Assembly: GCA_021030905.1 (NCBI GenBank)
Contig: JAGFMI010000003.1
Coordinates: 2,480,001-2,544,000 of the forward strand
Length of the DNA stretch: 64,000 nucleotides
Source of the DNA: Pyrenula massariospora
Lineage: Eukaryota > Ascomycota > Eurotiomycetes > Pyrenulales > Pyrenulaceae
Direction: 5' to 3'
Positions within the stretch are counted from its first letter, which is position 1. Every line of letters starts with the position of its first letter. The position numbers and the translations under genes are program-made. The notes under the pieces are model-generated. The model saw only the letters and a program-made list of their open reading frames with translations. It made no database searches and was not told the origin of the DNA. Positions 1-64,000 of this stretch are shown one piece after another.

Positions 1-1553
1 TCAAGTCAGCGCTTCAGTAGCGGTAGGTGTCTTTGGCCTTTCCTTGTGAAAGCCTTTTAAGATGTAAATAAAATGTTCAAATTGACAGCTTTATGTATCT
101 TTTCCGGCTCGTTGCAGCAACTGTTGCCTTTCTTGTGTATTTAATTGTTCCCTCATAACCCATCACAGGGCCAGCGGCTCGCTCTTTGATGGGCTAGGAA
201 AATTGTAAGTTTTTAGGAGGTTTTATCAACGAGCCTAATCTTCCTGAATCGGCAGAAAAGGGTCTTTAGTCTTGCCTCCGCGATGCGGAATACTAATACC
301 TTTTCTTGGACGATTGCTAATCGAACGGCCAGTATAGAAATAGAAATCTCCGACCTGACTTTACGAAGCTTTCCAGAGGTATGACCGACGTAACAAATCG
401 GCTCCACGATATTTGTCTCAAATTCGGCTTGTATTCATCAATAGGAACGCTGAAATGTGGTCGTTCCGTCGTGTCTATGGCCCAGGACTAGATGGCTACT
501 GGGCAGATCTCGAAACACGTTAGCTTGGATTGAAATGGAAGTGTGATGTTAAATCTGCAATGTACGTGAGCTTTTCTAGATACCATCGAGTTGATCCTGG
601 ATGGTCTACAAGCTTAAATAATTTGATCAACAGATTATCGATAATCATTTGGATTACGTAAGTAGATACAGTTTTAATTCACTCGTAAAGTATGAGGCAA
701 ATATGAACCTATAGAAAAGTTTTAAATACTAAAATTGAGGAATGAGAAATTTCGAAAATGGTTGAAGCACACCAAAAGATAAATGCCTTATTCTATTTGA
801 CATTTTCGTCCGACGGCGCTGTAGGATACCTGCTGATTCTGCCAAAACGGTATACAGAATATTGCGAATGATGCATTTGCGCGTGAAATGCGGTATCAAT
901 ACTTGCCGGCCCGCAGGTATGACAACAATTTACACAATCTAGATATCAGTCATTCCACTCCGAGGGCTAGCCACAAGATAGCCACTGCCGTCATCGTTCT
1001 CTATTACACTATCTACTCCACTTTCACCTGCATGACGTCGTCAGACCGCCGGAGCCCTTGATTATATCCACAGCGGTAAGATCCCGGTCGGATGCCACGC
1101 TGCTGTGGAACAATATTGACGTAATTCTTGAAGACTGTGCATTATAATTATAAGGTTCGGTTCTCGTTTCAAAATTGAGACTCTCGAACTTGCCAATACC
1201 CCACAACACTTTTATGACGGTTGCGATAGACTTACAAGAGCGATACATCAAACATCTTTAGCTGCCCTCTACGACTTGCTAGGACACCGGAACAAGCGGA
1301 TTCGTCTCCTTATATCCGCAAAATATCACGAGACTTTTATGAGTCAAGATGAATCATAGTAATGATACCCGAGGATGGAGGGAAATCAACTACCAACGGA
1401 TTCATTGCGACATTTTCTACTCTTGTGGCAAAGGTCTGTTCTTCGCCCTTACATCGGAACTCAATGTCAATCTAAATTTAAGCAGCCACCATCTCACTCG
1501 ATTGGGTTCTCATCGACTCTCAAACACAAGAAAAGCGTTCATATTTCTGTACC
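1..1553. other. gene-free left flank
   Basis: No coding region is recognisable on either strand. The only open frames are short (under 95 codons), without family motifs, and lack convincing starts or splice signals. The last few hundred bases are the presumed promoter and leader of the ATP-grasp gene, whose start codon sits in a good context (ACCATGG). Confidence 0.6.
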
Positions 1554-3401
1554 ATGGACATAATCATCACGCGAGATGGCGTTTTGGGAGAGCATTTTGG
1601 CAGCGGAGACGAGATTGTGCGAGCCATCTTTAAGTGGAAAGAACCTTTTTCTGAAGTCGAAATTCCAATTACTCAAACTCATAGCGCCGCGTCATTCCTC
1701 CTACAAGCTATGAAAACGTTAATGGGGTCACCTGGAAAAAGAGTTATAGGCATTAAACTCATTTTCCCCTCAAGTGATGGATACATATCAAGATCTGACT
1801 TCTTCGAGGAACGGATGGTCCATTGCTCTTTGACAACATTAGTCGTGGGTTTTGTGGTGCCACTTCAGCTAGTCAACTCCCCCATAGGGATGGAAGAGAG
1901 TTTCCTCGACCTGATTACCATGTCTACGGGTGCAGCTTCAGTTGAAGCCTTTACTTCTGACTCTCTGATCGAGAAGATGAAGGCTCTCGATCTTGAGTTA
2001 TACAACAGGATATCTTTCCCTTGGCATTTTCCGAAAAGAGTTATCAAGAAGCGCCTGGCTTTGATCGAAGGAGGGTACAATTTGGATTTTCGAAGACGAT
2101 TTTTGGAGACAGCTCTAGCACTTGGTATCGAACTGTACATTCTGGACAAACCTGGCCACTGGCTTCAAGATCCATCGTATTCGCATTTTCGGAAAGCCTT
2201 TCTTCCTGTCGATATGAGCATGGATGATGGTCTAGTCCAGCGAGTAGTTGAGACTCTTGAGACAAATCATGTCAACATAGACGGAGTCGCATGCTTCTCT
2301 GACAGATTTCTTGCCGCTGCTGCCAAGATTGCTTCTTCCCTTCAACTACCAACATCACCAGCGGCCGCCTTTTCCAGAGTGGTAGATAAGTACGCATGTC
2401 GCAAGCTTCTGAGTAGTGACGATGAGGCAGCCTCTTTCGCTGATTTGGAAGAGCTTGGAACGCACCTTCAATCGGCAGATCGTGAATTCAAGTACCCACT
2501 CATTGTAAAGCCGGATAAAGGAGGGGGCTCACAAGGTGTTTTCAAAGTCAACAATGACTCGGAGTTATATTCTGCAGCCGAGTTGATCGAGAAAATGGGG
2601 AAAGGTAAGATTCTGGTCGAAAAATACATTGACGGCCCTGAGATTGACGCAAATTTTGTTTTGCTGAATGGTGAGATCCTTTTTTGCGAAGTTTCGGACA
2701 ACATGCCATGTGCTGCGGACAGGCAGAGTGCCAAGTCCACGGACTCCTTTCTGGAGACTGGCATAGTCTTTCCGTCTGGTCTCGAATCGAAGGAGATAGA
2801 GCTGATACGCTCTTCTATCCATCAGAATTTACTGGAGTTAGGGTTTAGTACTGGCATTTTTCACACCGAAGCACGAATTCGGAACTCTTCAATGCGCTTT
2901 GAGATGGGTCAGGATGGCACGGTCGACCTCCACAGATCCAGTGCATTGCAGACGAGAGATCCAAGTGTATTCATCATTGAGATCAATGCTCGTGCTCCCG
3001 GGAGACAGGCCACAAATGGGGTTGCTCAAATTTATGGAGTGGACTATAACGCAATACAGCTACTTCTTGCATTGGGCGAAACAGAGCGAGCAAGAGCACT
3101 TTCGCAGCCTTTTAAGAATGGACCGCAGTTCTGGTGTGAATCTGTATACATCCCGGCTCCTCGGAGTGGAGTGTACAATTCAGATGACGCGTTTCTTGAG
3201 TTCATTCAACGAAAACCAGAGTTGGCGAAGTATATTGGAGAGCATCATTCCTTGTTTGAGAAAGGCCAAACCGTACTAGGTCCCGAGTCTGGTACACTGC
3301 ATTGGATACTGTCCTTTTTGGTCTTTTCTCGAAGCAACCGATCCCATGTTGTGCAACTAGCAGACACCGTTCGTAGCGAACTGCGTTACGAATTGATTTG
3401 A
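1554..3401 (+). CDS. ATP-grasp carboxylate-amine ligase
   Basis: Single-exon gene for a 615-residue protein. The C-terminal half is an ATP-grasp fold: the nucleotide-binding stretch YPLIVKPDKGGGSQG lies near residue 315, the adenine-contacting strand ILVEKYIDGPEID near 360, and the metal-binding FIIEINARAPG near 474-484, with the Glu and Asn that hold Mg-ATP intact. The N-terminal 250 residues resemble the substrate-side region seen in carnosine-synthase and L-amino-acid-ligase type proteins. Such enzymes make an acyl-phosphate of one amino acid and couple it to an amine, giving a dipeptide or amide; the substrates here cannot be read from sequence. The gene converges on the asparaginase/HIT/synthetase fusion, with only 125 bp between the stop codons. 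No targeting signal is visible, so cytosolic action is likely. Family assignment is firm, the precise reaction is not. Confidence 0.88.
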   Translation: MDIIITRDGVLGEHFGSGDEIVRAIFKWKEPFSEVEIPITQTHSAASFLLQAMKTLMGSPGKRVIGIKLIFPSSDGYISRSDFFEERMVHCSLTTLVVGFVVPLQLVNSPIGMEESFLDLITMSTGAASVEAFTSDSLIEKMKALDLELYNRISFPWHFPKRVIKKRLALIEGGYNLDFRRRFLETALALGIELYILDKPGHWLQDPSYSHFRKAFLPVDMSMDDGLVQRVVETLETNHVNIDGVACFSDRFLAAAAKIASSLQLPTSPAAAFSRVVDKYACRKLLSSDDEAASFADLEELGTHLQSADREFKYPLIVKPDKGGGSQGVFKVNNDSELYSAAELIEKMGKGKILVEKYIDGPEIDANFVLLNGEILFCEVSDNMPCAADRQSAKSTDSFLETGIVFPSGLESKEIELIRSSIHQNLLELGFSTGIFHTEARIRNSSMRFEMGQDGTVDLHRSSALQTRDPSVFIIEINARAPGRQATNGVAQIYGVDYNAIQLLLALGETERARALSQPFKNGPQFWCESVYIPAPRSGVYNSDDAFLEFIQRKPELAKYIGEHHSLFEKGQTVLGPESGTLHWILSFLVFSRSNRSHVVQLADTVRSELRYELI

Positions 3402-3526
3402 GTCTGGACACTTCGTTTGACTCGGGCAGCATTAAGATCATAGTACCATTAAAACTCGCTCAAATGTACGCAGACCCAATGAATTAGATTGAACTCTCAA
3501 ACAAGCACTTTTCCTTCAGATAAAAA

Positions 3527-6500
3527 TCAAGGTGAAAAGTATTGTCCTCTGAGTCTCGGAATGAGTTGGATGTCACGGACATCCATGTGTTGCATGATCC
3601 AGCATAAGTACCGCTCCATTCCTAATCCCCAACCTACTGTTCTCATTGGTTTCAATCTCCGCATTTCCACATACCACGAATACGCTTTTTCATCAACTTC
3701 ATGACGAGACAGGGACTCTAAGACTTCTTCTGCGGTACAGTGACGGGCCCCGCAGCCCAGTATTTCCCCGGGACCGACAAGAAAATCTGCACAACTGGCT
3801 TTCGTTCGGTCGTTGTTCAAATAAGCCTGATAGAATGGAACGCTCTGGTGGTGCATCTCCGTCAACCAAACAGCTCCACCACACTTCTCAATGAGCATCA
3901 ATTCTCCCTTCCGTGTCAGAGACTTGCCTAGTTCTGGTCTCCCAGGTACTACGTAGCTCCACATCTCTGGAGTAAGTTCAGGAAGACTCAACACTTCGTC
4001 AAGAGGCATGCGAGGGAAACTTCCTCCCCTTGAAGTCCAAAGTTTTCGAATGTCTTCGATATGTTTGGTCGTACCCGCAAATGCGACTATTTCGCTGTGG
4101 TGCTTTTCTAGGAGCGATCTTGTCGTGTGAATGATAAATCGTTCGGCGACTGAAATACCTTCATCAAGACTGCCTGGTAGCTCACATTCGAAGTGACAAA
4201 ATTGACTTAGGTGTGTTGCATCTGTGTCTTCTCCTCGGCAGGAAGTTCCGCAGTAGTACACTCCTTTCGGTCCGTCCTGCAGTCTAAGGCCCCATTCGAG
4301 CGCAAATTGTTGCGAGTCTGCAAGGTAATCATCTCGCCCAAACATCTTTATGGACAAAGGTTGTGAATCAGATCCCAGGCCCATTGGAGAGCTGATGCTA
4401 CCACTTGTAACAGGTACTATGAGGTACTCGTATTCCAAGACGCGGTGGAAGAGCTCTATAGCAGCATGATACAAAGTGCTTTGCATACGAAACATTACTG
4501 TGTACCATGAGCTCTGAAGCGCCTTCGTCGCATGTTTCTCAGGATGTATCCAGGAACGTGGAACGTGGATTAGCTGTGTCTGATTAATTGAGCCGCGGAT
4601 CTTTGCCGCCAAGCCAGTTAACTCATCCAAGTTCGCGAATAAAGGTCCGTCCTGCGTGGTTAGAAAACCTGGGTATTTTTCACTGAAAAGGGATGGTCCT
4701 TGAATGGGGATACCCTTACGTTGCTCGGCACTAGGAGCATGAACTGGAATGAGTTTGACACGAGCATAGTCTCCTTGAAACCCCTCAAAGAACATGCCGC
4801 ACCAGTGAAACCCAAGCGCGGTATGTAGTACCTGCATGACGTCGTAGGTCGCTGCAAGAAGATTACTGTAATCTGGTTCGTCCAAAAGTAAGACATCAGG
4901 CCCTATATGTTTTCTGGGTATCACAACTGTCAGCCCCGGAGTTTTGCCACTCGGTGTGAGCAAGGCAACGTGTGTATCATTCTCCCAGATTCGCCACTGA
5001 GGCAATTCTCCCCTTATCAAACACGCGAAGGACGATTTGTCTGTTTCTTCCCCATGAAAGGTATGATTGAATGGTTCTTTGAGCTTGGTGAAATTTCTTA
5101 TTTGTTCTCGCAGCGAGTCAAGCAATGACCGATCTATTTGAGATGCGTTCTTGGAAGAGAGATAACCAGGGTACACAGTAGTGTAGTGTTCCAGCTCATC
5201 ACTGCGGATATGAGCTCCAGTTTCTCTGAGGCTTGGAAATGGTATGAGCGAGACTGAAGAATCGTCTTTCGTTACTAGTCCACAATGCTTGGCCGACACT
5301 GCATCTCGAACGATAACTGCAAGGGATCGAACTGTCATCATAAAAGCTCCGAATTGAGCTTTGTGAAGAGAAATAAGGGAGCGACCCCCGGGAGAGGTAA
5401 TGATGGTTTGTCCCGGAGCAGTTGGAAATCGGGTGAGGCCAGAAGAGACTCCGTTTAGTTCATAGAATACGTGCTGAGTAAAATAGGGAACAGTGTTCTC
5501 GACTGGCGTCACTGAAGCTGGTGATAGCGAGGAGCTCGATGCGGTCCAAAATAATTGAGCGTTGCTGTGCACAACCGATTGACCAGTAGACTCAAGTGCA
5601 ACTACAGCACATGTCTGTCCGGTCTCACGATAGAATTCGTCAAGAGCCTCTGATACTGCATTTTTCAACGGTTTTGTTACGTGAATGGAAGCGATTTTAC
5701 TTGCAATCATGTGACGAAGTATCTCGTCTCCACTCCCACTACTGAAGAAGGGTCAGCATTTAGACTCTGCTACCATGTTGTCCATAACGTTGGGCAATCT
5801 TACCACACGATTGCCACATGTCCATTTGCCAGGATTCCTGCGCCAATAATTGGAGTGTCACCAAGCCTCCCAGCTTTCTTACACGTGGTTCCTCCTGTGG
5901 ACCCTGCGGCTGCCAAATTCCCATGGATATCGAGAGCAACAGCACCAACAGTACCCATGTCTGGCAGTTCAGCACGGTGTGCAGGCTCTTTGTTCATCCG
6001 TGACTCCCAGTGTGACTTTCTATGCGTCGTAGTGAAATCCGAATTATTCACCATGCAAAGATCCGCAGCATTCGCAAACTCATCTGCCGCCGGGCCAAAT
6101 ATGAATGGGTGACGTGCCGAATTCAGCACGGCACGGGCACATTGAACTGGGTTTTTCACCTTTGTCACGCCTGCGACCGCACCATAACGACCGGAACTCC
6201 CATCAACGATGGCTGCCTCTAGCTGAGATAATTAGCTTCCCAATAGCAACACAGTTGCGGAGAAGCAAACCTCATGAGTCCCGTCTTCGGTAAGAGCTGC
6301 TCCTTTGCCAGCATTAAAGAGAGGGTAGTCCTCTAAGGCTACCACAGCTGCCTCGACAACGTCTAATGCGGAAGCTCCAGCGCGAAGAGAGGTACGGGCA
6401 CTCTCTGCTATCTCAGACAGCACATCTTGAATCGCTTGCTGGCGGGCAAGATTTGTCTCCCATGAATTGGTAGCGCCAGCATGCAGAAGAAAATGTCCTT

Positions 6501-6534
6501 CTAGCGATGGATATCCATTGGTCATACCATCCAT
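3527..6534 (-). CDS. asparaginase-2 / HIT-like / class II aaRS-like fusion
   Basis: Three exons (6534..6271, 6222..5804, 5741..3527) give 965 residues; the 48- and 62-bp introns are supported by phase and by restored family motifs. Residues 1-300 are a type-2 L-asparaginase/isoaspartyl peptidase: ALDVVEAAVVALED, FNAGKGA, the nucleophile Thr179 in MGTVGAVALD, STGG and GRLGDTPIIGAG, then CSGSGDEILR created by the second splice. Residues 300-570 are HIT-like, probably two copies; the second has GLTVVIPRKH, but its His triad is degenerate (YARVKLIPVH). Residues 640-965 form a class II synthetase core like AsnRS or asparagine synthetase A, with motif 2 CRGE near 729 and motif 3 GWGLGMERYL near 932. 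No OB-fold anticodon domain is seen, so translation is unlikely. The frame stays open upstream of the chosen ATG back to about 6726, so a longer N-terminus is possible. The asparagine-related role is inferred. Confidence 0.82.
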
Positions 6535-7221
6535 ATTCACAAGACTGTTTAACACGTTTTCGCTCCCGGCTGCGGTTTGTGAAAACGGATACTTGACCGC
6601 ATTTTGAGTACGCCCTCTCCTGTTTTTGAGGTCACGAATATGCGAACGAGCTACAGACGCCCTTCGACCAATCTCATACCCGTCTCGGTTGCCTGAGAAG
6701 ACTAAGAAAATACGGGTGCCTCGGAGTCAGATCACATTTGACTATCCTCAATCCGGTATTTAGCTGCGCTAGGATCATATTGGTTCCACACTGGCCCGTG
6801 TCAGTGCTGGTCATGCGTCAATTAGCATAGAAAAAGCCAGCATGGGATCAACCAGATTATTGCGTAATTGAAAACCGTAACGGGGCACCACGAGGACAGA
6901 AAAAGGTCGTTAGAGACAGTCATGTTATTGGTTATGCTGCCGTTTTAGCGTCTTCCCCCATGTAGTCCACGGTCCCACCAGGTGCATATTTTCATGCAAT
7001 CTTTGGCTCGCTACTTCCCAAGCATTCCTCATTGTATCTATTGAAATCTCAACCATAGATAGTGAAAGCATAATTAATTTAAGTACTGTAGAATAAAAAT
7101 GGGTAATACTCAACGTAGACTCTCAGCGCTCACAAGATTATGCACAGAGAGGAGAACGAAATGAGGGCAGGTACATATTTGTGCTTCCTACTCGTTAAAT
7201 CCTGTATAGTATTCGATCTTG
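6535..7221. other. upstream region of the fusion gene
   Basis: No independent gene is seen. The frame of the asparaginase exon continues open from 6534 back to about 6726 without an ATG, so the real transcript could begin with another upstream exon. The rest is low-complexity AT-rich DNA shared as a promoter with the kinase-like gene on the other strand. Confidence 0.5.
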
Positions 7222-7620
7222 AACTTAAGGTTCTACGTGGCTGCAACATCCCAATCTAACGTATTGGGTCTTAATCTCGATGAAGCTGTGATCGACATTC
7301 ATTATTGTAGTGTCTCATCAGCATGTTCCGCTCTACCCCGAATCATGCATGATTATCTATCAGAGCTACGCGCCCTTTCGATGATTTATGAAGTAAGCCT
7401 TCTCGTTTCCACTCTCATGCATCTCCACATCGCCAACATCAAGCTCAAGACTTCGTGCGGCTCCAACATCTCAGTTCAATGTGCTGTACATGAATTCTAA
7501 TGAAGCTGTGATCGACAGCCAAGCAATTTTCATCTCACCGACATTTCTCGCTCTACTACCGAGTCCGAGAGCTTAAACTGAACCCATGCAAACGGGAGCA
7601 GGTAAGGATTAGGCTTCCTC
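7222..7620 (+). repeat. diverged tandem duplication before the kinase gene
   Basis: Two copies of a unit of about 220 bp lie head to tail. TGAAGCTGTGATCGACA is identical at 7281..7297 and 7501..7517. Around it, GTGGCTGCAACATC matches GCGGCTCCAACATC, and TCCGCTCTACCCCGA matches TCTCGCTCTACTACCGA, in the same order. Each copy ends close to a GTAAG tetramer-plus-G that could act as a splice donor (about 7392 and 7600). The unit may be a duplicated leader exon of the downstream gene. No family of mobile elements is recognised in it. Confidence 0.65.
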
Positions 7621-7658
7621 CGCATTGATAATTCACTAACGTGCCGAGCCGCCGCACT

Positions 7659-8267
7659 ATGCGCTTTCCTATCGTTCACATCAATGGCTTCCCGGGCATT
7701 GGCAAGCTCACCATTGCCCGCAAACTTGTTGGCTTGCTCGAGCCATTCAATGGAAAGCTCGTCCATAACCATCTTCTGATTGATCCTGCCGGTGCGGTCC
7801 TGCCGCGCTCCAGCAACGATTACCAGGCTCTCCGACGTGCAATAAGAGCAGCCGTCTTCGACGCGCTAGTGAACTCTCCCGACACATTTGATTCGGTATA
7901 CGTGTTCACCGACTTCCAATCCACCAGCGACATCGGTAGTTCTGTTGTCGCTGAGTATTGCTCCATGGCGGCGCGTCGCAAGTGCACCTTCGTTCCCGTT
8001 ATCCTCTCTTGCTCTAAAGAAGAGAATTTGAAGCGCCTTGGCACCACTGAGCGATCAATGCATGACAAGCTCACAGATGCAGAACTTGTATCACGCATTC
8101 GCGATGGTGATGAGATCCATAGGTTTCCCGGCGATCCGCTCGAGATGGATCTCGATGTTACGAGTCTGGATGCTGACGCTGCGGCACGGTTGATTTACAC
8201 ACATGTCATAGAGGCCTGTATGGAATTGAATCCAGATCCCAGCAAGCTGACCCATAATGACGCTTGA
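7659..8267 (+). CDS. small P-loop NTPase, kinase-like
   Basis: Single-exon gene, 202 residues from the first ATG (7659); an upstream GTG in frame is not a credible start. The N-terminus has a beta strand and Walker A loop, IVHINGFPGIGKLTIARKL, typical of small AAA-type or zeta/chloramphenicol-phosphotransferase-like kinases. A following VYVFTDFQS strand, then PVILSCSKEENLKRL and a basic Arg-rich lid region with PGDPLEMDLDVTSLD, fit a small-molecule or nucleotide kinase fold in which the last segment is the strand after the lid. Fungal proteins of this size are usually annotated only as P-loop NTPases, and the phosphate acceptor is unknown. It lies between the fusion gene and the oxygenase-like gene, so a tailoring or self-protection role in the same cluster is possible but unproven. 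Confidence 0.75.
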   Translation: MRFPIVHINGFPGIGKLTIARKLVGLLEPFNGKLVHNHLLIDPAGAVLPRSSNDYQALRRAIRAAVFDALVNSPDTFDSVYVFTDFQSTSDIGSSVVAEYCSMAARRKCTFVPVILSCSKEENLKRLGTTERSMHDKLTDAELVSRIRDGDEIHRFPGDPLEMDLDVTSLDADAAARLIYTHVIEACMELNPDPSKLTHNDA

Positions 8268-8688
8268 TCGATTCCTTGTTCAATTCAATGCACACTTTAA
8301 CATGACTGATCAATTACAAATTTTGTCTTACGTTGCAATGCTGTCGGACGCGTCATAAAAATGATGCGATTTCGTTTTAGCTCGATCTGTACTTAGGTTC
8401 TTTTCTTGTGCGCACTGTCTCTTGAATCTGCTATGGACCCCTGAGCCTGCGACAACTGCAATTGGAAAAGCCCCGCGTAGACAAATCTGAAGATAATCCC
8501 TGTGTACTCGATATCTGCACGTCTTATTCATGCGATGAGTTTCTCGACATTCTGGGGGTGAAATCGAAGTCCGGGACACTTCTCCTAACAAGAATAATAC
8601 TTCGATCCCACCCCTTGACAGCTTAGTTTGGAGATGAGATCATTGTTCCTCAATCAACGGGCACGAATCTGAACACAAATCTAGGCTA
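8268..8688. other. convergent intergenic spacer
   Basis: Space between two convergent 3' ends. No motif or coding signal is seen on either strand, and it should hold both 3' untranslated regions. Confidence 0.5.
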
Positions 8689-9778
8689 TCAAAGACTTCC
8701 AATAACCTTCGAAATCACAATGAATCTCAGCTCTATGCTTTCTCTGGCTTTGCAACCTTCCGATGCTGTCGTATCCCTGAAAGAAGCATGAGGGCAGCCT
8801 AGATTCTGGTCTTGAGCATGTAAATCACAGTGATACGGGAGCATACACTCACAATTCAAAGACTTAGACGGCGGGTGGGTGTCGAAGCAGACAAACACAG
8901 ATACCTCATCCTGGGTTTGGTTGCTCAACCAGTACCACTTCTGCTGATCGTTGTATCGAACGTAGCACATCTCACCGCTGTAATGGGGTCCTGGTTGGTC
9001 TGTAGCGAACACGTCCTCCTTGTCTACAGTTCGAGGATCGCACATTGCCAATGGCGCATCTTGGACCACTGGTACTAAGGGACGCCAGACACTGATATCT
9101 GTTAGACTAATCAGGAACAATAAGTGGAGGAGCATACTTTATAATTCTCCAGCGCCATTTGTCGTTGTCATAAAGTTTTATTTCATCAGCTGTAAGATGG
9201 TGTTTGATCCTATGACGACCCCCATCAACTGTGTGATCTTTCCATGTGTCAGAAAATTTCTGGTCGCATGTTGAAAGGTCACCCACCAATATGCACATGC
9301 TCTACCGGCGCTGACCTCTTTCTCGAAGATGATGAGGATCTGGATTTGGATTTGCGGAACTTGCTCCAAACATGAGCGTGTGGCTCACGAGCAAGGTAAA
9401 GACACTAGGACGTCCGGTTCATACTTGCACTTCATAGCAAACCACTCTCTCGGGATCCAACTCTTTTTTGATCAGTGCACCTGCCTCGCGACAGTACGCA
9501 CCCAGAGACTCCGTGTCATCCTTCAAGTCTACCTGAGACGGATACTCTACAAACTTGAAGGAATCGCGCTCCAGGTCAAGGCGGTCCAGATATCCCCGTA
9601 GATCTATTGCTCGTGCTCCAGTGCGATCTGCAAACTCCAGGTTTGTCACCGGTATATTATCTGGAGGCGTAAGCTTGTTGATTCGGTACGGCTTCACATC
9701 TTGGTATCGTTCACTGTCGACCAAATACTTGAAAGAAACTACTCGAGCAGGCTCCGTGGGAAAATTTGCCACGGACAT
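8689..9778 (-). CDS. AsaB/CmcJ-type oxygenase-like protein
   Basis: Five exons (9778..9425, 9359..9287, 9228..9138, 9091..8853, 8798..8689) give 288 residues. Introns are 65, 58, 46 and 54 bp; the third has a textbook CTAAC branch site. The product belongs to the fungal family named after AsaB and the CmcJ/P8 methoxylase, distant relatives of 2-oxoglutarate/iron oxygenases common in biosynthetic clusters. Family marks are the N-terminal ARVVSFKYLV region, NVWRPLVPVVQDAPLAMCD (made by the third splice), DVFATD, EMCYVRYNDQQKWYW and the C-terminal RESIELR. Where relatives usually carry a His-x-Asp pair, this copy reads EHVHIVDGG, so the iron site may be altered. The last intron is a multiple of three and stop-free, so an unspliced form would stay in frame. 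Its position fits a tailoring enzyme of the local cluster. Confidence 0.8.
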
Positions 9779-9978
9779 GGCTTTTCGTGGGTCAAATTTG
9801 AGATGTCAAATTGCTTCGGTTCGAATCGTACTCTTTGCACGTTCAATCTCATGGATTGACGCAAGGTTAAAAATAAACTGATTGGTCATCGCGGGACGTT
9901 GGGCCGTTTTACGTTTTTTCTCGCAATTAATTCCACATTGAGACCGCGTGACGACATTCGTTTAAGTGGGTCTCAATA

Positions 9979-10281
9979 ATGATTAGGGATCTTGTGCTAA
10001 GCTATCCGCGGGGAGAACTTCCGGGGGTAGATCCTTCCTCTCTTAGACTAACCCCTTTAGGAAATGGCTTACTGGAAGCCGATTTCCATGAAGTGCCTCT
10101 CAACGACAAGGAAATCCGGGATCGTTACGCGGCGAGCAAAGCTTTCATGCGGCCAAGAATTAACCCCCGGATTTGGTTGTTAGTGCACAAGCTGTGCCGT
10201 AGCCGACTTCTGCGGTCGCCGGAATGTCGCCGGCAAGCCCCACCGTTCCGGCCGTATTTCGTTCAGGAATCAGCGGCATGA
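9979..10281 (+). CDS. short unsupported reading frame, 100 residues
   Basis: An ATG-started frame facing away from the oxygenase-like gene. It begins MIRDLVLSYPRGELPGVDPS and is rich in Arg and Pro towards the end. I recognise no family and no splice structure that extends it. It may be a decayed exon or chance. It is listed because it occupies an otherwise empty stretch. Confidence 0.2.
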   Translation: MIRDLVLSYPRGELPGVDPSSLRLTPLGNGLLEADFHEVPLNDKEIRDRYAASKAFMRPRINPRIWLLVHKLCRSRLLRSPECRRQAPPFRPYFVQESAA

Positions 10282-10389
10282 TTAAAGATTGGGCAAGCTT
10301 TCGCCGTACGTCGCTTAGTATATAGAACAAATCAGAGTCCTTTGCGAATCCATTTCTTCCAGGAATTTAAGTGGCATTTACGAGTAACC

Positions 10390-10689
10390 ATGTCATATGA
10401 CAAAATCATTGACCCAAGTCGGGTTGAAGATCCGTCCAACCGAAACAAAGTTGCAAAAGTGCAGAGACAAGAGCGAGCGCAGCCATGGAAAGTGCTCAAA
10501 GAGCTGTCACAAGCACCGAAAACTTGGGAGCAGATGGACTTTAAGATGATTGATGAGAAAGAGGTCCGTCTCGTTGATTTGTACAAGACAATGACAAGTT
10601 CTGAAGACAAAAGAAGCAAGTGTGTTCGACTTTCATTTACCTTCACATCATACGGAAAGATCTTTGACTTACATGCTAGTAAGGAATGA
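10390..10689 (+). CDS. short hydrophilic reading frame, 99 residues
   Basis: Starts MSYDKIIDPSRVEDPSN and is very polar, with many Lys, Glu, Arg and Gln, then a more ordered C-terminal SFTFTSYGKIFDLH. The opposite strand is also open over the same interval, which weakens the case for either. No family is recognised. It could be a small lineage-specific gene or noise. Confidence 0.25.
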   Translation: MSYDKIIDPSRVEDPSNRNKVAKVQRQERAQPWKVLKELSQAPKTWEQMDFKMIDEKEVRLVDLYKTMTSSEDKRSKCVRLSFTFTSYGKIFDLHASKE

Positions 10690-12508
10690 TCCAACTTTTA
10701 TCGAAAAGCGATAGGCTAGTAGCGTTTGGATAGGATAGAAGACAGCGTCGGGAAAACTTTGTTCAGGCATTTTGTTGAATTCAACTTTACTTACAATGCT
10801 CTTGGTGGGATCTCAGCCATTAGACTGTGAGAGTCGGTAGAAAATAAGAACGAATAACATCTGTGTACCCTTTGGCGATCTGGACAGATCGTGAAGCTGG
10901 GATTAGGGAAGTTTGCCTAGTGTGTGAAATATCCCTTGCCTGAGGGGAGAGCAAAAACAAATTCTCCACCATGGATCTTAGTATGTTCGGCATTTCCGCC
11001 TCTATCAGCTGGGAGACCTGATCTCTGGGCCAGCAATCTCAGTGACTAAAAGTCAAGTATCTGGTATATATCTTGAACATTCCTTTCGGGATACGGCCTG
11101 TAGTGCTCTCCATCACGTCTTTTCCAGTGAGCGATCAAATGCTCTGCAGCTTCTAAATTTGTATGGGAGCATTGGTAATCAGGCAGGAACAGGTTGGAAC
11201 CGGACGCTTTGATATGGGAGTTTTCGTTGTGCTGTGAGGCGTAGCAGAAGAATATCCATGGTTCTGGACCTCTTATGGGCAAAATCAATAGGCTCCTGGG
11301 GGCGGGGAGGAATACCACCGATAGCACGGTATCGAGCACAGGTTCGCCATTGCCTGTTGTCAAGAACGTCATCTTCCAGTCAGACTGCCTTCTCTTGGAG
11401 AGTAGCTAGGTACGGAGATCTCGGTGGTGATTGTACGGGTATGGATGCGACGAACGGTAACACGCAAGATTCCCTCTCCCTATCGAAGACTGGAGCCTAG
11501 ACAGCCCCAGCGCAGCTTGATCAAAACATTCGGCACCACTAAGTTCGCTCAAAGCACAGAAGCAAATTAAAAATAGATCGAAAAGCATCTTTTATGGCAC
11601 ACGTATCATGTATGCCTTCTTCGCGAAGACGGATTCTTGGAAGAACTACACGCACTGAAACTAGGGTCGTTGACTTCGATTGTTTTTTGTGCACTTGCGA
11701 AGCTTCTTAGGCAAAGGCGCATTTAGGTCATGAAGGCGGATCTTCAGTAAGTACCAGTTGAACAACTGCTTCAACCCCCAGCAAGACTGGGTTGTACCTG
11801 AAGAGGAACCACAACGAATTTAGTGGCTTTCTTGGGCCGTTTGGAGATGTTTCTATCGACCAAATCTTATTCGCCCGCTTGGCTCCATCGAAATAAACAA
11901 GATGCAGTCTGCATCGACATTGGTAAAATTTGGGTAGGTACGATGACAGGACTACCATGATATGCATAGCTTGATTTGGCTGTTCTCGTCATGGCCCGTG
12001 GTGTTGAACTTCTGTTACGCGTCTGAGTTTGAACGTCCATCCTTGTTTCCTTCCCCTTGAGATTCGGAATCCGCCACGACGGAGCCAATGAACTTGGCCG
12101 CTAAATCTCGGCGACCGTCAGCCTCTTCGCGAAGCTACAGCAGCAGTCATCATCTAGGCAAAGAGATGCGGTGGATCCAATCGACCCATATACGGCCCGA
12201 ACCTTTACTCGACGTTGTTAAAGAAGGCTGCGCAAATAAATCTGGTTACGAGAACGAATCATTTTTGCGCACTCACTATTTTGGGGCGGCTTGACTGGCC
12301 CCGGAGAAATTTTCAAGCCGAGCTTATGGGGCCCATGTGGGGGCTGAAAAATCTTTCAGCTAAAGGATCGACAAGGGCGCGTTTGGGGCTAGATGAGGCT
12401 CAAAATAAAAATTACTTATAGCTGTCTTGCTGGCAACTTTAAAAATGCCAATTTTCAAACAGTCAAGCTCTCAAGCCTCCGTGCTTTCGATCCTGCCAAA
12501 GCTTGACC
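10690..12508. other. gene-poor spacer before the NLR gene
   Basis: No firm gene. On the minus strand, 11588..11406 opens with a plausible secretion signal (MLFDLFLICFCALSELSGA) followed by two cysteines. A second frame in the same phase, 11372..11046, reads as a polar C-terminus ending VQDIYQILDF. An in-frame stop separates the two and I find no clean intron between them, so this could be a decayed secreted-protein gene or coincidence. The final 400 bases are the promoter of the NLR-like gene. Confidence 0.35.
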
Positions 12509-15500
12509 ATGACGACCGAGACACGGCGATCAGAAAATGGACCAGCATGGGTCCAATTCGAACGCCGCTGTTGGGAGGACGCAAAGAAATCGTTCATAAA
12601 TAGTGTCAAGAGCGATGATAGGGAACGAGCCGAGATTTTCATCCAGGATAAAGGATCGCTCGAGGATGCTCGCGAATCTGTCAAGGCCGTTGACCGCGAT
12701 GCGGGATCACGATACGCGACGGATAAGTCGCCTTCGATCACCATCGGCGACGTGAAAATCAATCCAAAGGCCATATTTGTCAAACTATTAAACAATCTGG
12801 ATACTTTCACAAAGATGGGAGATGTTGCTGTTAAGGGCGGTCCTGAATCGGTAAGTTGTCGGATAATGTGGTAAGAATAGTAGGAAAGTCTCGCTCTTTT
12901 TGGAATATAATGGGGTGTGTAACCGCTTTCTCATTGACAATCTTCAGGTTGGCCTCGTTTGGATGGGCCTCAAGATGGCTCTTAATGCTGTTAATGCCGA
13001 CTATCAGACATGCGGAGTCATAGCGGCCGGCTTTGCCGATATCGTCGGTATTTTCATATCATGTCGGTTATACGCCCAACTTTACGGAGAGAGACTATTC
13101 AATGAAGAACTGCCAGAGGTGCAAGACCGGGTATGTAAAGCAATTCCGCAAATGCTTGGCGACATTCTGGATTTTGCATTCTCGGCACGCAAGTTCTGCG
13201 ATCAGGGTGAAGTGAAGCGATGGGCCAAAGCGTTGATCAAAGACTCGACAGGCAAATTCGAAGGCAAGGCAAACAGAATGAGGGATCACCATGCGCGGTT
13301 AAATGCAGATGCCGACCAAGCTACGCGGCAGGAACTCGTCTTACGGGGCAGGAACGATTCGGAGACTATGCAGAAGAACTCGGCGAAGCTGGACGAGATC
13401 TCGCAGATTCTTACCGCACAAAGTCGACAGCTAGACGAAGAGCGAAAATCTTCCCGGAAAAAGACATTTGACGAGCTTCAGCGGGAGCGATTTGAGCAGT
13501 ATTCCCGAAATCTCAACAAAAATGTGGACTTAGCTGGCATGCAAAAGAGAAACATCAGTAAAAGGGCCCCAGAAACCTGCATTTGGATTTTTGACCACGT
13601 CGATCAGTACAAAGAATGGCGAGAGTCTCCGAGTAGCAGTCTGCTATGGATATCCGGCGAGGCAGGTTTTGGAAAATCCACCCTTCTATCCACTGTGATC
13701 GAGCGATTGCAATCTGAGTTCGGCGACCGCAGCGACACGCTGATTCAATACTTCTTCTGCCGGACAGGAAACGATAGTACCCAGCTTAAGGACAGCATTC
13801 TCGGCAACCTTCTATTTCAACTATATGAAAGCTCGCTCAACTCACCACGGCTCCTAGATCAGTGCAATGAAATTTTTCGCGAGGATCAGTTCAACACGGA
13901 CGGTCCGAAAGACACTAAGAATCGCAAGACCCCCGAATTGGCTCAGATGAAATCGAAGACCACGGATTATGGGGACACGTATATGAGAATAGGTGAGGCC
14001 GCACAAAAGACAATCTATCTTCTCGTTGATGCTCTGGATGAATGCAGTGATGACGTTGTTTCTCTGTGCCAGAAGCTGCTTTCCCTCATAAAGACCGAAA
14101 AGTTCACGGTGAAGCTTCTCGTATCGAGCCGCCCATATTTCAATATTCTAGGAGAGCTTGAGGGTATCGGGCGCGAGATCCGCATCAAAGACTTTAATGA
14201 ACCAGATATCCGTCTCGCAGTTGGCCGAGAGCTTGTAAAGATTCCTGGCCTCTCCGTGGACGAACAGAACTACGCAAGGGAGAAAATCACCTCTAAGGCA
14301 GAAGGTGAATTCAGCTACGTCGATACCGCTGTCAAAGTCCTACGAGAGCCATGGCGAAGAACAGCGTCAGGACAGCGTCCCATCTCTGAGGTTTTGGAGA
14401 AACTTCCCACTGGAATGCATGGCTCGTATGATATGATGTTCGAGCAAATCAATCCGGGCTATGTTGAACTAGCCAAGACTTTTCTCAATTGGGTCTTGTT
14501 GTCAGAAGGCGATATAACAGTCCAGGAGATCATGGATGCTTACAACGGCGTGTTCTACGAGCTGTCGGCTTATACTCCGCTTAGTGAGGATAGAATACAA
14601 CAAGAGACTCTGGTGGAACAGATCAACAGGGCTGTTGGATCTTTCCTTGAAATTGATAGGAAGTCATATCCGTGGACGGTCAAATTACGTCACGCGTCTG
14701 TCAAAGACCACTTTCTGCAGGAGAAAGCTCTTGAAAGCGCATTGAAGGTGGAGTCTTTGGACTGCCTGTGTCGGAAATGTAGAACAAATATATCGAGCGG
14801 GTCATCGTTCAAAGTTTATAAGCGGGATGGACATCTGGACATGGCCATAAAAATACGTAAGTTTAATATATAATCGTCAAAAGAGGGACTAACATACCAT
14901 AGTCGAGCATCTAAACGCTCCACTCTTTCAGAGGACATTCTTGCCCTATGAGGTAATTGAAGATAGCAACGATACTGTAAATGCCAATGGAGAGGATATC
15001 AAGGCAAATGATGCCGATTCAGAAGTTCCTAAGGAAGAAAATGACGACAAAGAGGGCGTCATTAGCAAGAATGGTGGTCAAAAGGGTGCAGATGGAAATG
15101 ACGCTGGTGAGAACCCTAATGAGGACGAGAATATAGACGGCAAGCTTCGCAAAGGTACCCAACAGCTCGATGGCGTCAAGAGCCAGGAGCCAGAGGAGGT
15201 TAGCAGGACTGAACTCCTCGATAGTGACAAATCTACAAGCCATCCGACAAACGGCAATAATATGGAAAATGGCGACATCTTCTCGATTGATAAGCCTTTA
15301 GTAGATGAAGCCCAAAATGCAGTGTCAGCGCAAGAAATTTACAAAGACTGGGCCGGACCTTTTGTTGACGACGAAGATATAATCGAGGAAAACGATCGAG
15401 AATCAGACAACAGACAGTGGAACCCCATGCAACAGGAGAAAGCTTCTCCAAGAATGAGATACGAGATAACTCACTGGATATACCATGTCCGAGAGGCAGG

Positions 15501-17666
15501 GAAGTACTGGTCTATCGAGGAGCAAAAATCAAATGAGCGATGGGGAAAGCTTTGGGACCTCTTGGAGAAGTTTCTCTCTTCTAATGCCAGTAAGACTTGG
15601 AAATCCTACCAATGGAATTATGATTATCTGGAACAGATTGGATTACAATCCATATATACTGGTGATGAGATCAAGCCCCTTCACTACGCAGCTGCATTAG
15701 GCTTGCACGCCTTTGTCGAAAAGCTCGTACGCCATGGTCACGATCCGAATGAATTCTCAAGTATCCTGGAATTACCCCTTCACTTCGCCACCAAGCGGCA
15801 AGTGCTTGATTACGAGATTCTGGAGCTTCTTCTCAATGCTGGCGCTGATCCAAATAAGACTGCCGATGACGAAACTCCATTTTGGTATCTCTTGTTATTT
15901 AACCCTCAAGCCAAGGCAGTAAAGCTTTTCGTCGACCATGGTGCGGACTGCATCAACACTGATAATTGGAAATTCGGTCCGGTTCACACTTGGGCTCTAT
16001 ATGGCAATGAGCCGGAAGTCCTCGATGTTCTAGTTGCTAAGGGTGCGGAGGTCAACAAAGTTGATGTAAACGGCGAAACGCCGCTACATTATCTACTTTA
16101 TCGTCCAGATGTTCCCATCGACTGCCTGCAAAATCTGTTGCGTAATGGCGCTCGACTTGATATTGACGACAAACAGTCCCAACAACCGTTGTATGAAGTC
16201 GCATCCGCTGGTAATGTCGCCGCTGCTCGAGAGATCCTAAATCAAGACCCACTTCCAGACCTTGCCGACTTGGATGAGCTGCATATGACTGCTGCACACA
16301 TTGCTGCGTACCGAGGTCATTCGGAAATCCTTACCCTTCTCAATGAAAAGGGTGCTCCGATGAATACGCAAGATGGATATGGGAGGACCCCCTTGATGTT
16401 TGCGTGTCTCGGAAACAAACCCGAAGCAGCCAGCACTCTATTAATGATCCTTACCGGGAATTCCCTGGAGGCTATCAACGTCTCAGATAAAGACGGTCGA
16501 ACACCTTTCCGAAAGGCAGCAAGGCACGGTCTTGTCGACGTTCTTCAGAAGTTGCTGAACCTTGATAAATCGAGAGCTTTGGTGAACGAAGTTGATCACA
16601 GCCACAGTACTGCTTTACATGTAGCTGCATCAAATGGGCACGAAAAGGCGGTGAAACTTCTTATGGACCATGAAGCTGACCCAGGTCTCAAGGACAAGGA
16701 CGGAAACACTCCCTTTTCCGCTTGCAGTAGTATTTGGTCCGAAGGTGGGGCAGAAGGATTTGAGAGAACAATTCTTCATCTCATCGAAAAGACACCGGAG
16801 AAATTCCTCCAAGCCTCGACAATTCTTGACACTGCAGCGAAGCGAGGTAGCTTAGAAGTCATAGAAGCACTTATCAATCGTGGAGTGGACGTGAATCAAA
16901 AAGACGCGCATGGATGGTCACCGCTGATGATTGCTAGACAGAATGGGCATGACGCCGTCGTCGAATTTCTAGAGCGCAAGGGAGCGGAGATCACGACACA
17001 ACCGACGAAGCTTGTGGACACCAACAATGGACTTCAGGTGTCCGAAAACGGTCTGGTTGTGCAGTCTAATGGACTAGACGATATCAGGCGATGTGTCTTT
17101 GCGGATCACCCCATACCTATAGGAGCAACTCGGTTCTACTTCGAGGTGAAAGTGGAGAACGATCCAGAGACCGACGAAGGGTCGCCCGTTGTCGGCGTCG
17201 GCCTCTCCACTAAACCCATCAGATGTCGAGATCGGATGCCTGGTTGGCCATCACCGCACGCACCTTGGTGGGGCTTCCATAGTGATGATGGAATGCTGTT
17301 TCATTACCTGGCATCAATGCTTGAACAAGGGGTGCGGCGACCCGGCTACCGCGAATGGAGTTTTGGGGACACGCTTGGCTGCGGTCTTGACGTGAAGAGC
17401 AAAGAAATGTTTTATACGCTCAATGGAGAAGCACTCGGTACGTGCAAGTCTTGGGATTGACGTGCTTCAGACCTAGCGAGCTAACAAAATACTCAATAGG
17501 CACCGCTTTTAACGATGTTCGTGGACAACTATTTCCAATAATTGGTATGAGGCAGAAGGCGATTGTTCGGGTAAACTTCGGGCCGGACGGTTTTGCATGG
17601 GAAGAGAGCGGAGCTTTCTTTGCAGGGCAAGATGTAAAGATCTCGATCAATGAGGCAGAAGAATAA
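12509..17666 (+). CDS. NLR-like protein: NACHT, ankyrin repeats, SPRY
   Basis: Four exons (12509..12850, 12948..14856, 14903..17437, 17500..17666) encode 1650 residues; introns are 97, 46 and 62 bp and all phases close. Residues 1-250 match the N-terminal helical region found in fungal STAND proteins (VGLVWMGLKMALNAV is built by the first splice). NACHT follows, with Walker A GEAGFGKST near 350 and Walker B LLVDALDEC near 472. A helical arm leads to a strongly acidic, low-complexity linker at about 760-880. Ankyrin repeats run from about 1008 to 1447 (for example KPLHYAAALGLHAF and TAAHIAAYRGHSEI), and the last 170 residues are a SPRY domain ending GQDVKISINEAEE. Such proteins are signal-transducing ATPases of fungal non-self recognition and cell death. 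Ankyrin repeats would sense ligand; SPRY as a C-terminal add-on is uncommon. Upstream TTG in frame is ignored; the ATG at 12509 is taken. Confidence 0.9.
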
Positions 17667-17820
17667 TAGACTAGATTTGCGCATGGTGGGCATTTGAAGC
17701 TTCTACCGCAAAAAAACTTGTGGTATCTCTGGATTTTGCAAACATTCCGTAAATATAGTACGGTAGAAATGCCAGGTGCTCGATCTGAGCACCTACTCGG
17801 AAAGTCATTCCATTTCTAGT

Positions 17821-20339
17821 CTACGATCCGTTGCTCGGACCTTTCTCGAAGCCCGCAGGATCGCCCTTCTTTACTCTCAACACTGTCTCTATATGATTAA
17901 GTGCAAGGGGCGTCTTGTCCCTGGACGCCAGCAGTCTCGCCGTCTTGACCACATTCTTGATCTGCCGACCATTAAGTTCGAGACGGGCCAGCTCTGCTAG
18001 CTCGCTCTCCCTAACACTGCTCCCCTCCGTGGTTGGGCTCACAAAAGTGCGCCACACGTGTAACCTACTATCAAAATCAAGTCTGGGATAGTGGATCGTA
18101 AGATGGATGCGGGACTCGAAAGCCGGGTCAAACTCCTCTACCCGATTCGTGGTGAGGAACATAACACCTTGGTAGTACTCGAGCAGCCGCAGGAATACGG
18201 AGACGAGCTTGTTCCGGTGCAGGCTTGCCACTGTCCGCCGCTCTAGAAAAACGTCGCACTCGTCGAGAAGTAGAACGGCACCCCATCTTGTGGACAACTC
18301 TAGGACCCGGTGTAGGCTTTGTTCTACCTGGTCTGCTGCATCGCCTAACTCGCCAGCGCTCATGCTGTACAAAGGTTTCCTCATAGCTTCTGCAGCTGTG
18401 GATGTTGCTTTAAATTGGCACTTAATCAAAAATTGCATCTTTAGCGCGACTTACCTGATTCTGCTGTGAGCGTCTTGCCAGTTCCAGGTTCGCCGCTCAG
18501 GAGCATGATAATACCCTTTCCTGTTGTGAGGACAGGTTGGATACTGATAGAAATAGTAGCGGATTTTGGAAATACCTTTGCCTTTCACCACGTCGTCAAA
18601 ATTGTCTGAATAAGAAAGCTGAGCATCGACGAATGCCCATACAATTTGTTTGTAGTCATGCGGTAGAACGAGTTGTTCGAAAGCGCCCTCGTTCCAGACT
18701 ATCTCACCTACCATGTCAACATAGAGATATGCTAGAAGAAGCTAAATTAGCACCCTTGTGGAAAGATTGTAGAAGTACTCACCCCATCTTTTCATTCTCA
18801 GGCAGAATCCTTTAACGGTAGGTGTGCATAGGGTATAGTGAGACTCGGAAAGTGATTTGGTAGCTGTTACCAATTAGTGCTCATGGGCACCATGTCTTGA
18901 ACTCATCTTGATGAGTAAGAGGGAAGTCATGACATGCCTTTTGCCTTATTCCGGCCCGAAGTAAACTTTCGCCTGGCCTTCCTCGCCATGTGCTGCATAA
19001 CCTGGACGGTAGACGGTACAGCGTCCTCATCAGAGTCGGAATCGCCGAGGCCAGGAAATGGCCGCAAAGTGTCCAAATGGTCCGACGTCTCCGGCCCATC
19101 TAACGGGGCGAGTTGACCTGTAGACTCGCCATTGTATCTAAAGAACGAAGAACAATCGATTATCATTCTCCCGTCTTCAATCTTCAAAACAGGTAAGTCA
19201 TACATTTATCCCCACAAATATGAAGAGTCATAACATACATATTGCCTTCGCGAGGCTCCAAATGGCGCTTGTCGTAAGTTGTATGCGCCAGAGTAAGCCT
19301 TGTAGTGGAATCCTTTCAGCGCAGCAAACTTGCGGCCCCTCTGCTCCAGTCGCACCCGAATGTCACTTATACCCGGCTGCAACTCGCTAGGTAGGACTGT
19401 CAGGTCCGAGATAGATTTTACGTTTTCAAATTGCCCGATCGTAAGTGATGTCGTCGCCCAGCCAAAGTTTTCCCCATCGGTGTCGATATACCTGCAGGAG
19501 AGAGTATATATCCTCAATTCCCCAGGGAGCTGCTGGTAATTACCGCCATTCAGGAGATACAAGCGCTCCTGGTCGTCGGTCTTCGAGAAAATTTCAGTCC
19601 CAGGCTCGAAGAGTGCCCAAATGTAATCGAATGAGATGACCTCGTTGCGCAGCAGATCCTCTACCTGCTCTATATGTGGTATGATTTCAGAACTGATAAT
19701 GTCAGAAAGGAGATTATAGTGTTTCCTCTCAGTCTCATCATCCACGTCATCACGAGGTGCAGCTTGTTTAAACTCTTTCCATCGATAAAAGAATTCGTAA
19801 AACGGTGCCCGAAATTCCAATTTTTTCAACTTCGTATTGATGCCCCGGTAGCCAGCGAAAACAGGGCATAGCTGCGTCTTTATCAGAGGGCTTTGCACCG
19901 TGATGGAGTGCAAGGCGAGGACCGGCTCTTCGGTGTCGCCATTTTGCTTCTCGCGCCGCACGAGAAGGGCGAACTTTGCCGAGGCGGGTGTCGACTTCGA
20001 GTTGACACCGACATCCTCCGGAGCCCATTCTTCCCATGGCGCGCGGTAATCCTCTCGGTAAAGATCTTTTGTCTCGGCGGTCATACCAACCTGGATTGGT
20101 TTTCCCTCGTTAGCAGCTCTAACATCGCTGTCTTCGCTATCATAGAAGTCTTGGGTTGGTACGAATGGTGAATCGGATGGTGGGAAGGGGGATCGAGCCA
20201 TTGGTGCGAAGGGTGAGGCGGTTGGTAAGAACGTTGGGGCCGGTGGAAGTGGTGGTGGTGGAATCCCGTGATGTCTGGGTCGAGCTGGGGGACCCCACGA
20301 TGGCTCTCCATGCCTCGGAGTCATAGCAGGAAGCTCCAT
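17821..20339 (-). CDS. fungal AAA+ ATPase with DUF-type N-domain
   Basis: Six exons (20339..19239, 19181..18938, 18863..18783, 18731..18576, 18520..18455, 18395..17821) give 740 residues with every phase closing. The first 90 residues are Pro-rich and disordered. Residues 110-370 are the globular N-region found in many Pezizomycotina AAA proteins, recognisable by SPLIKTQLCPVFAGYRG, LEFRAPFYEFFYRW and FDYIWALFEPG. The ATPase core has CTPTVKGFCLRMKRW, then Walker A LLSGEPGTGKTLTAES, Walker B AVLLLDECDVFLERR, sensor-1 FLTTNRVEEFD and an arginine-finger-like FESRIHLTIHYP. The second intron (18864..18937) fits only if it uses a GC donor; the other four are GT-AG. The gene lies 3' to 3' with the NLR-like gene. 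Relatives are multi-gene families of unknown client, often near HET or NLR genes. Confidence 0.85.
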
Positions 20340-21080
20340 GTGTTCTACGCTTCGCGTGCCTTATTTGGTCGAAGGTGGAACTTAGTCGCCAGCTATAGGA
20401 TTGATCTCATTCAGTGTACCTCAATTGGTTGTAGATAATGGAGAGCACTTACAATCTACTATTTTGTAGGTCATCCAAGCTCAAAACGCAGTTGCCTAGA
20501 CAGTTTGAAATCGACAGAGTGAGTGGAGCCTCACAAAGCACATTTTTCCAGGTCTTTTCGCGAGACGAAGTCCGCCTAACGATCGCGTACTCCCTGTAGA
20601 GCTGAAGTAAGACTTCATAGCCTGATCGGCCCTTTCCGTATTAGCTTCAAGATCGCTACACCACATGCGGCACATCAGACCATCTGCAAAGTCATCCCGT
20701 CGCGGACCCCAGTATCTCGATCGATAATTGGTCACTGGTGCGGCGTATCTTGATGGCTCGCATAGCCACAGAATCAGTGCTCGATATCACAGGGAGCGAC
20801 CCGCAGCATCATTCGTCATTTGATTTCAAATCCTGGCTAGATCATGCAGGTAAGAAATGGCGCAACATGCGTCAGAAGCTCCGCGCTTCATTTAAAGGGC
20901 ATCGTTTAGAGGGAAAGTCTTGCGGTTGATCGCCTAACGGTTGCCTTGGTGTCACCTGCTCCTAAGGCTATGGCTTCCGACCTCAGTAGTCCCAAGCATG
21001 AGCCAGTTTTCAGTTTTGGGTGAGGTCTCTAATTGGCATAATATGATAGTCTTTTCTCCCTCGCAAGATTTATCAACACG
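20340..21080. other. divergent promoter region of AAA and HET genes
   Basis: Shared upstream DNA. A 58-codon frame from ATG 20753 on the plus strand contains a perfect donor (CAG followed by GTAAGA at 20849), but I found no acceptor that joins it in phase to the HET frame. It may be a leader exon or an upstream open frame. No recognisable family is present on the minus strand. Confidence 0.45.
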
Positions 21081-24005
21081 ATGATTGATGATACACGAGA
21101 GCTTCAGTATCGCGGCCAGGTCCCGGAGACACGCGCATTGCGGGGCCGTCTCTCTGACAGCGTCGACCAGATTTTAAGTAGCCCAGTGGCGCGGGCGCAT
21201 GCAAATCGATGGGCATGCAGCCTTCGCTTCCTAACTTTTGATGATGAAGGGGACGAGTGTTGTGAAGAGAGCCACACGGCTCTAACAACGGGTCAGAAGC
21301 GCGAGCAGCCTCTCAGTGGACAATGCCAGCCATGCGAAAGAAGAGTCCCCCTCCCTTCAGGTCACTTGTGCGGAGATCACAAAGGCAACAATCACCGCAG
21401 AGTCCAGGTTCGAGAAACCGAGCTGCGCAAATATAGTGACCCATGTGTCCACATTCGTGAACGTTCATGCCGTGACTGTCAGCATATCCCGCTTTTTCCA
21501 AATGAAGGGAAGCCAACGAGATTTCGAATTCGGAGAGTCTATCCGACGGATCACCAAGCGCCTAACTGCGGAGATTTTATCGCGGTATCTTACTGTTGGT
21601 CTAGTGAAGAGAAAAATGAAAAAGTGGACAGCTACAGTGTGGTCGAAGAAGATGGCAGCGTGCGAGAAGCACGGGCATCGACTGTCACTATTGACCGTGC
21701 CGTGGCCTTTGCGCGTGAGAACGGTTTTCGGATGATCTGGATCGACCAGGTTTGTCTTCACAACTTTGCCCGTGAGCAATGCTAGATGTGGAACTATACT
21801 CGCTGACGGCCATGTTTCAAACTTACAGGAGTGCATAGAGCAGGACAACCCTTCTAAGAAGGAACTTGCTATTCAAGCTATGGATTACGTGTACGTGAGA
21901 GCTCATACATCAATTGGGCTGTTTCACACTCAGTTACAGCAGAAGCACCTCGATAGCTTGCTGTTGGCCTACGAGGCTCGGATCAGTCACCGTTTTCGAC
22001 AGCGTCGCGGAAGGAGAGTATTTAAGGACTGTCGATGGCTTAATTGCAACGTCATGTACGAAGCGATGTCCCTGATTGTAAACGACAAGTGGAACACACG
22101 CGCGTGGATCTTACAAGAAGCCTTCGCTTCTAGTGGTAACATGGTGCTTCTATTCCCGAGGGCTAGTAAAATTGATGTCCGCGGGTGGTTACTAATATGT
22201 CATGAAATGTCACAGAGTGAGCTAGCAATACAGCTTGACGTAGTGCAAGATTGTCTTCAGATGTGCACGCCGATGATACAACCAGTCGTCTCCAATGCTT
22301 TGAATGGCCAGCAGAACAAAAGCAGCAAGCGACGAATAATGAAGGGAAGAAAATCCGAAAGACAAGAAATCTCCAGCAACGTAGACCAGGTACGAATATC
22401 CATGAGACGACTTCAATTCTTTCACCCCAGACAGCCAGAACATCCCTTTACAATCTACTGCGGCAACACAAAGCCGAGACGTACTTGCAATGCTGCGGTA
22501 GCTTTGACGTATCTTCAACTTCGCGAGCTTGAGCGTATAGCAGACAAGTTAGCTATCGTGGCAAACATATGCGGATATGAGCTTCGGTTGAACACTATTA
22601 AGCTAGAGTCAACTCAAAACAGCCTAGCTACGTGTGTCATGGCCCTCGCTCTTGCTAACGGTGATTTTTCGTTGCTGGTTCCTGAGCTTTATCGCTCACC
22701 AGAATTCAAAGCCAATGGTAGGTACTCACGTCTCTCAAGCTCTACGCAGTCTACTAAAAATGACTAGAATTTTCCTTGAGTGAAGATCAAGAGTTCTCCT
22801 GGGCTCATTACCTGACTCAAAACCTCCAAAATGTGCAGGCAACTGAATGGAATCCATATGGACCAACGGCTGGATCCAATGCTGCTGCAACAACCGGCTT
22901 CTCTGAGGAAGGACTTTCATTTCCAGGGGTTCTATGGAAGGTCGACAGATTCCTAGACCTGAGGCCCCTCCAAGTGAAATACGCCGATTCTTGGCTGCGG
23001 CTGCGTAAATCCAGTGGACCTTCACCTCACTCTCCCGAAAAAGTCATGCTAGCAACAACGCACATCTTGTTTGAAATCATCGAATTTTTGGTTGTCAGGG
23101 GCGAGAAGCGTGTGGCAAACTCAGTATTAAATTCAACTTCGCATTGGAGGTGGAACAATTTCCAGGGAGACCTAGAGGTGATCGAGTCTGTCGATGGATT
23201 TCCCTCGGGTCTAAAAATAGAGAATCGGAAAGGAATGTTTTCCCTCGACCATAGCCCTAATGGGTGGTATCATCAGTGTTGGATTATCGATAGAGTCATG
23301 GAGAAAGGCGGCCTTTGGGTTGGACGTGTCATGGAGCGAGGTATAAACATGGATGATGAATCGCATGATGTTAAGGATACGACCTTAGAGAATGACGAAG
23401 GTTCAATCAAAGGTGAATGTGCCACGAATTCTAAAATTAGAGCATCAAAAGACGTTGAGTCAAGTTCCTCCCAGAGTCCGGTGTCGCATCCCGGCTCTGA
23501 GTCCACGTCTTCTGCCCGGAAGCCAGAGCATGGGAGCCACAGTCGGATCATGCTCATGACCTGGTTGCTCACAATCTTAGGGGAAGAGGCCGCATATCGG
23601 AACAAGAACGATGTTGAGGCTGGTCTGCAGCGCCAAGAGAAAGAAGCCATCAGGTCCTACATCGTGGGAAACCAATCCCAGCACCTGGCTCCTCTGTTGA
23701 CTTGTTACAACGGAAAGAAGAACCCTCGAAACGCCTACCAGAGACAGGCTATCTTCGATGTAGATGGTAATGCAGAAGAAGGAACACTGGTACTCACACC
23801 TGTCCAGATGGTGCTCGAATCTATTCCAAGACCGACCATGCGCAGCATGAGCGTCTCATGGCTTGTGGAAATGGTTGAAAGTGGTGATGACAATAAAGAT
23901 GAGGAAAAGAACAGACTGAGCGCGCTAAAGTATAGGGCTAGGGACATGGTTAAGGGAATGTGGAACTTCTCGTTAATGCCTTCGGGGCGCTATGAGATCG
24001 TGTAA
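21081..24005 (+). CDS. HET-domain (heterokaryon incompatibility) protein
   Basis: Three exons (21081..21749, 21829..22717, 22768..24005) encode 931 residues; introns are 79 and 50 bp. The HET domain is recognised by DFIAVSYCWSSEEKNE near 163, DRAVAFARENGFRMIWIDQ near 204-222, joined by the first splice to ECIEQDNPSKKELAIQAMD, and later by NDKWNTRAWILQEAF near 335. The remaining 550 residues have no recognised domain but include GDFSLLVPE-like segments common to long HET proteins. A Ser/Asp/Glu-rich stretch lies around residues 710-770. HET proteins trigger cell death when incompatible hyphae fuse; the C-terminal part is usually the variable, partner-specific region. The next genes upstream are AAA and NLR-like, and together they resemble an incompatibility locus. 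The role in this species is inferred. Confidence 0.88.
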
Positions 24006-24904
24006 GCGCCCACGTCTAGAAAGATAATGATAGATTTTTATCCATTGTAAGACAACGTGGGCCTCAAACTGTTGGAGGAAGCTTCAGGGAAGGTGTCTAT
24101 GGAAAGCAATTCGAGCGAGTTGTTGATGGATTATCACATGGAGGGATTTGCATAACGACAACACAAGCCTTGCAACTTTGTTGGAAACATTCTGTTGTCT
24201 TTCCAGGCGTTTCCCACTATTTGTCTGCCTCAGCGTAGAGTTCTACCATGGCAGTGAGGGCCCAGGTTAATAGAGAGTTATGAACTCAGTAAACTGCACC
24301 GTCAAGATTGTTAAGAGCTATGACTTAAGTAAGAGTGACCTCTGAACGTTGATTAGCCCCCAAGCCCGTCGTGATGACGTACTTCTATACAAAGCCAAAC
24401 CAACGCTGAAGTTCTGTCTTTGTCAGTCTACAGCTGGAAATTATCTTCTTGATGCATATACTCCAGGCCAGGACTGTTCGAGGATCACTAGAGTCGAGCT
24501 ACTGAGACCGGAAACTGTGCCGGGCAATTGGAGCATACGCTCAGTTTAAAGGCAGTTTGCCTAGTTGTCATAGAAGCGACCGTGAGATGACGGCAAATTT
24601 CCAGGCTCCTTTGTCATTTTGGGAAGTATCTCCTTTATCGCTTGATGGCTTCTTGAGTAGTTTTCAATTGGCGGGCGTGAACAAAGACGTTGGTATTGGA
24701 TGGTCTCATCCCGGATATGGAACAAGGAGCAGTCTCTGGTAAGCTTCTCTAACTAGTACTATATGCGACTAATACTCTCCAACTTTTGAGACCCAATATT
24801 TGTGTTTACCTTTCGTGCATCTTTTAAGCACGGCCCTAAGCTTTCAAAACACCAAGTCTGTCGCCACACCGGATCAGCCACGATTCAAATTGCTTGTATT
24901 TTTC
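24006..24904. other. spacer before the small-membrane-protein run
   Basis: Only short motif-free frames occur. ACAAAGACGTTGG at 24681..24693 resembles the right half of the shared promoter box described below, but in the opposite orientation to the following gene. I count it as a weak resemblance only. Confidence 0.4.
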
Positions 24905-25441
24905 ATGGCCGCTCCTCAATTCGAAAGAATGCCTTCCAAGCGAGAAATACAAGTTGCGATTGCATCACTTCCCTCCAACACCTCCTATATTATAATACTC
25001 TGGGTCACAATGTATCTTCTTGACACTCCTTTTTCCGTCTTTTGGTACAATCCCTTGGAAGTATTGACGGCCATTTTCGTCTCTGCGGTCTTCCAATACC
25101 GCATCAGCTCTCACTTCCGTCCAATTTCGCTCATACTTTCATTAGCATTTATCATTGGCTTCAACTTCTTGATCTGGACGGTGATCTTTCATTCGGCTTT
25201 TGTGGATCGCAACAAAGAGGCGCAGAAAATGTTGAAGGAAGCGCAGGATGCTATGATGGACCAAGGGCAATCTCTAGATGATATACGGCGTGGGATTTTG
25301 GGAATGTTAGGACTATACGTGCTGATTGCTTCCTCGGGAGATCTTGCAGCAGATGCGGTGGAGTGGGTGATGAAATGGGCTGCTACTGGTGCCAAAGATG
25401 CTCGCGCTAAGAAAACAAGGCGTGGATCGAGTAGGTCCTGA
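24905..25441 (+). CDS. small membrane protein, 178 residues
   Basis: Start placed at the ATG giving MAAPQFERMPSK; the frame upstream has only TTG. Hydrophobic segments lie at about 28-45, 52-66 and 73-97, followed by a charged amphipathic helix (NKEAQKMLKEAQDAMMDQG) and a fourth hydrophobic stretch near 130-148. The tail is very basic (RAKKTRRGSSRS). The pattern LLDTPFSVFWYNPLEV sits where LGxPVDGxYNE occurs in the two clear paralogues at 35 and 36 kb, so this is probably a diverged member of the same family. No known family name. It is likely in an endomembrane or the plasma membrane. Confidence 0.6.
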   Translation: MAAPQFERMPSKREIQVAIASLPSNTSYIIILWVTMYLLDTPFSVFWYNPLEVLTAIFVSAVFQYRISSHFRPISLILSLAFIIGFNFLIWTVIFHSAFVDRNKEAQKMLKEAQDAMMDQGQSLDDIRRGILGMLGLYVLIASSGDLAADAVEWVMKWAATGAKDARAKKTRRGSSRS

Positions 25442-25517
25442 TATCAACTCGAAAAAAATATGGCTTATCTTTTCATATCGTTAGAATACATTACCGTTCT
25501 CGTGACTTGGCCCAGAG

Positions 25518-25543
25518 AAAATGGCTTTGTTCAAGACACAAAG
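25518..25543 (+). promoter_or_regulatory. shared promoter box, diverged copy
   Basis: AATGGCTTTG, four bases, then AGACACAAAG. This matches the gene-sense form of the box seen before the minus-strand members (AATGYCTTTG, spacer, AGACAAAGG), in the orientation expected for the plus-strand gene starting at 25760. It is about 115 bp upstream of the TATA box. Confidence 0.45.
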
Positions 25544-25655
25544 TTCTGCTTTATGTCATCAAAGAGAACGTTCAATCTACCATTTGTTTCTCTCAGGTCC
25601 AATGTACCTAGAAACACCAGCGCCAGTCTTCTAATCGGTCCTCTTATTGCTGACC

Positions 25656-25664
25656 TATATATAT
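25656..25664 (+). promoter_or_regulatory. TATA box
   Basis: TATATATAT about 96 bp before the start codon at 25760. This is the same spacing as the TATA boxes of the other small membrane protein genes. Confidence 0.5.
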
Positions 25665-25759
25665 GTCACTGCTAGCGTAGTGAGACGTTTCTTGTATCCC
25701 AACACTGGTTTTGCACTAACTCCCCAGCTCAAAGTCTTATCATCCGCCTGAGACTCGCA

Positions 25760-26074
25760 ATGACAACCAACTCAAGCCCTCCTCTCACCCCCAACATAAC
25801 CATCACACCCCCCAGCCCTAGCCTGAGCCCAACCCGCGCCGCCATCCCCAACGAGCTTCGCGAGCGATATAGGTATGTATTCCGTAGATTGGTCATCACT
25901 TCTCTGATACTACTAATCCTCGAGCTTAACACAGAATACAAATTCTTCACCATCCCATTGCTGGTGGTATTTGGACCGATTGTTGCGATCATCATGTTGG
26001 CTCTCGCCGCGTGGCTCGTTATGGCGCCATTTGTGCTGATCATGGATGAGATGGAGGGGAATCGCGGATGGTAG
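25760..26074 (+). CDS. very small membrane protein, 104 residues
   Basis: Pro/Ser/Thr-rich N-terminus (TPNITITPPSPSLSPT) facing one side, then two hydrophobic segments, LVITSLILLILEL and FTIPLLVVFGPIVAIIMLAL, running into a third. It ends with acidic MDEMEGNRGW. A possible intron (GTATGT at about 25873 to ACACAG) would destroy the hydrophobic segments, so the unspliced frame is preferred. It has a good TATA box and a diverged copy of the shared box upstream. No family recognised. Confidence 0.5.
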   Translation: MTTNSSPPLTPNITITPPSPSLSPTRAAIPNELRERYRYVFRRLVITSLILLILELNTEYKFFTIPLLVVFGPIVAIIMLALAAWLVMAPFVLIMDEMEGNRGW

Positions 26075-26856
26075 GTGGGTAAGAGGAAGGTCGAACGAAA
26101 TAGAGCATTCATGCAATGGTGAGCAAATAGGTTGTATTGAGAGATGGACATGGAAGGAGGCGAAGAAGGTAAGTCTCTGTAGACATATTTCACTCAAAAT
26201 CCGTCACACGGGTCTCTAAACTTTCGCCGGTACAATATCCGCAAACGCTGTTCCATATTTCAATGAGATTTGAGAGATAAGTGATTTTTATTATTTTGGT
26301 ACAACATTTGATTACAGTACTTGCTCGACTTCTGAACTATATCTGAACTCTGAACTTTATATTACTCTTGCTTCTTCACTAATTCCTCTGTCTTACTCTC
26401 TTCCCTCCTAATGTTTATTTCGTAGCGCTATTAATATTGACACTTTCTCTTCCCTTGAGTAGAGATTAGCGCAATGTTACTTATTCTTCCTCTGACCCTC
26501 TCTTTCCGACATCGGCCAGATTAAGGTATTTTACGATCAGTTATTGTCACCTCATCTCGTTTCTATCTTTGACTGCTGAAATCAGAAGTTTGAAAGTGCC
26601 TTACGAGCCACTCCCAGCACCTAGACCTCTTTCAACTATACCCATTACCTCATCTAACTCTATCCAAGCTCATACCTCGACAGAGCTCAACACTATTAAT
26701 ATCGCAGCCCGAGTTAACAACAATCAAGCGCGGTTTCCCGGAGACTGGAGCTAAATGGGATGCCAGTGGATCGAGGAGCTCGTGGAAGGAAGCCCGAAAC
26801 AGATCCCGGCCAAACCATAAGCCAGTAATGTAGAGGTAATAGATGTTATAGGAAAA
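26075..26856. other. pyrimidine-rich spacer
   Basis: Mostly T/C-rich DNA without convincing genes. A Pro/Ser/Thr-rich frame of about 60 codons at 26569..26754 lacks an ATG. It might be an upstream exon of the coiled-coil frame at 26857, but I could not find splice sites that join them. Confidence 0.4.
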
Positions 26857-27231
26857 ATGGTGGATAATATGCCAATAAGAGATCGTGAGTTCGCTGGGCT
26901 GCTGGCTACGGTGAAGCAGGAGCTTAGCCGTAAGAATCGTCATTTTGATGATAAAATTGACGAGACCTTTGAAATTGAAACAAGAGAATGTAGAAGAGAA
27001 GAGAAAAGAAAGGTCTGGCTTGTCACGGATGCAATCAGAAGCAGGTCAGAAACCCAGCAAGCTGGAGCTGAGCGGAATGAAACTATGAAGAAATGCGAAG
27101 AAGCGAAAGCCGAGCTGCAGAGACTAGAACGGAGAGCTGAGAAAGCAAGACAGAAGGTAAAGGAGCGTTTCCGGAGAACAGAGGTAAGGATGGGTGGCAA
27201 AGACCCTGGTTTCATGGCACACGGAGATTAG
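26857..27231 (+). CDS. small charged coiled-coil protein, 124 residues
   Basis: Starts MVDNMPIRDREFAGLL and is almost entirely a charged helix with heptad-like spacing, ending in a strongly basic Arg/Lys stretch. Composition is plausible for a real protein, but there is no recognised family and the N-terminus is uncertain. A second, unrelated-looking coiled-coil protein lies at 29.3 kb in the same gene-poor region. Confidence 0.4.
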   Translation: MVDNMPIRDREFAGLLATVKQELSRKNRHFDDKIDETFEIETRECRREEKRKVWLVTDAIRSRSETQQAGAERNETMKKCEEAKAELQRLERRAEKARQKVKERFRRTEVRMGGKDPGFMAHGD

Positions 27232-28037
27232 ACAGGTAGAAGTCGAGAGAATGGCAATGGCAGAAGAGACAATACGAATGTAGCCTTCCTCAAGACACTT
27301 AAACTTGAAGAGCTTCCCTTACTAGAATAGCTTGATGATATAGTCAGTTGTCATTCATTGTCTTCGAATGTGTTCTATGTCGGCTTCAGGCTCATCTGGC
27401 AGACAAAGAAAGTACAGTACAAAAAAATAGCAGAGAGAAGATGATTGATAGTAGATTAGTATCTCTTAGATGATCGAAGAGGTCATGCAGAAGCTGAGTA
27501 GCATGACCTCTGTTCTGGCTTTGCAATATTCTAATCAGTGTTCACTCTGGAAAATAGTCACCAACAGAGCCTAAATAGTCGAGTAGAGACATGAAATCAC
27601 ATCTTCTGATTCATTACCTCGATGTAAATAGCAGAGTTCTCCCAATTCACTCAAATTTCTGCACAAAACACATGGGCTCTACTTATCACTACATTAGTAC
27701 AAGCTTGAACACCCTGACAGCTTCCTAAACTTCTCATACTTCCTCTATAAACATTATCTCAAGTCCAAAATTCCTTTTTCCAGCGCATCAAGCTATGGAG
27801 AACAAGCCAGGACTTCTACATGATATCCTAACTTATCCATGGGTCTTGGAAGCTCACTACAGCGACAAGGATACCCACTCCGAGCACATGTTATAGCGTA
27901 TAGAGATGGCATAGTCGAACGTAGCTCCGTATCCAGTAGCTTATGAGCTAGCTAATAGAAAAGACACTTTTATTTACTCTTGAACACCTAATTGTATTTC
28001 TTGGGAGATTTCAATCATCCATTCTATCAGTCAAGGA
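27232..28037. other. gene-free AT-rich spacer
   Basis: No open frame over 60 codons on either strand. It contains loose CATTGTC words near 27355 that lack the partner half of the shared box. Confidence 0.5.
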
Positions 28038-28571
28038 TTATCGCAGAGCTCTCAATGCATCCCATTTCTCACGATACACATTATCCCAAGCCCAAATAGC
28101 GCCCCTCCCCACCAGTTCCACAAATGTCACAAGCTCTCCAGCCATACAAGTTATGGCAAGCACAACGGTAAAGCCGGCAAGCCAAGTACTTGTTTCCTTC
28201 AGGAGAAGTGTTGCATGGCGGAATCTGCGGGACTTGTCTCCCGGATCGATACAGTATTGATACCCCAGTATCCGCCAGAAGGAGCAGAAAAGCCAGAGTT
28301 GTGAATACCAAAAGAAGTAGATACCGTAACAATAAAATGGCAACAGAGCGAAGATAAGTAAGACGCTAATAAGCAACACCTCCCCGGAAGCATTGCCATG
28401 CCCCAATTCTGCTAGGCATGCTAAGGCGCAAGTACCGGCGACTGTCTTGAACACCTGAGGGAAGGGAATATCAAGAGCTAGCCGTAGAATCACAGCGGAT
28501 GCAGCAAGTAAGGTAACGATTCTTGGTGTTGCTTCTCCTGTGATTGAAAAGGCCGAGTGTTCGGTGGCCAT
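28038..28571 (-). CDS. small membrane protein, 177 residues
   Basis: Starts at ATG 28571. Four hydrophobic regions at about 17-35, 44-56, 65-95 and 130-155, the third rich in Phe, Tyr and Trp, with a polar basic loop (DKSRRFRHATLLLKE) before the last. The segment LALDIPFPQVFKTV followed by an ICxxA-like stretch (TCALACLAELGH) and LISVLLIFALL aligns in order with the 35- and 36-kb paralogues. A full copy of the shared promoter box and a TATA box precede it. Function unknown. The 35 C-terminal residues are polar and end EKWDALRALR. Confidence 0.65.
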   Translation of the reverse strand: MATEHSAFSITGEATPRIVTLLAASAVILRLALDIPFPQVFKTVAGTCALACLAELGHGNASGEVLLISVLLIFALLPFYCYGIYFFWYSQLWLFCSFWRILGYQYCIDPGDKSRRFRHATLLLKETSTWLAGFTVVLAITCMAGELVTFVELVGRGAIWAWDNVYREKWDALRALR

Positions 28572-28662
28572 GTGTGTTGTCGGGAACGAAATTTCAATGG
28601 GGACAGAAATTGTTGATAGATTTTGAGGATGGAGAGATCTGGAATAAAAGAAGTAGAATTGT

Positions 28663-28672
28663 TATTTTTATA
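28663..28672 (-). promoter_or_regulatory. TATA box
   Basis: TATAAAAATA on the minus strand, about 92 bp before the ATG of the 28.0-28.6 kb gene. Confidence 0.5.
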
Positions 28673-28760
28673 ACCACTCCTAAACAAAGATGGAAGCTTT
28701 AGAAAAGCCAAGCGGCAGTGAGATTTGTGTTGACCATAGCTAGGATGCGTGACGGCGTTT

Positions 28761-28790
28761 CGTCCTTTGTCTAAAGTGAAAGACATTGTT
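28761..28790 (-). promoter_or_regulatory. shared promoter box, full copy
   Basis: On the plus strand it reads CGTCCTTTGTCT, five bases, GAAAGACATTGTTT. Both halves and the five-base spacing match the boxes at 35.5 and 36.7 kb. It is 190 bp before the start codon. Confidence 0.7.
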
Positions 28791-29341
28791 TCAAGACTTC
28801 ATGGAAGGTGAAACTAATGGCTACTGTCTTAGTGATGAGTTGCTCTAGGCAGACTGGCATTAAATCAGATGTTGAGAAGAGTCTTAGGCCGTGATCCTTA
28901 AAAGAGTTCCATTTTTAATTCAAACTATACCCATCATTGCTCCGTCTCAAGCCCTTGATTCTTTGCCGTCCCAATTGCCAATTGTTGAAGAGTAGCCAGA
29001 TGATACTTTCTCGAGAATTAAGCAGATTATGGCTCAATTTGTCAGCATCAAATCGAGCCTAGGAGGTATGTCAGCCCAGGCGTAAAAGAAATATATGAAC
29101 TTCAAATTTCATTCAGAATCTCACCTTCCTCTCAACAGTAATTTTACTGAATTACCTTCATCCATCTCATGAATGTCGATCATTATCTCCTAGTTACATT
29201 GCTTTCGACGTAGAATAAGATCCATCAACCGTAAGCTCTCAACTCCACGTCATTGTAACTATTGTCCACCATAGTGCTATTCGAGTTTCCTCAAATACCC
29301 TCCAATCCCAGAGTTGTCTCACTGCCAACATTACTCAGATC

Positions 29342-29842
29342 ATGGCTTCTAAGATATCGACGTCTCCATCTTTGGACTCGCCTACATTTCCTCGCAAGCA
29401 TGCTATGCTAGTCAGAACTGCGAGCCCAAAAAAGAGGAAGGAGCCGCCAGGAGAGATGGACGAACCGATAGTCATAGTGAAACGTCGCCCCAACCAATCA
29501 GTCAGTAATCTTTCGGACAAACGGAAAAGGAGCGAAAAGCACGATGAGGACACAGTTGATGCCATTATGCGCATGACAAACGACCTAGTCACTCGAAATC
29601 GCAAGTTATCCGAAGCGCTAGATGCTCAGGATCGAGTAATCGCCAGATTGAAGGAGGAGAAGGACGAAGAAGACGCAAGGTATATCTACGCAGACATAGA
29701 ACGCATAAAAGTTACTGAAGAACGTGACGAGGCGATAGCAGAGCTTCTAGAGCTGGACAGAAAGCTCGAGCGGAGCAGGAAAGTTCTCGAGGAATCTCTG
29801 GGGCTGGAAACGACAGAGGGGTATGGGGATGCTTTTAAATAG
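29342..29842 (+). CDS. coiled-coil protein with basic N-terminus, 166 residues
   Basis: Single exon from ATG 29342. The first 70 residues are Ser/Pro/Lys-rich and contain nuclear-localisation-like clusters (SPKKRKEPPG, SDKRKRSEKH). From about 75 to 155 it is a continuous charged coiled coil with LVTRNRKLSEAL and ELLELDRKLERSRK heptads. It resembles small fungal proteins of unknown function with a bZIP-like look but no recognisable DNA-binding basic region next to a Leu zipper. No shared box was found upstream, so it may be unconnected to the membrane protein set. Confidence 0.55.
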   Translation: MASKISTSPSLDSPTFPRKHAMLVRTASPKKRKEPPGEMDEPIVIVKRRPNQSVSNLSDKRKRSEKHDEDTVDAIMRMTNDLVTRNRKLSEALDAQDRVIARLKEEKDEEDARYIYADIERIKVTEERDEAIAELLELDRKLERSRKVLEESLGLETTEGYGDAFK

Positions 29843-30282
29843 TCCGTTGGCAAGTGACACAAAAGTCAAGCTTGGGGAAATCGAAATGGGTCTGAAGGCG
29901 CCTCATTTTGCAAGGCAGATCTAATGCGCAACTGCAAAATCACGCTGCGAAATTATTGAGCATGGTGGAACGAGCTGGTTCTGGCAGCGATTCTGGTTAG
30001 GGAAGCATCATCGTGAAAACAATAAAATGGGCAGAAATATTACCTTACGATTGATAAAGAGGAGAAGATTCCTAGGATGAACTTAATGAAAGTTCTCTGA
30101 AGCTGATGATAGGTTTTCATTTGTGGATAAAAATACAGTGATAAGAGCCATTAAATCTCTATTGCTACGTGTGCAAGGTCTCTTCAGTTCTCTCCCTAGG
30201 TCCTGGATACAGGGAATTTGGAAGAAAACCTCCACTCAAGCAACAGCGATCAAGAGAACGTATGCCGGCTTAGGACACTACC

Positions 30283-30879
30283 TCATTCGTCACAATCCCA
30301 CTCCTCCTCCCTCGCTTCGACACCCACATGTCCACGACTAGATCCACACCGATATAGGATACCGTGTCCGTGCAGCTCAACATTCTGAGGATCTCTCAGC
30401 TTGTCCTTTTCATGAGCATGCGCAATCAGTCTAAGTGCTAGCCCTCCGATAATCGTCAACACAGCATACAGCACTAACTCTATCACAGCCAGCATGATCG
30501 CGTCCATCACATAGCCGTGCATCTCCTCCGCCTCCCTTGCACATTCCAGTGCATAGTCCGTCGCCCTGACCCATCGATAAACGTCGGTCTTGGATCCCGA
30601 GCGGAGGTAGTACCTCAAGGCAGCCGCCTTCACCAGTTTAGCAAGGCTTCCTATGTAGAAGACGAAAGTAATAAGTCCTTTTAAGGGGAGAGTTTGGATG
30701 ATGATCCATGATAGAACCACCATAGAGAGAACTTGCTCGTAGTCGGGAAGGGTGTAACCATAGATCTTGATTGCAAGGATGAATAGGAGGGTGTGTTCGA
30801 GGAAGGCGCAGATCTTCTTCGTCGTGGACGTCATATCGCCGGAGGTCCAAGCTGTTGTGATTATTTGGAATAGATCCAT
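30283..30879 (-). CDS. small membrane protein, 198 residues
   Basis: Start at ATG 30879 (MDLFQIITTAWTSG); the frame upstream offers only TTG. Hydrophobic segments at about 28-45, 52-70, 72-92 and 128-158, a polar helix with Arg/Tyr (ALRYYLRSGSK) and Glu-rich CAREAEEMHGY between the third and fourth, and a charged tail ending EAREEEWDCDE. Overall plan is that of the other members: three hydrophobic helices, polar helix, one more hydrophobic helix. A half copy of the shared box and a TATA box lie upstream. Confidence 0.62.
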   Translation of the reverse strand: MDLFQIITTAWTSGDMTSTTKKICAFLEHTLLFILAIKIYGYTLPDYEQVLSMVVLSWIIIQTLPLKGLITFVFYIGSLAKLVKAAALRYYLRSGSKTDVYRWVRATDYALECAREAEEMHGYVMDAIMLAVIELVLYAVLTIIGGLALRLIAHAHEKDKLRDPQNVELHGHGILYRCGSSRGHVGVEAREEEWDCDE

Positions 30880-30992
30880 GGTTGTCGATTTGTGCAAAAG
30901 TGCTGCCGTTTGTCTCTGTACCGTCTTAATATTTTCGGTTGAGCCGACAAGATGCTAAGACCTAGAGTCAAAAAGGTGAGCGAGAAAAAGGG

Positions 30993-31000
30993 TATTTATA
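30993..31000 (-). promoter_or_regulatory. TATA box
   Basis: TATAAATA on the minus strand about 115 bp before the start codon at 30879. Confidence 0.5.
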
Positions 31001-31103
31001 CCATATTTCTTATAGGGAGTAAGCTTTTATCTATCTACCAGTAACTTTACTATCGTTAAGAATGGTGAACTGTTGCCGACAGCTGATAGGCTCTGGTTTG
31101 TTT

Positions 31104-31115
31104 AAAGACATTGTC
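31104..31115 (-). promoter_or_regulatory. shared promoter box, half copy
   Basis: AAAGACATTGTC on the plus strand, identical to the right half of the boxes at 28.8 and 36.7 kb. The left half is only loosely kept (GGTTTG). It is about 225 bp before the start codon. Confidence 0.5.
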
Positions 31116-32427
31116 TTAACGGCACCGGAACGTGATGATTCGCAGATTTGTGAAACCGAATCGGTGAAGCGAAACGGTGATGTCGTGAGAGCCTAACAAA
31201 TGAAAATACTAATAAGTAATCGGTTTCAGATTCAGAGCTCACCATCATTGTAGAAAGTAATAGGCTCGTTGTGAAGATGAAAAAGACAAGAACCCGATAT
31301 CTCTTCACCCTTGAACTTCGGTTCTATTTGACTGGTAACTTTATCCTGTTTGTATTAGATCAGCTTGCATCAATTGCCCAGTCTGTGCTCTAACCCGTGA
31401 TATTTCCTTTCTAGGAAACCCAGACATGATTCGCTATTCCTGTAGAGAGATTTTCATCTGTTACTAAGATTGGAGTTGCTTGAATTGGTCATCGTGCTTG
31501 GTGTGCAGAGTCACTATTCGTGATACTTGAGGCTCAGCTTGTCACTTCATATGCACCTGTGCATACCAGTGAAGACTTATGGGCAATACTTTCACCTTCC
31601 TCCGGGCCTGGACTGATATATAGATATTATTTCTCGATTGGTTGAATGAATTCCGCCAGTAAAAGGGTCGCATTGTCCGTCCGCAATAGAGTCGGCGGAC
31701 GTCATAACGTTCTATCAAGCTCACAGTACATACCAACCGACCTTCTAACGTCACGCCACAATCCTGAACCTTCGCTGAGACACAGTAAGATCTTTCGATT
31801 TGTGGAGACATAGATTACACCGCTACGTCAGCGGCTTCGCTATTTCATCGGGAGCGGCAAGTAGAGGATCTCAGGAACCAAGCCGTGCTGCCTTAGTATG
31901 CTCTCAACTGCGAGCAATGAGTACATATTCATATTGCTACCTATCAAGACTTGAGAACGTGGATACGAAATGCGTGTAGAGTCAGAGCGCGAGATAAAGG
32001 AACGACTCCAAAAAAAGCACAAATAAACTGAGCGTGAAACCAGAATGCGATATGAACGAATAAAACCTAGGATCCAATTGATCTGCCCTCATCACCACGC
32101 AAGTTGCTACCTGACATATTTGCGATACGCGGTGACTCTTAAAGATAGCTTAAGACAAATTAACCATTGGTGAAGCCGGTGGGGATGAGGAAGATACGGA
32201 CAATTCTACCGCAGCGTAGAGCACATTCTTGAAGGTTTCGGGCCCCGGGAACGAAAAACGCATCCTGTCCTCCATTTCAAGGTAAATTTAGACTTATAAT
32301 CAATGTCCAACTACCCTATCTGACAGATGGCGGTCGCAACAACGGTCTAGGTGGTTTCAAGCTCCTCCTTTAGTCCCTAAGACAGGCTCACTTCGGTAGA
32401 TGTCTCAGTCGAATGCTCCGATGTGTT
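31116..32427. other. gene-free spacer
   Basis: Short motif-free frames only (all under 90 codons). No recognised repeat or element. Confidence 0.5.
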
Positions 32428-33198
32428 CTACTGCTTCCAGAAGAACGTGGTGCTCTCCTCGAGGATGTCGAACAGACTAGCCTCAACAGTGGCTTCGCCG
32501 CCGCCGGTCACGGTCGAGCTTTGGCTAAAGATGTTGCTGTTAGTTTCTGTGACCGTGTTGCCGAAGTTGTAGGTTGATTCCAGTGCTGAGATTGTCCGTG
32601 AAATCGACCTGGTCTAAGATGACAGCGGCAATTCCCTCGCTTGACGCCGATGGGTCTTGGTCGAGTACGGTATCGCTAACAACAAGTTTCTTGACAGTCG
32701 TGAAGAACACGAAAGCACGACAGTCGATTTGCGTACCGGCAAGACCAACGACGCCGACGAGAAGTCCCGACCCCAATTCAATAGACCAGGTATTTCAGTC
32801 TGAGGGACTTTTCCCAAATCCATCTTCTGACCTTTGCTAGTATTTATGACGAAGCATGAGCAGCGTCCGTCACTGCCTGTACTACCATTATCGTATAGAG
32901 GTAGGTTCTGGATTGTTTCCTCTCGTTGGAGTGTAATCGATGTATACCCGCCATTTTGGGAAGTGGTTTTGCCGTATATCGTCGGTAGGTTCTTAAGATC
33001 ATCATAAAACCAGTCATAGATTCCTATCGGAGCTTTGTCATCCTTCCAGAGATCGAGACGCCGTTTAACAAGGCCATTGGACTTCCCTCCACATGTCCCG
33101 AAATCACTCCCGCCAGTCCCGCCCCCAGGAGGTGCATACGGATCGTCTGGCCAAGTGCTTGGAGGGTCAATTTTGATCTTGTGACTTCTTGGCTGCAT
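32428..33198 (-). pseudogene. broken pore-forming-type (aerolysin/jacalin-like) fossil
   Basis: Coding-like sequence in which the reading frame is not continuous; I count about two breaks. The N-terminal part is Gly/Pro-rich with aromatic-rich strands, the middle resembles a jacalin-like beta-prism strand set, and the last part has the Ser/Thr-alternating strands typical of aerolysin-type beta-pore proteins. Family assignment is tentative. It looks fairly young, since long stretches remain open. It sits alone among the small membrane genes. Confidence 0.4.
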
Positions 33199-34724
33199 CG
33201 TTGTGAATAGAAGTTTGATTTTGATAAATACGACTTGATCACTTTCATAGCAGATTAAGCGGGCTTTGTATCGGTGAGGATGCTGAAATCAAAGCTCTTT
33301 CGAAACGCCGAGACTCCGAGCACCCTTAAATAGAGGCGAGAATAAACTTCGGTCTTACACAAATGACGATGACCCGTACCTGTTCAGCAAGACTATGAGC
33401 AAGCCATGTACCTATAGAGAACATTAAATTTTATAAATCACACACTCCAGTTGTCCTTCTGAGAAGTGCTTACGTAGTTCCACTGAGGAGCCTCGTTTTA
33501 AGCCACATCGCCGTACTGGATATTTGGATTGCCTATTGAAACCAATTAGAGCTCATCGATTCGGAGTCTGATATCATTCTCCAGCCAGCCATAAAGATTT
33601 CACCTAGTTGCTTCCATCCTTTAGATCCAGTCTTAGCTAGCCTCGAGTAATGAGGAGCCTGTGTTTGGTGGCATCGTAGAAATTTCAATAGTTATGTATA
33701 GCGGCATGATGTCGTCACGGGCGTTATCCATATCAAACACGCATAGAGATCTATTACCTAGTCTCAAGCGTCTTCGGGGATAAACGGGGAAGACACGAAA
33801 GAGCAGCCTATAGCGACCACATCTTCAAAATTTAGACTCTTGCGCCAGACTGGGTTTTGTTTGGACGCGCATACTCAGACTGCGGCGGTAAGCTCGAACC
33901 ACTATTGAAAATATCTGAGCTGAAGAGCCTGATAGTCTCCTCGTATTTAGAACAGAAGGATATTCTCAGGTAGCAAAGTTCGAAAGGCAAAATGGCCTGC
34001 ATGCCTCTGTAGGTCTCAAGTGGTAAGGAAGATTTTGAGAGGTTGCATGGTAGGATAGAGCAGCTGATTGGCACTTTCTAGCGCTTTCGCGCCTCGTATA
34101 AGCTGTGATTGTTGAGCGCTACAGACTGCAATTTAAGATGCCCAGAGATAGAAGATTGCTCTAAGAGCATAGGCCATCAACAAGATGCGGTTGCCTGGGG
34201 AGAATAGAAGCACCGTTCGCGATTCTAAGAAGCAGATTCGGGAGGTATTTGAATGTAGCATTCGAGGAATCAAAATTCTAGATCTGCATTGTCGGCGAGC
34301 AGTCACAATGGTAGTCGGTAAGATGTCGACGCACTCTGCGCCCCGGTTGGCACTTCCTAAAGCAGGTTAGCTCCAAAAAAGCGGCGGCTGATCATCTTTC
34401 CCGTAGCTTTGTCGATGAAAGGTTAGCTAATAGACAAAGAAACTGCTATTGATGTAGAATAAAATGGGGAACACGATGTCTCAAAGTGGTTGAATAGCTA
34501 CACACGATGCGAACATCTATTTGCTTTACTCATTCAAACTACCTAGGTGACGGATAGTGGCACACTTATCCAGAGCATGGTAAGAAAGTTATCACAAATA
34601 AAATTCTATTCGAAGTTTGAAATCTGTGTTGTAATAGAGCTAATCCTCTCGAATAGAGCTAGTCATATCAATACCAAAGCCAGAACCCAGATCTAGGGTC
34701 TAATGCTTTCCTCATCTCTCATCG
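33199..34724. other. gene-free spacer
   Basis: No supported gene. One 80-codon minus-strand frame (33832..34074) has no recognisable features. Upstream of the fossil, at about 33326, a TTTAAG word stands where a promoter would be expected. Confidence 0.5.
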
Positions 34725-35345
34725 TCACTGGGTTGTACATCGGGCGCTCGGCCGTACTTGCACGTATCTGACTAACGACATACACATCTCTCGCATCGCG
34801 GGCCAAGCCGTCTCCAAGGCCCAAGTCATACCGTCCGCAGGCAATCTCCCCGATGCGGCATGAGCCAGAAAATCTCCAGCCACCGCTAGCAGCAGAGTTT
34901 GCAATATCCACGCACGTGCGTCAAGCAGCAACAAGCGCACACTAGTAGTTGCATGGTCCCTACTTCTCAACAAGGGCCAATCATTTAACTCATCAATCTC
35001 ATCGTTGCAGACATGTAGAAGAAGATTGATCCTCTTTTCCATCTGCTGTTCAAACCTGTCGGCCAAATGCGGGCCCATGAGTTCCACAAAAGCGCAGATC
35101 GAAACAAGAAAAAGCACTCTATGGACGACGTTCATCTTCTGATGTACAAGGATCGCTAGGTACGCCATTGTGCAGATGTAGAGAACTTCGTTGTACGCTC
35201 CATCAACAGGCGCCCCGAGGACATGCGCGACGAGCGCGAACGGCACGAGAAGGAATGAGCGGATCTTTTCTATCATGCTCGAAGCCGATTCCGAGGCTAT
35301 CCGGTTGTCGCTCAGGACTGGAGAGGGCCCCGGCTTCTGATACAT
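34725..35345 (-). CDS. small membrane protein, PVDGxYNE family, 206 residues
   Basis: Start at ATG 35345 (MYQKPGPSPVLSDN); the upstream GTG is not used. Hydrophobic segments at about 31-50, 54-72, 77-95 and 145-165. The first ends in LGAPVDGAYNEVLYICTMA, followed by VHQKMNVVHRVLFLVSI; these match the 36-kb protein almost position by position. After the third helix comes a polar helix with basic and Asp/Glu residues, then the last hydrophobic segment. The extra 60 C-terminal residues are absent from the 36-kb paralogue. Full shared box and TATA box lie upstream. Function unknown; a small transporter-like or stress-related membrane role cannot be chosen from sequence. Confidence 0.7.
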   Translation of the reverse strand: MYQKPGPSPVLSDNRIASESASSMIEKIRSFLLVPFALVAHVLGAPVDGAYNEVLYICTMAYLAILVHQKMNVVHRVLFLVSICAFVELMGPHLADRFEQQMEKRINLLLHVCNDEIDELNDWPLLRSRDHATTSVRLLLLDARAWILQTLLLAVAGDFLAHAASGRLPADGMTWALETAWPAMREMCMSLVRYVQVRPSARCTTQ

Positions 35346-35442
35346 GATCCTCACTTTGCGGTATAGAATGTTTTGGCAGTTTTCCTGAAGAGTCTCGATA
35401 ATGGTGGATGTATGGAAAGCTGCTGAAGTGGTGGCAGATGGC

Positions 35443-35450
35443 TATTTATA
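35443..35450 (-). promoter_or_regulatory. TATA box
   Basis: TATAAATA on the minus strand about 98 bp before the start codon at 35345. Confidence 0.55.
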
Positions 35451-35535
35451 GTACCTATGTAGTGTCAAGGCGAGTCTTTCTGAAGGCGCCAACGATAGCA
35501 AGACAGACGCCGGTACGACTCGCGGCCTGCTGTCT

Positions 35536-35570
35536 AGGACTTCCTTTGTCTACGAGCAAAGGCATTGTCC
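35536..35570 (-). promoter_or_regulatory. shared promoter box, full copy
   Basis: Plus-strand halves AGGACTTCCTTTGTCT and CAAAGGCATTGTCC around five spacer bases. Outside the spacer it differs from the 36.7-kb copy at only three positions. It lies 191 bp before the start codon. Confidence 0.75.
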
Positions 35571-36077
35571 TGACTGACTCAAAGCAAAGACCCTCTTCCA
35601 TTGATCTGCAGAGGTGACGTCAAAAATGAACGCATTACAGGCAAAGACAGTTCCAAGAGTAAGAACTCTTGCAGATGGCTTTTATTTATGATCCGACTAA
35701 CAAACGTTCTCGGATAGAGAGAAGTTTCTCAAATGACGATACAGTGTCTACGCCTATGGAGCAGAGCGAAGAAGTACACCTAAAGCTCACATTTACCCCT
35801 GAAACTTGACGGGGAATTACGTATCCATTCTAGGCTTACTTAGTAAGGGGAAGAAGCAAAGAGAAAGACTAGCCAAAGCAGCTTCAAAGAAGTAGATGTT
35901 TATTAGCTTCTCGGGTCGCCTGCGGATTGGCGCCTATGGAACCAGATCACTCCATGTGGGAGGCGGCATAATCCAGCACATCTCTAACCACCGCCACGAT
36001 CTCCCCAACCACCACCGCCCACAAAGTCTGCCACATCCAACGCTCCACATCAGCCAGGTACAGATCGAGAAGCTCAT
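35571..36077. other. spacer between paralogues
   Basis: Nothing recognisable beyond the two gene ends. Confidence 0.45.
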
Positions 36078-36509
36078 CTATGACGTAGTGCTCCATTTCC
36101 AAGGACTTTTTATCATATTTGATCCACTGAACCCGTTTTTGGTCCTCGCCCCCCGCTCGAGGATCTTCATCATGATTTGCGCTCCTCCGACCAAGCCCCA
36201 GACGCAGGCTACGAAGAGGGACAGCAGAAACAGCGCACCAGCGACAACACCAAACTTTTGGTGGACTCGATACGTCAAAATTGCCACCGCGCAGATGTGC
36301 GCAATTTCATTGTAGATGCCGTCAACCGGCACCCCAAGAAAACGCATGATGAGCGCAAAGGGTACGAGGAACAACAGAAGGAGTGAGAAAACTTTCGCCG
36401 CTATATCGAGAGCCATGTCGGAAGTCTCCATGTTGTCAACTGTATTGTCCGCGGCCGAGGCAGTCATCTCGTTGTTTTGGATGGGGAAGGATTGGAGTTT
36501 TCGGGTCAT
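36078..36509 (-). CDS. small membrane protein, PVDGxYNE family, 143 residues
   Basis: Start at ATG 36509 (MTRKLQSFPIQNNEM); the longer frame begins with GTG. Polar N-terminus of about 35 residues with many Ala, Asp and Ser, then hydrophobic segments at about 38-62, 66-80 and 87-110. Signature LGVPVDGIYNEIAHICAVA followed by VHQKFGVVAGALFLLSL is shared with the neighbour at 34.7-35.3 kb. The tail is basic and short, lacking the fourth hydrophobic segment. Same strand, same promoter layout and about 1.2 kb spacing indicate tandem duplication followed by divergence. Confidence 0.7.
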   Translation of the reverse strand: MTRKLQSFPIQNNEMTASAADNTVDNMETSDMALDIAAKVFSLLLLFLVPFALIMRFLGVPVDGIYNEIAHICAVAILTYRVHQKFGVVAGALFLLSLFVACVWGLVGGAQIMMKILERGARTKNGFSGSNMIKSPWKWSTTS

Positions 36510-36588
36510 GATATGTTCTGCGTGGTGTAAAGTGCTCGTTGAATAATGCAGGGAATGGACGAAGACCCACTCTAGGAAACACACCGGA

Positions 36589-36598
36589 TATTTATATA
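36589..36598 (-). promoter_or_regulatory. TATA box
   Basis: TATATAAATA on the minus strand about 80 bp before the start codon at 36509. Confidence 0.55.
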
Positions 36599-36662
36599 TT
36601 ATTCCTCATGGAGCGATATTTCACGCCAGCGATATCATCATACGCGGGAGGACGTGCTGCTT

Positions 36663-36697
36663 AGGACGTCCATTGTCTCAAAACAAAGACATTGTCC
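36663..36697 (-). promoter_or_regulatory. shared promoter box, full copy
   Basis: Plus-strand halves AGGACGTCCATTGTCT and CAAAGACATTGTCC around five spacer bases. The ATTGTC word occurs twice in the same direction 18 bp apart, as for a factor that binds as a tandem dimer. It lies 154 bp before the start codon. Confidence 0.75.
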
Positions 36698-36946
36698 CAC
36701 TGCCCTTAAGAGGTAATATGCATTGATCAACTGGCGGAAATAATAACGGCAGAGAAAATTCACTTGGATACCCTCACATACGCGATTAAAATAATGAACG
36801 TCCTTCATTAAAAGAAAATCCAATCCATACAGAAAGACGACTCGGAAACGTCAAAGTGAAAATCCACACAGACAGCTTCACCTATATGATCAAACCACGA
36901 GAGTCGCCGTCACAGGCACAACCGTTTCCTAATTACTATTTTACCC

Positions 36947-37180
36947 TCAAAACTCGACCAGGACCATCTCCAACAGACTCAAAACATACGGAAAGGTCTT
37001 CTCCCCACAGTCATCCACGAATGCAAGCAGCGGGGTCCCTATCTGCGTACCCAGCGGCGCGAGCACAGCCCGCCATACCCCCATCCCAACCGCCTCCAAA
37101 ACCCACAGGAGAACTTGTAAGATCAAGATGCGAAGTGCGAGGTCTCCGAGCGCTAAGGAAGGATTATTTACTCCTTCCAT
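36947..37180 (-). CDS. very small membrane protein, 77 residues
   Basis: Begins MEGVNNPSLALGDL at the first ATG in a longer frame. One long hydrophobic region, LRILILQVLLWVLEAVGMGVW, then a second weaker one and an amphipathic end (PYVLSLLEMVLVEF). A TATA-like TATTTATA lies about 85 bp upstream, but the shared box is not clearly present. It could also be the remaining part of a larger family member. No family recognised. Confidence 0.4.
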   Translation of the reverse strand: MEGVNNPSLALGDLALRILILQVLLWVLEAVGMGVWRAVLAPLGTQIGTPLLAFVDDCGEKTFPYVLSLLEMVLVEF

Positions 37181-37190
37181 CTCGAATGTT

Positions 37191-37216
37191 GTATGTATAT
37201 ATATGTATATATGTAT
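37191..37216. repeat. GTATAT microsatellite
   Basis: Short TA/GTA-rich tract just upstream of the 77-residue gene. Confidence 0.6.
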
Positions 37217-38249
37217 CGGCGGGATCGGATGTTGAGACTTCCCAGAAGCCCAGGTAATGCAAGACATATAAATAGAGAAAGAGAGTGGCGGTGAAGGTTT
37301 CGCCCAGCCGGTGGGGAAAATTGATGGAAGTGTTTAGTTTTAGAAACTGCGGTTTGTAGTGTGGGTGAGATAAAGTAAGGGAGGTGATTGTGGTTGGTTG
37401 ATGAGAGAGGTTAGGAGTTTGTTGCTTACTCACTAGGAGTAGTTAAGGTAGGGTAGATAGATGGATAATTGGACGGGGCTCGGGTTTTTGTTCGGTGACA
37501 GATATAATGATGGAGACAATGGTATTGTTGTGGATGACTGGGGGGGGAAGGGAAAAGGGAAGGGGAAGGGAGGTAATAAGAGTGGATAGGAGTCGATCAC
37601 ATGAGGAGGTCTGAGTGATGGAGTTTCATGATCTCCGTGGAATTACATATTCATCAACCTAGTTCTGGACGATGACTCAAGGTTAGAATTGTTGCCACGG
37701 TTTGTGACAAGCTATCCGGTAAACTGAGTATTTCATACAACCTAACGTTCACTTCTCCGTACGAAATTTCTAGATCGCGCTCTACTCTCATAATCACAAA
37801 CTATACCGCAATAAACGGGCGCCCCTTTAGCCTACCACTTAATCTACCTAATGCTTTTTCAACCTCCAAAGCACCACGATCTTGATATCCAAGAAATGAA
37901 AAAAAATCCCACATCAGCGTACGTGATTCTATGCACCCAATCTAGACGGTAGTCAGACCCTCATAGACTACACGGCACAATGGCTTCCACCCAAAAAATC
38001 TCGATAAACCCATTGTCCCCAACAACGGCGGTCCACCTCGCCTTTGTCCGCAGGCCCCATTCCCCTTGTCCCCTTCCACATCGCGCAACTCCCAAGACCC
38101 TCCCTAATTCCGCCACCGTCTCCAAAACCCCCCTGCCAAAATTCCCTTTCACGATCAAACTCCCCAAGCCTCCAATCTCTCACATTCTGTTCTCGTCTCT
38201 TCTAGCTCATACACACTAAATATCATCTCCCCAAGCCAAAACCCCCACG
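37217..38249. other. spacer with purine-rich tract
   Basis: Contains a G/A-only tract (about 37540..37573) with several G runs that could form a non-B structure on the plus strand. The last 270 bases are pyrimidine-rich on the plus strand and look like the leader of the next gene. GAGACAATGG at 37513..37522 resembles one half of the shared box. Confidence 0.45.
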
Positions 38250-38552
38250 ATGTCCCTCTCAACCCTCGCCCTCATCTCAGCAGACCTCCGCACCAGATGG
38301 CCCTACATCCTGATCGCGCTGTTCAACGGCGTCTGGCTAACAGCAGAAGTGTTCAACATCATCTTCGTGCAGAACAGCCAGTTCAGCTTGGTCTATCTGG
38401 TGTATCTGACGGTCGTTGCGTGCTTGATGGGAGTTGCGTGGTGCTTGTTTTTGGGGAGCGTGGCTGTGGGGCCGGTGGTGGGGTGTGTGAGGCGGAGGAG
38501 GAGGGAGAGGGCGAGGAGGGGAGGGGAAGGGGGGGAGAGGTTTGGCGTGTAA
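38250..38552 (+). CDS. very small membrane protein, 100 residues
   Basis: Starts MSLSTLALISADLRTRWP, then hydrophobic segments ILIALFNGVWLTAEVFNIIF, FSLVYLVYLTVVACLMGVAW and LFLGSVAVGPVVGCV, ending in a very basic Arg-rich tail. Length and plan match the other minimal membrane proteins of the region. The Arg/Gly-rich end comes from a purine-rich stretch and may be partly chance. No family recognised. Confidence 0.5.
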   Translation: MSLSTLALISADLRTRWPYILIALFNGVWLTAEVFNIIFVQNSQFSLVYLVYLTVVACLMGVAWCLFLGSVAVGPVVGCVRRRRRERARRGGEGGERFGV

Positions 38553-38854
38553 TTTAGTTTAAGGGGCGGTTATTTTATTTTGTCTTTTTGATTTGTTCTA
38601 TTTGCTGCGTGCTGAAGGTTTAGTTTGTCGCTCAATAGTTTGTGATTGTAGAAGCTAGTGGGGACCAGAAATCTTATAGAGATTAACTAGTGGACGCCGG
38701 GCCCGCACGAAACGGTAAGTTTACTGAACAGCTTATCTTGAGCAGGTTTTGCGGTAGATAGTATGGAATATACTCAAGGAGAAATGATTTAAAGTGGATA
38801 GTATATAAGAAAGTCACTCGCCTGACACCCTCCCTTATGGCCGTTTTCCACTCC

Positions 38855-39166
38855 TCAAGCCTCCTCATCCTCTCCTCGACACCTCTCCACCGCCGCTCTC
38901 CTTGCCACCTTCCTCATCCGTCTCTCCCTCTCCACCCCCTCGATTCCTCGCTCTTGCATCCACTCTCGCTCACGAATCTCCAACCCCGAGAAGAAGAGAA
39001 TACACGCCTAAAGGGAGCATAACTATGATCGGCATAAGTCCAGATATGATCAAGATGAGTATAGACAGGTTCGGGAGGGATATAGGGTAGCCGTCAAATA
39101 AACCTGGGACGAGGAGAGGATAGCGAGGGCGGCCATCTCAAACTTGACGTCTGTTAGGAGGGGCAT
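38855..39166 (-). pseudogene. decayed small membrane protein gene
   Basis: Begins with ATG 39166 (MPLLTDVKFEMAALAILSS), but the frame ends at a TGA near 39053. A strongly hydrophobic stretch (LSILILIISGLMPIIVMLPL, then GVYSLLLGV) continues in another frame, and a very basic helix (RRMRKVARRAAVERCR) in a third. No introns explain the shifts. The order of start, hydrophobic core and basic tail copies the neighbour at 38.25 kb, suggesting a duplicated and frameshifted host gene. Confidence 0.4.
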
Positions 39167-40505
39167 GGTGTTCGGGTTCGGGCGGGAGGTCCAAGCGTGG
39201 GTTCGGGTTGGAATGCTAGTCAGATCGGTCTCTCTAAGGTACTGGGAGGGAAAAAAGGAAGGACTTGTAGAAAAGACTGTGAGTCCGAATTATGGAGGGG
39301 GAGGGTCTATATGCCCACTTTCCCGTGGTGTGCGATCTTGCTAGGGACAAGTTCGGTAGCGTACGGCGCGTCCGCGAGAAATAGATTTGATAGTAGCTGA
39401 CAGAGAAAAAGCCCCCGCCATTCGCACAAAAACATCATAAACGACTGAAAAAAAGGACCCCATGTCGTGTAGCTTCCAAACGAATTAGCTATCTATACTA
39501 TAGGTCGCGCATAGCCATCGGGTGTCGAGCGGTAGGGGGTAAATAATTCGCGTGATGGAATAGTTCAAATCAGGGACTGGAGATTTCGTTGGTTTTGGAG
39601 GAACGGCGACGTATGCTCTTGCTGAATTACGAGGTTTAATCGGGCTAGTGCTATTCCTGGGGGAAATATGGTAGAGCTCTGAGATAGCGTCCAGATCGTG
39701 TAGAGCTCGATTGTTCGTTGACGATTTTGGAGGTAGATCTGCGTTGGAAACTTTATATTTTCGCAACTTACAATGAGGAGCTGTCACGGTGCAGCAACTG
39801 CGAGTTACAGTTTATGTTACGTGCTGAGTAAGTCTACACGCCCTGGAAGCACTCAAAGTTAACGGGGACGACGGTGTCGTGGTCATATCACTATACATTC
39901 CAAGCACTAGAGAGAAATAGTTGTAATCCGCGCTATGGAAAAAGGATGGAAAATGCCAAAAAAGTAATATGAGGGTGAGGGACCGATTTCCCATCCGTGC
40001 CATTAAATTAGAAACGCCAACCCCAATCCCATTCACCTTTTGCAATCTCGCTCTTTCACAAGATTACAGTTCTGTTTTTGCAACATTAAGCATTCTCTTC
40101 GCGGGCCGCCAGGACTCGGACCCAATGGTTCAGACCTCCGGCCTGCCGTTCACCTTCACCACCGTACAGATAGACATAGGAAGCAGACGGGCGATCCCTC
40201 AAACCCAGTAATGCCGTATTCTCAGAATCAAAACAATGAGACAGCCTTAGGCTTTCACAGCAGATATCCGATTATAATATCATCTTCTTGCATATCACCA
40301 ATTCCATCGACCCCCGGGCATCTGTGGAAGAGAAGATTCCAATCCACATTCACTTCCCCTTTCCAGATGGTTCGATCGTATGGAAAAGTTTGATCATTTC
40401 ATATCCTTCATTTTGTTGTAGCGAGATTCCAAACGAAAAAATTTCAAGACAGGCGTTCTAGAGTCGTATCATGGTCTCGTGGCTTGGTTCGGATTGATAA
40501 GTTGA
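39167..40505. other. gene-free spacer, boundary to core genes
   Basis: No coding signal. It marks the change from the gene-poor run of small proteins to large conserved genes. The first few hundred bases before 40505 are the 3' untranslated region of ags1. Confidence 0.5.
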
Positions 40506-43500
40506 CTATGGCTTGCTTAATTGTTCTTTCCGGAAGAAGAGGAAGAACCCAGCACTATGAAACATGTTAGTAATTTGTACGTCGCACAAAGGTCCTTGTC
40601 AAACTTACCATATCAAGAGGTTGGCAGCCAAACCGATAAAGAACCACGGCTCCCAAACAGCGCTGATTCCTCCACTCACATCTGGACTGATCGGTCCTGG
40701 TCCAATCTTGTTTGGCGCGAAACCTCTCGCGCATATTGTGGCAATGGAGCCAAGGACTTGGGCAGCAAGCAGGGTGAACGCAATATGCACTCTAGTCAGA
40801 GTCTGCAAGAGAATCATACCGAAACCAACACCCTGGATAGCATCCAATACACCTAACCATAGCCATAGAGCTCGAGACACGAGCGCGCCTGCCGTAAAGC
40901 CTCCAGCCCATGGAACATATTGTCCGATATTTGACGTTCCCCACCAAATTTGAGCCCATCGAGGAGCACCGAGCCCAATAGCAAAGACAGGAAGAATCCA
41001 GCTGTGATCTTTCGATAGAATGGAGAACAGCCAGAGAAATAGAGCCCAGACAATGACAAAGAACAGGACGACAAGAAGCACGATTTGCCAGGCGCTAGTA
41101 TGGTTTGAAGACCAGAGGAAGTTCCAATTCCTACCGTATGGAGCCGAGAGAAAGAAGTTCTGGATGATAACGGTAACGAAGAACCAGAGGATAATCTTTC
41201 TCCGTGCTAGGGAACGGTAAAACGATGGAACCTTTCCGGGAGCTTGACGATAGTAATTTGGCAGCCCAAAGAACATTAGAAGACCGACTCCCCACAAGAG
41301 TAAAGCGATAGGGAAAGTGATAGCTGACATCTTCCAGGTATCGGCAATCGGAGTACCCTCGATAATACCTGCGTTTGTCTTCTTCGTCAGGTACGAACCC
41401 CAGAACCAAAGAGCGACGACATATGCTTGTTGCGTGCCTTGAATGACACAAGCACGGAAGACCCAAGCTTTAACTGGTGCACCGCCTTCGTCACCAAAAT
41501 TGAGAGCGAAGAAGATACTTCCTGAGGCCGAAGCGACAGCGTAAAACCCGGTACCGACATTCTGAATCCACCCTCGAATGCTTTCGTGCGGATTGAAATG
41601 GGCACATCCGATGAGGATGAATGCAAAACCGTAAAAGAAGAATGGTACGGATAGCGATACCACGGACTTGAAGTGCCGGAATGCGAACCACCATGCGATA
41701 CTCGAAAATAGATATACAGTGGCGATAGAGTAAAGCTTTTCGGCGGTCTGACCGACCTCGCCTGTCAAAAGTGTAATCTGGTACGAGTTCGCAGCAATGA
41801 TTTGACCAAAACCGAGGAACAGCGAGTAGATTGGCCAGTCACCAATACGTAATTGCATCCACTTCTTCAGTCCAGTGGGAGGCACGTAGTCTTTGCCAAG
41901 CAAGAATTCATCTCCAAGGGAGCCTTCTTTGTTGTCGCTACCGCTGCCGCTACCTCTCGAATCTTCGTCATTATAAATGGACCCGGCAGGTGATGGCGCC
42001 CGAGAACCACGGCCACGGTGGCGGTCGAAGAAAGATGGCGCAGGAGACTGGTGTCTACCGAGACGCGCATCTCTGAACTTGGCAAACCATTTCTTCTCTG
42101 ACTTAACTAAGTATTCTTCAATACATAATTGGGATTCTGAGTTGTCGCCACCCAATGAGTCAAGCTTCTTATCGAACGCTGAGTAGTATTCTCCAGTGCT
42201 ATCGGTAAAGAATGGATCAACCTTTTGCAAGTTGAAATCCTTCTTTCCGCCAACGACCGAATCAAGTGAAAGCACTGAAGAGTTGCTAAGACGATTTTGT
42301 GCTGAATCGCCAGCAAAAGGTCGCGCTGGGGGAAGAAGACCTTCGTCCATGCCAGGAGTTCCCGGAACAGAGGGCGGAGAGTGAGGCGGCACTTTATGCA
42401 GGCCAGGGCTGTCCATGCCGCCAGGGCCAAGACTAGATTTTCTAGGGGTGAGGAAATCTCGGTTCACTTGTGGGAGACCGTGGGGGGAGTCTTGGTGCAT
42501 CATTTCCATCCTTCGACTAGCCTCTGCTTGCTCTGGTGTCAGGGTGTATTCATCATCACCATAGTAGCTTGGAATGATGTCTTCATCGCTGTCATCTTCA
42601 TAGTCTGTGATAGCCTGACCAACATTCTCGTCGCTCTCAACCACAGCTGAAGGAGTTTTCTTCCCCAGTCTTCGTCGTCCTCTTCGTTCTGGTGCTGCAA
42701 GATGCCCGGGTCCTGAGCGCACACCGAGGGACAGCTGTCGACTTAGGCCAGACTTGGGCTTCTCCTCGTATGCGCCAGGGCTTGGGTCCCGACTGTACAC
42801 TATTGTGTTTCTCTGCTGAGGACCAACCACGCTGAGTCTGTCGAGTCCAGCATAGCTGCTGTTTCGTGAATGGGCAATTGTAGGTGTTTGCATGCCCGTC
42901 GGTGTCATGCTACCCAAGCCGCCCATGCCACCATTTAGAGCAGGAGAGTTAAAGCCAGACGCGGTCAAGCGATCGCCATGCGTGCTTCCCTTAGCGACTT
43001 CCTTGTCGTGTATTCTAATAGCGGTGGACTGAAGAATTTCTAAATCTTCGACCCATTGGGCCACAGGGAAACGTTGCTTGGCGGACCGTGCTCTCATCAT
43101 GGCACGAGTTTCTAACTTGGAGTTCAAAGCACTCTCGATGGCGAGCTTGAATTGGTGCAACAAGTGAGTTGTCGTTGTCGACTCAACTGTATACCACCAA
43201 CCCGGCATTTGACCTAGACCACCGACACGGGCCCCAACACCTAAGGCACCCTTTCGTCCAAATTCGACAGCCACCAATCCGAATGGTTCATCACGAGAAG
43301 GAATAAGAGCAAATTCAGCTCCGGAGAAAATGTAAGGTGGCAAGGCGGTGAATTGTGGCTTAGAGAATACCCGTCCAGGATAAAGCTTCATCATGTGGTC
43401 CAGCTTGAGGGCTGCAAATTTGCCGTAAAGGTCAATGACTGGTCCAACACAGATGACTTGGACGTCTTCACGAGCCTCGAGTACCGCAGGGAACACGTCA

Positions 43501-46500
43501 GCAATCAGGTCGATACCCTTTTGCATGGACCATCGACCGACGAATACAAACAACTCTGCCTTGGGATTTTGATCAAGTCCAGCCCATTCTTGCGCTTGTC
43601 TCTTCAACTCGGCACGACTGGCTTCAAAATTGGGGTCCACTTTGATGTCACCTTCCTTCGGGAGTTCCTTGTTCCACTCTCCTGTGTCTGAAGGATCTGG
43701 GTTGGGTAGGTTTCCAACCTTCTTTAGACCCCAGAAGATGGGATAACGTGCATAGGAACGCTTACCATACTTCTTGGACACACCCACGGCACCGAACCCT
43801 TGCTGGTGAACGCGTAGATAGGAGGCACCAGAGTGGAGAAGGTTGAATACCTCGCCGAATTGGACATATTTTTGGGCGATTTCGGGTTCGAGATTGAACA
43901 CCGAACACACCTCCTCCCGTTCCTTTTGGGTACGCATAGGCCAGAGACCTTGAAATTCAGCGTTGTGCAGTGAAAGACATGCAGGGATAGTCTGAGGAAG
44001 CAAGTAGAGCGGGGCGACTGAGCCGTGGTAATCGTTGATGTGGTACAAATCAATGGGAAAACGCTTGATGGCCAGCGCTACACACTGATTCCAGGCCGAG
44101 TAATAGATAGCCGAATCGAGATCGTCCATTCGAGGTGGATAAGGCTCGGACTTTGTCTGTTGACGGAACACTGGCGCATCAAGTAATACATAGGTGATGT
44201 TCCTCAAAACGTGGTACTGAACCTTGACTTCGTAGGGGTTGCCAAGAACCGTCACGCTCATAGGTTCCGCTTCCTGGTCCACAGGATAATCCACCCCGCC
44301 GACACAAGGAACGACCCAGATCAGGTCTTGATGGCCAAGATTTTTACCCATAAGTTGAGCCATGACACCCAAACCACCGATCTTGATTTTGATGGCCCAA
44401 TCCTCAATATCATACTCCATTGTAGCGATTAGGACCATACGACGGCGGTTAGATTTGTTGGCAAATGCTGAGCTTGTCTGTAAGAAACCTGATTTGTTGG
44501 CGAGCCGCATCAGAGGGTTCAAGGATTCGGAAGCCTCTCCTTTCTCGACATGAATCTGTTTCTTAAACTTTCTTCGAATAGCCAGAGGGATGAAACCCTT
44601 CTTGTCGGTGATACCAATCTGATTGAATTTGACCTGATAGAAAGATTTCATGAAGGCCCAGATTCCAAGCGCGCCGGTACAGACCGGAATGATCCATAAC
44701 AAGAAGAACATGATCATTTGCACATACATAGATCCGACCGGGGAGATTGTAAAACGGAGCGTATCATCATTCAGTGTGATCTGCCAGGCTAGATATGGTT
44801 TGATGGGTGGATGTGTGATGTTGAGAATAACGGCAGACAGGGCTGAAGGCGGAAGACGATCGAGAACCCCATCTGCGTCAGCATCGCCCATAACGAAAGA
44901 CTGATCAGGCTTGCCATCAGGGTTGATACCCCAAACGTTGAGCTGAGCCACTGCTGGCCATTCTGTCATGAAGTTCCGTCGCCAATTGCTGTCATTCAGG
45001 AGTTTTAGGTCGTTTGCAAGTCCAGCATCAAATCCATATTGGTTATAGGGGCCGTTGATGAAAATGTGGGGAAAGCGGCGCACAGTGCCGAAGTCAATGT
45101 CACCTTCTTGGCGATAGTCGCTGCTGCCACCTAGTTTTTCGTAATATTCCACTCGTACATGTTGACCCTTCCAACCTTGGCGTTTCGTTCCGCTCCAGGG
45201 TTGAAGCTCGACCGTAGAATTACCACCCTTGTATGGCATCCAGTCAGAGAACGTCGTGCCCCAATTCGTAGAATATCGCCACTGGTTGGCGCCATCAGCT
45301 TTGTGAGAGACCTGGTATTTATCGCCAACTTTGGAAAAAAGAGTCTTAGAATAGGTTGCATCGAGTGGGAATGTCACGGGGTTATCTTTCGCGCCGGTAC
45401 GGAAGAGAAGGTGATCGACCGAGTTCGTTGCATCGCCCCCGTTAAAGACGCTGGCATTCTTGACGGTCAATCTATGCACACCATGTTCAACACCTTCCAA
45501 CGTTGCGGACAATTTCCAAGCGGTTGCGATTCCACCAATCCACTGAGGCGCTTCTGGAGTCGCGAGCTTGCCGCACGATACCTGACCTATCGTTGGCGTT
45601 CTTCCACTCAACGTCGAAGATTCGAAGGAGATAGCTTTTTGTACTCCGTCGCAGTCCATTTCAGCAGAGAAATGGAGCTCAATCTTCACTGACTCTGGCT
45701 GACCAGCAGATACATTAGACAAGAGGCGGGCGTCATGACCAGGGACGAATTTTGTAAGCATTGGCTTGGGCGCGATCCAAGAATCAGATGGCACGTATGC
45801 GCGGAAATCATAAGGATCCATCTGCAGACTTGACAAGCATCCATTTGCCTTTGTAGATCCAGCGATGCCAAGCTTCTGCTTACTCGCAACCAGTGTTTGC
45901 TCATCGTGAGGGAAGAAAAGGTTTTTGACAGTGGTGCCTGCATCGAACGGAGCAATCAAAGCCGTAGTATTGAGGTGCTCGGCATCATTGTTGCAATCGA
46001 ACTTATAGTTGACCGTCTTGTTGTCATTCTGATATACAAGCCAGACTGACTGATTTCCATTGTCGCCTGGGAAGGTTTGATTGACAAACTTGCCTCTCAT
46101 GACCGACCACATCCCGGTTTCGGTTTTGACAGTACCAGAGTTTGGATACTGTATCATTTGGGTCTGGTTAGATAGTTGTTGCAAGAAGAATCCATCATTC
46201 AGAACAGGGAAATCTCTCCGCATCTGATACATATGCTTTACAATGTTTCGAATCGGATGAGCGGGGTCTCTATGGTCGTAGGCTACGGTGTCGTCTTTGC
46301 AGCCCAATGCTGCACCTTGCTCATAGAAGAAATTACCAAACTGGACAGCACCAAGCTGGTAGCATCCATGCTTCTTCCACGCAGTTGCCGGAGACATTGA
46401 CTGTCGGCCAAAGATATAGTTGTTGGCGGTATTGTCCAGAACGTAAAAATTTTGCTCTTCACCCCATAGCAAAAGCGGAATACCGGGCAAAGTGATAGTT

Positions 46501-48044
46501 GTGACGAAAGCACCGAGAAGCCACCTCTGGGTCCCCATAACGATGGCGGGCCAGCGGAAGAGATCTTGATTAGTGACTCCATACATATGGCGGGGATCAA
46601 ATTCTCCGGTGTTGGCATTCACAAAGTCATTCGTGACGAGGAATTGATTCCAGGCATCCACCCAATTCGTGGGTGCATCATAACCAGCTTCAAGATTGCC
46701 ATCCATACCAAGGAATCTTGTCAGAGATCGATAAATGGTGTAGTGGAAAGCTGCAGCATCAAGGGCACCATTATCGTGATCGCGGATGAAAAATCGCGCT
46801 TGCGATTCATTTGTCAACTGCACGGCTTCATCGATACTGTCGGGAAGCATGTCAGGTTGCCTGCCACGACCCACGTAAATTGACCCAAAGGTATTTCCAC
46901 CCGTGATTTCTCCTGGAAGAAAGAAATTCTCCTTTCCATAACGGCGGGCACAATCGCGGAGGTAAGAATTGGACGCACCCATAGCGTCCACGGTGGCTTG
47001 CGTAGCTTTGTCAAAACGGAAACCATCAATGTCGAGCTGAGCAATCGTTATACACGAAAAATGCTGTATTTTGGCGCGAACAGACGGAACCCATTCTCGA
47101 AGACGGTCTTGCACAGAGGCGAATTTGGACAATTGACGCTGCCAGTCTGGGAACACACCAAAGGCTTCAGTATCACCATATTGATCAAATTCGCCATCGA
47201 AGCAACCCTGCATCCTATCGGTCACATCTTTGCCAACAGGGTACCCTGTTTCAGACCAAAATCGAGGATAAGTGCATGTTTGATTGTACTTGTTGCCAAA
47301 TTTAAAGTCGAGATATTGGCGATCGGACTTGTATTGAACCGTATGCTCGTTGAGGCTGAACGGGGTGGTGGTATTCAGGTATCCATCAAAACCGATAAGG
47401 TCACCCATCCTAAAACGAGGTTAGGAAATTGAGAGGATATGATTTGAAGGATGACATACGTAGCATAAGTATTGTCAAGCAAAACATACATCCCCCTATC
47501 ATGGATGGCGTCAATCATTTGGCGCCATTGATTAATGTTACCAAGATGGTGATCTAGCGTTGTGAAGTCCAAAGGCGAGTATTGGTCCGAGCCCCAGGGT
47601 TGATTCATAAATGGAGAGCCAGCAATATAAAGGGCCTGCGAGAAGCGAAAGGTTAGTCTACAGAAGCCAATTGGGAGGGAAAGCTTTGTTGACCTTGATC
47701 CCCATGCCCTGTAGATAATCCAATGAGTCAATTAAACCTTGGGAGTCTCCTCCATGGCGCATCTGACTTGAGTCGAGATCGTGCTCGAACAGACTGCCAT
47801 TGATGTTGTCGTTGGTAGGGTCGCCATTGACAAATCTGTCCAGAAACAAAGTATAGAAAGGAAATCTCCATTGGTCCGGAGACGGTGTGTATTTGTGACC
47901 CTTCCATTCTCCCCAATAGTCGAGAGGGTTTGTAGCTGTCTGATTTTCATTGAGATTGTATCCGACCTGTGACGGGGTGTACCTCAACGCTCTCGTGGTA
48001 CTGGCCAGGAGCGCGAGGGAGACACCGACCAGACCCCACCCCAT
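40506..48044 (-). CDS. ags1: alpha-1,3-glucan synthase
   Basis: Four exons (48044..47694, 47635..47460, 47409..40609, 40554..40506) encode 2458 residues, the usual family length. The enzyme spans the plasma membrane and makes the alpha-1,3-glucan of the cell wall. A signal peptide (MGWGLVGVSLALLASTTRA) precedes a secreted GH13 amylase-like domain with WRFPFYTLFLDRFVNGDP and QLDIDGFRFDKATQ. A membrane segment near 1072 (MIMFFLLWIIPVCTGALGIW) leads to the cytosolic GT5 glycogen-synthase-like domain, opening ATMEYDIEDWAIKIKIGGLG near 1166 and containing FVGRWSMQKGIDL. A Ser/Pro/Gly-rich linker is followed by about twelve membrane helices from about 2030. The last intron has a GTAAGT donor and TACTAAC branch site, and adds only FRKEQLSKP to the end. 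The true start is the ATG three codons inside a TTG-initiated frame. The amylase partner genes seen next to some ags genes are absent. Confidence 0.97.
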
Positions 48045-51000
48045 ATTGTGCAAAATTTCGCACGTGGGTTTGCTATGTACAAATCATGTGCGGTGTGATC
48101 AGTCGAGAATGGCGGTCGAGAAGGGAGGTCGAGATGAGGTGCGTCGGTCGTGGTCGATTAACTATTAAGGTCGTCGTAGCTTCGTAGATGATAGGTCGAT
48201 GCCGGAAAGGGACAAACGTGAGACGAAAGGAAAGGGGACCGAGGCGGGTGACAAACGGTGAGTTGCCGGCGTGAGAGTGAAACAACGAACGTGGTGAAGG
48301 TAGCCGCAGTAAAGAAGAGGGCCCTTCCGGGAGGAGGAGGAGGAGGATAGACGGGCGGATGTTGTAAGAGAAAAAAGTTGAGGGAGGAATCGTAGCACAG
48401 CCGGGTGAGCGAGTGTTGTTTCGTGAAGATAGCGAAGCTGTTTTGCCAGCAGCGACGGGGTAGAGTGGATGTGAGGGATCTGGGCTGGGGGGACGACTAG
48501 CAGAGACTTTCAGCTAAGCTCAGCGTGGAGGTATCGGCAGGGCAGACCCCCCTAAAGGAAGAGTCGTCAGCCTGTCAGAGGGCGGCGAGCGGGGACGGGA
48601 CGCTTGGGGGGGGGAAGAGACCCAGGCCAGACAGACCAGACGTGGTCCCTGTACCGTGGCAAAACGGTTATTACCGATACTACGGTACCACCAGCAATCG
48701 CGTCGACGGCGACAGAATCTGGTTGCGCCGAGCAGAATAATGGGCGGGTGAATCAAGATGTGCGCGCCATGGACAAGTGGACAGGTCACTACTACGACTG
48801 TGTGTACTGCTGCTGCGCGGTACGACTGCCGTACCCACGATACGGCGGACTGCACGCGGGCGAGCCAATGGGAGATTTCAGGCGGGCGTTGCGGGTTGGG
48901 TCTCGGCAGCCTCGCTTCCTGCGGCCTCGACGGCTTCCCTCTTGCTACAGTCGAACCTCAGTACCGCTTCGGGCGGCCAGTCAGCATTACCCTCTCACCT
49001 CGATGATGAATGCCCGTACCTTTGCCAACAACCATATCCGCCCCAGAGGATGAAAAAGCATTTCCTCGGTCGCACATGTTTCCGATAGTATTATTTTTAC
49101 GGTTCTCCCCCATACATACCCGGCCAAGCTTTGACTCCACGGCCTATTTATAATTGTGGCAGAGGCCTTAATGGCCCATCGTCTGCCTCTGCTGTGGTAA
49201 GCCCCTTTTTAGCGGGACTCCCGGCCCTGCGAAGATCTGCCTTGGATTCCTTTCCTACCCAGATGAATAATCCTTCACCGCTGCGGCTGAGCCTGATCGA
49301 AGAGTCATCATGGACAAGTCGGAGGAAGGGTGGAGTGTAACATAGACAACCCTGCGATTAATATCTAAGGATAGAGTATGATGCATCTGTTCGCTCACGA
49401 ACGAACGCTTTTTTTTTTGTTGCTTATCGACACCGTACATTCATCAAGCGGGGCACTCATGGTCCAGGGTCCGACCGCTGGGCTGGGAAGAACCCGAAAA
49501 AAAAAAAGGTAAGCGGTAGTAGCCCACAGCCTTTGGTCACCAAACTTTGAACTACTTGTGGATATGTGATCGCAAAGGGATCCGAGAAGCTTCTATTCAG
49601 CTGGTCAGGACAAAGGTGTCGCCTGAAAACCTCGGCGTGCAGCGTCGAAGAAGCCATCGACATTCAATTGAGTCTATGGGCGATGCGGCTTGCCTGCCAA
49701 GGACGCCGGGCATAGTCGCTGGTGTAACCGCTCCGCACTGATCTTAATGATGGTGCAAAGACGTCCTGGATGACTCGTGGGCGATCCAGTCGAAACTTCT
49801 GCCCGTGGAAGACCTCATCTTGCGTCTTCTCCGACCTGCGGCGTGTCGTGGCAAGCGGAGGCTCTTTTATGCATGATTTTTAAGCGGCGCGTTGCCAGCC
49901 TCGATCATACTGTACCATAAGGCTCGTTTTGCCATCGCCGTTCGTATCCGTACCATACCAAATACAATTTTTCAAGTGGCTCGTATTCAGACACGCTTGT
50001 CCCCTTCGAAGCCTACGCCAAGATGGTGAACCTGGTAGATAAGCCGGGGGAAATTCGAGCGAAACCTCCCAGAGGACCCTCAGATTGGCCTGTGGCTGAT
50101 CCAAACATCCAGTTCCATGTCTGCGGCGCAACGACTTTATGCGCCTCAGCGCGGCTTTCCTCGCCCCGACGTCCCAAGCTGAGCTGATAAAACAAGAGTC
50201 TCTTACACGAATCATGGTCGTTTGAGCATCGCGTGATCGCATCTCCCCAATACGTCGTATAGGCGTGAGCAAAAAGACGCTCAATCTGGTTCGCTTCCCA
50301 AAACAGCAGCTCGCACAGAGGCTGGCAGGCTGGAGCAGGTTCGTGCTCGAAAATCACTGCCGGTCGGGGGATAAGGTCGGCTTTTATGAGCTAGGGCGCC
50401 TGGCTTTGCCCCGGATGGGCATGCCTGATACTTCGTGGCTTTCAATCGCGTCCGCGAAAGGCGCGCCTCTTTGCCTCCAAGCATACAGTACACGATGGTT
50501 TGGTCACGCGCTGCTGCTCTGCAACCCTCGCGACACCGAATCACCGACGTACGGACGCCCTTTTCTTTTGCAGCTGTTGCTTGCCGAGACGTGCTTCTTG
50601 CATCTTGGCCCTGCTTCTCCGGTGCATGGAGCTGCGGGAGGGTTTGATTTGTCCGGAAGAGGCTCAACGAAGCAGGTTCGTCATATACGTCCCCTCAACT
50701 TGCTTTTCGCTCCAGAAACCGGACTCGCGGCTCATTTCAAATGCCTCAATAGTTATGTCTTGTTTTGTAAATAATGCTCTTACCACTACCACCGCCTCCG
50801 TGTCGATCACCTTTCATGACGTCTAGGCGGTTTGATTCGTGGAGAACGCGTAAATTACCAGGCCGTGTTGATCGATACAGACGCTCCAATCGACCTGTCG
50901 ATCAAAATTTACAGGGCTGTCTGCGAGGGGCACCAATCAGGCACCATCGAGCGACCAACGAGAAGAGACGTCAGTAAGGAGAAAGAGCATTGGATGTAAT

Positions 51001-51818
51001 ATATTTCAGGGGCTTCCCGCCGCTGCAGAAGTCGAGCGAATCCGTTGTTACAGAGTCCGTGTGTGGTGGCGTTCAAGGCCCCTGAGTCAGATCCTTTTGC
51101 AGTGTCATACATATCCAAAAAAACATCGAGTTAGCCCCCGTGCTTTGCTCGTCCGCCGAGCCTCATGTTGGGCTTCGTAAGATAGAGTTTGATAACGTTG
51201 TGCCGTTTCTCGCTCTCATCTCATCTCCGACTTTGCCAGCGGTCAAAGCGAGCACTCTGACCATCCCGAAGCTGTCAATGAGCAGTCAGACCAGAACCAG
51301 AACGCGTCTAGCTTCAATGGCGCAGTTCATTCCTGGAGATCCTGTCGTCGAATTCTTGTTTTCGCATGTCAAATTGCTTGGCTGGAAGGATGCCCGTCGA
51401 CCCGCAATGCGCAGGTACAGAGTTACACTGAGCGGCCGATCTTTGAGTGCTCCGAGCAGCCGGTTTGCCCCGTAAACCGTTGAGCGGGATCTCCTTTCGA
51501 GGCATGGCAACTTTTGACGTCGCCTGGAGGCATGTAATCATTTAATGCGTTCCATCATATACGGGATTGGATGGGAGATTTTCTCGGCGCGGGTCGGCAG
51601 CATCAATTGGGAAGTGACTGTGCATTAGGTTGTGCGAAGGTCAGTAGGCATGTCAAACATCTAGCTGTCGGTTGCAGACTGGGTGATAGGCAAGATGAAT
51701 GGAAAGAAAAGTCACGTCTCGATGATTTGACACCGGGGCATTCCAATGCCCTGTGCTCGGGAATGTTGGTCGTAATTTCATCTACTATATTTTGAGCATA
51801 CCTATTCAAATAGGGCAA
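48045..51818. other. long upstream region of ags1
   Basis: About 3.8 kb without a recognisable gene. The first kilobase next to ags1 is GC-rich with simple GGA repeats (about 48332..48352), G runs (48607..48614) and long chance frames on both strands. T and A homopolymers lie at about 49410 and 49497. From 49.9 to 51.5 kb several overlapping frames of 100-170 codons occur on both strands; none shows a family motif, and mutual overlap argues for chance. Likely a large regulated promoter for ags1 plus the 3' end of leu1. Confidence 0.5.
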
Positions 51819-54201
51819 TCACCATTCAAGCGGCTCGTCTTTCAATTCCCCTCTATTCGTTTTTGGTACTGGCGCTGCCTCTACCTTGACCGGTCCTTGC
51901 CTTTCTCTCTTCAAATATCCCGATCCATCCAGCCATGGCGTGTCCCGCGTTCGCCTCTTCTCAAAACCCGTTATCTTGTCCTCCATTTGCATTGTCAGAC
52001 CAATGTCATCGAGCCCATTCACCAGGCAGTGCCTGCGAAAAGACTCAACATCAAACTTGGCTAATTCTTGGCCTTGGCTGTCCTTGACAACCTGGTTGAC
52101 GAGATCCACTTCGATCTCATGCCCGGCCTTCGCTTCCGCGGCGATTCGCTCTAGAGCAGGTTTTTCGGACATGATCATTGGAAGCATGCCATTCTTGAAT
52201 GTATTGTTGAAGAAGATATCGGCGTAAGATGGTGCAATGATGCACTTGATCCCGAAATCGAGTAAAGCCCATGGAGCATGTTCCCGAGAGCTCCCACATC
52301 CAAAATTCTCACCAGTCACGACCAATATATTAGCTCTCTGGTACGGCTCCTGGTTGAGAACAAAGTCCGGATTCTCAGAACCGTCTTCCTTGTATCGCAA
52401 GGGATGGAAAAGTGCCTTTCCAAGCCCGGTTCGCTTAATAGTCTTTAAAAATTGTTTCGGTATTATGGCGTCAGTGTCAACATTCGCGCGATCCAGAGGG
52501 GCAGCGATGCCTTTCAGTGTTGTGAATTTGGGAAGTCCAGCGGATGCTTTGGATGCACCTCCACTGGTATGAGGCTGGGCGTCTTCTGGAATGTCCATAA
52601 TCTTGTCCATGTCTTCGTCGGTGTCAATGTCCTCTACCGTAGGTTGCGGCTCAACATCTGTCTTGGGCACAGCCTTCACAGGTGAAGCGTTTGATCCCGC
52701 AATTTTACGGACATCAGCAAGCTTTCCCACGATAGATGCTGCTGCTGCCATGACCGGTGACATGAGATGGGTTCGGCCAAGGGCGCCTTGCCGTCCCTCA
52801 AAATTTCGATTGGATGTACTTGCGCAGCGCTCTCGTGGTGACAAGATGTCTGGATTCATGCCTAAGCACATGGAACAGCCAGCTTCTCTCCATTCGAAGC
52901 CAGCGTCGATGAAGATTTTGTCAAGGCCTTCTGTCTCGGCCTGCTCCTTCACGAGACCCGAGCCGGGGACTATCATGGCGCGCTTGAGATTGCTGGCTAT
53001 CTTTTTACCTTCCACGATCTTGGCTACAGCTCGAAGATCCTCCATCCGAGAATTAGTGCAAGAGCCGATAAAGATCTTGTCGAGCTCTATGTCTTGCATT
53101 GGCGTTCCGGCCTTGAGGCCCATATATTCCAAAGCTCTCTTGGCGCTTGCCTTTTTAGCTTCATCTGTGAAGTCCTCTGGTCCTGGTACGACGCCCGTGA
53201 TAGGGACGACATCTTGAGGGCTGGTCCCCCATGATACAGTAGGCGGGATGTCCTGAGCGTTGATGAAGACCTCCTTGTCATATTTTGCTCCATCATCAGA
53301 CTTCAAGGTCGACCAGTATGCCACGGCTTTCTTCCATTCTTTTGAGCCATAGCTGGGCGCCAGAGGCTTGCCCTTGAGATACTCATACGTAGTCTCATCG
53401 GGAGCTATCATGCCGGCTCTTGCGCCAGCTTCGATCGACATATTGCAAATTGACATTCTTGCTTCCATGCTCAAGTTTCGTATCGCTGACCCACAGAACT
53501 CAATGACTGCACCTGTCCCACCGGCGGTCCCAATCAGGCCGATAGCGTGCAGGATGATGTCTTTACTACTGACACCAGGCGGAAGCTCTCCATCGACTTG
53601 TATTCGCATGTTTTTGCTTCGCTTTGTGAGCAGGCACTGCGTTGCGAACACGTGTTCTACCTCGCTTGTGCCAATGCCGAATGCAAGCGCCCCGAAAGCG
53701 CCATGCGTTGACGTGTGACTATCTCCACATACTAATGTAGTACCGGGAAGGGTGAAGCCTTGTTCAGGCCCAATGATGTGGACAATTCCTTGTCTTTTAT
53801 CACCCAAGCCAAAGTAAGTCAGACCAAAGTCTTTGACATTCTCCTCAAGGGTGATACACTGAATTCGGGAGTCCGACTCCTGGACGAAACTTGCAACGTC
53901 CTTGAAGTTCTTTCGTATCGTGGTCGGTATATTATGATCGGTTGTCGCTAAGGAACAGTCAGGGCGGCGAACTTTTCTTTGAGCGTTCCTTAGGCCCTCG
54001 AAGGCTTGCGGAGAGGTGACCTCGTGGAACAAATGTCGATCTGGACATAATCAGTAAAAGTTCAGAGGACGTTCAAAGAGGACTGATGAAGGATAACGGA
54101 CCAATGTAGAGCAGAATAGTGCCATCATCCTGGGCATTTACGATGTGGTCCTCAAAAACTTTGTCGTACAGCGTCTTCGGTTTGGGGATTGCGGAAGGCA
54201 T
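51819..54201 (-). CDS. leu1: 3-isopropylmalate dehydratase (isomerase)
   Basis: Two exons (54201..54102, 54040..51819) encode 773 residues. The 61-bp intron splits [13 protein letters not shown]. The enzyme interconverts 2- and 3-isopropylmalate, the second step of leucine synthesis, using a 4Fe-4S cluster. The large-subunit part shows [34 protein letters not shown] and [10 protein letters not shown], which carry the three cluster cysteines. A linker at about 470-530 joins it to the small-subunit swivel domain, with [18 protein letters not shown]. Fusion of both subunits in one chain is normal for fungi. No presequence is evident ([20 protein letters not shown]), so it is probably cytosolic. 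It is divergent from set3, 2.8 kb away. Confidence 0.97.
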
Positions 54202-56984
54202 GCTGCTCGACAGAACCGGTCATGGACAGTCAAATATGGTTGAAAAGGGGTTCTCGCGGCACCCTTGGATGATTGAAGTAGCAACTGTATCATGAACTTT
54301 CCCCGTGCTCTCCTCTTCATGGCCATCTTCATCTTCATCATCGAACTCCGATATCGGTGGAAATAGCTAATGGCGGGAGCCTGATTGGCCGAAGGTGGGG
54401 CACGATGGACACCGTTCGGGGCGGAGGATTCCAGCCTGTGACGGCATGCTGTGGCGCATCCATGGTGATTCCTTTCACTTAGACATGGAAAATATCGTTT
54501 CATCAGGAGTTCTAAGACACATTTCTCGAGTGTCTTAGGAATCAGGGTGTGGACGTCTGGGCCGTGTGCGGGGCAGAAGCAGGTGGGTGCCGGAGTGTCG
54601 CAGGACTTGGTGATATGGAAATCACGAAGATGCCTTTTGTTTTCGTCTGATAACTCTGGTACTAGACCTTTTGTTCTCTTATTGAGAGCAGCTCTCGACG
54701 ACTATTGAGGTTCAATCCCCTTCTTCCTTCACTTGGAATGATAGCTTGAGCGACAATCGTAAAGCATGCTTTACGCGTGTTCTTCACTGTCTATCACCGC
54801 TCTACAGGCTGCCACCGATCTGAGCCGTAGTCACCAGCCATGCCAGATATTTACCCAGAAGTGAGGATGACCTTCGCCCCAAGACATTGTGATATCGCGG
54901 TCAGGCGTTCACAATCGTCGTAAGATACCGAGAGTGTTTGCAAAAGGTCACCCTTTTTCATCCTAGAAAGGAAGATTCAACGCTTCATACGACGTGGAGC
55001 AGCTTTCTTTCTACAACGACTCGCCAGGATATGCGAGCATGTCAAAGTCGCTGTATGATCATGCCATTCTTTCTCTTGAATATTTACAGTGGCGCCATGG
55101 TCCGGGCGTCTATGCAGGACCAGAATATGTATGTTCTGAACGTTTTTGAAAGTATCGATTACCCCTTGGCCCATGTTCAACCACGCACGTCTCTTCGTTG
55201 TCGACCCCTCACTTTTCTTCACGGCACAAAGATGCTGAAACTTCCGATCCAAGGAACGAAAGGATGCGAATCGTCGCGGAGGTACTGAGCGATCGAGTAG
55301 CACTTCAAACGGAGGAAAGCAAACAAGCAAAGGCCTATTCTAGGTAGTGAATGGTCGGAGAAGATGAGGTATCCAAGCTTGTCTGGATGGGGAAGTACAT
55401 GGGTGAGAGAAAGAAATCATGAATTCATGGAGAGACTCGTTCTCTAGGGCTCACAATAGCAGAGCCCTTGTGAAACAGTAGCGGATGTCTCTGGGGTAGA
55501 AATCGAAACAACGCATTGAGAGGCATAGGCGTTGAGGTTTGATCGTCGCGTCTGAGCTTGCGAATCACAAACGGCTTTCGTGCTAATCGTATAGGCGCAT
55601 GATCATAATGGACTTGTTTCTCGCCGATGGTACGGTTGTCACACAAAAGAGACGGTGAGCGTACGACGAGACGCCAGCCGAAGCCTGCAGATGAGGTAGC
55701 AAGCGACGGCGGTCGGGCGTTAAGCCCTTTTCCGCCGGGATAAGCAGCAGGCCGTCAGCAACCGCTTAAAAATCCATCCTCTGCGATCGCGCTTTTCCAC
55801 TCTTCCAACACCCCGCTTTGATTGCCCATCCTGCTGCCTGCCCCGTCGTCATGCCACCTGTTGCGCGGGGAGCCTTCGCCTGCTCCTATCACCACCAGGC
55901 CCTCTGGCTACATAATGCCGATACTGGGTGCCTTGACGCAATCGCCACATCAGTGTCTTCCACCGTCGACGCTTCACCTATGAGCACTTCTTCTCCGGCC
56001 TCTCCATGTCGCCGAGCGTCCAGAGGGGCGCTGGTGGGACAGTAGTGAACGAGCCCGAGGGGGCCCCCCCGGGAGGCCGAACATGGGCGGGCGGCCCCCG
56101 CAGGAACACTTATCAGACTTTTCTTCTCTCCCCCCCCCTCTCTTCCTCTCTGACGAGAATCCGTGCAGCGCGGCTCGTTCCAAGCTACAGTGGTTTCTTC
56201 GCGGGCTGGGGTGTCTTCACGCTTGCGCCCGAACAAGCGTAGCCGGTCTCCCGCGTACACGGCGACGCAGCATTTCTGGGGCCTAAGCAGCGCTTGGCAG
56301 CAAAGTCCTGACCGCGCTACCGGCCCTCGGCGCTGGTTGGCCAGGCTTAGAGTCGCTGCACCAGAGTAGCCGTTCAACTCGAACCTTGGCCTTTTCCCTT
56401 CCCTTCCCTCTACCATTTTCACCACCCCCTCTCTCTCACCGCAACCAGCTCACCTTCTTTCCATGGTCATTTCCTTTGTCGCTTTCCCAATTGTTCCCTC
56501 TTGCTTCTACCATTCAATTCCAACCGCCACAACGCCTTCACGAACAGCAGATCTCTCCTTGCCTCCCTGCGCTCACACGCCTCGTCCTTGCCGTCCCGAC
56601 CGTGCTTCGACAACAACTCCATTATCGCGCGATATAGCCATTCGAGCCTCCGAAAAGACAATCACCTACTTCTGTGCTTCTACTTGACCGACCGAGCGTT
56701 TATCTCGCAAGTTTCTCGGCCACGGCGGTCCTCGCGCCCTTTGTACCTCCCAACTCACAAAGACCCTCAGACCGTCCTCTACCTCCACACGAGTTCCAAA
56801 GTCACTCTCTTCACCAGAGTCGATTATTCAAGGCTTGACTGACACGCGCTCACAATTTTTCGAGTCATTTTGCGTGGATGTGGTCGGGTTGCTCTTGTAG
56901 TCGGGATGTGGTTTAGGTGGTAACAACGCGCAAACCCGCTCAGCTTCCACAGACAGATCAATCGAGGAGGTACGCTGTCAGATT
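54202..56984. other. divergent promoter region of leu1 and set3
   Basis: Long region without a convincing gene. Next to set3 (56.4-56.9 kb) the plus strand is pyrimidine-rich, with many short upstream frames, as in a long leader. A GC-rich stretch at 55.85-56.3 kb produces long frames on both strands that overlap each other and carry no motifs. No clear Leu3-type CCG(N4)CGG site was found near leu1. Confidence 0.5.
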
Positions 56985-59900
56985 ATGACAGATACCTCCT
57001 CCTTTTTAATCACGCATTCGACACCTCAATCATTACCGGTCACCGCCACCGCTGTCGCCTCTCCTACTCTGAACGGATCTCTTTCTGACACCCTTCCAAT
57101 TGAAGATGACGAACCCTACACCATCAAGTGCATCTGCGCATACTCTGACGACGACGGAAATACCGTTTTCTGCGAGAAATGCGAGACATGGCAGCACATT
57201 GAGTGCTACTACCATGGGAAGAAGGTGCCAGAAGTCCACAACTGCGCAGAATGCGAGCCCCGAATACTGGACGCAAGACGTGCAACAGAGCGACAGAAGA
57301 AACTGCGAGAACAATCTGATGGCGGTGACCGGAAGCCCAAGCGACCGGCCTCCAAGAGTCACAAGAAGAAGATTAAGGAACCCACAGCGACCGAGCAGAC
57401 GAATGGATGGCATGAACGGCAGGAGTCGGCCTCCGTCGGACGTGACCTTCCACCACCAGCAAAGCGTCCAAAAACAAGTCATCGTACGTCAAACTCGATG
57501 AATTCGACCAACGGTACGGCCGCTCTTCCTTCTGAGTCCCGCAAACGCGCAATCTCTTCAGCGCACAACTACCCTAGTCCTACGAAATCGCCCAACAACC
57601 ACTACCCTCCTATGCCCATGTATTCACAAGAGTTCCTTCACCTCTACGATCATGATGGTGGCAAAGACAACCTTGGCTTGAAAGACAATTTCAATACCAT
57701 CAACGTTGCCGGCAAATTGAGTTCCTGGCTGTCAGACCCAGTACAGCTTTCGCAGGACACACACGGTCTCAAATATGAGGACGTTTTCACTTCTGCAGAG
57801 TCAGATGCCATCTTAGAACAGCCGAGCCTTCCCTCAGTCTCCCGACATTCGAAAACGAACAGCGATGTGGAGTACGACGGTAGATATCCTAAATGGCAGT
57901 ACCTTGTCTTGGACTCGCCAGTCCGCAAGGATGATATTGTTGGAGAGATCAAAGGCTCGGTAGGGCATTTCGAAGAGTACTGTCTCGATGGCGCAAATCG
58001 ATGGCAAGAGCTTCGGCATCCAGAGCCTTTCGTCTTTTTTCATCCACAACTCCCCATTTATATTGATAGCAGGAGGGAAGGCACGCAATTTCGATATCTC
58101 CGCCGTTCTTGCAAGCCAAATGTCACTATGAAGACCTTCATTACCCGCGACTTGGAGTATCATTTCTGTTTCGTGGCGAAAGACGATATACCCCCGGGCA
58201 CAGAACTCACTGCATCCTGGTACCTTGATCAAAATCTCGTCAATAAGCCAGGGATCGTCAAAGAAGAGCCGACTGGTGATGGTGAAACAGACCCTCCATG
58301 GCTCTGGGTCAGCCGAGTCCTTGCAAATTTCGGCGACTGTGCCTGTGATAGTGGTCAAAGATGTCCTTTTGCCAATCTTGACAAGAGATATCACCCGCGA
58401 CCACTTGATGGCAGACAAACAAACGGGAAGAAACGAGGTAAAAGGAAGAAGCATGCAGGCTCGCCATTAGCCGGAGGCGGCGGCACTAACAGCCGTGCTG
58501 GAAGTGAGAACGTAAAGACGCAGGACGATGAAGAAGCAGATAGCCGGTCCACATCCGGCTCTGTCCGGAGTAAACCACAGAGTCGAGACATGACACCAAC
58601 AAGTGGCGGTGTTCTAGACAACCCTAATGTGATTGTCGGCCTTTCCGACCGAGAAAAGAGGAAAATCGCCATGGCAGAGAAGAAATTTGAACAACTGGAG
58701 CAGGATCAACACGTCCAGAAAAAGAAAAAGCGTCCCAGCGGTGGTTCGACTGTCAATACGCCGAGTGTTTCCACGTCGGTAAGTACTCTTGTTCAAAGAG
58801 ATTCGCACCTAACCCAAATCTTCTCGCAGAAACACTTGGGTCAATCCACCAGCTTGCCTCCGACCCCAAGCATTCTCAGACCAAGCAACATAGAGTCGTA
58901 TGCGGCAAGCTATAGCTCAGGCTCGTCGGCATTCAGACCTCCCTTTTCTCGTAACGGCAAAAGTTCATCGCCTGCAAAATCGCAAGCACTTCCGACAACT
59001 CCAATGCGTCCTGCCTATGTTGACTCAGCTATGCAAACAGATCAAGATCCAATTGACGGCGTCATTATCGAGACGCCGTCGTCCAAGAGAAGGAGGTTCA
59101 CACCGCTGACACAGCGGCTATTGAAGCGCTGTTTTGAAGATCGAACGCGATCTGAGCAGCTCAGCCCTCTCAGCATCGAGAACAGCATCCTTGGAAGAAT
59201 ACCGATCTCTCCAGCTTCGTCTAATCCCACGGATCTTCAACCACAAGATATCGAAATGAAAGACACCGCTGTCTCGACGTCAACATCTTCCTCTCCTTCA
59301 CTGCAACAGCGAGCACCAACACCTCCGCCAGATCAACCTCCTATCATTGATACTACTCGCACCGGTCTACTTCCGTCACAAGCCGCCCATACCGCCTCTG
59401 TACGCAGATTGCACCCGCCAGACAACAACTTGCGACCGACTCTTGCTTCGCTCCCTCCTGTACCTTCATTTTCAACTATGCCGTCTAATCCTACACCGAC
59501 AAATGCAACGCCATCAACCACGTTTAGTGTTAAAGCCCCTCTCACGCTTGCTACCTCCAACATCTCCTCAGCGGTTTCACATCCCAGTATGGGCATGCAA
59601 AGCCCAATAATAGCACCAAGCCCAGTGAAAAAGAAGCTGAGTCTTGGTGACTACATTATGTCCAAACGAAGCGCAAGCATAACAACCCCTAAAACAGAAA
59701 AATCCGCCGCCGCAGCTGCTCTGGGAAATCCGCCCGTGGCAGAGAATCCGTTTTCTTCAATAGCTGAGACTGTGGCCGAGAATGGAGCCCGCCGCCTTAG
59801 CGAGAATCTTGTAGAAGAAGAGACGCACGCTCCAAAGGTACTAGACGAAGTACCTCCGGAAGGTTTGGACACAAACCCAGACACGTCTCGGGCAATTTCA

Positions 59901-60059
59901 GCTTCGGCAGTAGAAGGGGACACTGTGATAGCTAAGACCGACGATGTGGAGATGCAGGACGTGCCAGGTGGTGACTTAGAAACCGTTTCGATTCTGACAG
60001 CGACAGCCCAACTTTCGGCCGACGACTCGGCCTCGTCGAGGGATCCGCGGTTAAAGTGA
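56985..60059 (+). CDS. set3: Set3-like PHD/SET chromatin regulator
   Basis: Homologue of yeast Set3 and animal MLL5, the scaffold of a histone deacetylase complex that reads H3K4 methylation. The PHD finger lies at about 45-92, with the Cys/His ligands of CICAYSDDDGNTVFCEKC and WQHIECYYHG. The SET domain is at about 305-412 (IDSRREGTQFRYLRRSCKPN, FVAKDDIPPGTELTASWYLD). As in Set3, it is likely catalytically inactive, since the NHS-type motif is replaced by RSCKPN. The rest is Ser/Pro/Thr-rich and disordered, with Lys-rich patches. The full frame is 1024 codons, but 58779..58829 has a GTAAGT donor, CTAAC branch site and CGCAG acceptor. This 51-bp intron is in frame and stop-free, so the spliced protein has 1007 residues. 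The end (SASSRDPRLK) is intact. Confidence 0.93.
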   Translation: MTDTSSFLITHSTPQSLPVTATAVASPTLNGSLSDTLPIEDDEPYTIKCICAYSDDDGNTVFCEKCETWQHIECYYHGKKVPEVHNCAECEPRILDARRATERQKKLREQSDGGDRKPKRPASKSHKKKIKEPTATEQTNGWHERQESASVGRDLPPPAKRPKTSHRTSNSMNSTNGTAALPSESRKRAISSAHNYPSPTKSPNNHYPPMPMYSQEFLHLYDHDGGKDNLGLKDNFNTINVAGKLSSWLSDPVQLSQDTHGLKYEDVFTSAESDAILEQPSLPSVSRHSKTNSDVEYDGRYPKWQYLVLDSPVRKDDIVGEIKGSVGHFEEYCLDGANRWQELRHPEPFVFFHPQLPIYIDSRREGTQFRYLRRSCKPNVTMKTFITRDLEYHFCFVAKDDIPPGTELTASWYLDQNLVNKPGIVKEEPTGDGETDPPWLWVSRVLANFGDCACDSGQRCPFANLDKRYHPRPLDGRQTNGKKRGKRKKHAGSPLAGGGGTNSRAGSENVKTQDDEEADSRSTSGSVRSKPQSRDMTPTSGGVLDNPNVIVGLSDREKRKIAMAEKKFEQLEQDQHVQKKKKRPSGGSTVNTPSVSTSVSTLVQRDSHLTQIFSQKHLGQSTSLPPTPSILRPSNIESYAASYSSGSSAFRPPFSRNGKSSSPAKSQALPTTPMRPAYVDSAMQTDQDPIDGVIIETPSSKRRRFTPLTQRLLKRCFEDRTRSEQLSPLSIENSILGRIPISPASSNPTDLQPQDIEMKDTAVSTSTSSSPSLQQRAPTPPPDQPPIIDTTRTGLLPSQAAHTASVRRLHPPDNNLRPTLASLPPVPSFSTMPSNPTPTNATPSTTFSVKAPLTLATSNISSAVSHPSMGMQSPIIAPSPVKKKLSLGDYIMSKRSASITTPKTEKSAAAAALGNPPVAENPFSSIAETVAENGARRLSENLVEEETHAPKVLDEVPPEGLDTNPDTSRAISASAVEGDTVIAKTDDVEMQDVPGGDLETVSILTATAQLSADDSASSRDPRLK

Positions 60060-60800
60060 TTTATCGTGTTCATATTTGACTTGTACGATAGAGCGGTTTG
60101 CACAGTCGACCACCTTGACACACAGAGTTCACAGGATCTCGGGTTGATTTGCGTCCTTTCAGCTATAGACTCTTTGAGCGTTCTGGCGTTGAACAACTTT
60201 GTCTCAAAGTGGCTGAGCATGTCGATATTTGCAGTGGAAAACAGATGAGCGTTTTTTGGCTGGGCATCTTACGAGTCATGTCTTTTTTCTTTGTGAGATG
60301 TATATAGGGTTTGACGTTATGAAAGGGGGATAGGCGTGCCGCCACTGGTTTTAGATACCTTGCTTTACGAAGCGACCCTACTGCAGCATATGAGCTAGCA
60401 GGCAGAAGAAATATATGAACAGAGAAACAGTTGAAATTCTATGCGCGGAAGATCTTTATTCCCAAGCTGAAGTGTCCGATATCGCAGACCTATTTTAACT
60501 TCGAGTTCTAGATACGTTTCTTCCTTTCGACATGTGTGCCATTGAAACCAGGTCTTCGAAAGTTGGTGCGGAATGCTCCGCTTGTAGGTGAAAGGGCAGC
60601 ACACCTCGACAGCTCCATGTCAGACTCGCGCGCCGCCCTTGTACATTTCCCAGTATCATATGCCGCAGGTCTGGCGACAAGTTGACTTTGGCCTGTGTCG
60701 CCTAACTTTTCCTCCCCTCATTTCCACATGGAAGCTATTTGACAATTGGCTCGCCTCGTTCCGGGGAGCCGATTCAAATCCATGACACAAGGCACTCGAG
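60060..60800. other. spacer between set3 and orc4
   Basis: Holds the set3 3' end and the orc4 promoter. No gene or motif of note is seen. Confidence 0.5.
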
Positions 60801-63068
60801 ATGGACGACATCTTCACAGATACGATTGATTCGCGATCGGCGAAGCGAAGAAGGATTACTACGTACTCCTCATCCCGGTCTACTGCACAAAAAGCAAGTA
60901 CACATCGTGAAAGTGCAAATAGACAACGAGCTCGAGAAGGGCAAGAAAATGACGCATTGGGCAGAAGGGAGCCGGAAACTTCGCCTTCGATTTTTCGAAA
61001 AGTGTCGAATACTGTGGCTGGATTAGGGAAGAGATTGTTCGAGTCTACGCATAATGATCGACCTCAGAGTATACAAGAGCAACCACAACGTTCCCGTGAG
61101 AGACAAGAGGAGGCGAATGGGTTAACAGCCCACGATGTTGAGGTCAGCATCGCCGACAGGAGGGCCACACCTAGTGATGAGGATGAGCTAGCTACTGGAG
61201 AGCTTGTAGGCACCCCTACCAAACGCACAAAGACGATCAAGAAGAATAATACGATTAATGGTATTCTAAATCACGGCGAGGCAGATGATGGGAGTCCACC
61301 TACCACAAGGTTCAGTGGACGCCAAAAGCGGAGGCCGCAAAGATTCTCAAACGACGAAGTCGTCCTAGAGAGGCCCAAACAAGATGCACCAAAAGAGCCT
61401 AAGGGTATTCTGACTCCGTCAAAACGGTCACGTCAGAAGAGAGGGCGAACGAAGCGTAAAAGCGTCGCTTTCCAGTCAGAGCCAACAGAGGATGAAGTAG
61501 GATTTGAAAATATTGAGATATCTCCGCCATTCACTGTTGAATCTCGTCAAGATCTTATCTTTCCTAATAGCCCCCAGGGTCTCGATGACTCGCAATCTCT
61601 GGACGAGCCTAGCGGAGTTCCTGGAATACCAGAAGAGCTTGAAGCCCCTCCTGAACCTCAACTCCTTTTTGAAGAAATGGACCCAGAATTCGATAAGATC
61701 AAATTTGTTCTTCTCTCTCGTCTAACCCGCCAGGGCTTAACGCCTTTGGCCCATCTTTCCTCAGAATATCAAAAGGTGCACTCATTACTTTCCAAGACCG
61801 TAGCCTCTGGAGAAGGAAACTCGATGCTTATTCTCGGCTCACGCGGAACGGGAAAACGGACCTTAGTTGAGACTGCTGTTATGGAGCTCCAAGAGGAGCA
61901 CCACGAAAACTTCCACACTATCCGGCTTAATGGACTCTTCCAAAGTGATGACAAGCTAGCCTTAAGGGAAATCTGGCGCCAGCTTGGTCGTGAACTGGAG
62001 GTTGACGAGGAGGAAAACAAAGCCGGAAGCTATGCAGATACATTATCATCTTTGTTGGCCTTGCTATCACATCCTAACGAATTTGAAATACCCACAGACG
62101 CGGATCAACGATCCACCAATAGCCATGAATACAAGACCTCAAAATCGGTGATTTTTGTCATGGAAGAATTTGATGTCTTTGCCTCCCATTCCCGGCAAAC
62201 GCTTTTGTACAATCTCTTCGATATCGCTCAAGCTCGCAAAGCCCCCATTGCAGTTGTTGGTCTTAGCACACGCGTGGATGTTGCTGACTCTCTTGAAAAG
62301 CGGGTAAAAAGCCGCTTCAGCCAACGCTACGTCTTCGTCCCGCAGGCTAAAAGCCTAGAAGCGTTCAAGGAGATCTGCAAGACGTGCTTGATGTTATCCC
62401 CAGCAGATAAAATCCATGGCGAAGAGAAGCTCGACAAGATCTACGTTGACCGCTGGAATAAATGGGTCAACCAGCTGTTCTCCAAAGATAAAGCGATGCA
62501 AAGACACCTCTCAGCTATTTACATGTCAAGTAAATCTGTGCCCGAGTTTCAGCGTTCCTGCTTGGTGCCAATATCGAACTTACGCGCTTTAATAGACAAA
62601 TCCTCGTGCACAGGAACTCAAACAGGGACCCTTCCCACCGGGGAGGAATTCTCAGCCCTTGCACCATGCCTTAGTCCACCAGACAGCGTCCTCGCTGAGC
62701 TGCCTTCCCTCACCCATCTTCAGCTCGCCATGCTCGTCTCGGCAGCTCGCCTCGACTTGATCTACGGAGGCGGAGGTACAGACGGTGTTGCAGTCAATTT
62801 CGAAAGCGTCTACGCAGAATACGTCCGCCTTTCGTCAGAGTCTCGCATCGCCTCGTCGGCGTCGGGAGCAGCAGTTTCGAGCAGAATCTGGGGGAGAGAG
62901 GTTGCAGATGGTGCGTGGGATGAGCTTCTCGGGAAGGGTCTGTTAGTGCAGGCTGGGAAGGCGGATATGTGTAAGGTAGAGGTGCTTTTGGAGGAGATTG
63001 TGCCGGGGTTTGAGGCTTCTGGGAAGAGTGTTGTGGATGAGCTGAGGAGGTGGTGTAAGGATATTTGA
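60801..63068 (+). CDS. orc4: origin recognition complex subunit 4
   Basis: Single exon, 755 residues. Orc4 is an AAA+ subunit of the six-protein complex that marks replication origins and loads the MCM helicase. The N-terminal 290 residues are disordered and very basic, with AT-hook-like or DNA-contacting patches (SGRQKRRPQRF, KRSRQKRGRTKRKSV). The AAA+ core starts near 295: Walker A ILGSRGTGKRTLVE near 345, Walker B-like VIFVMEEFDVFA near 450, then VVGLSTRVDVADSLEKRVKSRF near 485, containing sensor and arginine-finger positions. The C-terminal winged-helix region follows with LTHLQLAMLVSAARLDL. The second Walker B acidic residue is kept in the form EEFD. It is in tandem with set3. Assignment is firm by motif order and length. 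Confidence 0.93.
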   Translation: MDDIFTDTIDSRSAKRRRITTYSSSRSTAQKASTHRESANRQRAREGQENDALGRREPETSPSIFRKVSNTVAGLGKRLFESTHNDRPQSIQEQPQRSRERQEEANGLTAHDVEVSIADRRATPSDEDELATGELVGTPTKRTKTIKKNNTINGILNHGEADDGSPPTTRFSGRQKRRPQRFSNDEVVLERPKQDAPKEPKGILTPSKRSRQKRGRTKRKSVAFQSEPTEDEVGFENIEISPPFTVESRQDLIFPNSPQGLDDSQSLDEPSGVPGIPEELEAPPEPQLLFEEMDPEFDKIKFVLLSRLTRQGLTPLAHLSSEYQKVHSLLSKTVASGEGNSMLILGSRGTGKRTLVETAVMELQEEHHENFHTIRLNGLFQSDDKLALREIWRQLGRELEVDEEENKAGSYADTLSSLLALLSHPNEFEIPTDADQRSTNSHEYKTSKSVIFVMEEFDVFASHSRQTLLYNLFDIAQARKAPIAVVGLSTRVDVADSLEKRVKSRFSQRYVFVPQAKSLEAFKEICKTCLMLSPADKIHGEEKLDKIYVDRWNKWVNQLFSKDKAMQRHLSAIYMSSKSVPEFQRSCLVPISNLRALIDKSSCTGTQTGTLPTGEEFSALAPCLSPPDSVLAELPSLTHLQLAMLVSAARLDLIYGGGGTDGVAVNFESVYAEYVRLSSESRIASSASGAAVSSRIWGREVADGAWDELLGKGLLVQAGKADMCKVEVLLEEIVPGFEASGKSVVDELRRWCKDI

Positions 63069-64000
63069 GAGCACACATCTTTATCGGGGTGTTCTAGTGG
63101 CTTGGTGTAAAATGCTAGCTGACAGGTAGCCGCTTTTACGGCGCCTTTGAGTTCACACCGTATTGAATCAGGCTGGGCTCTGCCATTCTGGAGTGAGTGT
63201 GCAGGCTCAGCACGCCAAGCCGCTGTGCCTCCCCCCTCACATCCTTCCAACACGAGATTCGTTAACCAAAGCAGCAACGCTATGTCAGCAAGCGAAGACG
63301 CAGAACATGGTCAATTCCAAGCGATACCCTTCATTCTATTCTCTGGACCTGCAGAAATCAAAATGTGATCGGACAACAAGGCATTCGAAAAGGACCCGAC
63401 AAGAGCTCCATCCAAACCTTTGGCAGATTGCGGGATTGGCCCCCACCACCACCTCGACAGCGCAGATCCCCTAATCGTGCGGCGTGCCTGAGAGATGCCA
63501 GGGCGTGGCAGTCAACTAGCTATTTCTGTCTGATCTCAGCCTCGAAGCGAAGGATGCCTTTTACCGGATCGAGCGCTGTTTGATTTGATGGCTGGCAACT
63601 CCAAGGTCACGATATCGTGCTGACAGGCTGTCCCTGACATTTATTTCCCGCATCTAAACGAACCCCAAGTTCATTTCGCCCAATGATAGCGTGTTCTTGC
63701 ATGGCAAACATGCAGGCTTATGGGAAACATCGAGCCCAAGGGCAGCATGGATTGTCGCTGCGATGCGGCACAGGAGGCTATTTCGCCTGTGACCTTTTCG
63801 TGGCCGCTACTATTTTACACAACAGAGGGCTGGTTGCTTTCAACCACCTTATGCGCCGAGCACGTTTCGTCCACGGTCTCGGGTTATGCAGGTCGACTCT
63901 CTAACATAAAAATGGTAACAGAAAGCGGTAGGGGCGATTTGGCGCCTACAAGGAATAGGTTTGAGGATACCCCGATTGCGATAAGCGTCAGCTCTACTGC
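63069..64000. other. gene-free right flank
   Basis: Downstream of orc4. Frames up to 103 codons overlap each other without motifs. No feature is supported. Confidence 0.5.

Follow-up and report, generated by a model that had tools for sequence, protein, structure and literature searches.

The closest described systems are the sites of fungal regulators, HMG-box factors of the sexual cycle among them. For the sexual-cycle network of Podospora anserina, the published HMG core is A(A/T)CAA(A/T)G and the published site (A/G)ACAAAGAA (PMC3730723). The TR box of S. pombe Ste11 reads TTCTTTGTTY (PMC3416868), the PRE of smut Prf1 reads ACAAAGGGA (PMC3248468), and the yeast Rox1 site is YYYATTGTTCTC (PMC2763219). 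For Neurospora and Penicillium, mating-type factor sites are mentioned as clustered in the promoters of target genes (PMC10512297).

The locus compared with them lies in Pyrenula massariospora (GCA_021030905.1, contig JAGFMI010000003.1, positions 2,480,001-2,544,000, forward strand); this whole stretch of 64,000 nt is called the window. Four minus-strand genes at 28.0, 30.3, 34.7 and 36.1 kb, labelled g28, g30, g34 and g36, define a promoter element whose half sites, read in gene sense, carry RACAAWG, an HMG-box core described in filamentous ascomycetes, in 7/7 cases. The HMG-type resemblance proposed in the original prediction thus extends to the core, which lies upstream of start codons as in Podospora anserina, but not to the full consensus (A/G)ACAAAGAA, a nine-base site absent from the cluster promoters (0/8 upstream regions of 400 bp). 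The Pyrenula half sites also differ from those of Podospora in forming a pair with a constant 19-bp distance, found in a single orphan cluster.

Composite box and its promoters

The composite TCCWTTGTCT-N6-AAAGRCATTGT stands as an exact match before g28, g34 and g36, as predicted, while g30 keeps the right half alone (Table 1). The spacer, described before as five or six bases, is six in all three boxes with the halves delimited as in that description. The distance to the ATG, given as 150-195 bp, needs correction to 192-218 (g28), 197-223 (g34) and 160-186 bp (g36), and the half box of g30 also falls outside that range, at 225-236 bp. All full boxes share the same orientation and a similar distance to the ATG, and the layout is that of two fixed-length blocks separated by a variable six-base spacer. 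With up to three mismatches allowed, the window holds three composites, all exact, where 0.02 are expected from the shuffled window.

Table 1. Genes, boxes and TATA sequences of the cluster, in window coordinates
Feature	Positions	Strand	Description
g24	24905..25441	+	178 aa ORF, hydrophobic segments; RACAAWG at -296, -225
g25	25760..26074	+	104 aa ORF, a hydrophobic segment; RACAAWG at -235
g28	28038..28571	-	177 aa, three hydrophobic segments, no Pfam match
TATA-like sequence of g28 (TTATAAAAATAA)	28662..28673	-	91-102 bp before ATG
Full box of g28	28763..28789	-	gene sense ACAATGTCTTT-N6-AGACAAAGGA; exact match, upstream alignment
g30	30283..30879	-	198 aa, three hydrophobic segments, no Pfam match above cut-off
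TATA box of g30 (TATAAATA)	30993..31000	-	114-121 bp before ATG
Right half only, before g30	31104..31115	-	0 mismatches; overlapping reverse-strand match at 31107
g34	34725..35345	-	206 aa, three hydrophobic segments, paralog of g36
TATA box of g34 (TATAAATA)	35443..35450	-	98-105 bp before ATG
Full box of g34	35542..35568	-	gene sense ACAATGCCTTT-N6-AGACAAAGGA; exact match, pairwise alignment with g36
g36	36078..36509	-	143 aa, paralog of g34; frame departs from that of g34 in last part
TATA box of g36 (TATAAATA)	36589..36596	-	80-87 bp before ATG
Full box of g36	36669..36695	-	gene sense ACAATGTCTTT-N6-AGACAATGGA; exact match, pairwise alignment with g34
g37	36947..37267	-	106 aa ORF (77 aa from second ATG, 37180); RACAAWG at -254 from first ATG
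g38	38250..38552	+	100 aa ORF, hydrophobic segments; RACAAWG at -239, -208

A TATA box or TATA-like sequence lies downstream of the box in all four genes, as had been described, and its measured distances to the ATG are those of Table 1. This arrangement bears on a translational reading, in which ACAATGYCTTT offers a start codon in favourable context and opens an upstream frame or a longer protein form. An ATG followed by YCTTT is present in all four copies, and the products would begin MSFTLDKG in g28 and MPLLVDKG in g34. However, the frame stops after four codons in g36, after 26 in g30 and after 36 in g34, and that of g28 runs on but out of frame with the gene. With the TATA sequence between box and ATG in every case, and the left half left unexplained, a translation signal is highly improbable.

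Together with its flanks, the half site at 31104 forms a palindrome of 13 bases, perfect and centred on a single base (AAGACA-T-TGTCTT, + strand). The element could in principle be read by a non-HMG factor, such as a dimer on GACA-n-TGTC for which the left block would be an additional half site: the right-half GACATTGTC is a near-palindrome, the perfect palindrome is found in the sole case that lacks the left half, and the three full boxes keep their spacing without exception, as a dimer would demand. Yet g28 (TTGTT) and g34 (GGCA) have a weakened palindrome, whereas ACAAWG is intact in all seven half sites, and the sites of the four other cluster ORFs described below were found by RACAAWG alone. 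We regard such a factor as rather unlikely.

Conservation and descent of the box

The best ungapped 27-base matches between 350-bp upstream regions score 22 (g28/g36), 21 (g28/g34) and 21 (g34/g36). Dinucleotide shuffles reach these scores in 0, 2 and 1 per 1000, respectively, and never all three together; among random pairs of real genome pieces (n=3000), a score of 22 occurs in 2 and of 21 in 9. The best 27-base matches of g30 to the other three (18, 18, 19) are ordinary and lie away from the box, so that only the 12-base right half is held in common.

Judged from their sequences, the three full-box genes g28, g34 and g36 are paralogs, and the box is common to them because descent brought it along. 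Their paralogy is absent from the original prediction. It invites the reading that the box is a functionless relic of duplication, the promoters being alike only through gene copying, a view that also agrees with the genome searches, in which no further copy of the genes or of the exact box was found. The pattern of divergence speaks against this. Between g34 and g36, 34/43 positions of the box region agree, compared with 6/17 fourfold-degenerate third positions (Fisher p 0.002) and 34/90 in the 90 bases before the box; g28 and g36 share 22/27 box bases despite 22% identity of the aligned proteins. The claim that the boxes are kept better than the coding regions is thereby borne out for g34/g36, and a mere relic is quite improbable. 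With the box kept, synonymous sites near saturation and flanks near random, selection on it at the DNA level, also part of the original prediction, is supported. The box is an unusually well-kept 27-base stretch and probably a docking site for a gene regulator.

For g28, no match was found elsewhere in this genome. In protein searches, neither g34 (1108 candidates) nor g28 (281 candidates) has a homolog at E up to 10. As evidence, the resulting orphan status is weak, because even the nearest ORC4 relatives in the fungi-containing protein database are only 71% and 59% (Pyrenula ochraceoflavens) identical. The predicted structure of g34 is all helical, with a mean pLDDT of 46.4, too poor for a fold search. 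Among the literature matches listed for orphan tandem small membrane genes, nothing relevant was found.

RACAAWG core in the cluster promoters

Eight ORFs were picked by hand as ATG-started, at least 100 aa long and with a hydrophobic segment (g24, g25, g28, g30, g34, g36, g37, g38). The ORFs 26857, 29342 and 32614, which have no hydrophobic segment on the coding strand, and the antisense frames 25729-26151, 35896-36315 and 36886-37257 were left out of the set; these frames overlap g25, g36 and g37. The 57 background promoters, called from intronless ORFs of at least 150 codons, come from roughly 3-kb loci retrieved in earlier genome searches and from the rest of the window; promoters with the motif used for retrieval were excluded, so the background may be slightly underestimated.

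RACAAWG occurs within 300 bp of the first ATG in 8/8 picked ORFs and in 12/57 background promoters. The four non-defining ORFs, which had no part in describing the box, carry it in 4/4 cases against the same background (Fisher p 0.0035), with the orientation reversed in 5/6 of their sites; the site of g37 lies beyond 300 bp if the second ATG is the start. The dropped ORFs 26857 and 29342 have no GACAAWG within 400 bp upstream. The upstream regions contain 15 sites in 2400 bases, compared with 10 in the rest of 24-39 kb (12601 bases) and 32 in the rest of the window (48999 bases). Fourteen of the 15 sites fall between -168 and -300 (p 7e-5 against an even spread, with the boundary chosen after the sites were seen).

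In a ranking of 7-mers over the eight upstream regions, GACAATG comes first and ACAAAGG second; the top p value of 2.1e-5 is prior to correction for about 8000 words and counts paralogs as if independent. When one twofold position is allowed, giving 36864 6-mers, ACAAWG ranks about sixth, and its p of 7.5e-5 does not survive correction. These results make a core shared by all eight picked promoters suggestive, not proven.

Genome-wide searches

A wider regulon would place the box before other small membrane protein genes as well. Across the 37.8-Mb genome, with a gap of 5-9 allowed, all three exact composites lie in this cluster. A looser search with the gap fixed gives 13 further matches, all at three mismatches, versus 3 for the reversed control pattern. 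Twelve of the 20 right halves outside the window sit inside open frames longer than 150 codons, and none of the remaining eight precedes an ORF with a hydrophobic segment. Pairs of GACAAWG show no gap preference: the 12-base gap occurs in 4/59, two of them from this cluster. The genome words are commoner than their reversed controls (23 vs 7; 59 vs 29). A genome-wide regulon marked by the composite box is not supported. Since the exact composite was found three times in the genome, we reject an origin of the box from a mobile element or a repeat. Rfam gives no match at gathering score in the window.

Candidate binding factor

On the + strand, the left half TCCTTTGTCT resembles the S. pombe Ste11 TR box and the smut Prf1 PRE. 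In g28 and g34 it reads ACAAAGGA, one base short of the PRE, which belongs to another lineage; the ACAAAGG(G)A matches in g28, g34 and g24 (inverted) all read the shorter form, and the PRE itself was not found among them. In contrast to Ste11 and Prf1, no link to pheromone receptor genes is seen in this genome: with distances counted from the match and not from the first exon, STE3 has no RACAAWG in the 1.5 kb before its match, and STE2 has one, 1400 bp before. The g36 left-half TCCATTGT fits the YYYATTGT of the Rox1 site, and TTGT is present in every half site, but the TTCTC tail has no letter-for-letter match and Rox1 targets are oxygen genes (PMC2763219). No literature was found on ACAAAGGGA together with HMG-box, and nothing relevant among the matches listed for GACAATGTC. 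The genome itself contains nine HMG_box matches over the cut-off, one only with its in-frame neighbours, all assigned at the level of HMG_box, of which some may be MATA_HMG.

The reading we favour, with moderate confidence, is that of a promoter element with a pair of transcription-factor half sites, duplicated locally with the orphan genes and kept by selection, with an HMG-box protein as the most likely binder. The half sites, 19 bp apart, lie 72-91 bp upstream of the TATA box. Local duplication of a small family of orphan membrane-protein genes would have copied the box along, and purifying selection would then have held it while the coding sequence drifted. One HMG-box molecule may occupy each half, as each reads RACAAWG in gene sense; once bound, the factor would bend the DNA, and the TATA promoters of the cluster would be activated or repressed in concert. 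We infer protein binding of the box and co-expression of the genes from sequence; that the binding protein is of the HMG type is a tentative proposal.

The locus is a clean case of a promoter element that has been retained while its proteins have drifted beyond easy recognition, so that promoter sequence is an aid in identifying orphan family members. As a finding, the shared box is solid but modest. In a wider and doubtful picture, the 13-kb region would be a nursery of fast-changing orphan membrane-protein genes, wired as a single unit to a mating- or fusion-type HMG factor through RACAAWG in every promoter on both strands. Were this wiring true, the regulatory code would outlast the proteins under its control. 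If the HMG link itself is correct, small membrane proteins that are otherwise featureless would be placed under sexual or fusion control, giving a first functional handle on them.

As to a subtelomeric position, the contig ends about 76 kb beyond the cluster in AT-rich sequence, and no telomere repeats were found in its last 778 bases or its first 400. The cluster adjoins NACHT, ankyrin and HET-domain genes.

A conserved box in the promoters of a small orphan family

Judged from its sequence, the box TCCWTTGTCT-N7-AAGRCATTGT is a real element in the promoters of a small family of orphan paralogs, locally confined and conserved, in kind ordinary and in detail useful. The cluster set comprises eight short ORFs with hydrophobic segments, hand-picked between 24.9 and 38.6 kb, for which a Pfam search gives no match above the cut-off. 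Two charged-residue-rich ORFs, possibly a second duplicated family, are interleaved with them.

ORFs of the cluster and exact matches to the full box
Feature	Coordinates	Strand	Description	Box match
g24	24905-25441	+	short ORF, hydrophobic segment	
g25	25760-26074	+	short ORF, hydrophobic segment	
ORF	26857-27231	+	charged-residue-rich, coiled-coil-like look	
g28	28038-28571	-	small membrane-protein gene	28763
ORF	29342-29842	+	charged-residue-rich, coiled-coil-like look	
g30	30283-30879	-	small membrane-protein gene	
g34	34725-35345	-	small membrane-protein gene	35542
g36	36078-36509	-	small membrane-protein gene	36669
g37	36947-37267	-	short ORF, hydrophobic segment	
g38	38250-38552	+	short ORF, hydrophobic segment	

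The three exact matches are the only ones in the window with up to three mismatches allowed, and the shuffle expectation is 0.02. Because the composite pattern was drawn from these same sequences, it is fairer to compare the upstream regions over their full 350 bp and to take the best 27-base match of each pair. The pairs among g28, g34 and g36 reach 22, 21 and 21; of 1000 dinucleotide shuffles, 0, 2 and 1 equal these values, and none equals all three; in a real-DNA control of 3000 random pairs from 390 genome pieces, 22 is reached by 2 and 21 by 9. The shared box of the original prediction is exact and beyond shuffles before three genes; g30 has, as predicted, only the right half in common with them (12 of 12 bases); its best 27-base matches with the other box promoters (18 to 19) lie away from the half box and are ordinary. 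The g28 right half carries the 12-base word with one mismatch; across the genome the word is matched exactly 23 times, including three times in the cluster.

Conservation and paralogy

The claim that coding sequence diverged more than the box is borne out between g34 and g36. Counted in 30-base steps, identity is 12, 11 and 11 between -330 and -241, 21 and 21 over the box, and 12, 16 and 13 in the following 90 bases (gapped); the top values in coding sequence are 19 to 23. Within the 50 codons that align best, positions 1, 2 and 3 agree at 32, 39 and 22. Fourfold-degenerate third positions agree at 6 of 17, against 34 of 43 in the box region (Fisher p 0.002), a stretch that is the best aligned by choice and so biased in favour of the box. 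The box appears to be constrained as DNA, since the frame from the box ATG in g36 stops after four codons and the box substitutions have, by eye, no codon rhythm.

g34 and g36 are clearly paralogous (E 4.6e-13; 50% across the part that matches). The g28-g36 pair scores 68 (maximum 49 in 300 local shuffles), the direct g28-g34 comparison is weak (44; 4 of 300 shuffles as high), and g24-g34 is marginal (50; 3 of 300). Among the 28 pairs compared, none of the seven involving g30 stands out. Genome searches with g28, g30, g34 and g36 return no additional family member, and g24 finds two weak matches elsewhere (E 0.018 and 0.073). At the end of g36 (35890-36140) the reading frame diverges from that of g34, and the adjacent frame immediately downstream resembles, by eye, the g34 C-terminal part; the copy therefore looks frame-broken near a G run, or the run was misread.

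Confinement to the cluster

Genome-wide, when the gap may range from 5 to 9, the composite is matched exactly at three places, all in the cluster. Tolerating up to three mismatches at a fixed gap adds 13 matches, every one at exactly three mismatches (3 for a reversed control pattern). GACAAWG pairs whose gap is 4 to 20 bases number 59; four have gap 12, two from the cluster, so there is no preference for this spacing elsewhere. Of the 20 right halves beyond the window, 12 fall inside open frames of more than 150 codons. Among the other eight, whose surroundings were examined at 60-350 bp for ORFs of 90 aa or more that start with ATG, introns ignored, one lies 222 bp before a 426-aa ORF in the same orientation and three precede ORFs of opposite orientation; none of these four ORFs has a hydrophobic segment. 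These searches lend no support to a regulon of small membrane-protein genes that extends widely through the genome.

Candidate binding factor

The two RACAAWG half sites of each full box are spaced 19 bp, and the box lies 72 to 91 bp upstream of the TATA box (103 bp for the g30 half box). RACAAWG is the HMG core, which PMC3730723 gives along with the full Podospora site. The 2400 bases upstream of the eight ORFs contain it 15 times, the rest of 24-39 kb (12601 bases) 10 times and the remainder of the window (48999 bases) 32 times; 14 of the 15 lie between -168 and -300, a boundary set afterwards. The four ORFs that played no part in defining the box (g24, g25, g37, g38) have six sites within 300 bp (shuffle mean 0.74, 0 of 1000 as high), five of them in opposite orientation, and all four carry the word against 12 of 57 background promoters. 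With its second ATG as start, g37 keeps no site within 300 bp. RACAAWG was chosen as test word after the box had been seen; when all 6-mers with one twofold position are ranked openly, ACAAWG comes about sixth, after mostly TATA-like words, and is not significant after correction. GACAATG and ACAAAGG lead the plain 7-mer ranking, partly because paralogs count separately.

The paired half sites could seat one HMG protein each, both on about the same face of the helix. According to PMC2763219, the HMG domain of Rox1 bends DNA. HMG-box proteins are encoded in the genome. Against this reading, STE3 and STE2 of the same genome appear to have no nearby RACAAWG sites, with none in the 1.5 kb before the STE3 match and one at -1400 from the STE2 match, and the cluster promoters contain the core but not the exact Podospora nonamer. 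The predicted HMG-like sites hold at the level of the core, and HMG-type binding is plausible from the motif; the main rival is a dimer that reads GACA-n-TGTC.

One exact Podospora word, (A/G)ACAAAGAA, lies downstream of g28 at 27402 and another downstream of g34 at 34433; an inverted C(A/T)TTGTC begins 46 bases ahead of the first and 26 bases ahead of the second. Before g37, at 37516-37528 on the + strand, ACAATGGTATTGT contains inverted ACAAT/ATTGT words three bases apart.

Genomic setting

The genome spans 37.8 Mb in 33 contigs. Pfam assigns window ORFs to ORC4, an aconitase-family enzyme, NACHT, ankyrin/SPRY and HET-domain proteins. Among named relatives, the best match to this ORC4 comes from Pyrenula (59%), which points to a filamentous ascomycete that probably sits close to Pyrenulales. 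The cluster adjoins the NACHT-type, ankyrin-SPRY and HET-domain ORFs at 12963-17460 and 21081-22767, of a kind met in fungal self/non-self recognition. The end of the contig (locus L074, 5900-6677) is very AT-rich, without telomere repeats; AT-rich sequence of this type resembles repeat-induced mutation blocks.
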